Translations under genes and position numbers: made by a program | Part shown: one piece after another, positions 1 to 64,000 of the stretch | How the letters are laid out: the number at the start of each line of letters is the position of its first letter | How positions within the stretch are numbered: the first letter of the stretch is position 1 | Notes under the pieces: model-generated | Told to the model about the DNA's origin: nothing | What the model saw: only the letters and a program-made list of their open reading frames with translations | Database searches by the model: none | Origin: Pseudocercospora fijiensis CIRAD86 | Lineage: Eukaryota > Ascomycota > Dothideomycetes > Mycosphaerellales > Mycosphaerellaceae | Assembly (NCBI RefSeq): GCF_000340215.1 | Contig: NW_006921537.1 | Location: 1,515,011 to 1,579,010 of the forward strand | Direction: 5' to 3' | DNA length: 64,000 bases

Positions 1-2654
1 GAATTCTCCCTAAACATATCGCGGATAAGGCGAGATGCCTCTCGGTTTATCGATACTCGTTTAAAGGCAGCAGCAAGTCTATAAGTCGAATTGGCAAGGC
101 GATTATAGTCCTCGGATAGGGCATAGTTAATAAGCTTAATTATCTTATTACTACCGACAGTATAGCCCTTCTTTCTAGACTAATTAACGGTTGTAGTAGC
201 AAGGACCGCCTTCTATAGGTCCTTAGTACTACCCTTATTAAGGAGGAAATAGAAATAGGTTATTAGACGACTATAGTTGCTCTGTCTAGCTCTAAGGAAC
301 ATCGGGATAGTATAGTCTACGCATCGACGAAGGTAACCGACGTCCTAGATACGGACAGTATAGCGAACGCGTAGGAATAAGGAGATCTCCTTTATTAGTC
401 TGTATATAGAGGTAAAGGCCGCATCTAGCCTAGTTAGTATAGCGCTATTATCGCCGGCAGGTCGATTAGGCATACCCTCCTATGCCTCGGGTAACAAGAG
501 CAGCTTGTGCATTTCCTTTAGGATGTCTATATACTTAGTAGCAGAGATCTTCTCGACAATAGCCTACTTAACGACCTTAGGCCGGGTCTAGTTACCTTTA
601 CTAGCAAGATCCTTAGAGATATAGCTACGGTTAACTATAATCTAGAGGAATATAGCGACAGTACGGGCCTTAAAGCAACGCTTTAGCAGTCGCTATATCC
701 GGAAGAATTTTAGCGACTTTGGATTAACCTCTTTTATACCCTAGAAATCGACATCCGATAATAGAGAGAAGTCTATACGATCGCCGGCCTTGTTCTTATT
801 CTAATAGGTACGGAATAGTGTAAAGCATAGGTTTATAAAGATGTAGAACTAAGCGGGCACTAGAAGGACATACTGCTTCCTATCGTATATAGCCTTGTTC
901 TCGACACCGCTAAAGATTATAGCTAGTATACGCTCGATAGTAAGCTAATTACTAACGTTAATAATCAACCTATTGTCGAAGATCGGATTATCGGGCTTTA
1001 GACTAAGGTTGCCTTAGTAGATATCGTCGTATACTAAGGCAGTGCCCTTATTAGAGATCTCGTTATTCTACGATAGAGGTATAGCTAGGAGCTAGGTCTT
1101 ACTACGGAAGCTATAGTCAATCTCCGGATATACTAGTTCTTCGACTAGATTGCCGGTATCCTTCGCTACCTTAAAGATCGTCTTAATCGCGTTACTAAAT
1201 ATATATATACAAGCTTCGTAGAGCTAGTGCATTTCGACTGCTATAACAGTATTATTATTGTCGATGTTTCGGATAATGTTCTTAGTTAGGACTAGCTTCG
1301 AGCGGTCTAGTATATCCTACGTTAAACCCCCCTTTAGTATATCCTCGCAGAGGGCGATATACGAGTTAGTAATATTAACCTGTTTATTGTTGTCGGCAAT
1401 GTCCTATATTAGCGTTAGCAAGTGCTCTAGCATAGCAACTAATATCTATATACCTAATCCTTCCGCTTAGCCTAGCGATTGAAGTTGTTATAGCAGATCT
1501 ACTAGATATACAGCTTAGCCTATTCTAAGATCTTTAGCCGCTAAGTGTTAGCATTCTTCTTAATTAAGGCTTATATAGTCTTGTACGTAGGAAGCAGACC
1601 TATACTATAGAGGGTATCGATAAGAGGTGCGGGAAGATTGCTAATATATACTAATAGAAGGCTAAGCGACTTTAGTATCTAGGAGGCCCGCTTTAGTGCT
1701 ATTAAATACACTACTATATACGTAATCGTACAGATACGCTTCTGTATTATATTCCGCTTGTCCTCGAACGATATTGCTCGCTATATAGTATCCTTACGGG
1801 TATTTAGCAGCATAAAATCCTCGAGAAGGCGGTACTAATTTAGGGCGATATTATAGATTATATCGTATATCTCGGATAGGCGACGTAGTGCGGCAAGACT
1901 GTCTTCTAGCTTATACGTATTAAAGAACTTCTTGCTAATTAAGTTCTTAACCTTAGTATATAACTAAACAGCACTAATAAGGTGCTTATTCGGCAATATA
2001 TCTTAAATAGCCTATACACGCTTACGGTAGGTCTTTGTACCCGCCTTACCGAACTATATAAACATTATCTTCTCTATTAGCAATCTAAGCTACGCGAGTT
2101 GCTACATAGCAATAGTGTACTTCTACTTTAGCGTGCGACGTGGACTACGGAGGCTAGTAGGATCGAGTACGCCCTCTTCCTCGTCGTTTATCTTATCGAG
2201 GCCGCGCTTACTAGGCCGCTATCTAGGCTAATCGTTATCGTCGTCGTTAGAGGCATTGCTAGCACAACTCTCGATCTCTAACTCGCCCTCGCTCTACGAG
2301 TCTTTATCTACATTAGTATCCTCGTCTTTAGTTAGACTATTATTAACTAGCTAAGCGTATATAACGTTAAGATTGGCATTTCTTAGGCAGCGAGCAGACC
2401 GCTTAGGCTAATAGATAGGTTAGCGGATAGGCTAGCGTCGAGCAGCTAAGCGATCTTTATCGCCTAGTATGTACTTAGAGTTGTAATAGTCGCTATAATA
2501 CTAGCGCTAGCGGCGGCGATCTTAATCGACTATATAGACTAGCAGGTCGGACGTCTGTCCTAGTAGATCTAGATCCTCTAGTGTAACTATATCCTCGTCT
2601 TTATCTTTATTATATTCTAGTCAAGTCGGTAAGGCGGTATTGTCTTCGCTACGC

Positions 2655-2850
2655 CGATCGAGTTTAGATATAGCTAGAACATTAGAGAGATAAGAAGAAG
2701 AAGCATACTAAGCGCCTCCGCCCTAAGCGCCTCTGCCTAAATATCGATCGAGCTCGGATATAGCTAGAACATTAGAGAGATAAGAAGAAGAAGTATACTA
2801 AGCGCCTTTGCCCTAAGCGCCTCCGCCTAGACGACGATCGAGCTCCGAAG
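2655..2850 (-). repeat. 90-bp in-frame tandem repeat (2 full copies plus partial)
   Basis: CGATCGAG recurs at 2655, 2745 and 2835, exactly 90 bp apart. On the minus strand the unit encodes 30 residues that include SSSYLSNVLAISELDR. Because the period is a multiple of three, the repeat expands the degraded protein without shifting its frame. Copies differ mostly by C/T or G/A changes, as expected of RIP. Confidence 0.85.
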
Positions 2851-2902
2851 TGTTAGGTTAATTAGTTAAGTTAGAGTCGCTTATATTAGCGATACTATAC
2901 AA

Positions 2903-2966
2903 GTCGTACAGGTCGTATAGGTCGTATAGGTCGTATAGGTTATACAGGTCGTACAGGTCGTATAGG
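2903..2966 (-). repeat. 9-bp tandem repeat encoding Leu-Tyr-Asp
   Basis: Seven imperfect copies of a 9-bp unit (AGGTCGTAT). On the minus strand they read Leu-Tyr-Asp in the same frame as the 90-bp repeat. Confidence 0.8.
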
Positions 2967-2990
2967 TAGTAGTTAGTAGTAGTTAGTAGT

Positions 2991-3690
2991 ATTTAGTAGT
3001 ATTTAGTATTCGGAGTACCGACTCGAATTACTAGCTCGAGTCGCATCTACTACTTAGCTGTATCTTAGCAACGATAGTCCGTAGAGGTATACCGGTTATA
3101 GTAAAGTTATTCGGAAATACTAGGTATACGAGCTTATATAGGTCTTAGGTAGGTTAGTAATAATCTATTTCGAACCTTCTAAGTCGCTAGTAACTAGCGT
3201 CGGCAAAGTAACGAGAACTTAGTACTACTATACCGGGCGTAGTTATGTCTAGCAAGGAAGTCGATTAGAAGTACCTTCCGAAGGGCCTCGAGTTAGTTTA
3301 GTTAAAAATAAAGGGGGGTATTGCTACTACTATTTCCGACGTAGACGAGAACTCGATAGCGAGAAGTCGCGTATAGGTACATATAGCGAAGAAGTTAGTC
3401 GGATAGCCCTAATTAAGGACCTCTAGGTATTGACTTAGTATATAGCGATATATTAAGAATTAGTATGTTTAGATAGGCGGATAGCTATAGAAGTAGGCTC
3501 GGCTAAATTAGTATAACTTAGCGCGTACACGTCGCATATACGAGATTTTTAGATCGTTAGACTCGCAATTAGTAGGGCTACAACCTCCTCGTATTAGATT
3601 TGCTAGTTGTCGTTAGTATAGCGAGATCGTATTTTAATAGCGGAATCTACGATAAAAATTAGCGGTTTGGCTTTAGGCCTTTAGGCAAAG
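2991..3690. other. RIP-mutated non-coding flank of the left element
   Basis: TpA-rich, CpA-poor sequence upstream of the degraded minus-strand protein. No frame stands out on either strand. The composition changes to normal single-copy DNA at about 3690-3720, which I take as the edge of the repeat. No inverted repeat was recognised at the edge. Confidence 0.5.
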
Positions 3691-6600
3691 GATTAGGTGG
3701 AGTGGTGTGTAATTAGTTGTTCGGAAAGACGGAAGCTAGCCCTAATTTATTTAAATCTATCACGTGCAATCTGACCAATTCACCACCGCGGAACGTAATC
3801 CTTAATACACAAAGGCCTGAACGGAGGTAGTCCTTCGTGAGCTATGCTACGAATAGTACGAAACCACGACTTTGTGTTAATGATGAAGGAAGATCACAGC
3901 TTCAGCGCCACGAGCTTATCCCCTTTTCCGCAAAATTTTTCTCTTCGTGTCTTGCGGCCCAACAACAATAATCATGCGCTGCGCTGCGCTGCAGTCCTGA
4001 AAGTGAAACTGTAGCTTGCAATTCATAGATCTTGATTGGCGTATGAGAAAGAAGCGGAGTGCTGTACTGTACCAACGAAACACGACCAAAAGCGCAGCGC
4101 ACCGCTCTTCTTTTTCCTGGAAGGATTGGTCTTTAGGAATCCGCCAGGCGCCCTGCTTCTGTTTTTTTTTGCCCCCACGGCACCGCACCACGGCACCGGA
4201 AAGTGTGGCCGGTATTGTTTATGCAAGCCTTCTTGCCTCCTCCCTCGTGGATGGGGTGCGGCATTTACTGGATCTGATCTAGTTAGGTATTCTACCAAGT
4301 CCTATCTCGCGTTTCACCTTTCCGGTCAAGACCAACGGCTTCTGTGAATCTGTGGGTGGGCACGACATCTCAGCTTGTTGCTCGGGTTCCGTGGTGATGA
4401 TGGCCTTGCAAACGTTGCTCCGTCATCAGACTCGTTCCCTTGCCGTCGGCAAGAAGACCGGCGCACAGGCGTACCAAAAAAAAATAGGAGATGCAGTATT
4501 CGGTGTTCAATTTCGAGAAAGCAAAAAGAGATCGAAGATGGTATACGAGACCATGAGGATACACTTGAGCGTCGGCAACTACCTATAGGTCAAATCGTAT
4601 ATTCGCAGTATCGGACATTTCCTTTCCTTCTCGAATGATTTGGATCGAGATCTGTCGTATCTCGGAAGATGTTAAATTTTTGGACATGCCTGAATAGGTG
4701 AAACGAAGAGGGTTGCGACGTGATGCACTTATACTTTAAGCTGTATGCTCGCAGGCCAAGTTTTGTGCTATAGGGTGAGTCGTTTCAGTCTGCTCGGAGG
4801 CACGGTTGCACCAACGTTGAGGTTGAGCAGCACGTCTTGCATGCACATGGGCATGGGCATGAGTTGTACAGGGAGTCTTATGCATTCGAGAAGCCGCTTA
4901 TTAGCAGAATAGTGCTTGGCTCCCGCCTGCTCGTTGAAGGCAGATTTGCTGTGATTTTCGCTGAAGTTCGTCTACAACCCATTGAAATGATTAGGAGGCA
5001 TTAGACCCTGTGGGCCTGTAGTATGATGGAAAGGCCGCCCACTCGTCAACAAGGAATTTCATGATTAGTCGAGTGCATCAGCTGTGCTCCGCCGTGTTTT
5101 GCTAAGCATTCTAAGCATTCTGATCGTCCCATGTCAATGCAGCAGGTTGTTGCCGTCCGGTGCTGCAGCACTTGGCGTGGTCTTGGCGTGGCCTTGGCGT
5201 GGGTGTTTCTGTCGCCGCTGGTCAACTGCTGCTGATGAAGAAGAGCATCGTGCGAGATTATCATTAATTGGCAGCGAGCGCCTCAGATGGCTCCGGAGTA
5301 CTTTCCGAATCCGCATTGACGAGTTACTGTGAGTTTATCTTGGGTTCGCAGTAGTGAGTTCGCAAGGTGGGCAAGGTCGCGCTTCTTCGCGGGCGCGGAG
5401 GCTTCGGATCGGCTACGTCTGCCTGTGTGATTGTTGCACTCGTTCCAGTCCTCGAGCAGAGTTCTTTTCGTTTTCGCCCTATACCTTGCAGGAGAACGCT
5501 GTCAAACATCCTTGAGTATGCAAGAGCCGAGTCGGCTCTGCACGTAAACGAGTAGGAGAGACAGGCCTATGCTGGATGCATGCTGGTCGTTCGAGGGCGA
5601 AGCCGCGAAGGGAAGTCTTCTCAGGATTTGACGTGCTGGTCGTAACAGGGTTGCGGCAGATCGTGCGGTCATTGCTGACTTCCAACAGTGCGGTTTCCCA
5701 CGGTTCTATGCGGTTGTTCCTAGCATCCTAGTAGGTAGATGACCTCCTGGAGCTGGAGCTGTGGCAGGCATTTAGAATCGCCATGGGGCTTTGGCGATTA
5801 CAGCTAATCTCCAAGGCCGCCATCTAGGATGTCGTCAAGGATGCTATGTACGAGTCGAACCACTCGTCGTCGCCGAAACAGACCGGAGAGATATATCAAG
5901 GTTGCATCGCTACAGGGTGTAGCCAATTCCGATGACAACTGGACGTTATGCCGACCTCTGACTTCTTCGCTTAACAGGCCATCTTGAACACTTGATTCGT
6001 CCTTGGCAAGTTCGCAAGGCTTTGACAGGCCTAGACGAGAGCTTTGTGTGGCCCAAACCCAGAGGCTCAGGCTGTATAGGCACCGCTGCCTCGCGATGTG
6101 CTTCGGAAATAAGTTGCCTCTTGTGAAGATCTATACCGAAGCCGAGCCGACTACTGGAGAAGTGAAAGCTGCAAGAAACAGCCGTGATGATTTTGTAGCG
6201 GGAGGCGTACAAAAGCTTCTATCACGCCTACTATTACCAAAAGCATAGATGGCAGCCTCAGGATTGCCACAATCGCGGGCTTCGGCTGATCGACGTCACA
6301 TAACGGAGCGACTCGGCGAATAGAGCAAAGGTGTGATATCGGCACAGGGAGGTTTCGTGTTCGTTGGTTGCGCAAGATGTCTTGCAGTCCGCAGTATCCG
6401 CTTCCTGAACGAACGACGCCAATCTCGCCCAAGATGTAAGTGCCGGATTTCAAGAATTGAATTTGGCAGCAAAAGGTGTCATTAGTCTCGCGGCTCCGAC
6501 GAGTCGACGACGAAGCGCTCGTATGCGCGCTTGGGCTTGTTTACAATACCTGCAAAGTTCAAACCGCACTATTACTCGTCGGTGTCATCACATGGCTGCT

Positions 6601-7620
6601 TCATTAGTCGTTTGCTGCTGCTCTTTTCGCTTTTGCTCGAGCCGGTCAGAGCGACTATTGTCTCCTTGACGGTATGGACGGCTGCAGCACGTAGTATTTG
6701 CTGCACACATGTCGTGGACCTGCTGGTTACAGTGATGAGCGCTCAGAGTATAATAGGTATGCAAAAGCCTGACTCGGAGCTTCCAAGCACCGCTTTGAGA
6801 GGTCTCCGATGACCCGCATAACCACTCGATCACATGGTCTTTGGCGCCTTTCTGAATCCAGTTGCCCGGGAATTCTGTAACACTTGCATTGTCCTGTCGC
6901 ACATTACCCGTTTTGCTCCTTTCCGGCGGTGCCTGAGAATTGGCAATTACATGTACTGACATGGGCATAACGGTCAACGACATGCCAACAAAGAGGCTCA
7001 TTGGGTTGGAGGTCGGGAGCTTGTGGTCGGGAGTTTGTTTGGAGGAAGCCTGCAATGCCGGAACCCCAACAGAGGCCCGATAGCTAAAAGCGACCAGGTC
7101 GAGTTGGTCAGTAGTAGAGGGCCATTTAAATATTGCAAGCACATGGGTCGGCTTCGGTATATCGATAGCCACGGACGCATCGCACCGCTATGGCAGCTGA
7201 TGAGCCTTGAATGTCAGTTATGGACGGCGCCCCCTGACACGTGGTGTTCCTGACGGAGGCTATCAGGTAGCAGAAACGCTTTCGGTAGGCCGGGCGGTGT
7301 TCATTTGCAATGGTGCGTGCGAAGATTCTATCCGATCCCAATCGCCGTGCACCACAGCAGCAAGAAGCGAAGACCCGTAATTGTCTATTATTATTATATG
7401 ATTACTCGCCCAAGAACGTCGATTGCTTTGCTATCAATCCCTGCCCTATCTCGGGCATTTTGCGGCCCGGTAGACGGCACTGAAGACATGACATGTTGAA
7501 GTCTTGAAGAAGCTATCTGTAGCGTTGAGCGTCAACACCGTAACAACCACGAAGAACCTGGTTATGCATAGTAAGGAGAAGAACCTTACATGCGACTACC
7601 CCGTGATGTCCTCCGTATAG

Positions 7621-7655
7621 CTGACGCTGACGCTGACGCTGACGCTGACGCTGCG
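7621..7655. repeat. (CTGACG)n hexanucleotide repeat
   Basis: About 5.5 uninterrupted copies of CTGACG in the single-copy region. Confidence 0.85.
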
Positions 7656-8077
7656 ACCAGCAAAACAGGGACGTAGCAGATGCGGTGCCACCCGAGGTCG
7701 AGAAGCGAGAGGAGAGAGTGTCGGTCAAGAAGGCCAGCATGTCTTGTCATGCTACGTTTGTGTCACGCGCGGCGCCGCGCATTCGATGACGCCGCGAGTC
7801 TGTTCGAGTCTCCATAGTAATCGTGTCGCGCGAAGATGCGGTGAAGTTTGCTCTGTCGTGGCTTGTCAGGTGGCTTCCGATTCAAATCGGAGGCGACATA
7901 TCGTTGTGAATAATCACGGGCTGGATGACCAGAAGGCATTTGGATCATCATGTGCGGAACTAGAAGGCGCGTGCGGCTGTGGCTGCATCGCATTCTAGAA
8001 CGAAGTCAAGTGTGCAGTGGGAGACGCTTCGCCTCAAGGCTCAAGCCAACACGACCGTCTCGCACGTGGGCATGAAG

Positions 8078-8118
8078 CAGTGGCAGGCAGTGGCAGGCAG
8101 TGGCAGTGGCAGTGGCAG
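8078..8118. repeat. CAGTGG/CAGGCAGTGG short tandem repeat
   Basis: An alternating array of CAGTGG and CAGGCAGTGG units in the single-copy region. Confidence 0.8.
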
Positions 8119-9224
8119 AATCCACCGAAGCCGCAGTTCAAGCCTAGTTCATCTCAAGCCTGCGCCAGCGCCAGCACTGCGTTGATCGATTTTTGGGGGG
8201 ACCCACCGCGGCTGCTGAGAGGCGCAGAATACCTAGTAATGGATCTCGTGTCGTGGTTGCAAGCACAGCACAGCACACCTCGAGTTGAAGGCCGCACGTT
8301 ACATTTTCCAGGCGCCACGCCACGACGGCAATCGGAACAAACACGCGCGAGAACAATCTGCAAGCGGCTATGTTGTGTGACGATCTCTACTAGAGAAGCC
8401 AAGATGCTCCGAACAGCGACAGGAGGATCATGCGAGATGTCAAGTTCTTGACACCTGTACTACGGCTATCCTGCGCAGCGGGGTTGTTGATGAAGGAATC
8501 TGCTGCACCTGCAGACGCTGCAGTCGCCTCACTGCAACGCCTCACGCCTTCGGGAGGGTGTCGGGAGAAGTCAGAAGTCAGTGTTTGGCTTGTAGCGCTG
8601 GAAGCGCTCGACGCTCGACGTCGTTGCTCGTACGGTATCATATTTGACAATTGACAATTGATTGTGCGGCTGCGGGTTGTTGTAGCTGCGAATGGCGTGC
8701 GGCACAGGGGACCTTGCAGTTGGCATATCCCTGTCAAACACGATGTAGGCTGTTCACGATTACCTAGGTACTCCGTCCATATTCTTTGACGCTGCGGCGC
8801 AGTCCGTCGAATCGACACAGAAAACAAAACCGGTTGGCATGTTCATCAAAACTTGCAGACTACCTGCGAGGACGTTGACGTGTCCGACTCTACCATCGGC
8901 AAGCCGAGTTGCTGGCCCTGGTAGCAGGGTTGTGCGCCGTGCGGAGAATTGTGGACGAGGATGAGAGAAAGTGATGAGCTGCAATGCTTGCAACGCATCA
9001 ACCCTGTGAATAAATTAGGGCCCACTATGCTCTCGATTCCTCGCGCTGCTACTGTATACGGTATCCCTCTGTGGTTCATCATCAGCATTTTCATCCCAAG
9101 AAGGAGAGTTTGGTGGCGCAAGGGTGGGCATTTTGCCTGCACAGCAACGCGTATACAAATGTTTGGTCTGTCCACAGCCTTCCGGCGGCGTTCCAACGGT
9201 GTCCGGGGGTCTACTAAAAAGACG

Positions 9225-9233
9225 GTTTGAACG
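9225..9233. repeat. 9-bp target-site duplication of MULE-1, left copy
   Basis: GTTTGAACG directly abuts the left end of the MULE. The identical 9-mer abuts the right end at 13075-13083. Nine bases is the typical MULE duplication length. Confidence 0.85.
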
Positions 9234-9237
9234 GAGG

Positions 9238-9267
9238 CGTATAAAGTCCCATACCAGCGTCCGAGCG
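9238..9267 (+). repeat. MULE-1 left terminal inverted repeat (30-bp core)
   Basis: The sequence starts CGTATAAAGTCCCATACC and ends GAGCG. Its exact reverse complement is at 13040-13069. The few bases outside the core (GAGG left, GGGCC right) match imperfectly. Confidence 0.92.
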
Positions 9268-9714
9268 CCTGACCCACTGTAAGCCAGGGCCGTAGACCTT
9301 GCAGAGCGGCGGTCGGTGTAGATTGTATGCGCTTCCGCTCCGGCGCGTCTACGCGCCGGTCTTTGTTTAGGTTATTGTTTTCCACCTCGCTATCGCACCT
9401 TACTATCGCTATTTTAACTATTCCGCTATCGTTTCTATCTCTTCTATTATTTAAATTATACCTTTAATCTTTTCTAATACTATATTAATTGCTAACTACC
9501 TTAGAGGAGGTAGGGATAGTATACTAGCGTCGTAGGCATAGAGTAACTTCGCGCTAGGTATAAGATTATAACGAGAGCGGAGCGCGGTTAGAACGCTAAC
9601 TTTTCGATAGAAAAGGAAGAAAGGGACGATTCGGTTAATTCTAGTAATAAAAACGCGTTAGTTTCCTTAGACTATCGCCGCCCTCGAAAGTCTCGAGTTC
9701 TAGTAAAGCTAGAC

Positions 9715-12594
9715 TTATACTACGCGTCCTTACTATATATCGATAACCTCCGTAAGTAGCGCGAACGAGCTATTCTATATAGCTTCGACGACTTGTTTAA
9801 GGTACTAGCGAAGCAATAGTACGCGTTATTGCTATATATTAATAATATATAGACGAAGAATAAGGACTATATCGAGAAGAGTAGATTAGAAACAACGTAT
9901 TATATTTGCCGCTTTCGTAAACAACCGTACTAGAAGTCGGATAGGACTAAAGGGTATAGTACGCGGCGCTTTAATAAGAAGATTAAACGCGCGCAAGGTT
10001 GTCCTATAACTATAAAGGTATGCACTATATATAGTAAAGAAGATAAGGAGTCTAGTAAGCCGGAGATTGTCGTATATCGAGTTTAGCAAATAAGCCGCGA
10101 GGTCTAACTCGATAACTTTAACCTCTTCCGCCGGTATAGTGCTTTATTAACTACTATAGGGTACGAGGTATGCTATAGATATAAGCCGAGTGCGGTATAG
10201 AAGACACTAAAGGCTTAGTACGACCTAGTAGCGAACGCGCTATTTAAGGCCGCTAGCGGCAATTTTATAATAAAATACGATATACTAAATTCTAGTCGCG
10301 CCTTCCGGAAGGCATATAAGGATAGAAGGCTCGGCGGCGCGTCGCTAGTATAGCAAACATAGAAAGAAGATGTATTCGAGTAGTATTAATAAGGTTAGTT
10401 AATCTTATTATTATTATTAAGGTTAGACGTAAAGTCGATAGAACAGCTATACGGACCGTCGCGTCCGCGTATCCGGACTCCGATTAACTAATAGATTAAC
10501 GTATAACCCCGCTTAGCTTATCTAGTCCCTCGAGGAAGCTATTAGACTCGATTGCTAGCGAATTCTCGATATAAAAGCTAGAATTTTAAAGATTCTCGAA
10601 ATCTTTAAAGTTCTTCGCTTAAAGCGGCAGCGCCGTAGAGCCTTAGCTTCGAGCTAATAAGATAATTTAGGAGCCCTAGCACAAGCTCGGTCCGGCTTCT
10701 AGCGCGCCTTAGCAAGCCCGAACCCTAAATCTTAGGATTCTTGTTTGTTTTAATTCTAGTTTTTTATTATAATAACTACTAATATATTATTATAGAAGGG
10801 CTATTTTGCGAGAATATAGAGGCTGTACGCTAAATTAACAAAGAGACTACCTACGGCGTCGTATATGCTAGCAAAACTAGCATAGAACTGCTAAAAGCCT
10901 ATCGTACGATCGCGTTTATAGACGCGACATATAAGACTAATTACCTTAGTTAGTTCCTTTATACTATTATAGTAAAGGACAAATATAGCATTTCTCGTAT
11001 AGCGGTATATATGCTTTTATCTACTAACGATAGCGATATTATAGCGGAGTTTTTACGTACTATAAGTAGGTAAATAGGCGGTATTTAGGTACCTAAATTC
11101 CTTCTTATAGACGACTCGGCGGCCGAGCGACGCGCTGTTCGTATAGCATTTCCGACGATAACATACCTTCTATACTACGTCTACGTTTAGCGCATTATCG
11201 ATAGACGCTTTAGCGCGAAAATCTACTAAGAGATACGTAGATACCTTCGCGCCGCTATTATTTATCGCCGCTTACTCGAAAGCGCGAAAGAGTCGCTCTA
11301 AGCTACTATCGATAACCTCCCTCGAAATAGCGATTACGAGTTAAACTATACCTATTTAGTATAAGACTTCGGCAGCGATATTCGCCTATAGGCAAACTAC
11401 TATCGCGTCTATAATATACCTACTATCGTTAGACAATATAAGGATACTAATATAAACGAGAGCTTTTACGCGTGTTTTAAAATAGATAGCAATAAGTCGC
11501 TAATAGCGGCTAACTTTATACTAAAGGGCGTAGCGATATATATAATATAAGAGGGCGAGCTTAGAGACCTTCGGTTAGATATTACTAGCAAGCGTTAGGT
11601 ATTAAACGTATACCTACTTGCGCGTAGCGACGACGACGAGCTCCGGACCTAGCTTCTACGCCTTCTATAGCCTATTTAGCGCAAGATTAGTACTAAGATT
11701 AATCGCGTTCTCGACAAGTCCGTATACTAAGACCCGAAGCCGTTATTAACTAAGGAGGCAGGCGCGCTTACCTACGACTATAAATTCTTCCGCTAATATC
11801 GTATTCTTTACGCTAACCTCTAGCATTATTACCTTACACTTAAACGCGTTATTATTAAGGATTATTACTAGTAACAATAGGTTAATATATTCGCTAGACG
11901 CGCTTTCGAGGTCTACGAAGAAGACGCTTCTAAGTTAATAGCGGTATAAGAAGACGCCGCTACTAAGGCGGCAGCAGCGTACGCGCCTATCTATTAATTA
12001 AACGTCCGCGAGGTGCTTACTAATACGTATAAGTTAATCTTCTAACTTAAGCGCTTATACGACTAATAAGATATAGACGAGAGCGATAAGTAACGTAAGG
12101 TTATTATCTCGAAGATGCTAATAGTCTTCTATAAGAGCGGCGACAATATTAAAAAGGGCTTTACTAAGCTAGTTCTTACTTACTTTAAGACTATATATCT
12201 AGACGCTATTCTCGTACTAACAAAAGCGCCGCCGAAACTATTATAAGCGCTATTGCTAAGCGACATTATATCGAGCTATTACTATCTAAAAGCGACTAAC
12301 GATATAGCGCCGCCGCTAAAGAAGTAGAAGGGCAAAAGCGTAGATAAGAGCGTAGATACTACGAGTAAGAAAAGGTCGAAGAAATAGGCGGAGAAGTTAT
12401 ATATACCTAACCGAACACTAGCGGCGCTAGTTCTACTAAATCTTAGTAAAGAAGCGGCGTTAGTAGTTCTAGGCGGTACCGACGCGTTCTCTACGCGTTT
12501 TCCTTTATAAGCCGCTACGGAGGTAACTTATAGCTATTAAATGCCTTCGTCGACTTCGCTAGCGCTATATAGCTACTTTCCTTACTAAAATAAG
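9715..12594 (+). pseudogene. MULE-1 transposase (DDE, MULE family), RIP-inactivated
   Basis: A single plus-strand frame can be followed from about 9715 to 12594 with only TAG/TAA interruptions. The start is not determined. The DDE core is clear: FIDATYKTN with the first Asp at 10921, then about 60 codons later LLIDDSAAERRAV at about 11104-11142, followed by an AFPTITYLL segment typical of MULE transposases. The C-terminal part is Lys-rich. Both visible catalytic Asp codons survive. Loss of function comes from many stop codons. The enzyme family cuts and pastes DNA at terminal inverted repeats and makes 9-bp duplications, matching the ends seen here. Confidence 0.85.
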
Positions 12595-13039
12595 TAGTAG
12601 AGTAACGATCCGAGTGCGATATAGGTCTATAGTAGTATGCCTTATATACCGCTGCCCTCTAATATATATTACTACTATTAATTTATTAATAATCGCTAAT
12701 AATACCTCACTTTTTGCTATACCGCTGTTTTGCTAATAAACTTTAGCTTCATTTTTAGTAATATACTTAGTATCTATTAGTAGAGATGCGGGGGTCGTTA
12801 AAATCTATTAAAATAGTGCGAAATCTATTAAATTGCGACTATACAACCTCTTATTCGCGATGTTTAGTATACTAGCGGAAATCGCACTACTACTACTACT
12901 ACTACTACCGTCGACCTAGCAACCGCGATACGCGGCGACGACGAGATTACGTTTTCTATAGTTACGCACACTACGGAGCGGACTTCTACATCTCACCGAG
13001 TCCGCTGCGGCAGGCCGAGCTTATTCTTAGTACAAGCGA

Positions 13040-13069
13040 CGCTCGGACGCTGGTATGGGACTTTATACG
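13040..13069 (-). repeat. MULE-1 right terminal inverted repeat (30-bp core)
   Basis: Exact reverse complement of 9238-9267. Confidence 0.92.
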
Positions 13070-13074
13070 GGCCC

Positions 13075-13083
13075 GTTTGAACG
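13075..13083. repeat. 9-bp target-site duplication of MULE-1, right copy
   Basis: GTTTGAACG, identical to 9225-9233. Confidence 0.85.
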
Positions 13084-13474
13084 ACGAAGGGATGCTCTGT
13101 TAGGGGTACAGTAATCAACATGGTGGAGTGTACTGTGTACGAAAGCGTGCGGGCAGATGATCGGGCTAAAGCAAGCTTCACGACTCAAGGGCGAAGCACA
13201 TCTCTCGGATCATCGTACGGAAAAGAGCAGATCGAGTCGAAGCAGCAGGTCTGGCCGGAAATAGACTCGGCGATGAGGCGGAATGGCTACCGACTGTAAG
13301 CTCATCATCAGTATTATGTCGACCACAGACGTGTAGGAAGTGCGGTGAATTAGTAATGATTAGCGGGCGGTAAGAATCCACAATCGCTGCAGCAGTGCAG
13401 AGCGGCACTGCCTAGGCGCGTTTCCATGCTCGTTGGAGTCGTTGCGAGAGTGCAAGAGCTGGTGTGTGTCTGGT

Positions 13475-13539
13475 ACAGGACAGGACAGGACAGGACAGGA
13501 CAGGACAGGACAGGACAGGACAGGACAGGACAGGACAGG

Positions 13540-13544
<5 letters not shown>
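13475..13544. repeat. (ACAGG)14 pentanucleotide microsatellite
   Basis: Fourteen uninterrupted copies of ACAGG. It opens long spurious frames on both strands, which are not genes. Confidence 0.95.
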
Positions 13545-13583
<39 letters not shown>

Positions 13584-13588
13584 AGGTG
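13545..13588. repeat. (CACAGG)n hexanucleotide microsatellite
   Basis: About seven copies of a CACAGG/CAGGCA unit directly continuing the pentanucleotide array. Confidence 0.92.
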
Positions 13589-14000
13589 TCTGCCGTTTAT
13601 CACAGATCTCGCAAGAGGAAGAGGCGCCGAACTCACATGATGGCGCCGCAGATCCTTGCTGGTGCGCTAGCCGCTAGCTGAACCAGAATGCCGGCTGTGG
13701 CTCATAGGCCGGTGGAGCGTGCCTTTGCGTTTTGTGATCTGGACATGGGCATCGCGGCCATGGGGGCACGCTGTGCAGGCTGCTTGCGAGAGGGCATCGG
13801 GCATCAGCGTTCAGCGTTCAGCGCTCAGCGTTCAGCATGGGTCCGGGCCGGGGTGTGCGTGTGCGCGAATGTGAGTGAGTGAGTGAGTGTGTGTGCGTGT
13901 GAGCTGTCTGGTGTATGCGTGCTATGCGACTCGCAGCGACTCTCGCGTGCAGACGGCAGAGTTGGCTGTTGTTGCCATGGCCGCTCGCTGCGTGCATTGA

Positions 14001-14124
14001 NNNNNNNNNNNNNNNNNNNNNNNNNNNNNNNNNNNNNNNNNNNNNNNNNNNNNNNNNNNNNNNNNNNNNNNNNNNNNNNNNNNNNNNNNNNNNNNNNNNN
14101 NNNNNNNNNNNNNNNNNNNNNNNN
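14001..14124. other. Assembly gap (124 N)
   Basis: A run of N about 0.6 kb upstream of the transcription factor start. Flanks are low-complexity and GC-rich. Confidence 0.99.
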
Positions 14125-14687
14125 ACAGCGGGCAGCAATCAGCTGGCCGCTGTCTGCCGTACGAGCCCACGAGTCCTGACCAGCCCACAGCCAACCTACA
14201 CGCCCGGCACCCGCAACCCTCGACACCGTGATCCGATCGCAGCGCAGCGCAGCGCTGCAAGCCCATTGCAGTATTGCCGCCCGCCCGCCCGCCCGCCGGC
14301 TATCTCGCTGCTCCCTGTTCCTGGACGGCATCGCCCTCCGAGGAGCCCTCCTGGCCACTCGTCCTGCAAACGGGCATTTTAGCTTTCGTCTGCTCCCAGC
14401 TCCCGGCCTGCTGGCTCCATACCCAGATAGCTCGTTGCAGCCGTCAAAGTTAGAGTGCACTCGGCTCTGCGTAGGCTCGCGGAGCAACATCCCTCAAGAC
14501 TAACATAGCTTTGCTTCGACCGTTAGGTCATGCCAATTCGCTGTGCCTGCACCCTTGCGCTGCCTCGCCTTGCTTACTGCGATTCACCCAGCTCAACGGA
14601 GGCCATGTCGCGAGCCTGACCTGCGCACGCCCGCCCGCGAAAGCATCCCCGGCTGCCCACGACGTAGTAGCTCTCAGCCTTGACCGC

Positions 14688-14738
14688 ATGGCTCGAGGCC
14701 TTGCATTATGGACTCCAGGAGACCACCTTACGCAGTAG
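14688..14738 (+). promoter_or_regulatory. Overlapping upstream ORF (16 codons) of the transcription factor gene
   Basis: An ATG at 14688 opens a 16-codon frame that starts MARGLALW and stops at 14736-14738. It passes through the main start codon at 14708 in another frame. If it lies in the mRNA it would compete with the main start. The transcript start is unknown, so this is a candidate only. Confidence 0.4.
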
Positions 14739-14846
14739 GCCCTCCTCCCTCCAACAGCCACGACCCGCGCGCGCCGCCACCAGTACCACACTTCCAGCAG
14801 CATCACCAGCAGCACCAGCAGCACCAGCATCCACACGGCCCTCCAC

Positions 14847-14885
<39 letters not shown>

Positions 14886-17800
14886 AGCACCAGCAGCACC
14901 AGCAGCACCCTCAGGGCCATCCGCCGCCCGCACAGGCTCAGGCGCAACAACCACCAGCGCAGCATTACCAGCAGTATCAGCATCCAGCGTCCTACCCGCC
15001 GCCGCACTCGGGCGCAAACACCATTCCTGACAAAGGACCAGCGCTGCCGCCCATCCAGTCGGCGGCGTATGCTCCTCCTGGCTCTTCGGCAGAGCAGCAG
15101 CAACCTCTGCCTTCCTTCAGACAGCCCTCTGCGCCGCCGTCCCACGACCCGCGCGAACCTGCACCGCAATATCATCCAGATCCATACCACAATCGCTCCG
15201 GCCATGCCACACCGGCACCCGTGAACAGGTCATACTCTCACGATTCTGGGCAACAACGCACGCCCGCAACGCCGACTGCTCCACCTCCACTCTCTCACCA
15301 ACAAGGACCAGAAGGCGCGCAACAGGCGCCGCCCGGTCCTCCACCTCACTCCCAGCCCATGGAGCATGGGCACCCGCAGTATCCACCGCCTACCAATGGC
15401 GTCCAACATCATGGCTTGCCACATCCACAGTATGCCATGACGCCCATGATGGAACAGCACCACTCGTATCCGCCACCAGGACAGCCGATGTACCAACCTC
15501 AACAGACTTACGGGCCAGCGTCAGCCAACATGTACGGTCAGAAACGGAAGCAAATGCGTGCGACGCAGGTGCGTGAAGTATATTGACTCAATCTTGACTT
15601 CACTGACACGTCTCAGGCCTGCGAGCAGTGCCGGCAACGCAAACAAAAATGTGACGAAGGCGCTCCGTGCTCGTTCTGCAAAGAGAACAATCTGTCGTGC
15701 CAATATAGAGATACGCCACCCGCCAAGTACGTGCTCAGGTGCACTTTCTTTCTGACAAGCAATGGAAGCACTGATAAATCGACAGGACCGACAAGAACAT
15801 GGACAAACTGTTGCACTATATGGAAAGTCATACACAAGGCCTTGCGGATCTAACGGCCAAGATTGATCGCTTTGAAGAAAGAATCCGACGCGTGGAGCAA
15901 AACGCCCAGCAATCTCAACAATCAAATCATATCAATCAGTCTAATTACACAGTGGGTGGCGCTGAAAACGAGGTCTCGGGCGCCGAAAATGAAAGAATGA
16001 TCGAAGATGCCCCGCGGCCAAACCGAAAAGCAGACTGGGACGACCATCGCACAGCGCCGCATAAGTTGCTTCTACTGTGGCCGAGTGTCCGGCCTCTTCT
16101 TCGAACGGCAGGAGTCGAGCACAATGACGGATATGTCATGGAGGCCGAAGACCGAGGCGTGCTCAGATTATGGACTCGTGGCGAAGGAATCGATGAGAAC
16201 GATGGCACGCAGCCTGGTGGACCTGCAAGTCCTGCTCGAAGCGACGAAAGTGGCGAAGCAGGCAACGCTGCGACACCACAAGCTGATGGAATTTGGGGCA
16301 TAGGTTTTCCATCGACACCGAGTAGCGACAGGAGATCGGAACCTTGCGGCGCCGGTGGTCTTAAAGCGAACGGCGAAGTCGACCTGGACGCGAGCACAGT
16401 CAACATGCTCTACGACAGCTACATGCGCAACCTGCACATCATGCATCCTTTCCTCGACAAGAAGCGATTGCGAAAGATGTTCGACAACTTCATCAAACGC
16501 TACAGCACTGGAAGGCCTCGTGCAGCCTTTGCTGTGGGGAATGATTACTCAGAGCGACCACTGAAGCGACAGCGATCCAATGGTTCGACGGCGAACATTC
16601 CTGGTACTGGCTCCGATGGCGAGACGAGACGGGAGCCAACTGAGCGCTCGCCTGGAAATGCAATCATCTACCTTGTACTGGCCTTGGGCAAGATTTGCAT
16701 GCACAAGAATCCTCTTCCTCCCCCAGTGCCAGACAGCAAATTGCAGTCCAACAGCTACGTCGCGCACGAAATTCGTGGCATGACAGCCTGTTCCCCAGTA
16801 TCTGTGAACATCAAACCGTCCCCAATGTCACCGAAATCTACACCGACCACGCAGCCCACGCCTCCCTCGGAGGCGAATCTACGCATGCACGATGCTCGAA
16901 GTCGACGCTCATCAGTAGATGGATCGCCGAGTTCTACACCAGGGCCGAGAAATCTGGATGTTGTGCCAGGTATCGCCTACTATGCCAAAGCTGCTGAGAT
17001 CCTCGGTGACCAGGGCGATGGTAACGACCTCGTTCACGCTCAAATGTTCCTCCTCGCAGGTCTTTACAAAGGCCAACTTGCCCGAGTCAAGGAGAGTATG
17101 AGCTGGATCACCATGGCTGGGCGCGCTTGTCGCATCTTGCTAGATCGGTACAAGTTGTACAACGACACATACTGGGGCGAATACGGTGGACTTCGCGCGA
17201 CCTACATGAGCTCGCAAGCGCGTATCAAGGATACGCGACAAAGTTTGATCGTCCTTGCCTCCTGGACGTGCCTGCAGTTGGAAAGCGACATCCTTGCAGA
17301 ACTGCGGCTGCCCGATAGTGGAATTCAGAAAGTGGAGTCTTTGCTATTGATGCCGCACAAGATCAATGACAACGAGACATACGTTGGCCTCGAAACAGAT
17401 GGTCAGCCGGAAGACTACAACAACATTCTAATCTTCTACTCGGCGCAGATGTTCATCCGACGAAGACTGAACCAAGTGCACCGAGAAATGTACGGCAAAG
17501 ACTCTCTCGATCAGCCACTCCTAGCCGTGCAGAACATGCTCAATGAGCACGAGAATATCCTGGTGCAGTGGAGGAACGGTTTGCCGGACTTCCTGGCATG
17601 GAACGATGACGATCCACCGCCTCAAGACATCCTCTCAGCGCGCCTACGGGCCAAGTACTGGGGAGCGCGCTACGTTATCAACCGGCCATTCCTCGATTAC
17701 GCGCTACACATAATGCCGCACGTTCGCGACGGACAGACCGTTGAATCGGTCGCAAGAGACGGCTACGGCAATCCACGCGACAAGGCCGACATTCATCTAT

Positions 17801-18270
17801 TCAAAGCGATCGAACAGCTGGGCGAGCGCCAAGTCTGGCAGGCTGCGAAACGTTGCATCGATGCTGCAATGCATAGTACCGTTGCGTTTGACGGCGTTCC
17901 GGATCGCTTGATCGTCACCAACATTCACGGCACGGCACATGCGTAAGTTATCCTTGATCTTTACGGCCTGGCGTTACTAACAACTGATCACAGTCAATTT
18001 GGCAATATGCTTGTGCTGTCCGCTGTCTACAACAGCGAGTATATGAAGACACTGGTTCCAGAACACAAGTTCAAGAGACTTCTACAACGAACGATCGGTT
18101 TCCTGCGAAGACTGTCGCCGATTTCGCCGACGTGCTCGGCGGATTGCGTGATTCTCGAGAAGTTCCAGCATACTCTGTTCGGAGTCGGCGAGGAATTGAA
18201 AGGCGTCTACGCGAACGAAGGCGTGGAGCCGATGAGTGCCTCGAATTCCTTTAGTGCTCCTAGTAGCTGA
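14708..18270 (+). CDS. Zn(II)2Cys6 transcription factor with fungal-specific regulatory (MHR) domain
   Basis: Four exons, 14708-15568, 15617-15726, 15786-17942 and 17994-18270, join without frame error to 1134 residues. Introns are 48, 59 and 51 bp with GTGCGT, GTACGT and GTAAGT donors and AG acceptors. TTACTAAC in intron 3 is a good branch point. The start has A at -3 and G at +4. Residues 1-287 are low complexity: His/Gln-rich and a run of about 15 Pro encoded by (CCG)n. Exon 2 encodes the whole zinc cluster, C-x2-C-x6-C-x5-C-x2-C-x6-C at Cys 289-315, followed by a linker and a short coiled-coil-like segment (about 329-360). The fungal_trans domain spans roughly 528-920, with LYDSYMRNLHIMHPFLDKK at its start and SWTCLQLESDILAELRLP near 805. 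It should be a nuclear DNA-binding regulator. I cannot name target genes or an orthologue. No premature stop and no RIP signature, so it is probably functional. Confidence 0.93.
14849..14884 (+). repeat. (CCG)n coding microsatellite, polyproline
   Basis: Twelve CCG triplets encode most of the Pro run in the transcription factor N-terminus, between His/Gln-rich stretches. Confidence 0.9.
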
Positions 18271-19680
18271 TCTCCAACGGTTCTGCGACAAGTTCTCGTG
18301 ACGAAGATGCTGTCCTCCGTCATCCCCTGTTGCAAAGCTATCCGGCCCTGCGCAATACCGAATTATGGCCGAGCCAGGAAACCTCGACATGTCAGCATCA
18401 GCATGTCTGGATGAGATGGCGGAGTCCACGCTCCGAAAGTCGAAGGACAAATCTGCACCGGCGCATTCCAGGATCATTGCACGAGGTGTCGCCGATGAAT
18501 GTACCTCATCGGCCAAAGACTACAACTCTGGACGCGCTCCGATCCACTTATGAGACAGGTCATATATTGGCCACCACACACATCTCACCTGCGATGCAGC
18601 GCCGGCAATCGCGGCTTTTTCTATGACGTTTTGCATTATTGACGGCGTTTCAACAACCAGGGCGGCATTATCAGATGTCGAACCATTTATGGGTATGTGG
18701 TCAACATCTATGGGAGGCTAGCGCTGTAATCTTTCATTCACTTTTTCTCTTGTTGTAAAGCATCGATTTCACTCGCAAAGCGATATACCAGGCTCTCTAT
18801 ATGCCATTGCGCCGGGCGGCTTGGGTTCTGTTTTACCAAGCCTGGTCCGACAGGAGGGACCATGGATTGGGGAGAAGGGAGAGGATTCTTTGACGTTTTT
18901 GTTGTTGCAAACGAAGGAACCCGATCCTCACGAAGGGAAACGGCCGCGCAACAATGTGGATTGTACAGTATTAAGGACGAGCTTTTAGCAATGGTAACCA
19001 GACAGGCGAGAATGTAGTGCGCAGTATCTGAGACGTGACTCTTCCATCCGTCTTTTCCCTTCCGCGGCGTCTTCCTCTATGGCCCTCTCGCCTTATATCG
19101 TCATGACTGGCCCTCGGTGATGTCAGGATTTGTTACAGATCTCGACTCCCTTATGACCTACATACTACTACCTGTGCGACACTACTGAAGACGGGAGCCA
19201 GGTGACCGGGTGCAGTGATCCGTTCATTTGGCACCGGCTCGCGTTTGCTGTACGAAGGTTCGCAGCGCTCCGGCCAACCTCCAACGGTTCACCACTGTGA
19301 GGAAGTGGCTTTCTCATCACACTCCCACTACAGAGAGTGTCATCTGCATACAAGAAGCCGCCTTACGAAAGAATCCTTCAACTTTCCTTTGCCTGGCAAA
19401 TTTGATGTACATCTTTGATCCTTTGCTATCGAGAAAAGCACAGATTGCAAAGTGGCTCCGGACCGGCTTCCTGTATGCAGGTGACATTCTGTATGTATGT
19501 GCCGAGCTCAGTGGCGTTCGTTCCCTGTGTAGAAGGAATACTGCTTGCTAGAAGAGGGAAACGCATCGTGGGATGGCTCCCAGTTGCCAAGTTGGCGGGA
19601 AAGCTAGGGACCTTTAGAAATGGTTAATCTGGCTACCGGCTTCCACATAAGCGCTGGCTCGTGACCGTTAGGTAAAGGAT
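18271..19680. other. Single-copy region downstream of the transcription factor
   Basis: Normal composition. Open frames are all under 110 codons and overlap each other. It presumably holds the 3' UTR and polyadenylation site, but I see no distinctive signal. RIP-type composition begins abruptly at about 19,680. Confidence 0.5.
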
Positions 19681-20063
19681 TAATGTAGCGCTTTTTACGG
19701 ACCTTTAGAGGAGGCCAATTTGTATACAATTGAAAGCGGTTTAGTATAGTAAGGAGCCCCTATTCTAGACCTTCTAAGGGTATAGACCTTAGCTATTATA
19801 GACCTATAGATAGTATAGTATACTAAACTATAGAAGCTAGAGCTATTATTATAGTTGCTATAGCTACTATAACGGTCGTTACTATTACGAGTAAATATCT
19901 CGAGGAAGATAGTAGTAATAAGGACTAATAGGTATAAAGAGAGGGACTAGAGGGTAAATCTATATATAAATAGTAGTACCGCTAGTTAAGGCGTAACCGA
20001 CTATTTAAACTAATAAGAGTCTATAGGAACGGCTATATAACTAGACCTTTACTTATATAATAA
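19681..20063. other. RIP-mutated repeat fragment flanking element C
   Basis: TpA-rich sequence without coding signal. It is the left neighbour of the TSD at 20064. The matching right neighbour starts at 40463. It was probably an older repeat into which element C inserted. Confidence 0.45.
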
Positions 20064-20068
20064 GTAGA

Positions 20069-20175
20069 TATTACGTAAGGGACGATTAGTAGGTCTATAA
20101 TAGTATAGTATTAGTAAGGTATCTACGGTCCTACGGAAGTATATATAGGCCCGGCGTTCTATACCTACCGTAATA
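20069..20175 (-). repeat. Element C 3' LTR (107 bp)
   Basis: Direct repeat of 40351-40457, with differences mostly of RIP type. Preceded by TSD GTAGA at 20064-20068. Confidence 0.9.
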
Positions 20176-20363
20176 GCACCCCCGTCTAATAGAACGAAAG
20201 CTAGCGTACTAAGATAGCTATACCCGTACTCCTTCCTTCTATCCTCCTTACCTAAAGTATCTTATATAGCTTATGCCTTTTTATATATATTAGGGTATCT
20301 CTACCTCTCTTCTTTAGTCTAAATCTCGCCTTCGTATTATATTAGCGTCTACTAGTTATAGTG

Positions 20364-23300
20364 TTACTCGTTAGAGTTAACTAATTCTAGTTCCGTCTTA
20401 GAGCTAGTAGCCTTAGCCTTAGTAGCCTTGCCTTCTATAAAACTCTATAATTTGCGTATCTTTTTCTTTATAGACGAGTCGCCGTCGGCCGCCTTACGCT
20501 TAGATATACGCGTACCCGCGGTCTTAGCTAGGCTAGCCTTAGCTTAGCGCGTACCTATTAGCTATATAGGGATCTTTAGTAGCGATAGCTAGGGCGCCTT
20601 TATCTTAGTTATTAGCGGCATCTATAAGGTAGGTAGCTTTATAGACAAGGCGAGCTTGTCCTTAGTTACTACCGCGTACTTAGACTTTCGGGATAGGCCT
20701 AGCGTCGGTAGCTACGGCGCTAGTGCCTACGCTAGTATAGCGCGATTCTTCTATAGAGGCTAGCTAGGCTCGTCTATTGCTACTATACTAACGTAGGTCT
20801 TAGCTTTTACTACTATAGCGAGCTTATCTAGAATATATAGGTACAGATCGGCTTACTATTAGGGTATAAGCGCTCTATAGCGTCTAGCGATACCTTTTAG
20901 TCCTAGTCCTCGATAGAGGGAGATAGGGTCGTCGTTTTCCTTATTATAGTTATATAGGATATCGTTTAGGCGTAGCGTCGCGTCCTTCTTATAGGCCGTT
21001 CTTAGTATCTAGTCTCGATCCTCTCGTAGTATATAGCCTATTTATAACTATAGGTACGCTATTCGAAGGAAGTAGTCTAGAGCTATGTCTATAATACCGG
21101 CGTCTGCCTTATAGTTAAGGGCTGCTTTTATATTCTCTAAGACGTAGTCCGGCACCGCGACGATATTAATTTCTATAGCCTACTCTACCTAGTCGTCCTT
21201 AAAGGTTAGCTATCCGGCCGAGATAGCCTTTAGCTACTTACCGTAGAGCGGATATACTAGATCCTTACGGTATTTCTTCTAACGCTTCTACTAGTTACGT
21301 GCGGCTATTAGCGGCTTCGTCTTACTAGGGATGTCTATCGGGACCTAAGAGATTATCGCCTAATCTAGGGCATTGTCGATAGAGGTAACCTAGACTTAGT
21401 ACGCTGCCTTACGCCGGAAAACTATACTACCTATAAGGATATACCGGCTATAGATTAGAGCGATCTTGTGTTTGCCGTTAGTATTTGCTATATAGTATAG
21501 GTATAGAGAGCCGATTAGCTTACGTTTAGTACGTAGGAAGCCGTACGCTTCTACTAAGTAGGTATACTAGGTACCGAGCTCCTTTATCGAGATTGTAGCG
21601 TCGTCGATTATTTAGAATATATTGCTAAGCTTAAGGTCTAAGAGTCGCGTATTTGTAGGTAGTATACAATTAATCGTAATAAAGCCTAGTACATTATAGA
21701 TTAGCACCGTAGTATCGGCCTAGTAGCTAGACTTAAGCTATTACTCGATATTAGAGTATTATATTCCGGAACGCTATAGGTAAGTGTCGTTATCTATATT
21801 AGTAGCGCCCCGACGAACCTTCTTATCTATTAGCGTACGTACGCTTATCGGGGTAGCGATTTATACGCTCGTTAGCGTAGCGGTTATAGCTAACGATAGG
21901 ACTAGGACTTCGATACTTATAACTCGCGTAGGTACCTCTTCCTCGTCGATATCTATCGGTACGTCTTCCGGAACCTCGTCGTTTGTAGCTTATATAGGCG
22001 CTTCTTATCGGTAAGATAGGCTAGCGTCTCTAGGGCCTAGGTCGGGGGTTGCCTCGCGTAATAGCTATAGCGTAGCGTTCTGTCCGAGGAAAGGTAGGAA
22101 AGTGCCTTCCTCTATATTGCCCTTATTTATAGTCTATACTCGATAAAATATTACTACGAGCGAGCTACGTAGGTTAGAGCCTATAGGAGGATCGGTATAT
22201 TCTACTAAGAAGTCCTTATATCGCTATTATATAGTATTGTCCTTATAGGTGCGTCTCGTAAAGCTAAGTTCTCGTACTAGGTTTAAGACAGTATAGGTCT
22301 AGCGTACTATATCGTTAACCTAAACTAGGCGGTCTATAGCTAAGTCGTCCTTACGTATAGCATTAATAATTGCCGCTATAGCTGCCGTAAAGGCGTAGCT
22401 TGCCGCGCGCTAACGTGCGCCTAACGTAGTAACTGTATTATATACCTCTTAGCTAATATCGAGGGAAGCTATAGGAAGGCGCTTACGACGAGGCTTTAGT
22501 AGGGCGTTATCGTTATCGTCTCTGTCGGAGCTATTTTGTTCGCCTTCGTCGTTCTACTTGCCTCCGTTGCGCTACTTTGCCTTACCTAGCGTAGTTAGTT
22601 GCGTCTTGTCCTACTATTACTTAGTAGGGTATTGCTACGAAGGTGCTACCTTATCTCGAGCGGAGTCCCTAGTAGTAGAGCTCTTTACTAAGTATATAGT
22701 AATATTGTATCTATATATAGTACTAAAGGCAGGCTTAGTATTACGTAAGAGTGCGGCTCTACGGCTAAAGGTGCTAAGCTTATAGACGTATATACTATTA
22801 GCGTCTTATTTACGGATTAGGTTAGAATTGCGGATTAAGTCTAGATTTAAGCCTACGTTAGTACTATTAGCGTTAAGGAATTCCTTAGTATATTCCGCGC
22901 TCTTAGTAGTATAGAGGTTTAGGAAGGCTAACTAAACAGCGTCTATAACCTAGCGTATAGTTATTAGGGCGTCGGCGTAGATAAGGATAGCGTTTATCGC
23001 CTTACTCTAAAGTTCGTCCTTGCCTTTATTATCTAGCGGAGCGGGGCTATCGCCGTCCTTAGCTCTAGCGTTACCTATACTAATATCCTTTTCTATAGCC
23101 TTCTCTTTCTATGTCTCCTACTACTCTTTCTCCGTTACGTTCTCGCTATCGATATCTATCTTTTCTACGTCCTATTTTCTATCTACGCTTACTTTTCCTA
23201 CTTCCTACTCTTCTACTATAATAGTATCCTAATACGTCGCGTCGTTAGTAGCTAAGAGGTATATAGGTATTCCTCTAGGGCGTAGGGCCGCCTTTCCCTT

Positions 23301-24840
23301 AGGGCGCTTAGTAGCTAGCTCTAAGGCGCTTATATTAGCGTTAAACACTATAGCGTCGCGTACTATAGGGGCGTCTAAGGAGTATTAATATTAATCTATA
23401 GCCTCGCCGAGACGCTAAGGAAGGTCCTTATCGCCCTATATCTATTCTTAATTATTATAGTAATCTATTTACAAAGTATTAGGCTTAATTATCTCTACGA
23501 TCTTAGTAGGACTATATACTAAAGTTAGGGTGCGCTCCTTCTAGTATCGGTATTCCGTCTAAAATCGCGTAGAGGCGGTACGTTACCTAGAGTAGGCGTC
23601 TAGCAAGTTAGTACTATCGAACGTAATTAGATCGACGGGCTCGAGTATAATAATCTTTTCTTATACTTTTACGTATATCGCGGCTATCTATTACTAGACT
23701 ATCGCTTCTACGGTAACGTCCTATTCTTCCTTAAACTAGCCTAGCAAGTTATAGCAATTAGTAGTCTAACTAAGGCGCTCGTCGGCCTGCTCTAGCGTTT
23801 CGTTTTCTAGACTATCTACCGTATATACTATAATCTATATAATCTATACGTATACGGATATAAGGTTTAGCTCGGTCTCGTCCTAGCCTAGTATACCGGT
23901 AAGGATCTCGTATAGCTTATCTAGGGCGTTCTTTGCGAAGCCGTAGCTAGCTAAGGCGCTTATAAGTTAAAAGGCGGTCTAGGTATAGGGCACCGCGAAG
24001 GGTATACTATTTCCCTTATAAGACGTTAGAGTTAGGTTAAGTCTAGCGAGCGTCCGGATCGCGTAGTAGATATCGTAGTTACAGACCCGATCTAGGATCT
24101 CTATAGGGTCGTAAAACAATTTAGCGTACTAAGGATCGGGGACAATAACGCGGTATCGCTAGCCGTCCTAAGAGACGTCTAGCTTAGCGTCTAGAAACTA
24201 ATAGAACTATAGTAGGCCGAAAAACGTAGCCTAGCTAGCGTAGTTACCTATCTCGTAGCTATTAACGCTAGCGCCCTACTATAATAAGATAGCGATATAG
24301 CGTAAGGTATTGCGGTCCCTTAGATTAGCTTTAGAGTCGAGTAGCGGGAGGGGTAGGTAGGTAAGTTCGGAGAGGTCGATTAAGCGAATACGTATAATAT
24401 ATACCCTATCGGAGCTATAGTGCTTTAGGAAGAAGTCCTCGAAGGTAATAGGGTTTATCCGTATAGTTCTTCTACGTAATAGCGGGCGCGGTACTAGCGT
24501 ACGATAAATTCGTACCTATACCGTAGCGTTAATAAAGTCGCTAATGTTTTCTAGGAGCGGTCGATCGAGCTCGCGGTATAACTCTACTAGGACCTTATTA
24601 TAAGGGATTTTCTTAAGGCTCGCGTATACGATGTGTTTAGGCGTACTAGTATAGTCCTTATAGTACTCGATTTATAGTAGTACCGAGGCGAAGAGCAGAT
24701 CGCTAGCCTTGCGACGCTAAGGTACCTACTACTAGCTTAGCTCTAAGAGCTCGTCTTCCTTATAGGCGTATTACTATTATATAGGAGGGCCGCGCTCGCT
24801 CGCTAGCGGATAGTAGCGCTCGGTACGCTCTATTTTAGAG
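20364..24840 (-). pseudogene. Extra long reading frame of element C downstream of integrase, unrecognised
   Basis: A coding sequence of about 1,490 codons is readable on the minus strand. Interruptions are almost only TAG/TAA at likely Gln/Trp codons. Near its start it contains FEDFFLKHYSSDRVYIIRIR and LPLPLLDSKANLRDRNTLRY. It ends in a Lys-rich tail (SIKKKIRKL, then KATKAKATSS) with a stop at about 20364. It lies between the chromodomain end (about 25,390) and the 3' LTR, where standard Ty3/gypsy elements have no gene. I do not recognise the family. It could be an accessory gene of the retrotransposon or part of another, unbounded insertion. No inverted repeats or LTRs were seen around it. 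Confidence 0.55.
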
Positions 24841-25389
24841 ATAGATAATATTGTCGGAGCTAGTCGTTAAGGTGGCGTATACTTAGTAAGGATGTTAGTA
24901 ATATCGTTAATCGGAGTAGGGAGAATTTAGTATATTACGTATACGCGGTAACTGAAAATTTGCAGCATTACTAGGGCGTTCTACGTTATTATAACGTAAA
25001 CTTTACCTCGCTTACGCCGCGCCGTTTATATATATAGTGCGGCCCGTCCGATAATAGGACGCGTTCTACGTTAATAATAATAATAAGACGCGTCGCCGGC
25101 GACAAAGGAGAGGGGATAATAAAGTAAACTATTATACGTTTTAAAATAAAGTAAAGTAGGGTATAATTTAATTATAGACAATATTGCTATAATGTAATAT
25201 ATTATAGTAGGGATGCCTATTATTACGTATAATCCTGCTTAGTTAACCTTCTATATAGCGGCTCGTTAGGAGTTACGTAGGCTAGGCCTCCGAGAAGGCC
25301 GAGCTTATAGCTCTCCTACTATAGACTACGGCGCTGCCTATTACGGTACCTGCTATTATAGCGCTTGTCGTCGCGTCGTCTACTATAAA

Positions 25390-26428
25390 TAGAGGCGGTC
25401 GTACTCCTAGACGAGTTCCGCTAAATCGCGGAGGTCGTCGACATCGTACTAAACGTTATATACGTAACTATAGCTACGCTATTTAACTAGGTACTATATT
25501 TTGCCTTTTAAGATCCTACGTCCGAGGAGCTTTTCGACCTCGTAATATAGCGCTTTTAGGTATAGATAGTCGTTATCGAAGGGTGCTTTATCTACTAGGC
25601 CTAGCTCTAGTATCTCTCGGTCGTATAGGTTACAGCCCTTAGGGTATAGTTCTAGCTACGAAACCAAGATTACAGGATAGATACGTATTACTAGGGGGAG
25701 ATCGAGCTCGTACGCGAGGTTACTAACTAGGCGTAGCACCTTAAATAGTCTAGTACGCTATATAGAGAGCTTGCGATTAGGGTTCCCTAGCAGGCGGTAT
25801 CCCTTATATAATTTAAGCAGTACCTTTTAGCCTATCTTAAAGGAAATAGGGCGATGCTTGCGGTCGTATTAGTCCTTTATTATTGCTAGCGCCTATGCGA
25901 GAGAGTCCGTAGCCTAATCGTATACCTCCTATCTTAGTACTAAGTAGTCCTTTATAGGGAGCTTAGTAAGGGGGTTTAGCGCGTCTAAGTTCGTCTTAAA
26001 CTCTCAAATTAGGATATTAGGTACCTCTCTAGTTAAGGTATTCCTAGCGTTATTAAGCTCGGCCTAGATATACGGAAGTGTATCTATCTAATTAGCATCC
26101 GGATAATTAGAGGTAAAGAATCGGAGTGCGATCTCTACGGTTTAATTTGTCCGCTTAGATTAGCTATCCGACTAGGAATAGTACGCTATCGTTACAAAGA
26201 ACCTCGTACCTAACTTTTTAAAGGCTGCTTTTATAAAGTCGCTAAGCTAAATAGGGTCCTAGTCGCCGATTATAATAGCTAGAAAGTTGCGCTCTATTTC
26301 GATATAGCCTTAGATCTAATCGCTACCGTATTGCTACGCCGTCTACGTTAACTTATACTTGCGTAATATAACGCGCTTAGAGTACTTATACGTCTCTATA
26401 AGGAAACTATCGTAGCTATCCTTATCGG
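25390..26428 (-). pseudogene. Element C integrase core (distal part) and chromodomain
   Basis: Minus-strand reading continues element C integrase beyond the inserted element A. It shows AIIIGD then D-x-I-x-LSDF, KKLGTRFFVTIAYYS, and the ERTN-TVEIALRFF segment of the retroviral integrase core, followed by the C-terminal domain. A chromodomain lies at about 25395-25550 (YYEVEKLLGRRILKGK, YLVKWRSY). Chromodomains of chromovirus integrases direct insertion to heterochromatin by binding modified histone H3. That role is family knowledge, not visible here. The frame is broken by RIP stops. Confidence 0.8.
26424..26428. repeat. 5-bp target-site duplication of element A, left
   Basis: ATCGG, repeated at 33540-33544. 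It lies inside the integrase of element C. Confidence 0.85.
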
Positions 26429-26633
26429 TATTAGGACTAAAGAGGTTATATATAATTAGTATATAACTAGGCTCGAGTAAAGCTAGGGTCTTAGTGCCTT
26501 AGGTAGGGCTTAGCGCTTAGCGTTAGGCTAACTTGCCTACCTTCCTCCCTCTCCTCTTAGATAATAGATCTCTATCGAATACTATACTAATTTACTACTA
26601 CCCTATCTATCTGCTAATATAACCCTTCTTATA
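26429..26633 (+). repeat. Element A 5' LTR
   Basis: Begins TATTAGGAC and ends TTCTTATA (TG...CA after RIP reversal). Matches 33342-33539, 58195-58391 and the reverse complement of 43554-43751. Confidence 0.9.
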
Positions 26634-26869
26634 TAGTATTCGATCTACCCTTTAAGGGTAGTAGCTAGATAGTCCTTATTTTAAGCTTTTAGTAGTATAG
26701 CTACGAAAACTATCGACTTAACTATATTACGCCCGAAGAACGGGACCTATACGTACTATTCTATTAAAACAACCGTACCAATTATTAAGCAAGGCCTTCT
26801 ATACGGTCTATTATACTAAGTTAGTCGCACTAAGCCGATATCTACTAATTCCGCTATATCCGTATCCTA

Positions 26870-29800
26870 GGGGCCTATAATACATTATTAGTGTTACCCC
26901 TTATAATAGCCGGCTTATTACGAAGCAACAACAACCGCGGCGCCGCTAGCAGCGCTAGTAACGATAACGCTAGTAGTATAGTGCCTACTAAAGTACCTAC
27001 TAAAGTGCCTCCTACTAAGGTACCTACTAAAGAGCCTACTAGAGGGCCTACTAAAGAACCTATAATCGAAGGGGATAACCTATCGTTGCCCGTTAACGAT
27101 ATTCTTAGCAATATTGTTAACCGTCGATATAGCTAACTAGCCTTTAGGCCCTAGCTAGTAGCGAGACTTTAAGAAGCTACCTAAAACAGGCTCGCTACCT
27201 TACGTTAGGAACAATAGCTAAAGGATAATCTCCTCGAGATTCGCCGCCTATAGGAAGCCCTAATAAATACTACTAAACCGGAACTAGTAGTAGGACCTTC
27301 TATATAGAAGAAGGATGCGAAGCTTAAGGATTATACTATATTTAATAGCTCTAGTCGAAAGTAGTATAACGACTATATTCGTAACTATAAACTCAACTAG
27401 CGCAACGTACTAAGAGCGCTACTAGACGACTACTCCCTAGTTGTTTATACTATACAGTATATTAATAGCAACCTAAAGCGCACCTAGGATAACTATTTTA
27501 ACTCCCTTAATAATTAGACCGCTGTTTAGTAGCAAGACTATAAGACTATTATACTAAATACCCTTAGTAACCCTATATTGCGCTAGTAGTACGCCTAAGA
27601 CTAATACCTACGTACTAAACAAAAGGCCGACTAGACCTCCCGATCCTTCGAGGCCTATCTAAAGACCCTTAAGGACGATTTGCTACCTAAGACTAACTCT
27701 ATCTAGATATCTAAGATACGACCTAAACTAAGATAGGAATTAGTCCTTAAATTAGACCGCCGCCGTATGTTTGAACAGGCTAATCTAATACGTATTTAGT
27801 TTATAGTCGAAGTAGAAACAGCTAAACGAGCTATTTAGCTCTAATAACGGTTAGAATCTAAGATACGCCTAGCTACCTATCGTAGCCGCGGAGGAAACTA
27901 AGGTTCCTACTAGAACAATAATGCTAACAATAGGAATAGTAATAACGACCGTAGAAGAGGCCGTAGCCGACGGCTATATAGAGGAGGCCGTAATAGGGGC
28001 CGTAGAAGGGGCTCGTATCCCTATAATACTAATCGCTTAACTAATAATAGTAGCAATAGCGGCTATAGCAATCCCCTAACCGGGTTAAAGTACTTCAACT
28101 ATAACAGTACTAGCTATCTCCTAGGCTAATGCGACAAACCTAAGGACTAGGCCCGAATCGACCGTACTACCGCTAAGCACCGAAAGCACCTCTTAGTAGC
28201 TAACGCTACCTCTATAGGCTAACCTTCGAAAAAAGAATAAGCGCCGCACTAACTATTAGCCTTATACGGCGTAAAACTATCGACATTGTACTAGCTATTA
28301 TACGTACCTATCTTATATAGGATACGTATAGAACTAACTATTAAACTAAGGTTATACTAGATCTAGGAAATTCAGTTAGTGCCTTTATCAATTACCGCCT
28401 AGCTAAGCAATTAGACCTCCGACAATTGCCTAGAACTAATATACCAACCCTTACTTAGTTTAATAACGCTCGGCACTTAACCTATAGGGCCTACTATGTT
28501 CCTATAGTTCTAAAAGACGACCTCGGTAATAAACGCTTACTAGATTTTACTGCCTACGTAGTAGATATAGATAACCTCCTATCCGATATTGTTATTAGCA
28601 ACCCTGTTCTTAAGCACTATACTATAATTATAGACTTAGGCAGTTAATAGTAGCGGTTTAGAATCGCTAGGAGAGAGGATATTAAACACATTAATATTAG
28701 CGAGTATCCCGACGATATCCGGGTCCTATTTATCGGCAACCTAACGCCTGCCTTAGCTAATCCGACGGCTAACCTTCTCGGTAGAGATAACGATAAACCT
28801 ATACCCCCTAATAGTATAGATCCTAATTAGCTTGCTCGCATACTACTGCCTATTCGAGAGACCTATATTAATGTATTTAAACACTACCTAGCATCGACAT
28901 TGCCTATGTTTAAAGAGACTAATTATAAGATTAACATTATAGAGGGCAAAGAGGTCCCCTTTAGGCCCCTCTACAACCTTAGTAAACGAGAACTTACTAT
29001 ATTGCGTAAGTACCTAGATAAGAACCTAACTAATAGTCGAATTTAGTATAGCAACAGCCCTACTAGTATACCTATCCTATTCGTACTAAAGAAGGATAGT
29101 AGCCTGCGTTTATATATTAATTATAGAGGGCTTAATGCTGTTACTATTAAAGACCGTTGTCTACTTCCGCTTATTAATAAGACCCTCGATCGCCTTTCTA
29201 GCGCCTACTTCTATACTATATTAGACATTAAGGACGCCTATTACCGTATTCGTATTCGCAAGGGCGATGAATAGAAAACAGCCTTCTGCACCCGTTATAG
29301 CTATTTCGAGTACTTAGTTATACTATTCGGGCTAGCTAATACCCCTACAATATTCTAGTCCTATATTAATCGGGCCCTTTTAGGCCTACTAGACTACCTC
29401 TATATAGTTTACCTAGATAACATCCTAGTTTACACCTATTTACCTAATATTATAGAGTACTAGGCTATAGTACGTAAGGTCCTCGACCGCCTGCGAGCCT
29501 ATAGCCTATATTATAAGCCCTCTAAATGTACCTTTGCTACTAAGGAGGTAGCCTTCCTTAGCTTCCTTATATTAACTAATAGTGTTAAGGCTAATCCTAA
29601 TCGGATTAAAACAATTACTAAATAGCCTATTCCTACGTCTATTAAAGAGCTTTAATTATTCCTCGGTTTTGCTAACTTCTACCGCCGGTTTATTAAGGGC
29701 TATTCGAGGCATATAATACTATTAACTAAGCTTACTAAAACTAAGGCCAATCTATCTAGAGAGTTCAAATAGACTAATAGAGCACAAGCCGCTTTTAACG

Positions 29801-32110
29801 GTTTAAAGAAGCGCTTTACTAAAGTCCCCTTATTATACTATTTTGTACTAAGCAAGCAGATCCGAATTGAGACTAACGCTTTACAGTTCGCTATATCGGC
29901 TATTATATTATAGCAATTAGCTAATAACTATTACTAGTACCCGATTGCCTTCTTTTTACGGAAGATAATCGATATAGAACGTCGATATAAGACCTACGAG
30001 TAAGAGCTCTTAGCTATTATAGAAGCCTTTAAGCACTAGCGCTACTATCTCGATAGTATATAGCACACTATTTAGGTCTATACGGACTATAACAACCTCC
30101 GTAGTATTACTAAGGTTACTAGAGTTATAGGTCGATAGGCTAGATAGGCCGTCTACCTCGCTAGGTTTGATTTTAATATATTATATCGGCTAGGCGTAAG
30201 TAACTCTACCGATAGCCTATTAAGGCGACCTAATTACGATAGCGAGACTTAGCAATCTATTAATTTATTGTTTCTAACCCTATAGCATAAAATTGCTATA
30301 GCCCGTATTATTAATAAGCAAGCGTAGGATAAGCGGCTTACCGGACTCCGCGATAGCTTAAAGCATATTAATGCTCTTACTATATTAATAGTACGTATTA
30401 AGGCAAGGGCTAAGGACACAGATAGGAGAAGTTATAATAACTCCCTAGTCGATATCGCTATATATAGTAACAGCGATTAAAGCACTAATGCAGTTAATCC
30501 GGCTGCTAGTGCTATTAGATGTATATAATACGTACCTCGTTTAATAGCAAGGGTGCTACTAAATAACCTTGCAAATAGGGATAGTTAATCGTTTATAGAT
30601 AAGCTGTTATATACTTAGTAGAGGGCCGCCTTTGCTACTAAACGTATCGATAAGCTTGTAAGTAGGCGAAAGACTCGATCTAGTAAGAGTAATAACTAGT
30701 CGATCGATAATAAGGGTTATTTAAAGTTTAAGGGCAGATACTATATCCCCGCTAAACATTCGATCCGACAAGAACTTCTTAAGCGACACTATAATAGTAA
30801 GCTTGCCGGTTACTATAGTATAGAGAGGTCGTACGAGCTACTATCGCGTATATACTACTAGCTAAATAGTAAGCGGGATATAAAGGACTACGTAAACACG
30901 TATACCGTATATTAACGAGTTAAAGCACTAAAGCACTTACTATTTGGCGAGTTGTCTTTACTCCCTATTCTAAAGAAGCTATTTGCTAAGCTTATAATAG
31001 ATTTTATTATAGGCCTTCTACCTACTAAGCGTAGGGGTAGCAAGGATGTATATAATACTATCCTTATTATAGTAGATCGATTTACTAAAGGCGCTCGATA
31101 TATCCCGGCGCGGAAAGATTAGACTGCTATTAATACGGTAGAAGCGCTATAGAATAATATCTTCTATACCTATTAGGGGACCCCTAAAGGGATAGTCTCT
31201 AACCGAGGCTTAACATTCATATCCTATTATTAGAGCGAAATATGCCTATAGCTAAGACTAAAGCATCGGCTATTAATAGCCTTCTATCTATAGACTAACG
31301 GTCAAACAGAGAGGTAGAATGCTACCCTATAGCAGTACCTACGCAGCTATATTAACGAGAATCCTAACGACTAGGTCAACCTCCTATAACTAGCTGAATT
31401 CGTGTATAATAATAGTGTCTACTTATTAACTAAGGTTTTACTATATATAGCTATAATAGGCTAGAACGCTGCCTTACTATAAGATCTATTTACCTCGCTC
31501 GAGGCCGAGCGTAAGGAAAGGGAAGCGTATTAAGTACCAACCCCTAAAACACTAGCGGCTATTAAGAGGGTTTAAAAGATGCGAGAAATTCACGCTAAGA
31601 TAGCTAATAAACTAGCGAAGGCCTAGGCCTATTAGAAGGCCTATTATAATAAACACTATACGCTAATAACCTTTAAGCAAGGCGACCTAGTTATACTAAG
31701 CACTAAGAACCTCCGTATCCGCAAACACCTATTACCTAATAGTAAAACAAGGCCTAAGCTCGCACTAAGGTATATTAGCCTATTCCGCATTCGAGAAGTT
31801 AAGGGCTCTTCCGTATAGGCCTATTAGTTATAGCTTCTACCTTATTATACTATCTATAACACCTTCTATATATCCCTCCTTAAGCCGTACTACCTACGCG
31901 AAGGGGATGAAGCACCTACTAAATACGAAGACATACTAGCGGATAGTAAAGAGCTATAGTCTATAGAACGCATCCTATAGCACCGGACTAGGAAAGGCAA
32001 GAAAGAGTACCTATTAAGATAGCAAGGATATCTACCTAAATAGGACTCGTAGGAAGCTAAAGGTTCCTTTAAGGACATAACTAAGTTGTTAGATAAGTAT
32101 TAGACTAGCG
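26870..32110 (+). pseudogene. Element A gag-pol, RIP-inactivated
   Basis: The gag part (about 26870-28250) has a Pro-Thr-Lys repeat (26980-27060), an Arg/Gly/Asn-rich region and a zinc knuckle whose Cys and His now read Tyr (YFNYNSTSYLLG), as expected from RIP. The protease site LDLGNSVSAF is at about 28357. RT (about 28970-29600) shows LYINYRGLNAVTIKDR and YLDNILVYT, the YxDD box with its second Asp mutated to Asn. RNase H (about 29870-30230) includes IETNALQFAISA and VYTDYNNLR. Integrase (30730-31500) has LIIDFIIGLLP and a DRFTKGARYIPA segment. The chromodomain (31951-32103) contains SIERIL and KKEYLLR. Stops are nearly all TAG/TAA. Confidence 0.88.
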
Positions 32111-33341
32111 TAAAGAACAAGAAGAAGGCTAAAAGCTTATAATATTACTATTAAGGCCTAGGACTAATGCTACCCCCGGGGTGCTATTAGCTAACTAATT
32201 AGCTACAAGCAATTGTTAGCAAAGGACAATAAGACTATATAAGCGCGCTACGACGCGTCAATTAGTCGCTGCTCTTCTAAGGACTCTACCTCTTGCTTAT
32301 TTATTCTATAGGGCCTTAAAGCCTAAGCAATCGGCGATGTACGCGCGCGTGCGAATAACGGTAATAAAGATAATGTCGCGCTACGAGCTAGCAGTATATT
32401 AGCAGCCGACACGACTATATTAGTAACGGTATTGCTAATGTTGTTAGTTAAAGAAGGAAATTAGAAGCAAGGTAAAGTTGGCGCTAAAACGGCTAGTACC
32501 GCTATTATTAATATTACTTGCTATTATTACTACGCCTACCGGAGATAACCTTACCTATACTACGTACCTAAGGCCGAATCGCACTATACTAACTAAGTTA
32601 AAAGAATAGCTATATTAAAGGTTTAATTAAAACTTTGAGGCTAAGTCAAAATATTAAGACTTAAAGGATTAAGCGGCTTAATAGAATAACTAACTAAGGG
32701 CAAAACTATAGAGCTAAGTTAGCCGGGGTCGATCTTGCGGATAATAAGTTACTCCTCGATCTTTCCGACCCTTTAAGCAAAGCGAACCTTAACTACTACA
32801 CTTATAATAGCCTTTACTTATAGAAACCGGACGAACCGTGTTTTTTGAAAAGATAAGATAAGATTGACACTTAAAGGCTACTAAACCTAGCCAATTAGGG
32901 CTAGCGAAACTACGATAGTAAATAATAGCCCTCGTAATAATAAGAACAATCCCTCGGAAGCGGACAACCCTCGGAAGCGGACATTTCTAGGTCTTTTAAG
33001 AGTAGATATAGAGAACTCGGTACGACATTACTTAGAATAGGGGCAGTACTGCAATACCCCGTATACCTACCTATTATAGTAGGGAAGGTACGCTCGTATT
33101 ATAATTAGTCGATAGTCCTTAATTCTTATAGTTATATATTACTTTATTATATACAAGGATAGCGCAGTTAGAGTTAGACATTGTGTTATATTAGAGGTAA
33201 GGTTTAATATAGTTATATAATCGGTAGTTGCGTATTTAATTTAGCGCGGATCGAGTAGCTTATTAGACCTACTAAGTTAGTAGCGATAGAGGTTAGAATA
33301 AAGACCGGCTACGAGGGCGCGGCCTTTAGAAGGGAAGCGTA
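32111..33341 (+). other. Non-coding 3' internal region of element A
   Basis: About 1.2 kb between the chromodomain and the 3' LTR with no readable frame. The same sequence is present in reverse at 43752-44990 in A', so it belongs to the family rather than being a later insertion. Confidence 0.7.
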
Positions 33342-33539
33342 TATTAGGACTAAAGAGGTTATACGTAACTAGTATATAACTAGGCTCGAGTAAAGCTAGG
33401 GTCTTAGTACCTTAGGCAGGGCTTAGCGCTTAGCGTTAGGCTAACTTGCCTGCCTTCCTCCCTCTCCTCTTAGATCTCTATCGAATACTATACTAATTTA
33501 CTACTACCCTATCTACCTGCTAATATAACCCTTCTTACA
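33342..33539 (+). repeat. Element A 3' LTR
   Basis: Ends TTCTTACA with an intact CA terminus, then TSD ATCGG at 33540-33544. Confidence 0.9.
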
Positions 33540-33544
33540 ATCGG

Positions 33545-35640
33545 GTAGCAGGCTATAAACCTAGTCCGTTATAATAGCGTACTACGGAATAGGTTAGCAT
33601 TTAATCGGCTATAATTTGCTATATAGAGGATAGCGCAATGTCTAGTTTAGAATACACTCGGAGCAGTAAGCAATATACTTAGAGACCTCGCGTCCGAGCT
33701 AGCGGATATAGAAGCTAGCGTATAGACGGGCGTAAGTGCGGTAATAACCTACGTAGTAATAATAATTATAGGCTATTTAGAAGACCTCCTTATATAGAGA
33801 GCGGGGGATGTATAGCCTCTCTCTACCGTCGGTATCGTCCTTAAAATAGATAAGGTCGTCGCGTAAGAAAAAACAAAGTCCTAATAGGCTCGACTCGGCC
33901 TCGCCCGTAATGTCCGCTTTCTTACTATTAGGGTTATCGTTAGCGTCTAGGGTCCTCTCGGCGGCGGCTCGTAGGCAGCGTTCTTTTATAGCGTTTAGCT
34001 AAGCTAGGATTACAGACTAATAGGGGTCCTCTATATATCCCGTCTTTAAGTCGTCCTTAAATTTAGTAGCGAGTTCTACGAGTACGGAGTAGAAAACTAT
34101 AGGCTCGTTAGACGTATACGTTCTACCGGAGTACTCGTCGACTATCGTAGCGTAAAAACAAATCGCACCCTCGCTTTCGCTCGGGTATATATAGTACGCG
34201 TCGATTATATTATTCGCCGGGGTAGGATTGTCGTATACTAGGGGGTCTAGCATATCGTATACTTAATCTGCCGCTCGGTTAAGATCCGCTACGAGCCTAC
34301 TTAAGGCGTTCGGTATTCTATAAAGGCGTCCTAGGCGGTAGTATACCTTAAGCTTAGGGTACTAAGAGAGGTACTAACTAGCTCGTACTAGACGGAGGTT
34401 AAGCTTGTCCGTAGATATAGTCGTTACTAGGCTCGCTGCCGTAGTAATGCCTAGGGCCGCTATATAGTCGGAAAACACATACACTAGCTTGCGTACCGCC
34501 TAGAGGATTATTCGTGCCTTACGTACCGTCTAGACTAGTCTACTAACCTCGAGTTCGGTAGCTAGGTACCGCTTTTCTACGTCCGTAAGGGCTTTACTAA
34601 GGTATATAATAACTTGTACCTAATCTACCGGGAAGCGTACGGCCTTACTATTCTCGATAGTCGGCTCTAGGTCTCCCTTAACGTAGTATACTACTACCGC
34701 GAACCCTCCTACGTAGGTATCTAGGTCGATATATATAGGGCGATTAGGGTCCGCGTAATAGGAGAACTTAATATCGCGGTACATCTATCTTAGGATATTA
34801 AAGGCTTTGTATTCTATCTCTAGCGATTTATCCGAGTCGAAGGCTAGGGTCCTTATAGCGTAGCGCTTACGCTTATTGCCTTTATTAGCTAGGCTAAAGC
34901 GTAAGAGCTCTTTCTTACGGTTCTCGAATAGTATCGTAATCGTAGAGTAGTATAGAATATACTAGCGTTACTAGCTAGTTAGTCCTAAGTAAAATTTAAT
35001 ATCCTTTAGGGTAGTAGGGAATTTTAAGTCTAGGATAGCCTAGACCTTTTCCTTATAAGTAGTATATCCTAGTCCTAATACTCGTTAGCCTAAAAGTTTC
35101 GTAGATAGATATACGAGGAACGACTTATACGGTGCGATACTAATATTCTTGCCTACTAGGCACTCGAATATAGCGTTTAGATACTATAGGTGCTCTTCGA
35201 AGGTACGGGAGTAGATAACAATATCGTCGATATAAGTACGGTAGTAGGATTTATATCGCTTAAGGATCTTATTAAGCTAGCGCTAGATATATTATACGCT
35301 ATTCGAGAAACCTATAATAGCTATATATATCTGTTCCTAGCCGCGGTAGCTATTAATCGCGAATTTGCTATAGTCCTTTTCGGCTACTACCTATTAATAG
35401 AAAAACGCGACGGCGTCTACTATTGTAATATAGGTAGAGCCGCGTAGCGCCTTAATAATGTCCTCTTATCTAGGGAGCGGATAAGAATCCTTAATCGTAA
35501 TCTTGTTTAGGCCCCTAATATCTACGACTATACGGCCTTTATAGACTAGCTTGCCGTCTACTATCGTCGTTTTCTAAACTATAAAGACTAGGAACCCGAA
35601 TTAAGTAGGCTTAGTAGTAAAGGACATCTTTCCTTATACG
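33545..35640 (-). pseudogene. Element C reverse transcriptase, RNase H and integrase N-terminus
   Basis: Minus-strand RT at about 35640-35060: VVDIRGLNKITIKDSYPLPR, TYITIVDAVAFFY, and the catalytic box YIDDIVIYS with both Asp preserved. The RNase H-like domain follows (about 34800-34330: IYIDLDTYVGGFAVVVYY, VQVIIYLSKAL). A conserved linker with LDPLVYDNPTPANN is at 34250-34017. The integrase zinc-binding region (YYVGYYRTYARLYASFYIR, then YCSEC) is at about 33830-33640, with the expected His codons now Tyr. The frame then meets element A at 33544 and resumes at 26423. Confidence 0.85.
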
Positions 35641-36199
35641 TATAGTAGGTCGAACGTCTTGTTTACGACCTCCTTATCTAGGGCGTAGAGTAGATACGCT
35701 ACTATAGGGACCTTGTTATTCTCGTAGCCTAGTTTTAGCGTAACTTCTAGGAAATCGGACTCGGGGATGTCTATAGTAGTGCCTTTATCCTTCTATAGGT
35801 CTTCGTGCTTTTTTACTATAGCCTCGATAAGTCGTACCTACTCCTTAGTACCGTACGTAGTTACGCTATTAAAAAGCTGCGTCTCCTTTATAGGGTTCGG
35901 TAGGTCCGGTAGCGGAAGGCCGGCCGCTATATAATCCCTAGGCGCGATATAGTAGTAGCTATAGTAATTACACTTACGTACGTACTCTATTTTTGTATAT
36001 CGTAGTAACGTCTATAGGTAGTCGGTATCGTTACGAACCTATACGAAATTTACTACAATGTCTACGACTATAGCGTAGATAGTTAGGGCCTTATTCTTAA
36101 GTTCCTAGTTTTACGGGTAGAAAGCTACGTCTCGGTCGGAAGGGAGATTAGCTCTAAAATAGACAGGTACCGAAGTTAACGTCTACGGTACTAGAACGA

Positions 36200-39100
36200 C
36201 GTTCTCGTCGCTAGAGTATACTACCGTACGGAACTTAACCTAGTCCTTACGGCTTACTAGTAGAGGAATCTTTGCCTTTTTATAGGAGTTAATCGTCGCC
36301 GTACGGTATAGCACGTTAATCTTAATGCCCTCCGGGCTAATAATGTCTATTACTATAAGGAACTTAGTACTAAGCTCCCTAACGATATATATCTTATAGC
36401 GTATATAGGCGATAACCTTAGAGCCCTTAATAATTCCCGGTACCTAAAAATCGAGATCTACGTACTTACTAATGTCCGTTAATTCTACGCCTTTAACCTT
36501 TAGTAGGGCTACTAGACGCTTACGCTCGATATCTAGGCGCGTCTAGTATAGGAAGGCCTCGTCGATAAGAGACATAGTAGCGCCTATATCTAGGCAAACC
36601 GCGTATTCCGTACCGTCCTTCTATAGGCGTACGACTATACGCAGATAATAATAGCCTCGAAACGCGTATCCTCCTTTAACCTTTAGTAGTATAGCGGACT
36701 TAATAAGCCTAGCGTCCTTCTCTACGCTATTCTTCTTAGACGTTAGCTCCGTAGCGTACTTAGTACGCCTATAGTCTTATAAGAGATTGTTGCTATCGAA
36801 CTTTGCGCTATAATTTACGTATAAGAACTTTAAAGGCTATATCGTAGCAAAGGGTTCTATAGCTAGGGGGAGGTACTTGCCGATATATAGGAAAAAGGGC
36901 GATAGTAGCGGAACCTCGCTATAGTATACTAATACGGAGTCCTATAAAGAGGCATCGTTATCTACGTTGTCTAATCTATAGTAGATATCTACCTAGTCGT
37001 TAAAATATACTAGTACGGAGTGCGGGCTTACCGGCCTCGCTAAGTAGCGTAAGCTAGATTATAGGCGTAAGTGCGAACGCGGCTATAGGATAGATATAGG
37101 CTCTTCGACTAGAGGCTCCGGTACCTGCTTATTAGCGTAATAGTTACGTAGAGCCTTATTGCCTTAGCGGCCGCGTTATTACTAACCCTAGGTATCGCGT
37201 ACGTCGTTTCGCGTACCTATATCTTGTCGTCTTCTACGATTAGCATTTCGGTTTCCGCCGTATACTTCGTAGCCTCGATTATTATTACGTAGCTCCGCTC
37301 TATTATTACGGTTAGAAGCGTACTCTTTTTAGCGTCCCTCCCTAGCTAGGGCTTGCCTATCGCTTCCTTAGTCTCGGCGCTAGTACTAATTTTAATTAGT
37401 ATAGCTACTATTTCTAGGGCGCTCGTTACTATAGCCGCTAGCGTAACTACGACCTAAACTGTCGCGATATCCGCATACTACTAGAGTATATCGATTATCG
37501 AAACTACCGGCGTAACCGCGACCTAAAGTATCGCGATATACGCCCGAGGAATCGGCGTATCGTTCGTTATTACGAGCGCTTCGATACTATAACTTAACGT
37601 TATATCTAGTACGGCCTCGTACTATGCCGTAGCTATCGTACTATAGATACCTACGGTACTAAGCCTTATACTTGTCTTCTACAGCTCGCGTAAAGGTATA
37701 GAGAGTATCGCTTAGTAAGGGCTTATTAAGCTTGTCCTATAAGCCAGGTTCGAACCGCAACTACGCTTAGTAGAGGAGGGCATAAGGCCTATTTAGATCT
37801 ATCTCGAGCCCGGCCTTACGTACGTAGCAAATGCAATTTATAATAAACTACTAGGGCGCTCTACGGTTGCGTACGTCTTATATAGTATAGGATTCGGCGT
37901 ATAACTTGTCCTAGGCCTCGATAATAGATCTGCTAAACTTGTCCCTTAGGGCTTTATACTAGCGCTTAATGCCTTCCCCTCTACGAATAGTATTACGATC
38001 GTTGCTCGTAAGCTCGTAGATAAACTACTATTATACGGCCCTACGGAGACACTTAGTAAGCTAAGTACGCACCGTACGAGCGTAATTAACTATAGCGTAA
38101 TTATAAGCGGCGTCTAGAAAGAGGTATACCGAAGTAAAGGTAACCTTATTGCCGTATGTATAGATATCCTAGCTATTAGAGTCTATATATAGCGCGTCCG
38201 GATAGAAGTACCTAATATCTATTAGGTCGAATCTCTCTAGGCGCTAAGAACGCTACGGGCTGTAATAGGGCGAGCGGCTAAACTAGAAGTTATCGATATA
38301 ATAAGGGTCGTAGCGATAGCCTCGTAGGCTAAAGTTCCTACCCTACGTACTAGAATTACTAGGGCTTAGGCTTAGCGGCCCTCTGCCTCTACCGCCTTAG
38401 CTATAGCGGCGCTATCTAGCCTTAGCGTTATGCTACGCGTCGCGTCTCGACTAATAGGGTTAGGCCTCGACTAGGTTAGGTAATAGAGCTAGTAGGACCT
38501 GTTCGTACAAGCCTACGCGTATAAGGCGTTTAGTTCTCCTAGCGTCTAGTTTGTCTTATACTAAGCTTAGGGGGATACTCTAGCGTAACTAGTCGATCTT
38601 ATTACAGATCTCGTCCCTAAGCTACTAAGTTTAGATAACCTATTAATTTACTAGTTATCTAAATAGCTAGCGTATTTTATTATATAAAATAGCTAGGTTA
38701 GCGGCGTTTAGGATTTCGCTATTAGCGTCTTTAGCGGCCGCGTTAGCGCTAGCGGCGTTCTAGTTCTCGCGTGCTAGGACTTCGCGTAGTGCGCCCTCTT
38801 ATAGGCGTTAAGGCTATAGGTTGTCGTAGGCTAGCTACTTACTATTACGCTAGTTTTAGGAGGATAGTCCTACGCTAGCGTTACGTACTCGCTAGCGGTC
38901 CGCGACTAGGCGTCTAGCCTCTATGCCTAGGAAAGCGTCGACTAATCTATTATAGCGCTACTAGCGAGAAGGCGGGTTACGCTCTATACTAGGCTCTATG
39001 TATACTAAGTCTATACGCTAGGTATCTAGGTCTATATCTTAAGACATATCGACTATGTTCTTAGCCGATATAGGAGGGAGTAGTAGTTCTTACTCTTGTC

Positions 39101-39900
39101 GTCGGGGTTCTTACTACTAAGTACCTTATCGCTAAAGCTTAGGAGCTAGTAGAGAGGACTCTAGACTGCTTAGGGCCGGGAGCTCCTACTATTCGGGCTT
39201 AGGGCTCTATTGCTCCGGAGCTTGCTAATTAGGACTCTACTACTCCGTATCCTAGTACTTAGGCTTAGGACTATATTGCTTAGGACCTTGCTATTTAGGA
39301 CTCTGCTGCTTAGGGCCGACTAAAACCGGTAAGGACAAATTAGGACTACTTATAGGTAACAGCTCTAAGGTACTAAGTTCTCGCAGACCTAGGGGAAAAA
39401 CAATTAGTAAGAACCTATAGCGTACGTACGTAATATATCGCGTACTAGCTACTAAAATCGTCCGATAGCGACGTAGCTATAGGCTAGTATCCGGACTTGT
39501 AGGCACTACTATATCTAGTAAGGGTAGTGCTAGTTCTAGAGTAGGAGCCGCTAAGTCGTTAGGTTCCGTCGTGTCTAAAATAGCAAGTTCGTTACAGAGT
39601 GCAATTAGTATCTTCGCTACTACCGTAACTAAGGAGCGGTTAACTGCCTAATCCTAAGGGAATCCTAGCGAGGTACGGCCTCTAAAGTCCGAAAGCTTTC
39701 GAGGTATATACTCTTCTAGGGGCTAATAATAGGTAGTAATCGTCGTAACGACTGCTTTTAATATATCTCTCTACTTCTAGTATACTAATTTAGCGTAGCT
39801 AGCGTTAGCTAAGAACTCCTTAAAACAAAAAGCGATGTGTAACGAGTAGGCGTCTAAATCGGGGCGTATAGAAGCTAGTATATTTATATAAAATAAGCGG
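36200..39900 (-). pseudogene. Element C gag and protease region
   Basis: A continuous degraded minus-strand frame lies upstream of RT. The protease signature CLDIGATMSLIDEAFL is at about 36,550-36,610, in the place of the usual D-S/T-G-A. Upstream is an Arg/Asn-rich region (about 37,180-37,330) and the gag body around 37,700-38,900. A Pro/Gln/Ser-rich stretch (about 39,100-39,350) lies near the N-terminal end. No zinc knuckle is still legible. The start codon is not resolvable. Confidence 0.65.
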
Positions 39901-40350
39901 AGGCTCGATAATCTTGTAAATATATAATAAATATAGAGTTAAGGAACTAGACGGGAGTCGAGTAACTATTAAGGTGCTTACAAGCTCTTGCCTCGACTAG
40001 TGCCCGCTTCGGCAGGTATTAGTATCGTATAAACAAACTTAGATAAGGAAGGCGGGCCGCCCGGTCTAGCAATTAGAGGGCTATAGGGCGCCGTCGGTAT
40101 ATAGCTATATATATATAGAAGATAATATACGGAATTTAGAGGACTATCGTAATCGTATAGGTATCGAGCGTAGGTAGTTGTCGTCGTAGTTATTATAGTT
40201 AGGTAGGTAGGTCGGTGCCGCTAGTACGGGACCTCGCGGTCGCGTTAAGCGGCGGCAGTAGGGTTTTTTGCTTTTTTTAAGGTACCTGTTCGTCTAGTAC
40301 TCGGGTACTATTTAAACGGATCTAGATCTAACTAAAGCGAAGCTACTAAT

Positions 40351-40457
40351 TATTACGCGAGGGACGATTAGTAGGTCTGTAATAGTATAGTATTAGTAAG
40401 GTATCTACGGTCCTACGGAAGTATATATAGGCCCGGCGTTCTATGCCTGCTATAATA
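40351..40457 (-). repeat. Element C 5' LTR (107 bp)
   Basis: Direct repeat of 20069-20175, followed by TSD GTAGA at 40458-40462. Confidence 0.9.
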
Positions 40458-40515
40458 GTAGAGCTCTATCGTATCTCCTCGGCCGCTTAATATTTCTACT
40501 ATCTTACTATCGCTT

Positions 40516-40652
<137 letters not shown>

Positions 40653-40755
40653 NNNNNNNNNNNNNNNNNNNNNNNNNNNNNNNNNNNNNNNNNNNNNNNN
40701 NNNNNNNNNNNNNNNNNNNNNNNNNNNNNNNNNNNNNNNNNNNNNNNNNNNNNNN
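40653..40755. other. Assembly gap (103 N)
   Basis: A run of N directly after the (TAG)n tract. Array collapse is the likely cause. Confidence 0.99.
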
Positions 40756-40864
40756 AGCTTCTAAAGGTTCTATTATAAATCGCTTATTAGCGTAGGTATA
40801 TTAGGTATTAATAGTACTATTACTCCTTATACTAAAATAGTTTAAAAGGAGGTCGTAGCCTAAA

Positions 40865-41306
40865 CGTAGTCTATAATAAACCTAAGCAATCGAGTAATCG
40901 AGTAATCGAGTAATCAAATAAACGAGTAATTAGGTATTTAGTAAGGGTTTAGCGTTACTAATTTTAAAGTAGCTATATTAAATATTAATATAGGTCTCTA
41001 TATTTGCTTATAGAATCGTAGCCTAACTTTTACTTAGCGGTTTTAGGTATCTAGCGTTTCCGAGTCTCTAAGTACCTAAGTCTCTAAGTACCCGAGTATT
41101 CGAGTATCTAGCGTTTTAGTAAGATTCTATCTAGACGGCGATATTCTTCTAGTAGACTATATACTAGGTAGTGTATAATTTACATGCTATAGCGAAAGGT
41201 TTAGATAGGCTAGATGCCTAGAAACGCTAAAAGCCGGTAGAGCTAGGCCCCTATTAAACACCCGATTACTCGATTACTCGATTGCTTAGGTTAGTTATAG
41301 ACTGCG
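40865..41306. mobile_element. Short inverted-repeat element (about 440 bp), MITE-like
   Basis: About 45 bp at 40865-40912 (CGTAGTCTATAA, CCTAAGCAATCGAG, then AATCGAGT repeats) recur inverted at 41262-41306. There is no coding capacity. The inner part carries a second, weaker inverted repeat around a TCTAGCGTTT motif. It could be a non-autonomous relative of the adjacent Tc1-like transposon, but the ends of the latter were not identified. No TA duplication could be fixed. Confidence 0.6.
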
Positions 41307-41506
41307 CCTACTATAGATTTAAAGTCGCTTATTAGTTAGGTGTAGGGAGAACCCTGTACCTCCGAGAGAGGAACTATACCGCTTTTTTAGTAGTTTCTTA
41401 GCCTTTAGTCCTCTGTTTTATATATAGAATCCTCTACTATCTTATAGATATCGTGTCGACGGTTTTCTAGTAGTATAGACCCTTCCGAGGTATTGTTATA
41501 TACACT

Positions 41507-42727
41507 ATGCGTCTAACTAAGATCGATAGCAGCCTATAGAAGCTTCTAAAGTCCTATTTCGCTAAGGGCTACACTCCTAAGTAGATAATTGCCGAGACTC
41601 GAGTGCTAATAACCGTAAGGTCGGTATATCGCTATTAGGTTAAATAGCGCCTGTTTAGAGAGTTATACCTGCCTAATTATAGTGCTAAGAAGGGTAGTAG
41701 AAGGCTTTTGCTAGCGGTAGAAGAAGAGTAGCTTTTTGACCTCCTATGCGATAAACCGGACACCTTCTTCTTTAAAATAATCCAATCTCTTTAAGACGAG
41801 TTTCTACGACTTCGGCCGATTAATAAGAGTAGTAAGGGTATCGATTTAAAGCCGAGCATACTCTATATAATGCTAAAGAAGAGATAGGGCTAGACTCGTA
41901 AAAGGCAGCAGATTAAGGCGAAGGAAAGGAACCTATTACTTCGAGCGTTATAGGTTATTAGGTGCGTAAAGTAGCCGGTCGATCGATTAGTATTTATCGA
42001 CGAGACTACCTATAATTAGAAGACTAGTTAGCGCAAGTATAGATAGTTACCTAAAGGAATAGCTTGTATCTAGCACTAATATGCTAAGCGAGAAGTGAGG
42101 TAGTTAGTCCTGCTAGCATTTACTATATACGGCTATTTGCCGTATACGTACGTATACTAAGGTTCGATTAATAGTAAGCGCTTTTAAACCTAGCTAGTCG
42201 ACGAAGTGCTGCCGTGCCTTAAAGATAGTCTACCTATAATCTTTGTTATAGATAATGCTAGTATTTACTATAGAAGAAGGGTTAAAGAAGCTATACTAGA
42301 CGTAGGCTATTATCTCGAGTTTCTGCCTCCGTACTTACCGGATTTGAATCCTATCGAACAGATATTCAATCTACTAAAGAAGACCGTCTAAAGGCACTGT
42401 TCTAAGCAGGTACTATTCGAGAGCTTTAAGAAGTATCTGATTTAGTGCCTTTATAAGTATAGAGGTCGCCGTACGCGAGGTCTCTTTAAGAACGCTAGAT
42501 ATAACGTTAATAGCGTCGATTTGCCTTATAATCCGGATTACTTCGCAACTACTACTAGCGCCGCTTAGAATATAATAGATTTAGATATAGAAGAGTCGCG
42601 ATAGCTCGAATACGTTTAGAATACGTCGCCGCCGCATCTTAATAACCTAGAAGGCCTTAAGAGTAGTATATTTAACGAGGAAGGAATAGAGCTAGAATCA
42701 GATATAGATTTCGACGATTTCGAGTAA
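41507..42727 (+). pseudogene. Tc1-like (DD34E) transposase, RIP-inactivated
   Basis: One plus-strand frame runs from ATG 41507 to a TAA at 42725, about 406 codons. The N-terminus is a helix-turn-helix-like region (MRLTKIDSS, GYTPK, IIAETRV). The catalytic triad is legible: FIDETT, then VIDNASIYY, then PDLNPIEQIF, with 34 residues between the second Asp and the Glu, the Tc1 spacing. All three catalytic codons survive, and the C-terminal 61 codons up to the helix after the Glu are stop-free (42206-42391). Inactivation is by TAG/TAA upstream. The family moves by cut-and-paste into TA sites. Terminal repeats were not recognised. Confidence 0.87.
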
Positions 42728-43548
42728 TGTTATTAGCGCCGGCAAGCCCCGAAGGCAGAGAACTAAGTAAATAGTTCGAACGCTAGCCTTGCCTGCTACT
42801 CTATTTATTATATAACTAACGCATTTGATTTAATATACTAAATTGCAGCTAAATAAGTATAATTATACTAAGAATCTCCCGCTTATTATAAGGTTGTAGA
42901 TATTGTAGTTATAAAAAGAATAAAGCCTAAAGGAAGGCCTAAATTCGACTAGGTCTCGCCCTCCTTAGTAGCGGCTACTTCCGCGGCGATAATCTTATCT
43001 TCCCTCTTTACTAGCTATTCTCGTATACCTTCTTTTAATCGCAACCTTATTCTAGTCTATTCCTTTAGCTTATTAGGCTAGTTAGACTTGTCTATATTAG
43101 CGATATTGTCGAGGTGCTAGCCTATGCCTACGAAAACCCCGATATAGGCGCGTAGAGAGTCTGTTTCCGCGAAAGCCGGCTATAAGCTAGCCTAGTCGAA
43201 AAATTCCTTCGTCGAGTCCTTAGTTAGTCGAAACCTCGCCGCCGACGGCACTTTGAACGGCGCCTTATAGCTAGAGCGGTATCTAGTAAGAGTACGGATA
43301 GGAGTCTTTAATAGAGTACTAGGAATAATACTAGTACCGTTGTTCTAGTAGTATAGCATTCCGCCGAGAACCTCCCCGAATAGCTTCGCTATTCCGCTTC
43401 TACCTATACCTCTACCTCTAGGGGAGTTAGACTCGCTAGCGTAGCGTATACGCTTAACTATGTCTTTTTAATACTTTAGCTAGAATTTGCGAGAGATTAA
43501 TATAATCTCAATCCTTAATAGAAGCCTATCTAGCTAAGAGCTATCCTT
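42728..43548 (-). pseudogene. Unrecognised coding fragment at the edge of gypsy copy A'
   Basis: Between about 43,480 and 42,900 the minus strand reads as coding with very few stops, including SYKAPFKVPSAARFRLTK, DNIANIDKS and RLRLKEGIREQLVKRE. It is cut by the TSD/LTR junction of A' at 43549-43554, so the rest should lie beyond A', outside or under the LINE. I recognise no domain. 42728-42890 shows nothing. Confidence 0.4.
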
Positions 43549-43553
43549 ATTCT

Positions 43554-43751
43554 TATAAGAAGGGTTATGTTAGCAGGTAGATAGGGTAGTAGTAAATTAG
43601 TGTAGTATTCGATAGAGATCTAAGAGGAGAGGGAGGAAGGTAGGCAAGTTAGTCTAACGCTAAGCGCTAAGCCCTACCTAAGGCACTAAGACCCTAGCTT
43701 TACTCGAGCCTAGTTATATATCAATTACGTATAACCTCTTTAGTCCTAATA
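43554..43751 (-). repeat. LTR of gypsy copy A' (198 bp)
   Basis: Begins TATAAGAAGGG and ends TCCTAATA on the plus strand, i.e. the reverse complement of the element A LTR. Confidence 0.9.
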
Positions 43752-45373
43752 TACGCTTCCCTTCTAAAGGCCGCGCCCTCGTAGCCGGTCTTTGTTCTAA
43801 CCTCTATCGCTACTAACTTAACAGGTCTAATAAGCTACTCGATCCGCGCTAAATTGAATACGCAACTACCGATTATATAACTATATCAAACCTTACCTCT
43901 AATATAACACAATGTCTAACTCTAACTACGCTATTACTACGGCTGCAGTAACAATAAGGTGCTATATAGCTATATGAATTAAAGGCTAGCAACTAATTAC
44001 AATACGAGCGCACCTTCCCTACTATAATAGGTAGGTATACGGGGTATTATAGTACTGCCCCCGTTCTAAGTAAGGTTGTCCGAGTTCTTTGCGTCTACTC
44101 TTAAAAGACCTAGAAATGTCCGCTCCGAGGGTTTGTCCGTTCCGAGGGTTGTTCTTATTATTACGAGGACTATTATTTACTATCGTAGTTTTACTAGCCC
44201 TAATTAGTTAGGTTTAGCAGCCTTTAATTGTCAATCTTATCTTATCTTTTTAAAAAACACAGCTCGTCTAGTTTCTATAGGTAAAGGCTATTATAAGTAT
44301 AGTAGTAGAGGTTCGCCTCGCTTAAAGGGTTAGATAGATCGAGGAGTAACCTATTGTCCGCAAGATCGACCCTAGCTAGCTTAGCTCTATAGTTTTGCCC
44401 TTAGTTAGTCTACTAGTCGCTTAATCTTTTAGGCAGCTTAAAGTTTTAATTAAAGTTTTAATTAACCCCTTAGTGCCTTAGGCTCGTAGTATACGTAAGG
44501 TTGTGTCTATAGGCGTAGTAACAATAGCAAGTAATGTTAATAATAGCGGCGCTAGCCGTCTTAGCGCTAACTTTACCTTGCTTCTAATTTCCTTCTTTAA
44601 CTAATAACAACTCGGCAATACCGTTACTAATATAGCTATATCCTTCCTTTCTTAAACAGTAACACACTCCGTAATACTGTTACTAATATAGCCGCGCCGG
44701 CCGCGCCGTCGTTATTATTATTATTATTACTATCCGCGCGCGCTATCCCCGCCGACCGCCTAGGCCTCGAGATCTCGATAGAATAAGGGGGCGCTAAGAG
44801 AAGGGTCTTATAGGGTGCGCTAATAAAGAGGTAGTTTCCTAAAAGAGTAGCGAATAGTTAACGCGTTATAGCGCGTTTGTTAGTACTCGGTGCGCGTTTA
44901 CTATAGTAGTATAGTCTTATTGTCCTAGTTTGCCGGCCTCTAATTAGTTAGCTAATAATACCCTAGGGGTGCTATTAATCCTAGGCCTTAGTAGTAACAT
45001 TATAGGCCCTTAGCCTTCTTCTTGTTCTTTATACTAGTCTAATACTTATCTAACAACTTAGCTATATCCTTAAAGGAATCTTTAGCCTCCTACGAGTCCT
45101 ATTTAGGTAAATAGCCTTGCTATCTTAGGAGGTACTCCTTCTTGCCTTATCTAGTCCGATGCTTTAGGATACGTTCTATAGACTATAGCTCTTTACCGTC
45201 GGCTAGTATCTCTTTATGTTTAGTAGGGGCTTCTTTAGGGCCTCCGCGGTAGTAGTATAGTTTAAGGAGGGAGATATAGAAGGTGTTATAGATAGTATAG
45301 TGTAGTAGGAGCTATAACTAATAGGCCTAGCTATTGCCCTTCGGTTCTCGGATTCGGAATAGGCTAATAAACC
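43554..45373 (-). mobile_element. Gypsy copy A', 3' part (minus-strand copy of element A family)
   Basis: The LTR at 43554-43751 (reverse complement of the A LTR) is followed by the reverse complement of the A 3' region and chromodomain end. The match to A ends at about position 31,770 of A, exactly where the hAT target duplication begins (45374). The match resumes after the hAT at 59426, so one A' copy was split by the hAT insertion. The five bases outside the LTR are ATTCT (43549-43553). The other TSD copy is not in the window. Confidence 0.88.
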
Positions 45374-45381
45374 GTAGTGCT
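45374..45381. repeat. 8-bp target-site duplication of the hAT transposon, left
   Basis: GTAGTGCT, identical to 59418-59425. Eight bases is diagnostic of hAT transposons. Confidence 0.9.
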
Positions 45382-45516
45382 TAGACCCCGTAGTAGTTCG
45401 GTTTCCGAACTACTAAACGTATATAGTTTAGTTTCTTAGCGGCGAACTAGCTCCCTAGTTCCGGTTTGGTTTTTTCGAACTATATAGATTCCTAGTTTAA
45501 ACTAGAGACTATATTA

Positions 45517-45806
45517 GTTTTACTATAAGGACACTCTTATTCGACTGCCGGCTACGATTGCCGGCTATAATAGTAACTCTGTTACATTTACTACGCCCTT
45601 TTGCCGTTGCTAGGGCGTAGTTGTCGTTGCTAGGGCGTAGTTGCTGTTACTAGGGCGTAGTTTTGCTATAAGGACACTCTTATTCGACTGCCGGCTACGA
45701 TTGCCGGCTATAATAGTTACTAGGTTGTATTTACTATGCTCTATTACCGTTGCTAGGGCGTAGTTGCCGTTACTAGGGCGTAGTTGCCGTTACTAGAGCG
45801 TAGTTG
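45517..45806. repeat. 143-bp direct duplication with 21-bp minisatellite in the hAT left arm
   Basis: A block starting CTATAAGGACACTCTTATTC occurs at 45523 and again at 45666. Each copy contains two GCCGGCTA motifs and ends in about three 21-bp units (TTGCCGTTRCTAGGGCGTAG). MULE-2 inserted right after the second array. Confidence 0.85.
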
Positions 45807-45815
45807 CTATTGCCG
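45807..45815. repeat. 9-bp target-site duplication of MULE-2, left
   Basis: CTATTGCCG, identical to 49257-49265. Confidence 0.88.
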
Positions 45816-46067
45816 CCTAGCTACTAAACCGAGCCCTAGCTACCCGCCCGAGCCCTAGTATATCCTAGTGCTAGCACTATTATAGAATCGGCTTTATATA
45901 GAATTACGTACTCTTTCTACCTAATATAGGCTATTTCCGTTCTTAGTTAGTATTATTAACAGGCGCGTAGCGCGTTGCCTAGGAAGGAATTCTGCTCGAA
46001 TCTACTATATACCTAAAATTCGCATTTCTTCCCCCTTCTATAGTAGATTGCCTAGTAACTATCGAAA

Positions 46068-49035
46068 ATAGCTAAATCTCTATCGTACGACGAGTTTCTC
46101 GAAGAAGTTATCGCTAGCGGCGGTATCGCGGCGGCGGCGGCGGAGGCGGTAGTAGTAGAAGGTATTAAAGGTGCTAAAGGTGTTAAAGAAGGCGCTAAAG
46201 GCGCTAAAGGCGCTAAAGGCGCTAAAGGCGCTAAAGGCGCTAAAGGCGCTAAAGGCGCTAAAGAAGGCGCTAAAGGTACTAAAGGTGCTAAAGGTGCTAA
46301 AGGTACTAAAGGCGCTAAAGGTGCTAAAGGTGCTAAAGGTACTAAAGGTGCTAAAGGTGCTAAAGGTGTTAAAGGTATTAAAGGTGCTAAAGGTATTAAA
46401 GGTGTTAAATCGTAGGAAGAGGTTCAATTTGTCTCGGAGACACGTATTCGAGGCCGCTTACGCTCACTGTCGCTACCGCGCGAGCGTATTAATCTACTAG
46501 ATTATCGGTTAGTATTACTACGCCCTTAGAAGTACCTATTCTTATTAAAGGAGCGCTCTCGTAGTCTAATACCGCTTAAGTCGCAATTTCCGTTATATCG
46601 AGCCCTCGAGTCGTACGTCTATACCTTCGGAAAAGCGACTAGATTCGAGTTTAAGCAGTATAAGCCGTAGAAGAATAAGGATAGTCTTAAATATCGCTAC
46701 CGCTAGGTATATAGTTGCTTCGGCTTACTAGATAAGCGTACCTAGAAGGAAGGAGTAATAAAGCGGAAGTTAACCTCGAAGAAGATAGGTTATAAGTTCT
46801 ACTTCTACGTAGTTGCTATCGACCCTAGCTAGCCCGAAGGTTAGTAGGTTATTCGCTATTCTACGGAAGAAGAGCACTGTTTCTATAACTACGAGAAGGA
46901 CGACGTTATTGCCCTTACTATCTATAGAAGGCAGTCGAGAATAGTATAGTTTCTTAAGCAACTCGAGCGGCTTTAGTAAGCCCGAATGCTAACCTCGAAG
47001 ATTATAGTATACTTTCGAGGCTATAGTATTCTCCTAAAGCCGAAGGACATTAACAATATTACCTAGACTCGCAATATTAAGGCACGTCGACAGCTGAACT
47101 AGGCTAAACGTATAGTTTAGTTACTAGACGACTACACTATCTTTTACGACATTATCGAGAACTCGGAAAATAGAGCTATTCGGTATATAGTTACCCTCTA
47201 TCCTCGCTTAATAGAGGCCTTTAAGAACACGCTATATACGCTTATCTTAGATACGACATACTCTACGAATATCTATAACCTCGAGTTAATAGACATTGTT
47301 AGTACTAGTCCTATAAATGACACTATTGAATTAGGCGTTAGTCTTATCCGTCCGAAGCTAGATAGGCTAGACTTTGTTACGCTCTTAAAGGCTATCCGGA
47401 AGGGCCTTAAACAAGCAGATTGCGCTATGCTATCGGTTATTAGTACTAACCGTAAAGAAGCTCTTATAGGTGCTATTAAGGAGGTATTTCCGGAGTCTAC
47501 TAATATCGTATATAACTAGCATCTATAATAAGATATATTAACTCGAGTCCGCAAGGAACGAGGCGAGTTTAGTTAAGTTAAGAGCGACGGTTATTGGATA
47601 GACAGCCCTTAAACTAGCAAGTTTCTACGGCTCTTTACGTATACTATCTATAGTTAAACTAAATAGGAGTTTAACGAGAACGTAAAGAAGTTAGACAACG
47701 TGTATCCTATGTTTAAGACCTATCTTTACAACAACTAGTAGCGATATAAGGCTTATATTATCGACTGCTAGACTAACGAGGTTCTTTACTTTAGTTGTAA
47801 GATAACCTCTCGAGTTGAAGCTATATATAGACGCATTAAACAGTAGCTTAACTATAGTAGCCGCTACGACATCTTCACGCTCTTTAAGAGCCTATTGCAA
47901 TAGTAGCAAGAAGGTTACGACCGCCGTCGTATTGCCCTTGCTAAGAACCTAAAGAGGTACAATAAGGCACTAACTAGACTATTCTAGGCGAGTGTATCTC
48001 GTATAATAAGCGACTATTGCTTGCTCGAGGTAAAGGCACTATATTTACGAGCTAACGACCTTCTGCTTACTACAACTAACGACAACGGTAACGAGGTAAA
48101 GCACTTAGCGTTCTCGTATAGCTATCTACGGTACCGCTATAACGATTACCTTCGTAAGACCTATAGTTATCCGTGCATCTACGACTTAATAAAGCTTATT
48201 AAGATAGGCGGCAATCGCGCCGTTCTATTACTAAGTCACTTCTACGAGCACTAGTTTATCGACTTCCGCAGAACGGTCCGTCTACGAGAGCCGGAGGTAA
48301 TCTTTAGTAACCGTAAACCTCTTACTAGCGGAGCTATATTGTATATAACAAAGCGCGCTGCTATAGCTCGCGAATTAGACGACCTAAATAAGACAGTAGT
48401 CGCTAAGCGATAGAAGACAGCGATAGCTAGAACAACCGAGTTTACACTCGAGCCTAGTATCTTACTTACTTAGCTAAGGACGACCGTTAAGCACTATAAG
48501 TACGTTAAGAGCTAATGCCGCACTTAACAATGCCCTTACTAGAAGGCTAACCGTGCGTGTAGCTCTGCTTGCTATCTAAGCGGCTTTAAGTGCTATAATC
48601 TACGAGTCGAGTCTTTACTTCTAAAGGTACTAGAGCCTCCTTCTAAGCTAGACTTACTCCGCCGAGAGATTGAAGACCTCCGAGTACGTAAGAACGCTCG
48701 ATTATAGGCAGAAGAACAACGTACGAGACAGCAGGCAGACTATAGCCGCTAGTAGGCGGTATTGTATAAGTAACAATAACGATAGGCTGCTTAGCAACAG
48801 CACTAGTAGTCGCTTATATAGCTAGCAGGAAGGCCGCTTTATTACTAGGTGCTATAGTAACAGCACTATCAGTCTACTTAGCAATAGTAGTATACTAGCT
48901 AGCAATAGCACTATTAGTTCACTTAGCAACAGCAGTATGCTAGTTAGCAACTAAGAGACTAGTATAAGCTAGCATATATAGCCTCGCGTAGTTACAAGGC
49001 TACAGGTCGTAATCCGCTTAGGCCTAAGTAGATAG
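46068..49035 (+). pseudogene. MULE-2 transposase with Gly-Ala-Lys repeat N-terminus
   Basis: One frame runs from an ATA at 46068 (likely a mutated ATG; AKSLSYDEFLEEV follows) through the whole element. Residues about 32-115 are Gly-Ala/Val-Lys triplets. Next comes a FAR1-like region (DSLKYRYR, then KIGYKFYFYV) and the MULE DDE core with LILDTTYSTN (Asp codon at 47250) and KEALIGAIKEVFPEST. The WHL motif that follows is damaged. A Cys-rich segment (about 48516-48600) and a Gln-rich tail follow. The second catalytic Asp position reads Asn (STNRKEAL), a RIP-type change. The exact stop is uncertain because the tail is full of TAG codons. Confidence 0.85.
46161..46412 (+). repeat. 9-bp GGYGCTAAA minisatellite coding for Gly-Ala-Lys
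   Basis: About 27 copies of a 9-bp unit. In the transposase frame they read Gly-Ala-Lys with Val/Ile/Glu variants, a collagen-like Gly-X-Y periodicity. Other frames give long artificial Lys-Ala-Leu or Ser-Thr-Phe proteins that should be ignored. Confidence 0.92.
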
Positions 49036-49256
49036 CTAATAACTAACAACACCTTCAATTTTGCTATACTACTAATTTGCTAACAAACTTTAGCTTTATA
49101 GCTAGCAGCAGTATTGCAGTAGTTACCCGGCTAGCGGGGCCTACATCGACGCGATTATCCGCTTCTATACGCGATTATATATAGAACAGCCGATCTCGTA
49201 ATCTCGGGATATGCTAGGGCTCGGGCGGGTAGCTAGGGCTCGGTTTAGTAGCTAGG

Positions 49257-49265
49257 CTATTGCCG
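49257..49265. repeat. 9-bp target-site duplication of MULE-2, right
   Basis: CTATTGCCG, identical to 45807-45815. Confidence 0.88.
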
Positions 49266-49439
49266 GGGCGTAGTTGCTATAGTTGCGAAAGCTTACCTAT
49301 ATAACGTTACATAGGCGGTAACAATTAGGGCTTCGCGATATTCTTATACTTTTAACTTCTTCCTCTATACCTATACCGACAATAACTACTATACGCTGCG
49401 CCCCCGCCCCTTTCCCTTATAATAGTAAGAGAGAAGCGC

Positions 49440-50830
49440 GCCGCGCGCTAAATAGAAGATAGAACTAAAGACCGCGAGTTTGTTTTGCCTAAGCGTCTAA
49501 CTAAAAAGCGTAAGACTAAAGAGGAGTACTCTATAAAGAAGAATTCCGTACGAGACCGCGAGAGAAAGGAGAAGATAGATAAGGATAAAAGAGCTAAGGA
49601 TAAGAGAAGAAAGGCGCGGAATAAGGCATTCTATCGATAGCTAGCGCCTATAGAAAAAAGTAAAGGTTAGAATAAGAAGACAACCTAAGAGAAGGCTAAG
49701 AGGAGGAAAGAATTGCGGCTAGTTTTCGAGCGTAAAGTTCTAGTAGCGTAAGTTAATCCAGCTAGCGGCCGTAGCTAGTAGCTATAGCCGGCAGCTATAG
49801 CCGGTAGCTATAGCCGGCATATTTTTCTTTAATACGTTAACTAATAGCATTTAGACCTGTAGCCGCTACCTCTATCGATACGACCGATAGTAACGGAGAT
49901 ATTTAGATAGCCGAGAATAACAATACTAGAGTTTAGGATGCCGCGATAGAGCTTAATACTACGAATAAAGGAACTAAAAAAAGCGAGGAGATACTATACG
50001 TCGATCTAGTAATAGGTACAGTCTTAGGGCCTAACGCTATAGACGATAAGCGCTAGGAGTAGATCGAGTACGGTTAAAGAGACGAGATACTAGTAAAGGG
50101 CTAAGGCATAAGTCCTATTAATCTAGAAAATTATAGTTAAAGCTACTACGAAAAGCTAGTAAAGATTGGAATCGAGACTAGTCGTCTTTATATCCTCGAT
50201 ATAGAGTAGAAGTTTCTTTATTAGTATTAGAGCGAAGCCTTTACGTCTATAAAGGCAAAGTAGCTTACGATTAATGCGATTAGGGCTAGGTATCTAGGGA
50301 CGGTAGAAGTATTACTATAGGAGGAAGGGGTATAGGTAATTATTCTATACTCGGTATATATAGCCGGCGTTCGTAGCCGGCAGATACTAACAGTTAAATA
50401 GAAAGCGTTTCTCGAAAGTAGAGTGCTACTACTATATAAAATCTTTACTAAGGCAGAGAGGGCTTATATCCGGAATCTAAGCTACTAGTAGGATAGGTTA
50501 GCGTTAGAATTCTCTCAATCTCTATATAAGCCTCCGAAGGATTACCTATTTTAGCGATACGGCTTTATCTCGACTACTCCGTAGGTACCCGAAGAAGCTC
50601 GAGCGCTCTTTAAGGTCTTTACTAAGAAGCGGAAGGAGTTCGAGGATTAGGATTAGTTAATAGAGCTATTAGTTAGTCTTAGGTTTCGTAGTTAGACTCG
50701 GCCTAAGCATTTGCTTATCGAGTATCTTATACCGAAAGAGGATAGATTAAGACTAAAAACGAGCTTAGATTCGTTAGGTATAGTAGCTCGGTTCCGTTAG
50801 TACGAGAGAGCTACTATATAGAAGGCAAAA
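49440..50830 (+). pseudogene. Basic protein gene of the hAT transposon, unrecognised
   Basis: Three exons are readable on the plus strand. Exon 1 (about 49480-49747) is extremely Lys/Arg-rich (KRLTKKRKTKEEY, ERKEKIDKDKRAKDKRRK). Exon 2 (49848-50335) is mixed and acidic. Exon 3 (from 50402) includes KAFLESRVLLLYKIFTKAER and PKHLLIEYLIPKEDRLR. Introns 49748-49847 (GTAAGT...CTAATAG) and 50336-50401 (GTAATT, ATACTAAC branch point, TAG) both contain GCCGGC repeats. The phase across intron 1 could not be made certain. No domain recognised. A DNA- or chromatin-binding role would fit the basic region but is not shown. RIP stops throughout. Confidence 0.5.
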
Positions 50831-50831
50831 T

Positions 50832-50960
50832 TTAGGTAGTTAGGGTAGCTAGGAAAGAAATTCTAGTAGTTAGGCTAGCTAGGGTAGCTAGGAAAAAAAA
50901 TCTAGTAGTTAGGTAGCTAGGAAACAAAAAAAAAGGTAGCTAGCTATTTACTACCTAGCT
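50832..50960. repeat. Degenerate GTAGTTAGGGTAGCTAGG repeat between two hAT genes
   Basis: Three imperfect copies of a roughly 40-bp unit separated by A-rich spacers, ending in a short inverted repeat (GGTAGCTAGC ... CTACCTAGC). They occupy the space between the basic gene and the transposase. Confidence 0.65.
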
Positions 50961-50979
50961 ATTCCTAACGATACGATAC

Positions 50980-50987
50980 TATAAAAG
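50980..50987 (+). promoter_or_regulatory. TATA-box candidate for the hAT transposase
   Basis: TATAAAAG about 80 bp upstream of the first readable transposase codons, in the gap between two genes. Confidence 0.35.
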
Positions 50988-51059
50988 AAAGGGTGTTTCC
51001 CTATAGCTACTAGTATATATCTACTACTCCTAAGTCCTTACCTTACCGTACGAAACCTC

Positions 51060-54000
51060 AAAATATACCGACCGACATTATATATATACTAGGCGCTATA
51101 CTAGGAAGGGTAATAACGAGACGATAGTCGAAATAGTCTAGTATACGAGCGAGATTGCGACAACGTCGAGAGGAGGTCGTATACTTACCTTCGAGCCTAT
51201 CGAGTCCTAGACGACGATTAGGGCTAGATTTATCCTCTCCGAATCCTAGTAGTAGGAATTTATTATAGGGTACTACTACCTAGTCCTTACCTTTACGGAG
51301 TCTAAGTAGAAGGTTGTTCGGAGATATAAGAATATCGAGTATTAACCCGGAAATCTTCGAAAAGGCTAGCTAGGCGTATCTTTAGAAACCCGAGTATATA
51401 GAGTAGTTCAATTAATAGGTCTATAAAATATAGTTCCCTTTATACTTACGTTTAAAGGAGTATAAACTCCGGAAGTACTCGATGCGATAGGGGAGTAAGG
51501 AGCGAACGGACACATTCTAGAAGTTCTTTATAGAGGGGGCATTATACCGTTATACGACTTCTCGACTTAAAGGTTAACTAGTAATTGTCTATAACTTCTA
51601 CGGTTTAATCTTAAAACACCCGAAACTAGGGGATAGGAACTTATCGCCTACGAACTATCTCTATTCTAAACGGTATCGGGAATCTTAAGAAAAGAGGAGA
51701 GTTAATATAGATATAGCGTTCTAGAAAGAGGTATATCTTCTAAAATGCCGGCTATAGCTACCGGCTATAGCTGCCGGCTATAGCTGCCGGCTACAGATTC
51801 TAGCTACTTTAATTAACCGTAGAAATCTAGCTAATTATTATAGGCTACGCTTAAGGAAGCTCTAGGATTAAAGGCTACCGATTTCTCCCCCGAAGACTTT
51901 AAGCAACTAGCAAACGAAATGCTAGCTATAAACGGTCTTCCGGAAGACTTCTACGAAAGGGAGTCTATATAGAAGATATACCTATATCTTATAAACTACC
52001 CTCCCCTATTTCTCGGCGCGATAACCTAGCGTATTATATTCGAAAAGAACAAAGAGGCTACGTTAGACGATATTCGGGAGATCCTCCGTAATACTCGCCG
52101 AGTAGCTATTACTATCGATAGCTAGTTAAGCCGGACTATAAGAGCCTCCTTCCTCTCGATTATACTATACTTTATTAATTCGGATTAGAAACTCTAGGAA
52201 CTTATAATCGGATTCCCTAAAATTCTAGGTTCCTATACTAGTAAGGATATAGCGAAGCTTGTCTATACGGCAATAGATAGGGTTAGCGTAATAACGAAAC
52301 TAATCTCGATTACTACGGACAACGCTAGTAATAATCGAACATTATATAAGGCGTTATATATACAATTTACTCGTATATGTCTTTGAAATTACTAATTATA
52401 TCGATAGGGTCGAGTATATAGAGGAGATTATAAAGTATCGTTTAAGCCCTATAGTGCTTGTCCTAATCGAGCGGAGCGACGGAGTAGCGCTTAAGAACAA
52501 TATTAGACTAGCGCTAAAACTAAAAGCGTTTACGCTTTAATATTATATTAGGGGGATAGTAGTAGTATTGGCGTATTATAGTGTTACCTTTGTTGCCTTT
52601 GTTGTTGTATAAAAGTATAGCCTAAGGTTAAAGGGTACGTAACTCGGATTCGATTTTAGACTAATTAGAGGGCTCGGTTAGTTTTGCGGGCGCGTCTTTA
52701 AAATTTAGCCTCCCTATACTACAACTGCCTATTTACTACTATTACTGCTACTACTAACTATACGCATACGTTATTAGCACTAATCTGATTTGTTCTTAAG
52801 CGCTACTCTAGACTAATAGACACCTTATACAACTCTCGTCGTAAGCTCCTTAAGTTGCTCTAGGTGCCTATTAGTCTATCGCTCCGCTCGAATAAGGTCT
52901 ACAATCTAGCTTAATCTTCCGAATGTTAAGCTCGCTACGATTCCGGATACGTACGATAATACGTACGACGATAACGATAAAGAGGAGCCTAGTAATAGCC
53001 CTAGCCCTATTAAATCGGAGCCGACGTCGTTACTAGTTACATCCCTATAGAAGTTTCCCTACCTCGCTTATATAGTTTAAATCGCGATCCGAGCCCTCTT
53101 TAAGACGCTTAAAATTGTACTATTAAACGACGACTAATAGAAGATCCTAGATAAGGATAAAGCAAAGTCGAAAGTCGAGAAACTTATTATAGTAATAAGA
53201 CGGGATAAGGTAGAGAGCCTCGCTCTCGTTTTATATAAGGTATAACTTTTGTCTGCAGCCGGTACCTATAGCCGGCAACCTAGCACAGTTCCAACTCTTT
53301 TTCTCTAGCTTCGTCGTCTAGCAATATATACGAACTCGAGCTTATAGAGATATAACCGATTCGAGGCTATTTAAAAGAACCTAATCGAGCGCCCTAAAAC
53401 CGATGCCTAGAATATCGTATAGAATAAGCGATAGCAAAAGCGGCCTCCTTAGCGCCTACTCCGTTTTACCTAAGACGTTAAGACCCGGTTCGATTCGACT
53501 TTCTATATAGTTACGAGGGGATATACTTTATATACCGCTCTCGAGATCTATTAGAGTTCCGAGGGTATTAAGTAGCTCGGCCTTACCGCCGCCGAATAGC
53601 GCTAAGTAGAGTATCTCGTCGATATTAGTAAGCATTACGCGAAGGTTACTACTACGATTAGAAGAACCCGAGGACTAACGATCTACCTTGTCTTTACGTA
53701 CTATAACTAGCTCTTTAACGAGCTCGAGGAAACCGTAGCTAAGCTAGCTAAGAAGAGCGTTCCCTAGAAAGTAGCTATAACGAAAGCTATAGACAGCTCC
53801 TATACTAAGTTGCATAAATATTATAGTGCTACCTTTAAGTTGTTCGGGGATATCTATAGCGTTACGTACTTACTTAACCCGGTAGAAAAGGATATATACT
53901 AGTAGAGGCCGGAATAGAAGGCGGACGAGGTATAGCCGAAGCATTACTAGACTATTCTAAAAAAGATATTCTACGAGCGTCGGAAAGAAACTAGTCTAAA

Positions 54001-54720
54001 TATAGCTCCTACGAAGAAAAAGAAGGTTTAAAGGGCTCCGATATTATACCTATTTCGTAGGTAGGAAGTAGAGGCAGAAGAGGAAGCAACTACTAAAGGG
54101 AATAAAGAAGAGTTCGATCTCTATTAGCGCGCGAGTAAGTATAAACCCGTAGGCTCGGAAAGAGGGCTAATAATCTCTAGATCTTACCGGTCTTCTAGAC
54201 GAATTCGGAGACGATATTCTCGCTATATAGTAGCGGTTAGAGCCTAAGTTTCTAACGATAGCGTCGGTCGCTCGGAACGTCCTCGCTATCCCGAGCGTAG
54301 GTATAGGCTATAAGAGGTCTTTTAGTATCGCTCGTTACTAGGGCCGCTTTAATCGAATATACTCGCCTACTACCTTCGAATCTATTATAGTATTCCGATA
54401 CTATCTCCTCTACTAGAATCGCTAAGGTAGGTTACTAAAGATTATACTAAAAGAGTTAATCGAGGAATTAGAAAACCTTAAGATCGAAGAAACCTAGGAG
54501 CGCGAAGAGAATACGAAATTTAGTCTAAGCGAAACCCTAATTAGCGATAACGAAGAGAAGGAGGGCGGAGGTAGAAGGCGATACTAGGTCGAGAAGCGGA
54601 AACATATATAGGCTTAGAGTAGCTTTAAGGAGACGAAGCGTTTACGTATAAGGTAATATAGCCGGCATATATAGCTGGTATATATCCGAAATATATTTCG
54701 AATTCCTAGGACCTAAACAG
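51060..54720 (+). pseudogene. hAT transposase, RIP-inactivated and interrupted
   Basis: The central RNase H-like fold is legible: RRVAITIDS at about 52097 with the first Asp, then ITTDNASNN at about 52310 with the second. After a non-coding insertion (about 52468-52890) the frame resumes, with DVKTRFDSTFYIVTRGYTL and EYLVDISKHYAKVTTTI at 53470-53640. The hATC dimerisation region is at about 54200-54390: DEFGDDILAI, FLTIASVARNVLAIPSV, FSIARY. Introns with GCCGGC repeats are likely at 51731-51822, 53240-53308 and from 54653. The N-terminus (51060-51730) shows no legible BED finger. The enzyme excises and inserts the element with 8-bp duplications, matching the ends found. Many TAG/TAA stops. 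Confidence 0.85.
52468..52890. repeat. Inverted-repeat insertion within the hAT transposase gene
   Basis: Outer arms CGAGCGGAGCGA (52468-52479) and its complement (52879-52890), and inner arms GAGTAGCGCTTAAGAACAA (52482-52500) and 52790-52808, surround about 290 bp without coding signal. Transposase coding stops before and resumes after it. It could be a MITE-like insertion or a large structured intron. No flanking duplication was fixed. Confidence 0.55.
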
Positions 54721-54967
54721 ACTAGTTGCTATAGCAACCGACCCCGCTTATCTACGGACTATTTCTAATTCTCTATTCGCTCTTCCTCTCTTTCTTCCCT
54801 TTCCCTATATTCTTAAAGATAAATATACCTTAAGGATTCGGCTCTTCGGGCCTTCCTAAGCTAGCTACCTCCCCTTCCTTAAGCTACTATCCTTTATTCG
54901 AATCTAACGATAACCTACTAAGGCGGTTTAATAGAAGACTATTTGTTCTAGAAGGCAAGAAGTATTA

Positions 54968-55620
54968 ATGTCTCCTTACGATTATATACTTATTAATTTT
55001 CTAGGTCCTACTAATATACCCTCGTCGCCTAAACGCGTAGATAAATATCTTTAGAGGCTAAAGGGTAAGGGTAAAGCAAGCTAAGTATAGGGAGACCGTA
55101 GCGAGAACGAGATATCGGAAGAGTAAGGCTCTCTATAGTATATACGAAGGAAGGGGGTTCCTCGGAAAACAGTACCGAAAAACAAGAAGGCTTTAGGTAG
55201 ATAGGAGAAGGCTAAAAAGAGTAGGCGGACGAAGATTATCGCGAAGAAAAGTTATCTTTCTATTAAAAAAAAGGGAATAAGGCAGGACTCGACGATAAAG
55301 AAGCGGCGCTTTAAACTAGGTACTATTGCCCTTCGCTAGATCCGGCTTTTCTAAAACAAAAGAGGGACCGAGCTTTTAATCTCTAAGACTCCCTTCTAGC
55401 GACTCGTCCGAGAAATTACATTAGATTTTCGGTCTAGTATACGATTTACGGCTAAGGCGATTAGTGCTCTTTAGGAAGCTACGGAGGCATTTCTCGTAAC
55501 CGAGCTTAAGCTTTTAAACCTCCTTACTATCTATACGAAGCGGGTTACTCTTTAAAATAAAGATATATAGCTTCTAGCTAAAATTCGGCGTCGGTTTATA
55601 GCGGATTAGTTAGAAATTGT
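54968..55620 (+). pseudogene. H3-a: histone H3-like gene with long basic tail, carried by the hAT
   Basis: ATG 54968 opens a single frame that stays in register through a histone H3 fold. The first about 119 residues form a Lys/Arg-rich tail (start MSPYDYILINFLGPTN, later KKALGR, KKSRRTK). The fold begins GTIALR-IR and shows GTELLISKTPF (as in H3 STELLIRKLPF), RLVREITLDFRSSIRFTAKA, the EATEAFLV segment of helix 2, IYTKRVTL and NKDI-LLAKIRRRF. Spacing between landmarks matches H3, with one extra residue before LLI and no lengthened loop 1, so it is H3-like rather than clearly CENP-A. All stops inside the fold fall where H3 has Gln. The sequence runs on after the fold and its real end is unclear. 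I infer a nucleosomal or chaperone-bound H3 variant encoded by the transposon. Confidence 0.82.
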
Positions 55621-55689
55621 ATTTAGTCGTTAGATTAACCTAGGAGGAGGCCTATTTTCGCATCCTTTTACCGGCTATAGGTGCCGGCT

Positions 55690-56000
55690 ACATTTCTAAT
55701 TTTATCTCCGCGCCGTCCCTAAATCTAAGGTACGAAGTAGAAACCTAGCGCTCTATATTTACCCGGCTATTATAGAGACGAGCTACATTTAGATTAGTTT
55801 CTTCGCATATCGCGACCTAGCGGGTAGTAAGCGAAAGGGCGATAGAACGTTTATAATACGTCTCTATTTAGACCTAAAATACAAAGGTCCTAAGGAGCCC
55901 TAGCATCCTAACTATAAGGAGATTCTTTAGTATTAGTACTTTAATCCTCTATACTACGAGGCAGATAGTAAGCCTACGAGAGAGAAACTTTAACGAGAAA
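55690..56000 (+). pseudogene. Unrecognised coding fragment after H3-a
   Basis: After a GCCGGC-containing stretch (55,665-55,690, perhaps an intron) the plus strand again reads as coding: LRAVPKSKVRSRNLALYIYP, ISFFAYRDLAGSKRKGDRTF, IIRLYLDLKYKGPKEP. It may be a C-terminal extension of H3-a or a separate gene. No family recognised. It ends at the duplicated segment. Confidence 0.4.
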
Positions 56001-56713
56001 TTCTCTATAATACGTAGCGCTATTGTATAGCTATAGATGCGTACTAAGTCCGGTAACTCGAAGAAGAATTAAGATAGCGTATTAGCGACCGAGGAGGAGA
56101 TCGATAGTATACTAGTAGAGTCGAGGTCTTATAAGCGAAGCATAAGATAATATAGGCTCTTAGTCGTATAGAGTAACGTACTATATAAATAACTAGGCGT
56201 GCTACTCTTATTTACTTACGGCCTATATCCTAGGATGCTCTTCTCGTACTTTTTATACTCTTTTCTAATACCTTACCTATAATCGCTCCGCGATAACCGA
56301 GTAAATATAAGCTATAGGATTTCCGCTCGGTACCTTAGCCTTCGAGATACGGCGGAGTTGATTCTCTATAATACGTAGCGCTATTATATAGCTATAGATA
56401 CGCACTAAGTCCGGCAACTCGAAGAAGATTTAAGACAGCGACCGAGTAGGAGAAGAATAGTATATTAGTAGAGTCGAGGTCTTATAAGCGAAGCACGAGA
56501 TAATATAGGCTCTTAGTCGTATAGAGTAACGTACTATATAAATAACTAGGCGTGCTACTCTTATTCACTTACGACCTATATCCTAGGATACTATTCTCGT
56601 ACTTTTTATACTCTTTTCTAATACCTTACCTATAAGCGCTCCGCGATAACCGAGTAAATATAAGCTATAGGGTTTCCGCTCGGTACCTTAGCCTCCGAGA
56701 TAGGGCAGAGTTG
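56001..56713. repeat. 361-bp tandem direct duplication in the hAT
   Basis: TTCTCTATAATACGTAGCGC occurs at 56001 and again at 56362. The two copies (56001-56361 and 56362-56713) stay alignable to their ends with RIP-type differences and a short deletion in copy 2. No clear coding sense. The copies lie between H3-a and H3-b. Confidence 0.88.
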
Positions 56714-57260
56714 AATTTAGAGGAATAGCCGGCACTCGTAGCCGGTATATAGAGACGGTAGTAGGCCTTTTCCTACTAAATAACTAGCTTGTTTAGTATA
56801 GCCTACCTGATATTTCTTATATTTACTAGTAATAGGCCTAGGTTACTTATAAGATTACTATAGCTAGTAAAGGTATTACTAAAGAATATCTATACTATAG
56901 TAGGATACTATTATTACGCCGGCTATTTATTAAAAGGAGGCTTTCGCCTATTACTATACCGGCTATATATGCCGGCTATATTTCAAAGTCTACCGTACCT
57001 GCCTTTTTTAGCCGTACCTACCTTTTTTAGCCGTACCTGCCTTCTTTCCTTACTCTAACGTTACTATAATATAGGCTTGCGCGAAGCTTACTCTATTGCC
57101 TAGCGATACCGCGATACTACCTCTCTCGCTATATTCAACCTTCGTATCGATACCTATACCTCTACGCTCTATATCTACTACCTCCGTAATACCCTCGCTC
57201 CGCGCGCGCCTTCGTATACCTTCGTAACGCACTTTTTTCCTTAATTCGACGATTTTTATA
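56714..57260. other. Spacer between the duplication and H3-b
   Basis: Contains two further GCCGGC repeat clusters (about 56,726-56,745 and 56,934-56,960) and a CCGTACCTRCCTTTTTTAG triplication at 56,992-57,045, but no coding signal I trust. Confidence 0.5.
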
Positions 57261-58000
57261 ATACCGAGTCTACTTAACTAAGTTACGACGCCTCGTAAGA
57301 AGGGACCTACTGCTTCTACGGGTCGCAATAAGACCGGAAATAATAGAACGAGTATAGTATATTAACGTAAGAGGGCTGCTACTACTACCGCTAGCTCCGG
57401 TACTAGAAAGGGCGTCGCGAGTAAGGCTCTACGTAAGACAATAGCGGGCAAGGCTCTACGTAAGACGACAACTAGCGCTTCTACTACTAGTAGTAATCGT
57501 ACGAAGCGTCGATAGCGCTTAGGAAGTAAGTCCTATTTATAGCCGGTAGCGTAGCCGGCAGCGTAGCCGGTAGCGTAGCCGGCATTCTTACTATCTTTTT
57601 ACTAATCCTTCTTTAGCCGTAGCCCTCCGTTAGATTCGGTAGTATTAGAAGAGTTCTAAGCTCCTAATCCGTAAAGCTCCTTTCCGACGACTTATTCGCG
57701 AAATTGCCTAGGTTTATAGAACGGACCTTCGCTTCTAAGCCTCCGCGATAGACGCCCTTTAAGAGGCTATAGAAGCCTACCTAGTTCGTATCTTCGAATG
57801 TATATTTCTCTCCTACCTCTTTTCGGACTATACTAATACTATTTTAGCGGTTAACCTTATAGCTATCTATACGAAGTGTATAACGATTATAGACAAGGAT
57901 TTTAAAGCACTCGATTAGATTCTAAAAGGCTAGAATGTCTACATTCGAGATAGTACTAGATAGGATAGATATTCTAGTAGGAAGGATGTTCGTAGTATCG
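57261..58000 (+). pseudogene. H3-b: histone H3-like gene with spliceable introns, carried by the hAT
   Basis: The likely start is ATA 57261 (mutated ATG). Exon 1 (57261-57525) is a basic tail with TPRKKGPTASTGRNKTG and two GKALRKT-type motifs (ASKALRKT, GKALRKT) that recall the H3 tail GKAPRK. Intron 57526-57616 (GTAAGT, TACTAAT, TTTAG) holds GCCGGC repeats. Exon 2 (57617-57799) carries TVALR-IR-Y, KSSKLLIRKAPFRRLIREIA, VYRTDLRF-ASAIDAL and EAIEAYLVRIFE. Intron 57800-57847 (48 bp) follows, then exon 3 with SVNLIAIYTKCITIIDKDFK, matching helix 3 of H3. Exons join in frame, spacing is exactly canonical, and stops fall at Gln/Trp-type positions. A C-terminal extension continues past the fold. 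It differs strongly from H3-a, so the two are distinct variants. Confidence 0.85.
57526..57616 (+). repeat. GCCGGC-repeat intron of H3-b (type example)
   Basis: Four alternating units of AGCCGGYAGCGT inside a textbook small fungal intron. Related clusters lie at about 49,785; 50,362; 51,746; 53,257; 54,661; 55,671; 56,726; 56,934; 58,157 and 59,217, all within the hAT, and twice in its left arm (45,543; 45,690). Confidence 0.8.
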
Positions 58001-58194
58001 TCTATAAGCTTTTCTATATACGAAATAAGCCGCGGTTATACGGCGCTATATACCGCGCTCTAAATACTCTCTAAGTATATATATATAGTATAGTATACTT
58101 TATTAGCCGTACGGAATAGAAGTCTTCGAAAATCCCGTTAGTACTAAGGAGTTAAAAGGCCGGCTACGCTGCCGGCTACGCTGCCGGCTACGCT

Positions 58195-58391
58195 TGTTAG
58201 GACTAAAGAGGTTACACGTGATTAGTATGTAACTAGGCTCGAGTGAAGCTAGGGTCTTAATGCCTTAGGTAGGGCTTGGCGCTTAGCGTTAGGCTAACTA
58301 GCCTACCTTCCTCCCTCTCCTCTTAGACCTCTATCGAATACTACCTATACCTACTACTACCCTATCTACCTACTAATATACCCTTCTTACA
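58195..58391 (+). mobile_element. Solo LTR of gypsy family A (197 bp)
   Basis: Starts TGTTAGGACTAAAG and ends TTCTTACA with intact TG...CA termini, flanked by the 5-bp duplication ACGCT (58190-58194 and 58392-58396). No internal gypsy sequence is attached, so it is a solo LTR left by recombination. It keeps more CpA/TpG than the other family A LTRs here and may have been RIP-mutated less. Confidence 0.9.
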
Positions 58392-58479
58392 ACGCTACTA
58401 GGTCTTATAAAGAACTAAAAGAAGATAGACATTCTAGTTAATTTGTATTAGTTTAGATTTTCATAAAAAGAAAACAAGG

Positions 58480-59000
58480 AAAAAAGGAAGAAGATTAAAG
58501 AACCTAATACTTATAGTTATAGGCATTATCCCTGTTCTCTAGACTATATTATATACCTGCTTTCGCAACTTTACCTAATACTCCTACTAAATATCCTTAT
58601 ACTCTACCTACTAGAAATTCAACTAGGCACCTAGACCTGTAGCTACCTCTATATCTTTTACTATCTTCTATAGGTTAAAGGACTCCTCTATAGTAGCCTC
58701 TACTTCCTTATACAATACGAAGTTACTACCTACCCTATCCTTAATATCTGCTAAATAACCTAGAGTTCTAAGGAACGAACTAGTATTCGGCCGTAGTATA
58801 GCGAGTAACTAGTAGAACGCCCTATAGAGCTACCTTATAGCTGTTTCGTATATAGTGCCGATATCGAGGGAGGAGCTATCTAAGTACTTAATGTTAGAGT
58901 ATAGTTTAGTAGGAAAGTACTAGAACTTCTTAAGGAGAGCTTCGACGGAAATCGATAAGTTCTGCCTAGATCTAGATAAAGACATTCTGCTAAGCAGTTA
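58480..59000 (-). pseudogene. Minus-strand coding fragment near the hAT right end, unrecognised
   Basis: From about 58,960 downward the minus strand reads LSISVEALLKKF, TKLYSNIKYLDSSSLDIGTI, NTSSFLRTLGYLADIKDRVG, SNFVLYKEVEATIEESFNL and KIVKDIEVATGLGA, with few stops. The surrounding 58,396-59,190 is less RIP-like than the rest. Similar sequence (AGTACTAAGGA, TAAAA, then GCCGGCTACGCTGCCGGC) borders it on both sides at 58,140-58,178 and 59,193-59,235. It could be a captured host gene fragment or hAT cargo. Confidence 0.45.
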
Positions 59001-59397
59001 GGGAATTGAACCGTAAACGAAAGGATAAAATTTATACCTAAGGAGTACAGTTTCCGAACTAAACTACAATGCCTTGCATATGTGTACATATGCTTTTGAT
59101 TAGTTAGTGCCTTTAGCTAATTGTCTATAGATTTGAGGTTATATAAGTACCTTTATATAACTACGTAGCCTAAGTAGGATTCGAAAATTCTATAAGTACT
59201 AAGGACTAAAAATGCCGGCTACGCTGCCGGCCATACTGCTAAGTCTTACAAAGGGCTTGCTTAAAGCTGCGTATACATTCGTACACTTCTTAAAAACCGA
59301 TAAATTATATAGTTCGAACTAGCTACTTATATAGTTGCTTAGCAAACTAACCTAAACCAAACTAGAGTTTCGGCTTAGCAAACTAAACTAAACCAAC

Positions 59398-59417
59398 CCG
59401 AACTACTGCGGGGTCTA
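59398..59417 (-). repeat. hAT right terminal inverted repeat
   Basis: Reverse complement reads TAGACCCCGCAGTAGTTCGG, one base different from the left end at 45382-45401 (C/T, RIP type). Followed by TSD GTAGTGCT at 59418-59425. Confidence 0.9.
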
Positions 59418-59425
59418 GTAGTGCT

Positions 59426-60630
59426 AGTTTAGGGCGTGTTTTGCTATTAGGTAATAGGTGTTTACGGATACGGAGGTTCTTTATACTAAGTATAACTATA
59501 TCGCCTTACTTAAAGGTTATCGGTGTATAGTGTTTGTTATAATAGGCCTTCTAATAGGCCTAGGCCTTTGCCAGTTTGTTAGCTATCTTAGCGTAAATCT
59601 CTCGCATCTTTTAAACCCTCTCGATAGCCGCTAGTGTTTTAGGGGCTTAACGCGCTTCCCTTTCCTTACGCTCGGCCTCGAGCGAGGTAAATAGATCTTA
59701 TAGTAAGGCAGCGTTTTGGCCTATTATAGCTATATATAGTAAAGCCTTAGTTAATAAATACACGCTATTGTTATATACAAATTCGGCCGGTTATAGGAGG
59801 TCGACCTATCTATTAGGGTCCTTATTAATATAGCTTCGTAAGTATTGCTGTAGCGTAGTATTCTGCCTTTCGGTCTAACTATCTGTTTATAGATAGAATG
59901 CTATAGATAGGCGATGCTTAAGTCTTAGCTGTAGGCAAATCTTACTCTAATAGTAAGATATAAATGTCGAGCCTCGATCGGAGACTATCCCTTTAGGGGT
60001 CCCCTAATAGCTATAGAAGATGTTGTTCTATAGCGACTTAGCTAGGTTAATAGCCGTCTAATCCTTTCGGGCAGGAATATAACGAGCGCCCTTAGTAAAC
60101 CGGTCTACGATAACTAGGATAGCATTATATATATCCTTACTGCCTCTGCGCTTAGTAGGCGGAAGGCCTGTAATAAAATCTATTATAAGCTTAGCAAATA
60201 GCTTCTTTAGAATAGGGAGTAAAGACAACTCGCTAAATAGTAAGTATTTCGGTGCTTTAACTCGTTAACACACGGTATACGTATTTACGTAGTCCTTTAT
60301 ATCCCGCTTACTATTTAGCTAGTAGTATATACGCGATAGTAGCTCGTACGACCTCTCTATACTATAGTAACCGGCAAGCTTACTATTATAGTGTCGCTTA
60401 AGAAGCTCTTGTCGTATTGAATGCTCGGCAGGGATATATAATCTACCCTTATAGCGCAAATAGCTATCGGCATTAATCGACTAATTCTTACTAGATCTAG
60501 TCTTACGGCCACTTCTAAGCTAATCTATACGAGTAGCAGCAAAAGCGTCCCTTTGCTAAGCGCGTAATAGTTCGTTTATAAAGGCTTAACTATCTCCTTA
60601 TATAAGTTCGCTAGTACCTAAATCGGTAGA
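59426..60630 (-). mobile_element. Gypsy copy A', interior part (integrase region), truncated
   Basis: The reverse complement matches element A from about 31,760 back to about 30,600: the integrase C-terminal half, the core and part of the RNase H-integrase linker. It continues A' across the hAT insertion. Similarity stops at about 60,620-60,640, where the LINE begins, so RT, protease, gag and the 5' LTR of A' are missing from the window. Confidence 0.85.
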
Positions 60631-60709
60631 AATAAAATAAAAATAGTCCTACCCTTACCGTCGCCCGTATCTAACTATATATTTTACTTATATCGAAACA
60701 AAAATGGTA

Positions 60710-61960
60710 GCGAACAATTAGAGACGAAGGGAAGACAGTTAAGAAGGAAGGGAGGACGAATAGAAAGCACTATATACTAAGGCAGAGGAGGTGCTAAAGG
60801 CGGAAGATAGAAGAACCCCTAAGAGGGCATATAGGATAATAATCTTAGAACTCCTTAGAGGACTAAAAGCAATCTACAACTAGGCAAGCCACGTAATTAT
60901 AAAGGTAGCTAATACAGTTGCAGCAAAGATTACGAAGAAACAATAGGAGATAAGCCTAAACTACCGCACCTAGGTAGTAGTAGCTAGTTAGGAGGCGCTA
61001 AAACCCCCGAGGATAGTAGTTAGAGTCTACATTACGGACCTATAGGAGCAAAAGGAAATCTAAGGACTTATAGGGAAAGAGATTGTAGAAAGAATTGCAG
61101 TTAAAGAGGTAATTAGGGCTAGGAACGAAGGTAAAGGGGTAATCAAGCTATTTATAGTATAAGAGTAGGACAAAAAGAAGCTAGAAACACAAAAAGAATA
61201 GACGACTAAGATAGGGAAAACAGCAAAGGTCTCTTAACAGCAATTCATAATTATAGCCTATAGTATAATAAGAAGCTTTAAGGAAGAATAGGATATTAAG
61301 AGCCTATAGAGACAAAACTAAGCTACATGCCTAGGCCTAAAGATTACAAAAGTAGTATAGATTAAAAGGAAAATCGAAGAGACTAGGAAGCAGTCTTCCC
61401 CAATTATCTAGGTAGGGAGTATAGAGTAAGCTAATATAGTACTAGACTAGGGGTTGTTCTAGGACTTTAAAAGATTAGAAACAGAGATACACAGAAGTAA
61501 CTATAGGATAATACAGTGCTTTAAATATCAACACTATAGACACTTAGCAGCTAAGTGCATAAAGACAACTAGTACCTACTCCTATTATATAGGGGATTAC
61601 TAGGTTAAAGAATGTAAAGTATATAAGGGAGAAGCAAGATATACATACTGTACTAAAAGACACCCCTCTTAGGCGAAGGAATGCCTAGTAAGAATACAGG
61701 CAGCTAGGAAGGCAAAGGAAGCTAGAATTAATATACTAAAAAGATACACAACAAGCTAGGGCAGCTAGGTGCAGAAGCAACCTAGCTAAGTACTATAAAA
61801 GAGGTCTAGACAAGATAATAGGTTCACATTCAGGGCCTTACTAGTATAAGAGAGTTACTAGCAACTAGGGAGACTAAGATACCTTAACATTATAGGAAAG
61901 GAAGCAGGGCAGACAAAGCTTAGTTAAATATTAGTCTAAAGTAAGGGAAGACTAAAGGAA
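60710..61960 (+). pseudogene. LINE ORF1 (gag-like, zinc knuckles)
   Basis: A degraded plus-strand frame with a Lys/Glu-rich coiled-coil-like N-terminal half and Cys-rich knuckles at about 61,510-61,690: CFKYQHYRHLAAKC (second Cys now Tyr), then YYIGDY-VKEC, then YTYCTKRHPS-AKEC. Such knuckles bind the element RNA. Stops at Gln/Trp positions. Confidence 0.72.
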
Positions 61961-61989
61961 AACTTATAGGGAAATAATATAGATAAAAC

Positions 61990-64000
61990 CTAATAAACAT
62001 TGCAGTATTACTAAACATTATATAGTACAATGTTAATAAGAGTAAAGACAAGGTGCAGAGGAGCTTCCTTTAAGCACTAAACCTAAAAGAACATTATATT
62101 ATTACAATCTAAGAGCCCTAGCTCAACCTATATACAAAGAGACTAGCAACAGTTAAAGACCTAAGATACTACCTAATTATCTATAACTAGGGAGCCCTAA
62201 GGATATACATCTACATTAGCAAGGAGATAGATACAGAAACCTAGTAGGCTATACTATAGGAGGATAGGGACCTAACATTAGTTTAAGTAGAGACATCCTA
62301 AGGTATACTCTAAGTCTACTATATATATAACCTACTACTAGACTTAAGAAGTAGTACCTAACTAAAAACCCTAGAAAGATTACCTAGAGTTATCTAGGGG
62401 AACACCTACTAAATCCTACTTAGGGATTTCAACCTCTACTACCCCCTCTAGGGCTTAGACTTTACCCTAGCTTACTACTTCCTAGTAGGAAGACTAATTG
62501 ATATATTAGAGAGGGAAGGAATAGAAATTGTTACCCTAAAGGGACTAATTACTTAGGAGGCAAGAGGAAGCAGTAGTATACTAGACCTATACTTTGTATT
62601 ATATTAGATTAGGAATAGGATTACAAGATATAGGGTCAACTAGGAACTAGAAGAATTATTAGACTACTTCCCGGTATAGATTGAGCTAAATGTCTAAGCC
62701 AATTAGGAAAGGGAACTAGAAGAGAAGCTTAACTAGAAAGGTGCCTAATAGGGCAGGATTAGGGAGGAACTAGAAAGGGACCTAAAACTAGAGGAACTCT
62801 TAACAAAGCATCTACTAAGGCTAGAGGACATTAATAAGGTAGTAGAAGAACTAATAGGAATCCTAAAACAGGTAGCTAGAAAGTATACCCTAGCAAAGAA
62901 ACATTTACTATACTAGCAACTATACTAGACTAGTAAGTATATAAGGAAGGTTAAAGTAGTAAGGAAGGCTAGGAGGCAGTAGACATAAACCTATACCTAG
63001 GAAGTATAGGATAACTATAACAAAGCCTACTAGGAAAAGAAGATCTAGATTAAGAAAGACAAGATACAAGAATAGAGATCTATAATAGGAATAATTATAA
63101 AGAAACTAGAGGAGATATAGAGGATAGCTAAATAGGCAAGGAGACCTAAATAGGATAAGGATATGCTACTACAATTCCCGGACATTATAGACCAATAAGG
63201 ATAAATATAGACTACAATAGAAGGGAAAGTAAGAGCCCTAGGCTAACACTTCTTCTATAGAAAAGTATAAGCAGACCTATTAGATATAAAGGAGAAAGAA
63301 TAAGAGACTCTACTACTAGGTATACTAAGAGATACCTAGGTTAAACCCGAAACTATTAAAAGGATCCTAAAGAAAATTCTAGGCAATAAGGCACTAAGAG
63401 AAGACAAGATCTATAACAAACTTCTAAAAGTATATAGGAAGGGGCTAGCCCTAGTACTAGCTAATATCTTTTTATAAAGCCTAGCACTAGGACACTACTT
63501 AAGACCATTTAGGAAGTCCCTAATAGTAGTGCTAAGGAAGCCCTAGAAGGAAGACTATATACAGCTTAAGGCCTACAGACTAATAGCCCTACTTAATATA
63601 ATAGGCAAGGTGCTAGAAAAAATTGTCGCTAAAAGGCTAACAACCTTTACCGAGGAAAGGAACATCCTTCCTAAAGGCTAGATAGGAGGAAGAAAGAAGA
63701 GGTTAATACTAATAGCTATAGAACTAATTATAGAACAGATCAAGCATATCTAGTACTATAGTTAAAACTAGGTAGCAACCCTCCTCTCCCTTAATATCTT
63801 AGGAGCCTTTAATAATGTCTCCTATAAAAGGCTCCTATATATACTTAAACAGAAAGCTATACTAAACTAGATAGTCCAATTTATCTAGTCCTTCCTATAG
63901 GAAAGATTAATACAGCTTATTCTAGGCAAATTCAAATTAGACCTAATACTAACTAAAAAGGGAATCCCCTAAGGATTAACACTCTCCCTAATCCTCTTCC
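61990..64000 (+). pseudogene. LINE ORF2: APE endonuclease and reverse transcriptase (partial)
   Basis: The endonuclease is recognisable from IIQYNVNKSKDKVQRSFL at about 62,020, through DFNLYYPL (about 62,427) and SSILDLYFVLY, to LLDYFPV, the S-D-H-F-P-V type end of the domain (about 62,660). RT begins with LIVVLRKP at about 63,520, then YRLIALLNIIGKVLEKIVAK and LLSLNILGAFNNVSYKRLL at about 63,790, where the catalytic Asp of S-L-D-I reads Asn. It continues into GIP-GLTLSLIL at the window edge. RIP stops throughout. Confidence 0.8.

What the first reader, a model, noticed from the sequence alone, without database searches (positions are those of the whole stretch)
45382..59417. A hAT DNA transposon that carries two histone H3 variants
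Seen: matching 20-bp terminal inverted repeats, a perfect 8-bp target duplication GTAGTGCT, a hAT transposase (TIDS, TTDNASNN, hATC region) and two H3-fold genes inside the same boundaries, all in a gypsy copy whose two halves line up on either side. Known: hAT elements make 8-bp duplications and normally carry only a transposase. Inferred: the element may bring its own nucleosome components, perhaps to mark its chromatin, to escape silencing, or to package its excised DNA. I know of no described system of this type.
Basis: partly seen in the sequence, partly recalled or inferred. Interest (0 to 1): 0.93.

Follow-up and report, generated by a model that had tools for sequence, protein, structure and literature searches.

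The report
Jumping gene carrying two histone genes
This is a dead copy of a fungal jumping gene that carries two altered histone H3 genes; the same kind of element was published in 2013 and 2019, but the copies here suggest that the histone genes were kept more actively than the published account says.

Summary
Confirmed: a hAT-like transposon at 45382-59417 has 20-bp inverted ends, a perfect 8-bp duplication, an empty-site match in 40 of 40 scored repeat copies, and two histone H3 genes. Three later insertions inflate it from about 9.9 to 14.0 kb. All eight copies picked by full-length end spacing, and three copies of a diverged subfamily, hold both H3 genes.

Not new: Dhillon et al. 2019 described this family in Pseudocercospora fijiensis (species inferred here), and Manning et al. 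2013 an H3-carrying hAT in Pyrenophora. The 2019 reading is passive capture of an intron-less retrocopy.

My results disagree in part. The second H3 has two intron-like segments: one lies 3 nt from a host H3 intron, the other is the paper's "16-residue insertion". Each H3 forms a clade shared by both subfamilies. Fixed transversions favour third codon positions in the H3 folds (20 of 37, P=0.007; H3-1 alone not significant) about as strongly as in the transposase (45 of 86, P=0.0002). This fits H3 genes kept by selection. Function is inferred only; one capture or two is unresolved (p-AU 0.30).

The parts
45374..45381 (.). target-site duplication, left copy (GTAGTGCT)
   Evidence: empty-site match
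45382..45401 (+). 20-bp terminal inverted repeat, left
   Evidence: 444 forward and 443 reverse matches in the genome at up to 2 mismatches, 0 for the reversed control
45815..49255 (+). later nested MULE insertion, not part of the hAT (PF10551 E=1.4e-8; 9-10 bp duplication GCTATTGCC(G))
49862..50974 (+). ORF A, open only if TAG/TAA are read through; unknown gene without Pfam match
   Evidence: fixed Tv [21,17,28], P=0.077; 3 of 9 copies have a net indel that is not a multiple of 3
51338..51736 (+). transposase piece 1
   Evidence: fixed Tv [2,2,12] against one subfamily-2 copy, P=0.0008
51841..52380 (+). transposase piece 2 with TIDS and TTDNASNN
52434..52891 (.). 458-bp later insertion, absent from 8 of 8 other copies
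53330..54151 (+). transposase piece 3
54147..54560 (+). transposase piece 4, hAT C-terminal dimerisation-like region (sub-threshold)
   Evidence: PF05699 E=0.005 in L012, 0.008 in L051
54968..55630 (+). first H3-like gene (H3-1): about 115-residue basic N-terminal extension plus H3 fold (fold about 55313-55606), no intron at the host intron-2 site; its end is not determined
56000..56714 (.). tandem duplication of about 353 bp between the two H3 genes (two units here, L013 and L014; one unit in the other six fetched copies)
   Evidence: (D2, D9)
57345..57525 (+). second H3-like gene (H3-2), exon 1: tail with GKA-RKT repeats; start not determined
57526..57616 (+). H3-2 intron-like segment 1 (GTAAGT ... 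ACTAAT ... TTTAG), 3 nt from the host H3 intron-2 position; holds a GCCGGC minisatellite
57617..57799 (+). H3-2 exon 2 (H3 alpha-N to alpha-2)
57800..57847 (+). H3-2 intron-like segment 2, 48 nt: matches in length the 16-residue insertion of the 2019 paper
   Evidence: 48 nt in 12 of 12 copies, ACTAATRC and TTTTAG in 12 of 12
57848..57930 (+). H3-2 exon 3 (L2 and alpha-3)
58195..58391 (.). 197-bp later insertion; inverted 89% copy at 43563-43749
59398..59417 (-). 20-bp terminal inverted repeat, right (one mismatch)
59418..59425 (.). target-site duplication, right copy

Best explanation
The feature is one RIP-inactivated copy of a large hAT-like DNA transposon family of a fungus, very probably Pseudocercospora fijiensis. 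While it was active, the family carried, besides its transposase and an unknown gene, two divergent histone H3 genes that were kept by selection as genes of the element. Shown: the ends, the duplication, the empty site, both H3 genes in all full-length copies examined, RIP-type decay, and third-position bias in the pooled H3 folds. Inferred: the H3 proteins pair with host H4 and form altered nucleosomes. Their tails, as far as they can be read, lack the usual ARTKQTARKS start, so they would put variant, poorly silenced chromatin on the element or its transposition complex during its active phase. RIP later killed the copies examined.
For: 8 of 8 copies picked by end spacing (9,565-9,998 bp) are colinear through both H3 genes. 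A second subfamily, 81% identical over the first 6.3 kb and 76% over the H3-2 part, has similar ends and a perfect GAAGTAAA duplication (L051), and both H3 genes in 3 of 3 fetched copies (chosen by H3-1). H3-1 of both subfamilies form a clade (100/100), as do H3-2 (99/99), each on a long stem. Transversions fixed between subfamilies sit at third codon positions in the H3 folds: 20 of 37, P=0.0075, ratio 0.42. Transposase: 45 of 86, P=0.0002, ratio 0.46. Tails (9 of 31) and a spacer (9 of 21) show no bias. In nine subfamily-1 copies, leaving out copies with a net frameshift in the piece, the in-frame stops of the transposase, H3 and ORF A pieces are TAG or TAA, none TGA. H3-2 has two intron-like segments. 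RIP indices: TpA/ApT 1.85 against 0.57 in a GC-rich part of the window. In Pyrenophora an H3-carrying hAT has ESTs for its H3-like gene (passages of PMC3538342).
Against: The function is untested. The counts are small: H3-1 fold alone [4,1,6], P=0.12; H3-2 fold alone P=0.025; the tails show no constraint. Only three subfamily-2 copies were used, and all copies are RIP-damaged. The intron-like segments and about 90 nt around the second one differ less between subfamilies than the exons do, which a plain intron does not predict. Copies with the same ends and no H3 exist: 373-bp MITE-like ones (L019, L020), and two shorter stretches with the left part of the element, one including part of the transposase, but no H3 (L017, L018). 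The genome lists each include one H3 copy with a TGA, which RIP does not make from a sense codon. The 2019 authors read the same family as passive capture of a retrocopy.
Confidence: 0.55

Rival explanations
1. Passive transduplication (Dhillon et al. 2019): the hAT captured an H3 retrocopy once, carried it as cargo without function, and RIP destroyed all copies.
For: Published for this family with 784 H3-like copies. H3-1 has no intron at the host intron-2 site. Tails of both genes show no codon-position bias, and the H3-1 fold alone is not significant. p-AU 0.30 does not reject one common origin of the two H3 genes.
Against: H3-2 has two intron-like segments, one 3 nt from a host intron position. 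The pooled H3 folds show third-position bias like the transposase. Both H3 genes are kept in two subfamilies.
Confidence: 0.33
2. Each subfamily captured its own cellular H3, so the codon-position bias is that of cellular H3 genes and not of the element's.
For: A hAT element has taken up H3 elsewhere (Pyrenophora).
Against: H3-1 of both subfamilies share a long common stem (0.93 changes per column, 100/100), and so do H3-2 (0.74, 99/99). Surrounding DNA is colinear at about 80%.
Confidence: 0.06
3. The H3 genes lie in a separate mobile element nested in the hAT.
For: Nested insertions do occur in this copy.
Against: No break around the H3 genes in 8 of 8 copies, and both genes lie in the second subfamily at the same places.
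Confidence: 0.02

Closest known systems
H3-carrying hAT family of Pseudocercospora fijiensis (Dhillon et al. 2019, PMC6710886; Abstract, Background, Results, Methods and the first of two parts of the Discussion read)
   Same: Full length 9.5-9.9 kb there (9.57-10.0 kb in eight copies here), 20-bp ends, 8-bp duplications, two H3-like genes in full-length elements, a 16-residue (48-nt) excess in the second, CpA to TpA decay, one intact three-exon host H3 on scaffold 6 (here contig C6).
   Different: The paper sees no introns and infers a retrocopy; H3-2 here has two intron-like segments. It reports DUF659 and no dimerisation domain; here DUF659 did not show and a weak dimerisation match did. The parts that I read name no second subfamily and do not test constraint between element subfamilies.
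H3L-carrying hAT of Pyrenophora tritici-repentis (Manning et al. 2013, PMC3538342; passages read)
   Same: hAT transposase, an unknown central ORF and an H3-like gene between inverted ends.
   Different: 5.6 kb, one H3-like gene per element, nearly identical copies, with ESTs. The 2019 paper found no DNA similarity between the two hAT elements; I could not compare the proteins.
Pack-MULE type transduplication in plants (as described in the two papers; not tested here)
   Same: A host gene moved inside a DNA transposon.
   Different: Pack-MULEs are non-autonomous gene-fragment carriers (recalled); here the H3 genes sit beside the transposase and are kept in two subfamilies.

Membership tests
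hAT superfamily DNA transposon | 8-bp target-site duplication | tested here: met
   Perfect in the window, in L051, and in 5 of 7 testable full-length copies (L010 and L013 not, L014 cut off); perfect in the 373-bp copies L019 and L020.
hAT superfamily DNA transposon | short terminal inverted repeats | tested here: met
   20 bp, 19 of 20 identical in the window; 444 and 443 genome matches at up to 2 mismatches.
hAT superfamily DNA transposon | hAT transposase with C-terminal dimerisation region | tested here: inconclusive
   PF05699 at E=0.005 and 0.008, below the Pfam cut-off; TIDS and TTDNASNN seen, their link to hAT recalled; no homologue of one transposase piece in the protein search.
P. 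fijiensis H3-hAT family of 2019 | full-length size 9.5-9.9 kb | tested here: met
   Eight copies of 9,565-9,998 bp from their end coordinates; two of the eight are slightly above 9.9 kb, and the copies were picked by this spacing.
P. fijiensis H3-hAT family of 2019 | two H3-like sequences, the second with a 16-residue insertion | tested here: met
   48-nt segment in 12 of 12 copies.
P. fijiensis H3-hAT family of 2019 | same letters of the 20-bp end | not testable with these tools
   The letters are in a figure that is not held.
P. fijiensis H3-hAT family of 2019 | host genome of about 73 Mb (3 Mb stated as 4.1%), three-exon H3 on scaffold 6 | tested here: met
   73.94 Mb; intact H3 third exon on C6, three exons. 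Against: 30 contigs here, 56 scaffolds in the paper.
retrocopy (intron-less) origin of the H3 genes | no introns | tested here: not met
   Met for H3-1 at the host intron-2 site; not met for H3-2, which has two intron-like segments. No transcript was available.

The most novel reading that the evidence does not exclude
The two H3 variants were working accessory proteins of the transposon, kept by selection about as strongly as its transposase across two subfamilies. A DNA transposon thus brought its own nucleosome parts, and H3-carrying hAT elements in two fungal orders are a functional class rather than accidents of capture.
Probability: 0.4. Interest if true: 0.85.

Novelty: already known. 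Interest (0 to 1): 0.42.

Why it matters
The element itself is in print as an example of a captured housekeeping gene killed by RIP. If the H3 genes were selected, it would be a case of a transposon encoding nucleosome components. That makes a clear question testable: does a mobile element gain from supplying its own histone, and does this recur in hAT elements of fungi?

Tried and rejected
Nested-insertion origin of the H3 genes: rejected. One capture or two: unresolved; the four TE sequences do not group in the tree, but grouping is not rejected (p-AU 0.301). Shared differences of the two H3 genes from host H3 were first taken as a link; several can be made by RIP, so RIP-ambiguous residues were masked for the tree. 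The tree used 30 of the 66 hits (those that passed a motif filter), two host proteins and four TE rows; the H3-2 row of subfamily 2 has a long end branch and the host CenH3 row was joined by hand. Homologue searches with ORF A (926 candidates) and with a transposase piece (773 candidates) gave none at E<=0.001, so I could not test relation to the Pyrenophora element. The H3-1 search gave 66 histone-domain proteins among 501 candidates, the best-scoring 46% identical; no name given there mentions a transposon, and many have no name. A minus-strand ORF in 58392-59417 is not kept open in the other copies. In one search the third H3-2 exon was counted in a wrong phase; one search is the corrected count. 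One search used one subfamily-2 copy and gave the same trend. An all-copy alignment was not used because two copies aligned poorly. Two end pairs at about 14-15 kb spacing in the list were not fetched; that list shows only the first 100 of 887 ends. Genome counts of H3 copies are capped at 150 scored per search, so I give no genome total.
Full report
What is there. The window holds a transposon copy at 45382-59417 with 20-bp inverted ends (one mismatch; shuffle expectation 0.02) and the exact 8-bp duplication GTAGTGCT. The joined flanks with one GTAGTGCT match 40 of 40 scored genome places at 95-99% (1,037 first-look candidates), so insertion into an existing repeat is well supported; that the repeat is gypsy was not tested. 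Both H3 genes are real: Pfam Histone E=2.3e-23 and 6e-20, H3 chains of the PDB at 2e-27 and 2.4e-24.

Size and later insertions. From the first 100 of 887 listed ends I took the eight pairs spaced 9,565-9,998 bp. All eight are colinear with the window copy through both H3 genes and lack three pieces of it: a MULE (about 45815-49255; PF10551 E=1.4e-8), 52434-52891 and 58195-58391. Without these the window copy is about 9.9 kb; like L013 and L014 it has two units of the 353-bp duplication, which the other six have once. The target duplication is perfect in 5 of 7 testable copies, not in L010 and L013; L014 is cut off. Two 373-bp copies (L019, L020) have the same ends and perfect duplications but no genes. 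Two more fetched stretches with closer ends (L017, L018) hold a MITE-like copy and only the left part of the element, one with part of the transposase, and no H3. The end pattern occurs 444 and 443 times in the genome at up to 2 mismatches, against 0 for the reversed control.

Decay. RIP indices are extreme: TpA/ApT 1.85-1.86 and (CpA+TpG)/(ApC+GpT) 0.18-0.20 in two parts of the element, against 0.57 and 1.37 in the GC-rich stretch 13001-18000. In nine subfamily-1 copies (window and L009-L016) the in-frame stops in the transposase, H3 and ORF A pieces are TAG or TAA, none TGA; copies with a net indel that is not a multiple of three were left out of this count (one copy in each of four of the nine transposase and H3 pieces, three copies in ORF A). 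In the capped genome lists one H3 copy each has a TGA. Of the 150 histone matches scored, only the host H3 and a CenH3-like exon have no stop.

Already published. Dhillon et al. 2019 (PMC6710886; Abstract, Background, Results, Methods and part 1 of 2 of the Discussion read) describe this family in P. fijiensis: 784 H3-like sequences in 471 elements, full length 9.5-9.9 kb, 20-bp ends, 8-bp duplications, a second H3-like copy with 16 extra residues, all inactivated by RIP, and an intact three-exon host H3 on scaffold 6. Here the genome is 73.94 Mb and the best intact H3 match lies on C6; the contig number differs (30 here, 56 scaffolds there), so the species is inferred. Manning et al. 2013 (PMC3538342; passages) describe a 5.6-kb hAT with an unknown central ORF and an H3-like gene in Pyrenophora tritici-repentis, with ESTs. 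The searches (listings only) showed no later paper on this family in their listed rows. The library lacks most subscription papers.

Second subfamily. L051 holds an 8.6-kb relative with similar ends (3 and 1 mismatches), a perfect GAAGTAAA duplication, 81% identity over the first 6.3 kb and 76% over the H3-2 part. L052 and L053 hold further copies of both H3 genes. All three were found through their H3-1, so only the presence of H3-2 is independent. In a tree of 36 H3 rows with RIP-ambiguous residues of the element's genes masked, H3-1 of the two subfamilies form one clade (100/100) and H3-2 another (99/99), each on a long stem. The two do not group, but grouping is not rejected (p-AU 0.301).

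Selection test. RIP makes transitions, so only transversions fixed between subfamilies were counted. H3 folds [10,7,20] at codon positions 1, 2, 3 (P=0.0075 against one third); transposase [25,16,45] (P=0.0002); first-and-second to third ratio 0.42 and 0.46. H3-1 fold alone P=0.12, H3-2 fold alone P=0.025, tails [10,12,9] no bias, ORF A [21,17,28] P=0.077, spacer [4,8,9] P=0.24. Transposase piece 1 and ORF A rest on one subfamily-2 copy. Exon limits were set by eye, and the P values are not corrected for the number of regions tested.

Introns. H3-2 is interrupted at 57526-57616 by GTAAGT ... ACTAAT ... TTTAG. GTAAGT is kept in 12 of 12 copies and the ACTAATCCTTYTTTAG end in 11 of 12. The site is 3 nt from the second intron of the host H3 gene (read). 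A second segment, 57800-57847, is 48 nt in 12 of 12 copies, holds ACTAATRC and ends TTTTAG, and begins GT in 3 and AT (the RIP product of TGT) in 9. Only 4 of 8,383 48-mers of the element have GT, CTRAY and AG so placed. It matches the '16-residue insertion' of the paper in length, and lies in the second copy as stated there. H3-1 has no intron at the host intron-2 site. Against a plain intron reading, these segments have very few fixed transversions (1 of 77 and 1 of 48 sites in the stretches counted).

Transposase. The dimerisation region that the 2019 authors did not find shows as a sub-threshold match, PF05699 at E=0.005 and 0.008 in the two subfamilies; the DUF659 that they report did not show. 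No protein relative was found for one transposase piece or for ORF A.

Reading. Established: the anatomy, the RIP decay, the prior publication. Supported but not proven: H3 genes kept by selection as genes of the element. Inferred: altered nucleosomes that protect the element or its complex from silencing. The finding as given is known; the selected-gene reading is the part worth following.

Noticed in passing
45815-49255: Nested MULE (PF10551 E=1.4e-8) with 51-bp inverted ends and a 9-10 bp duplication; inside it a 9-base tandem repeat at about 46162-46437.
   Followed up: partly
49771-49819, 51746-51807, 53257-53277, 55669-55694, 57540-57584, 58158-58194, 59213-59239: Short GCCGGC/TAGC minisatellite blocks recur mostly between the coding pieces of the element, one of them inside the first H3-2 intron-like segment.
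   Followed up: no
58195-58391 and 43563-43749: A 197-bp insertion has an 89% inverted copy (187 nt) 14 kb away outside the element: a small dispersed repeat.
   Followed up: no
L019 and L020: 373-bp MITE-like copies with the same 20-bp ends and perfect 8-bp duplications.
   Followed up: partly
57762-57849: About 90 nt spanning the end of H3-2 alpha-2 and the 48-nt segment has almost no transversions between the two subfamilies, less than the exons around it.
   Followed up: partly
49862-50974: ORF A, a gene of unknown kind with no Pfam match and no homologue found; the Pyrenophora element also has an unknown central ORF.
   Followed up: partly
P0001 and P0002: Two H3 proteins of 181 and 176 residues with repeated GKAPRK-type tails from unnamed sources, best hits of H3-1.
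   Followed up: no
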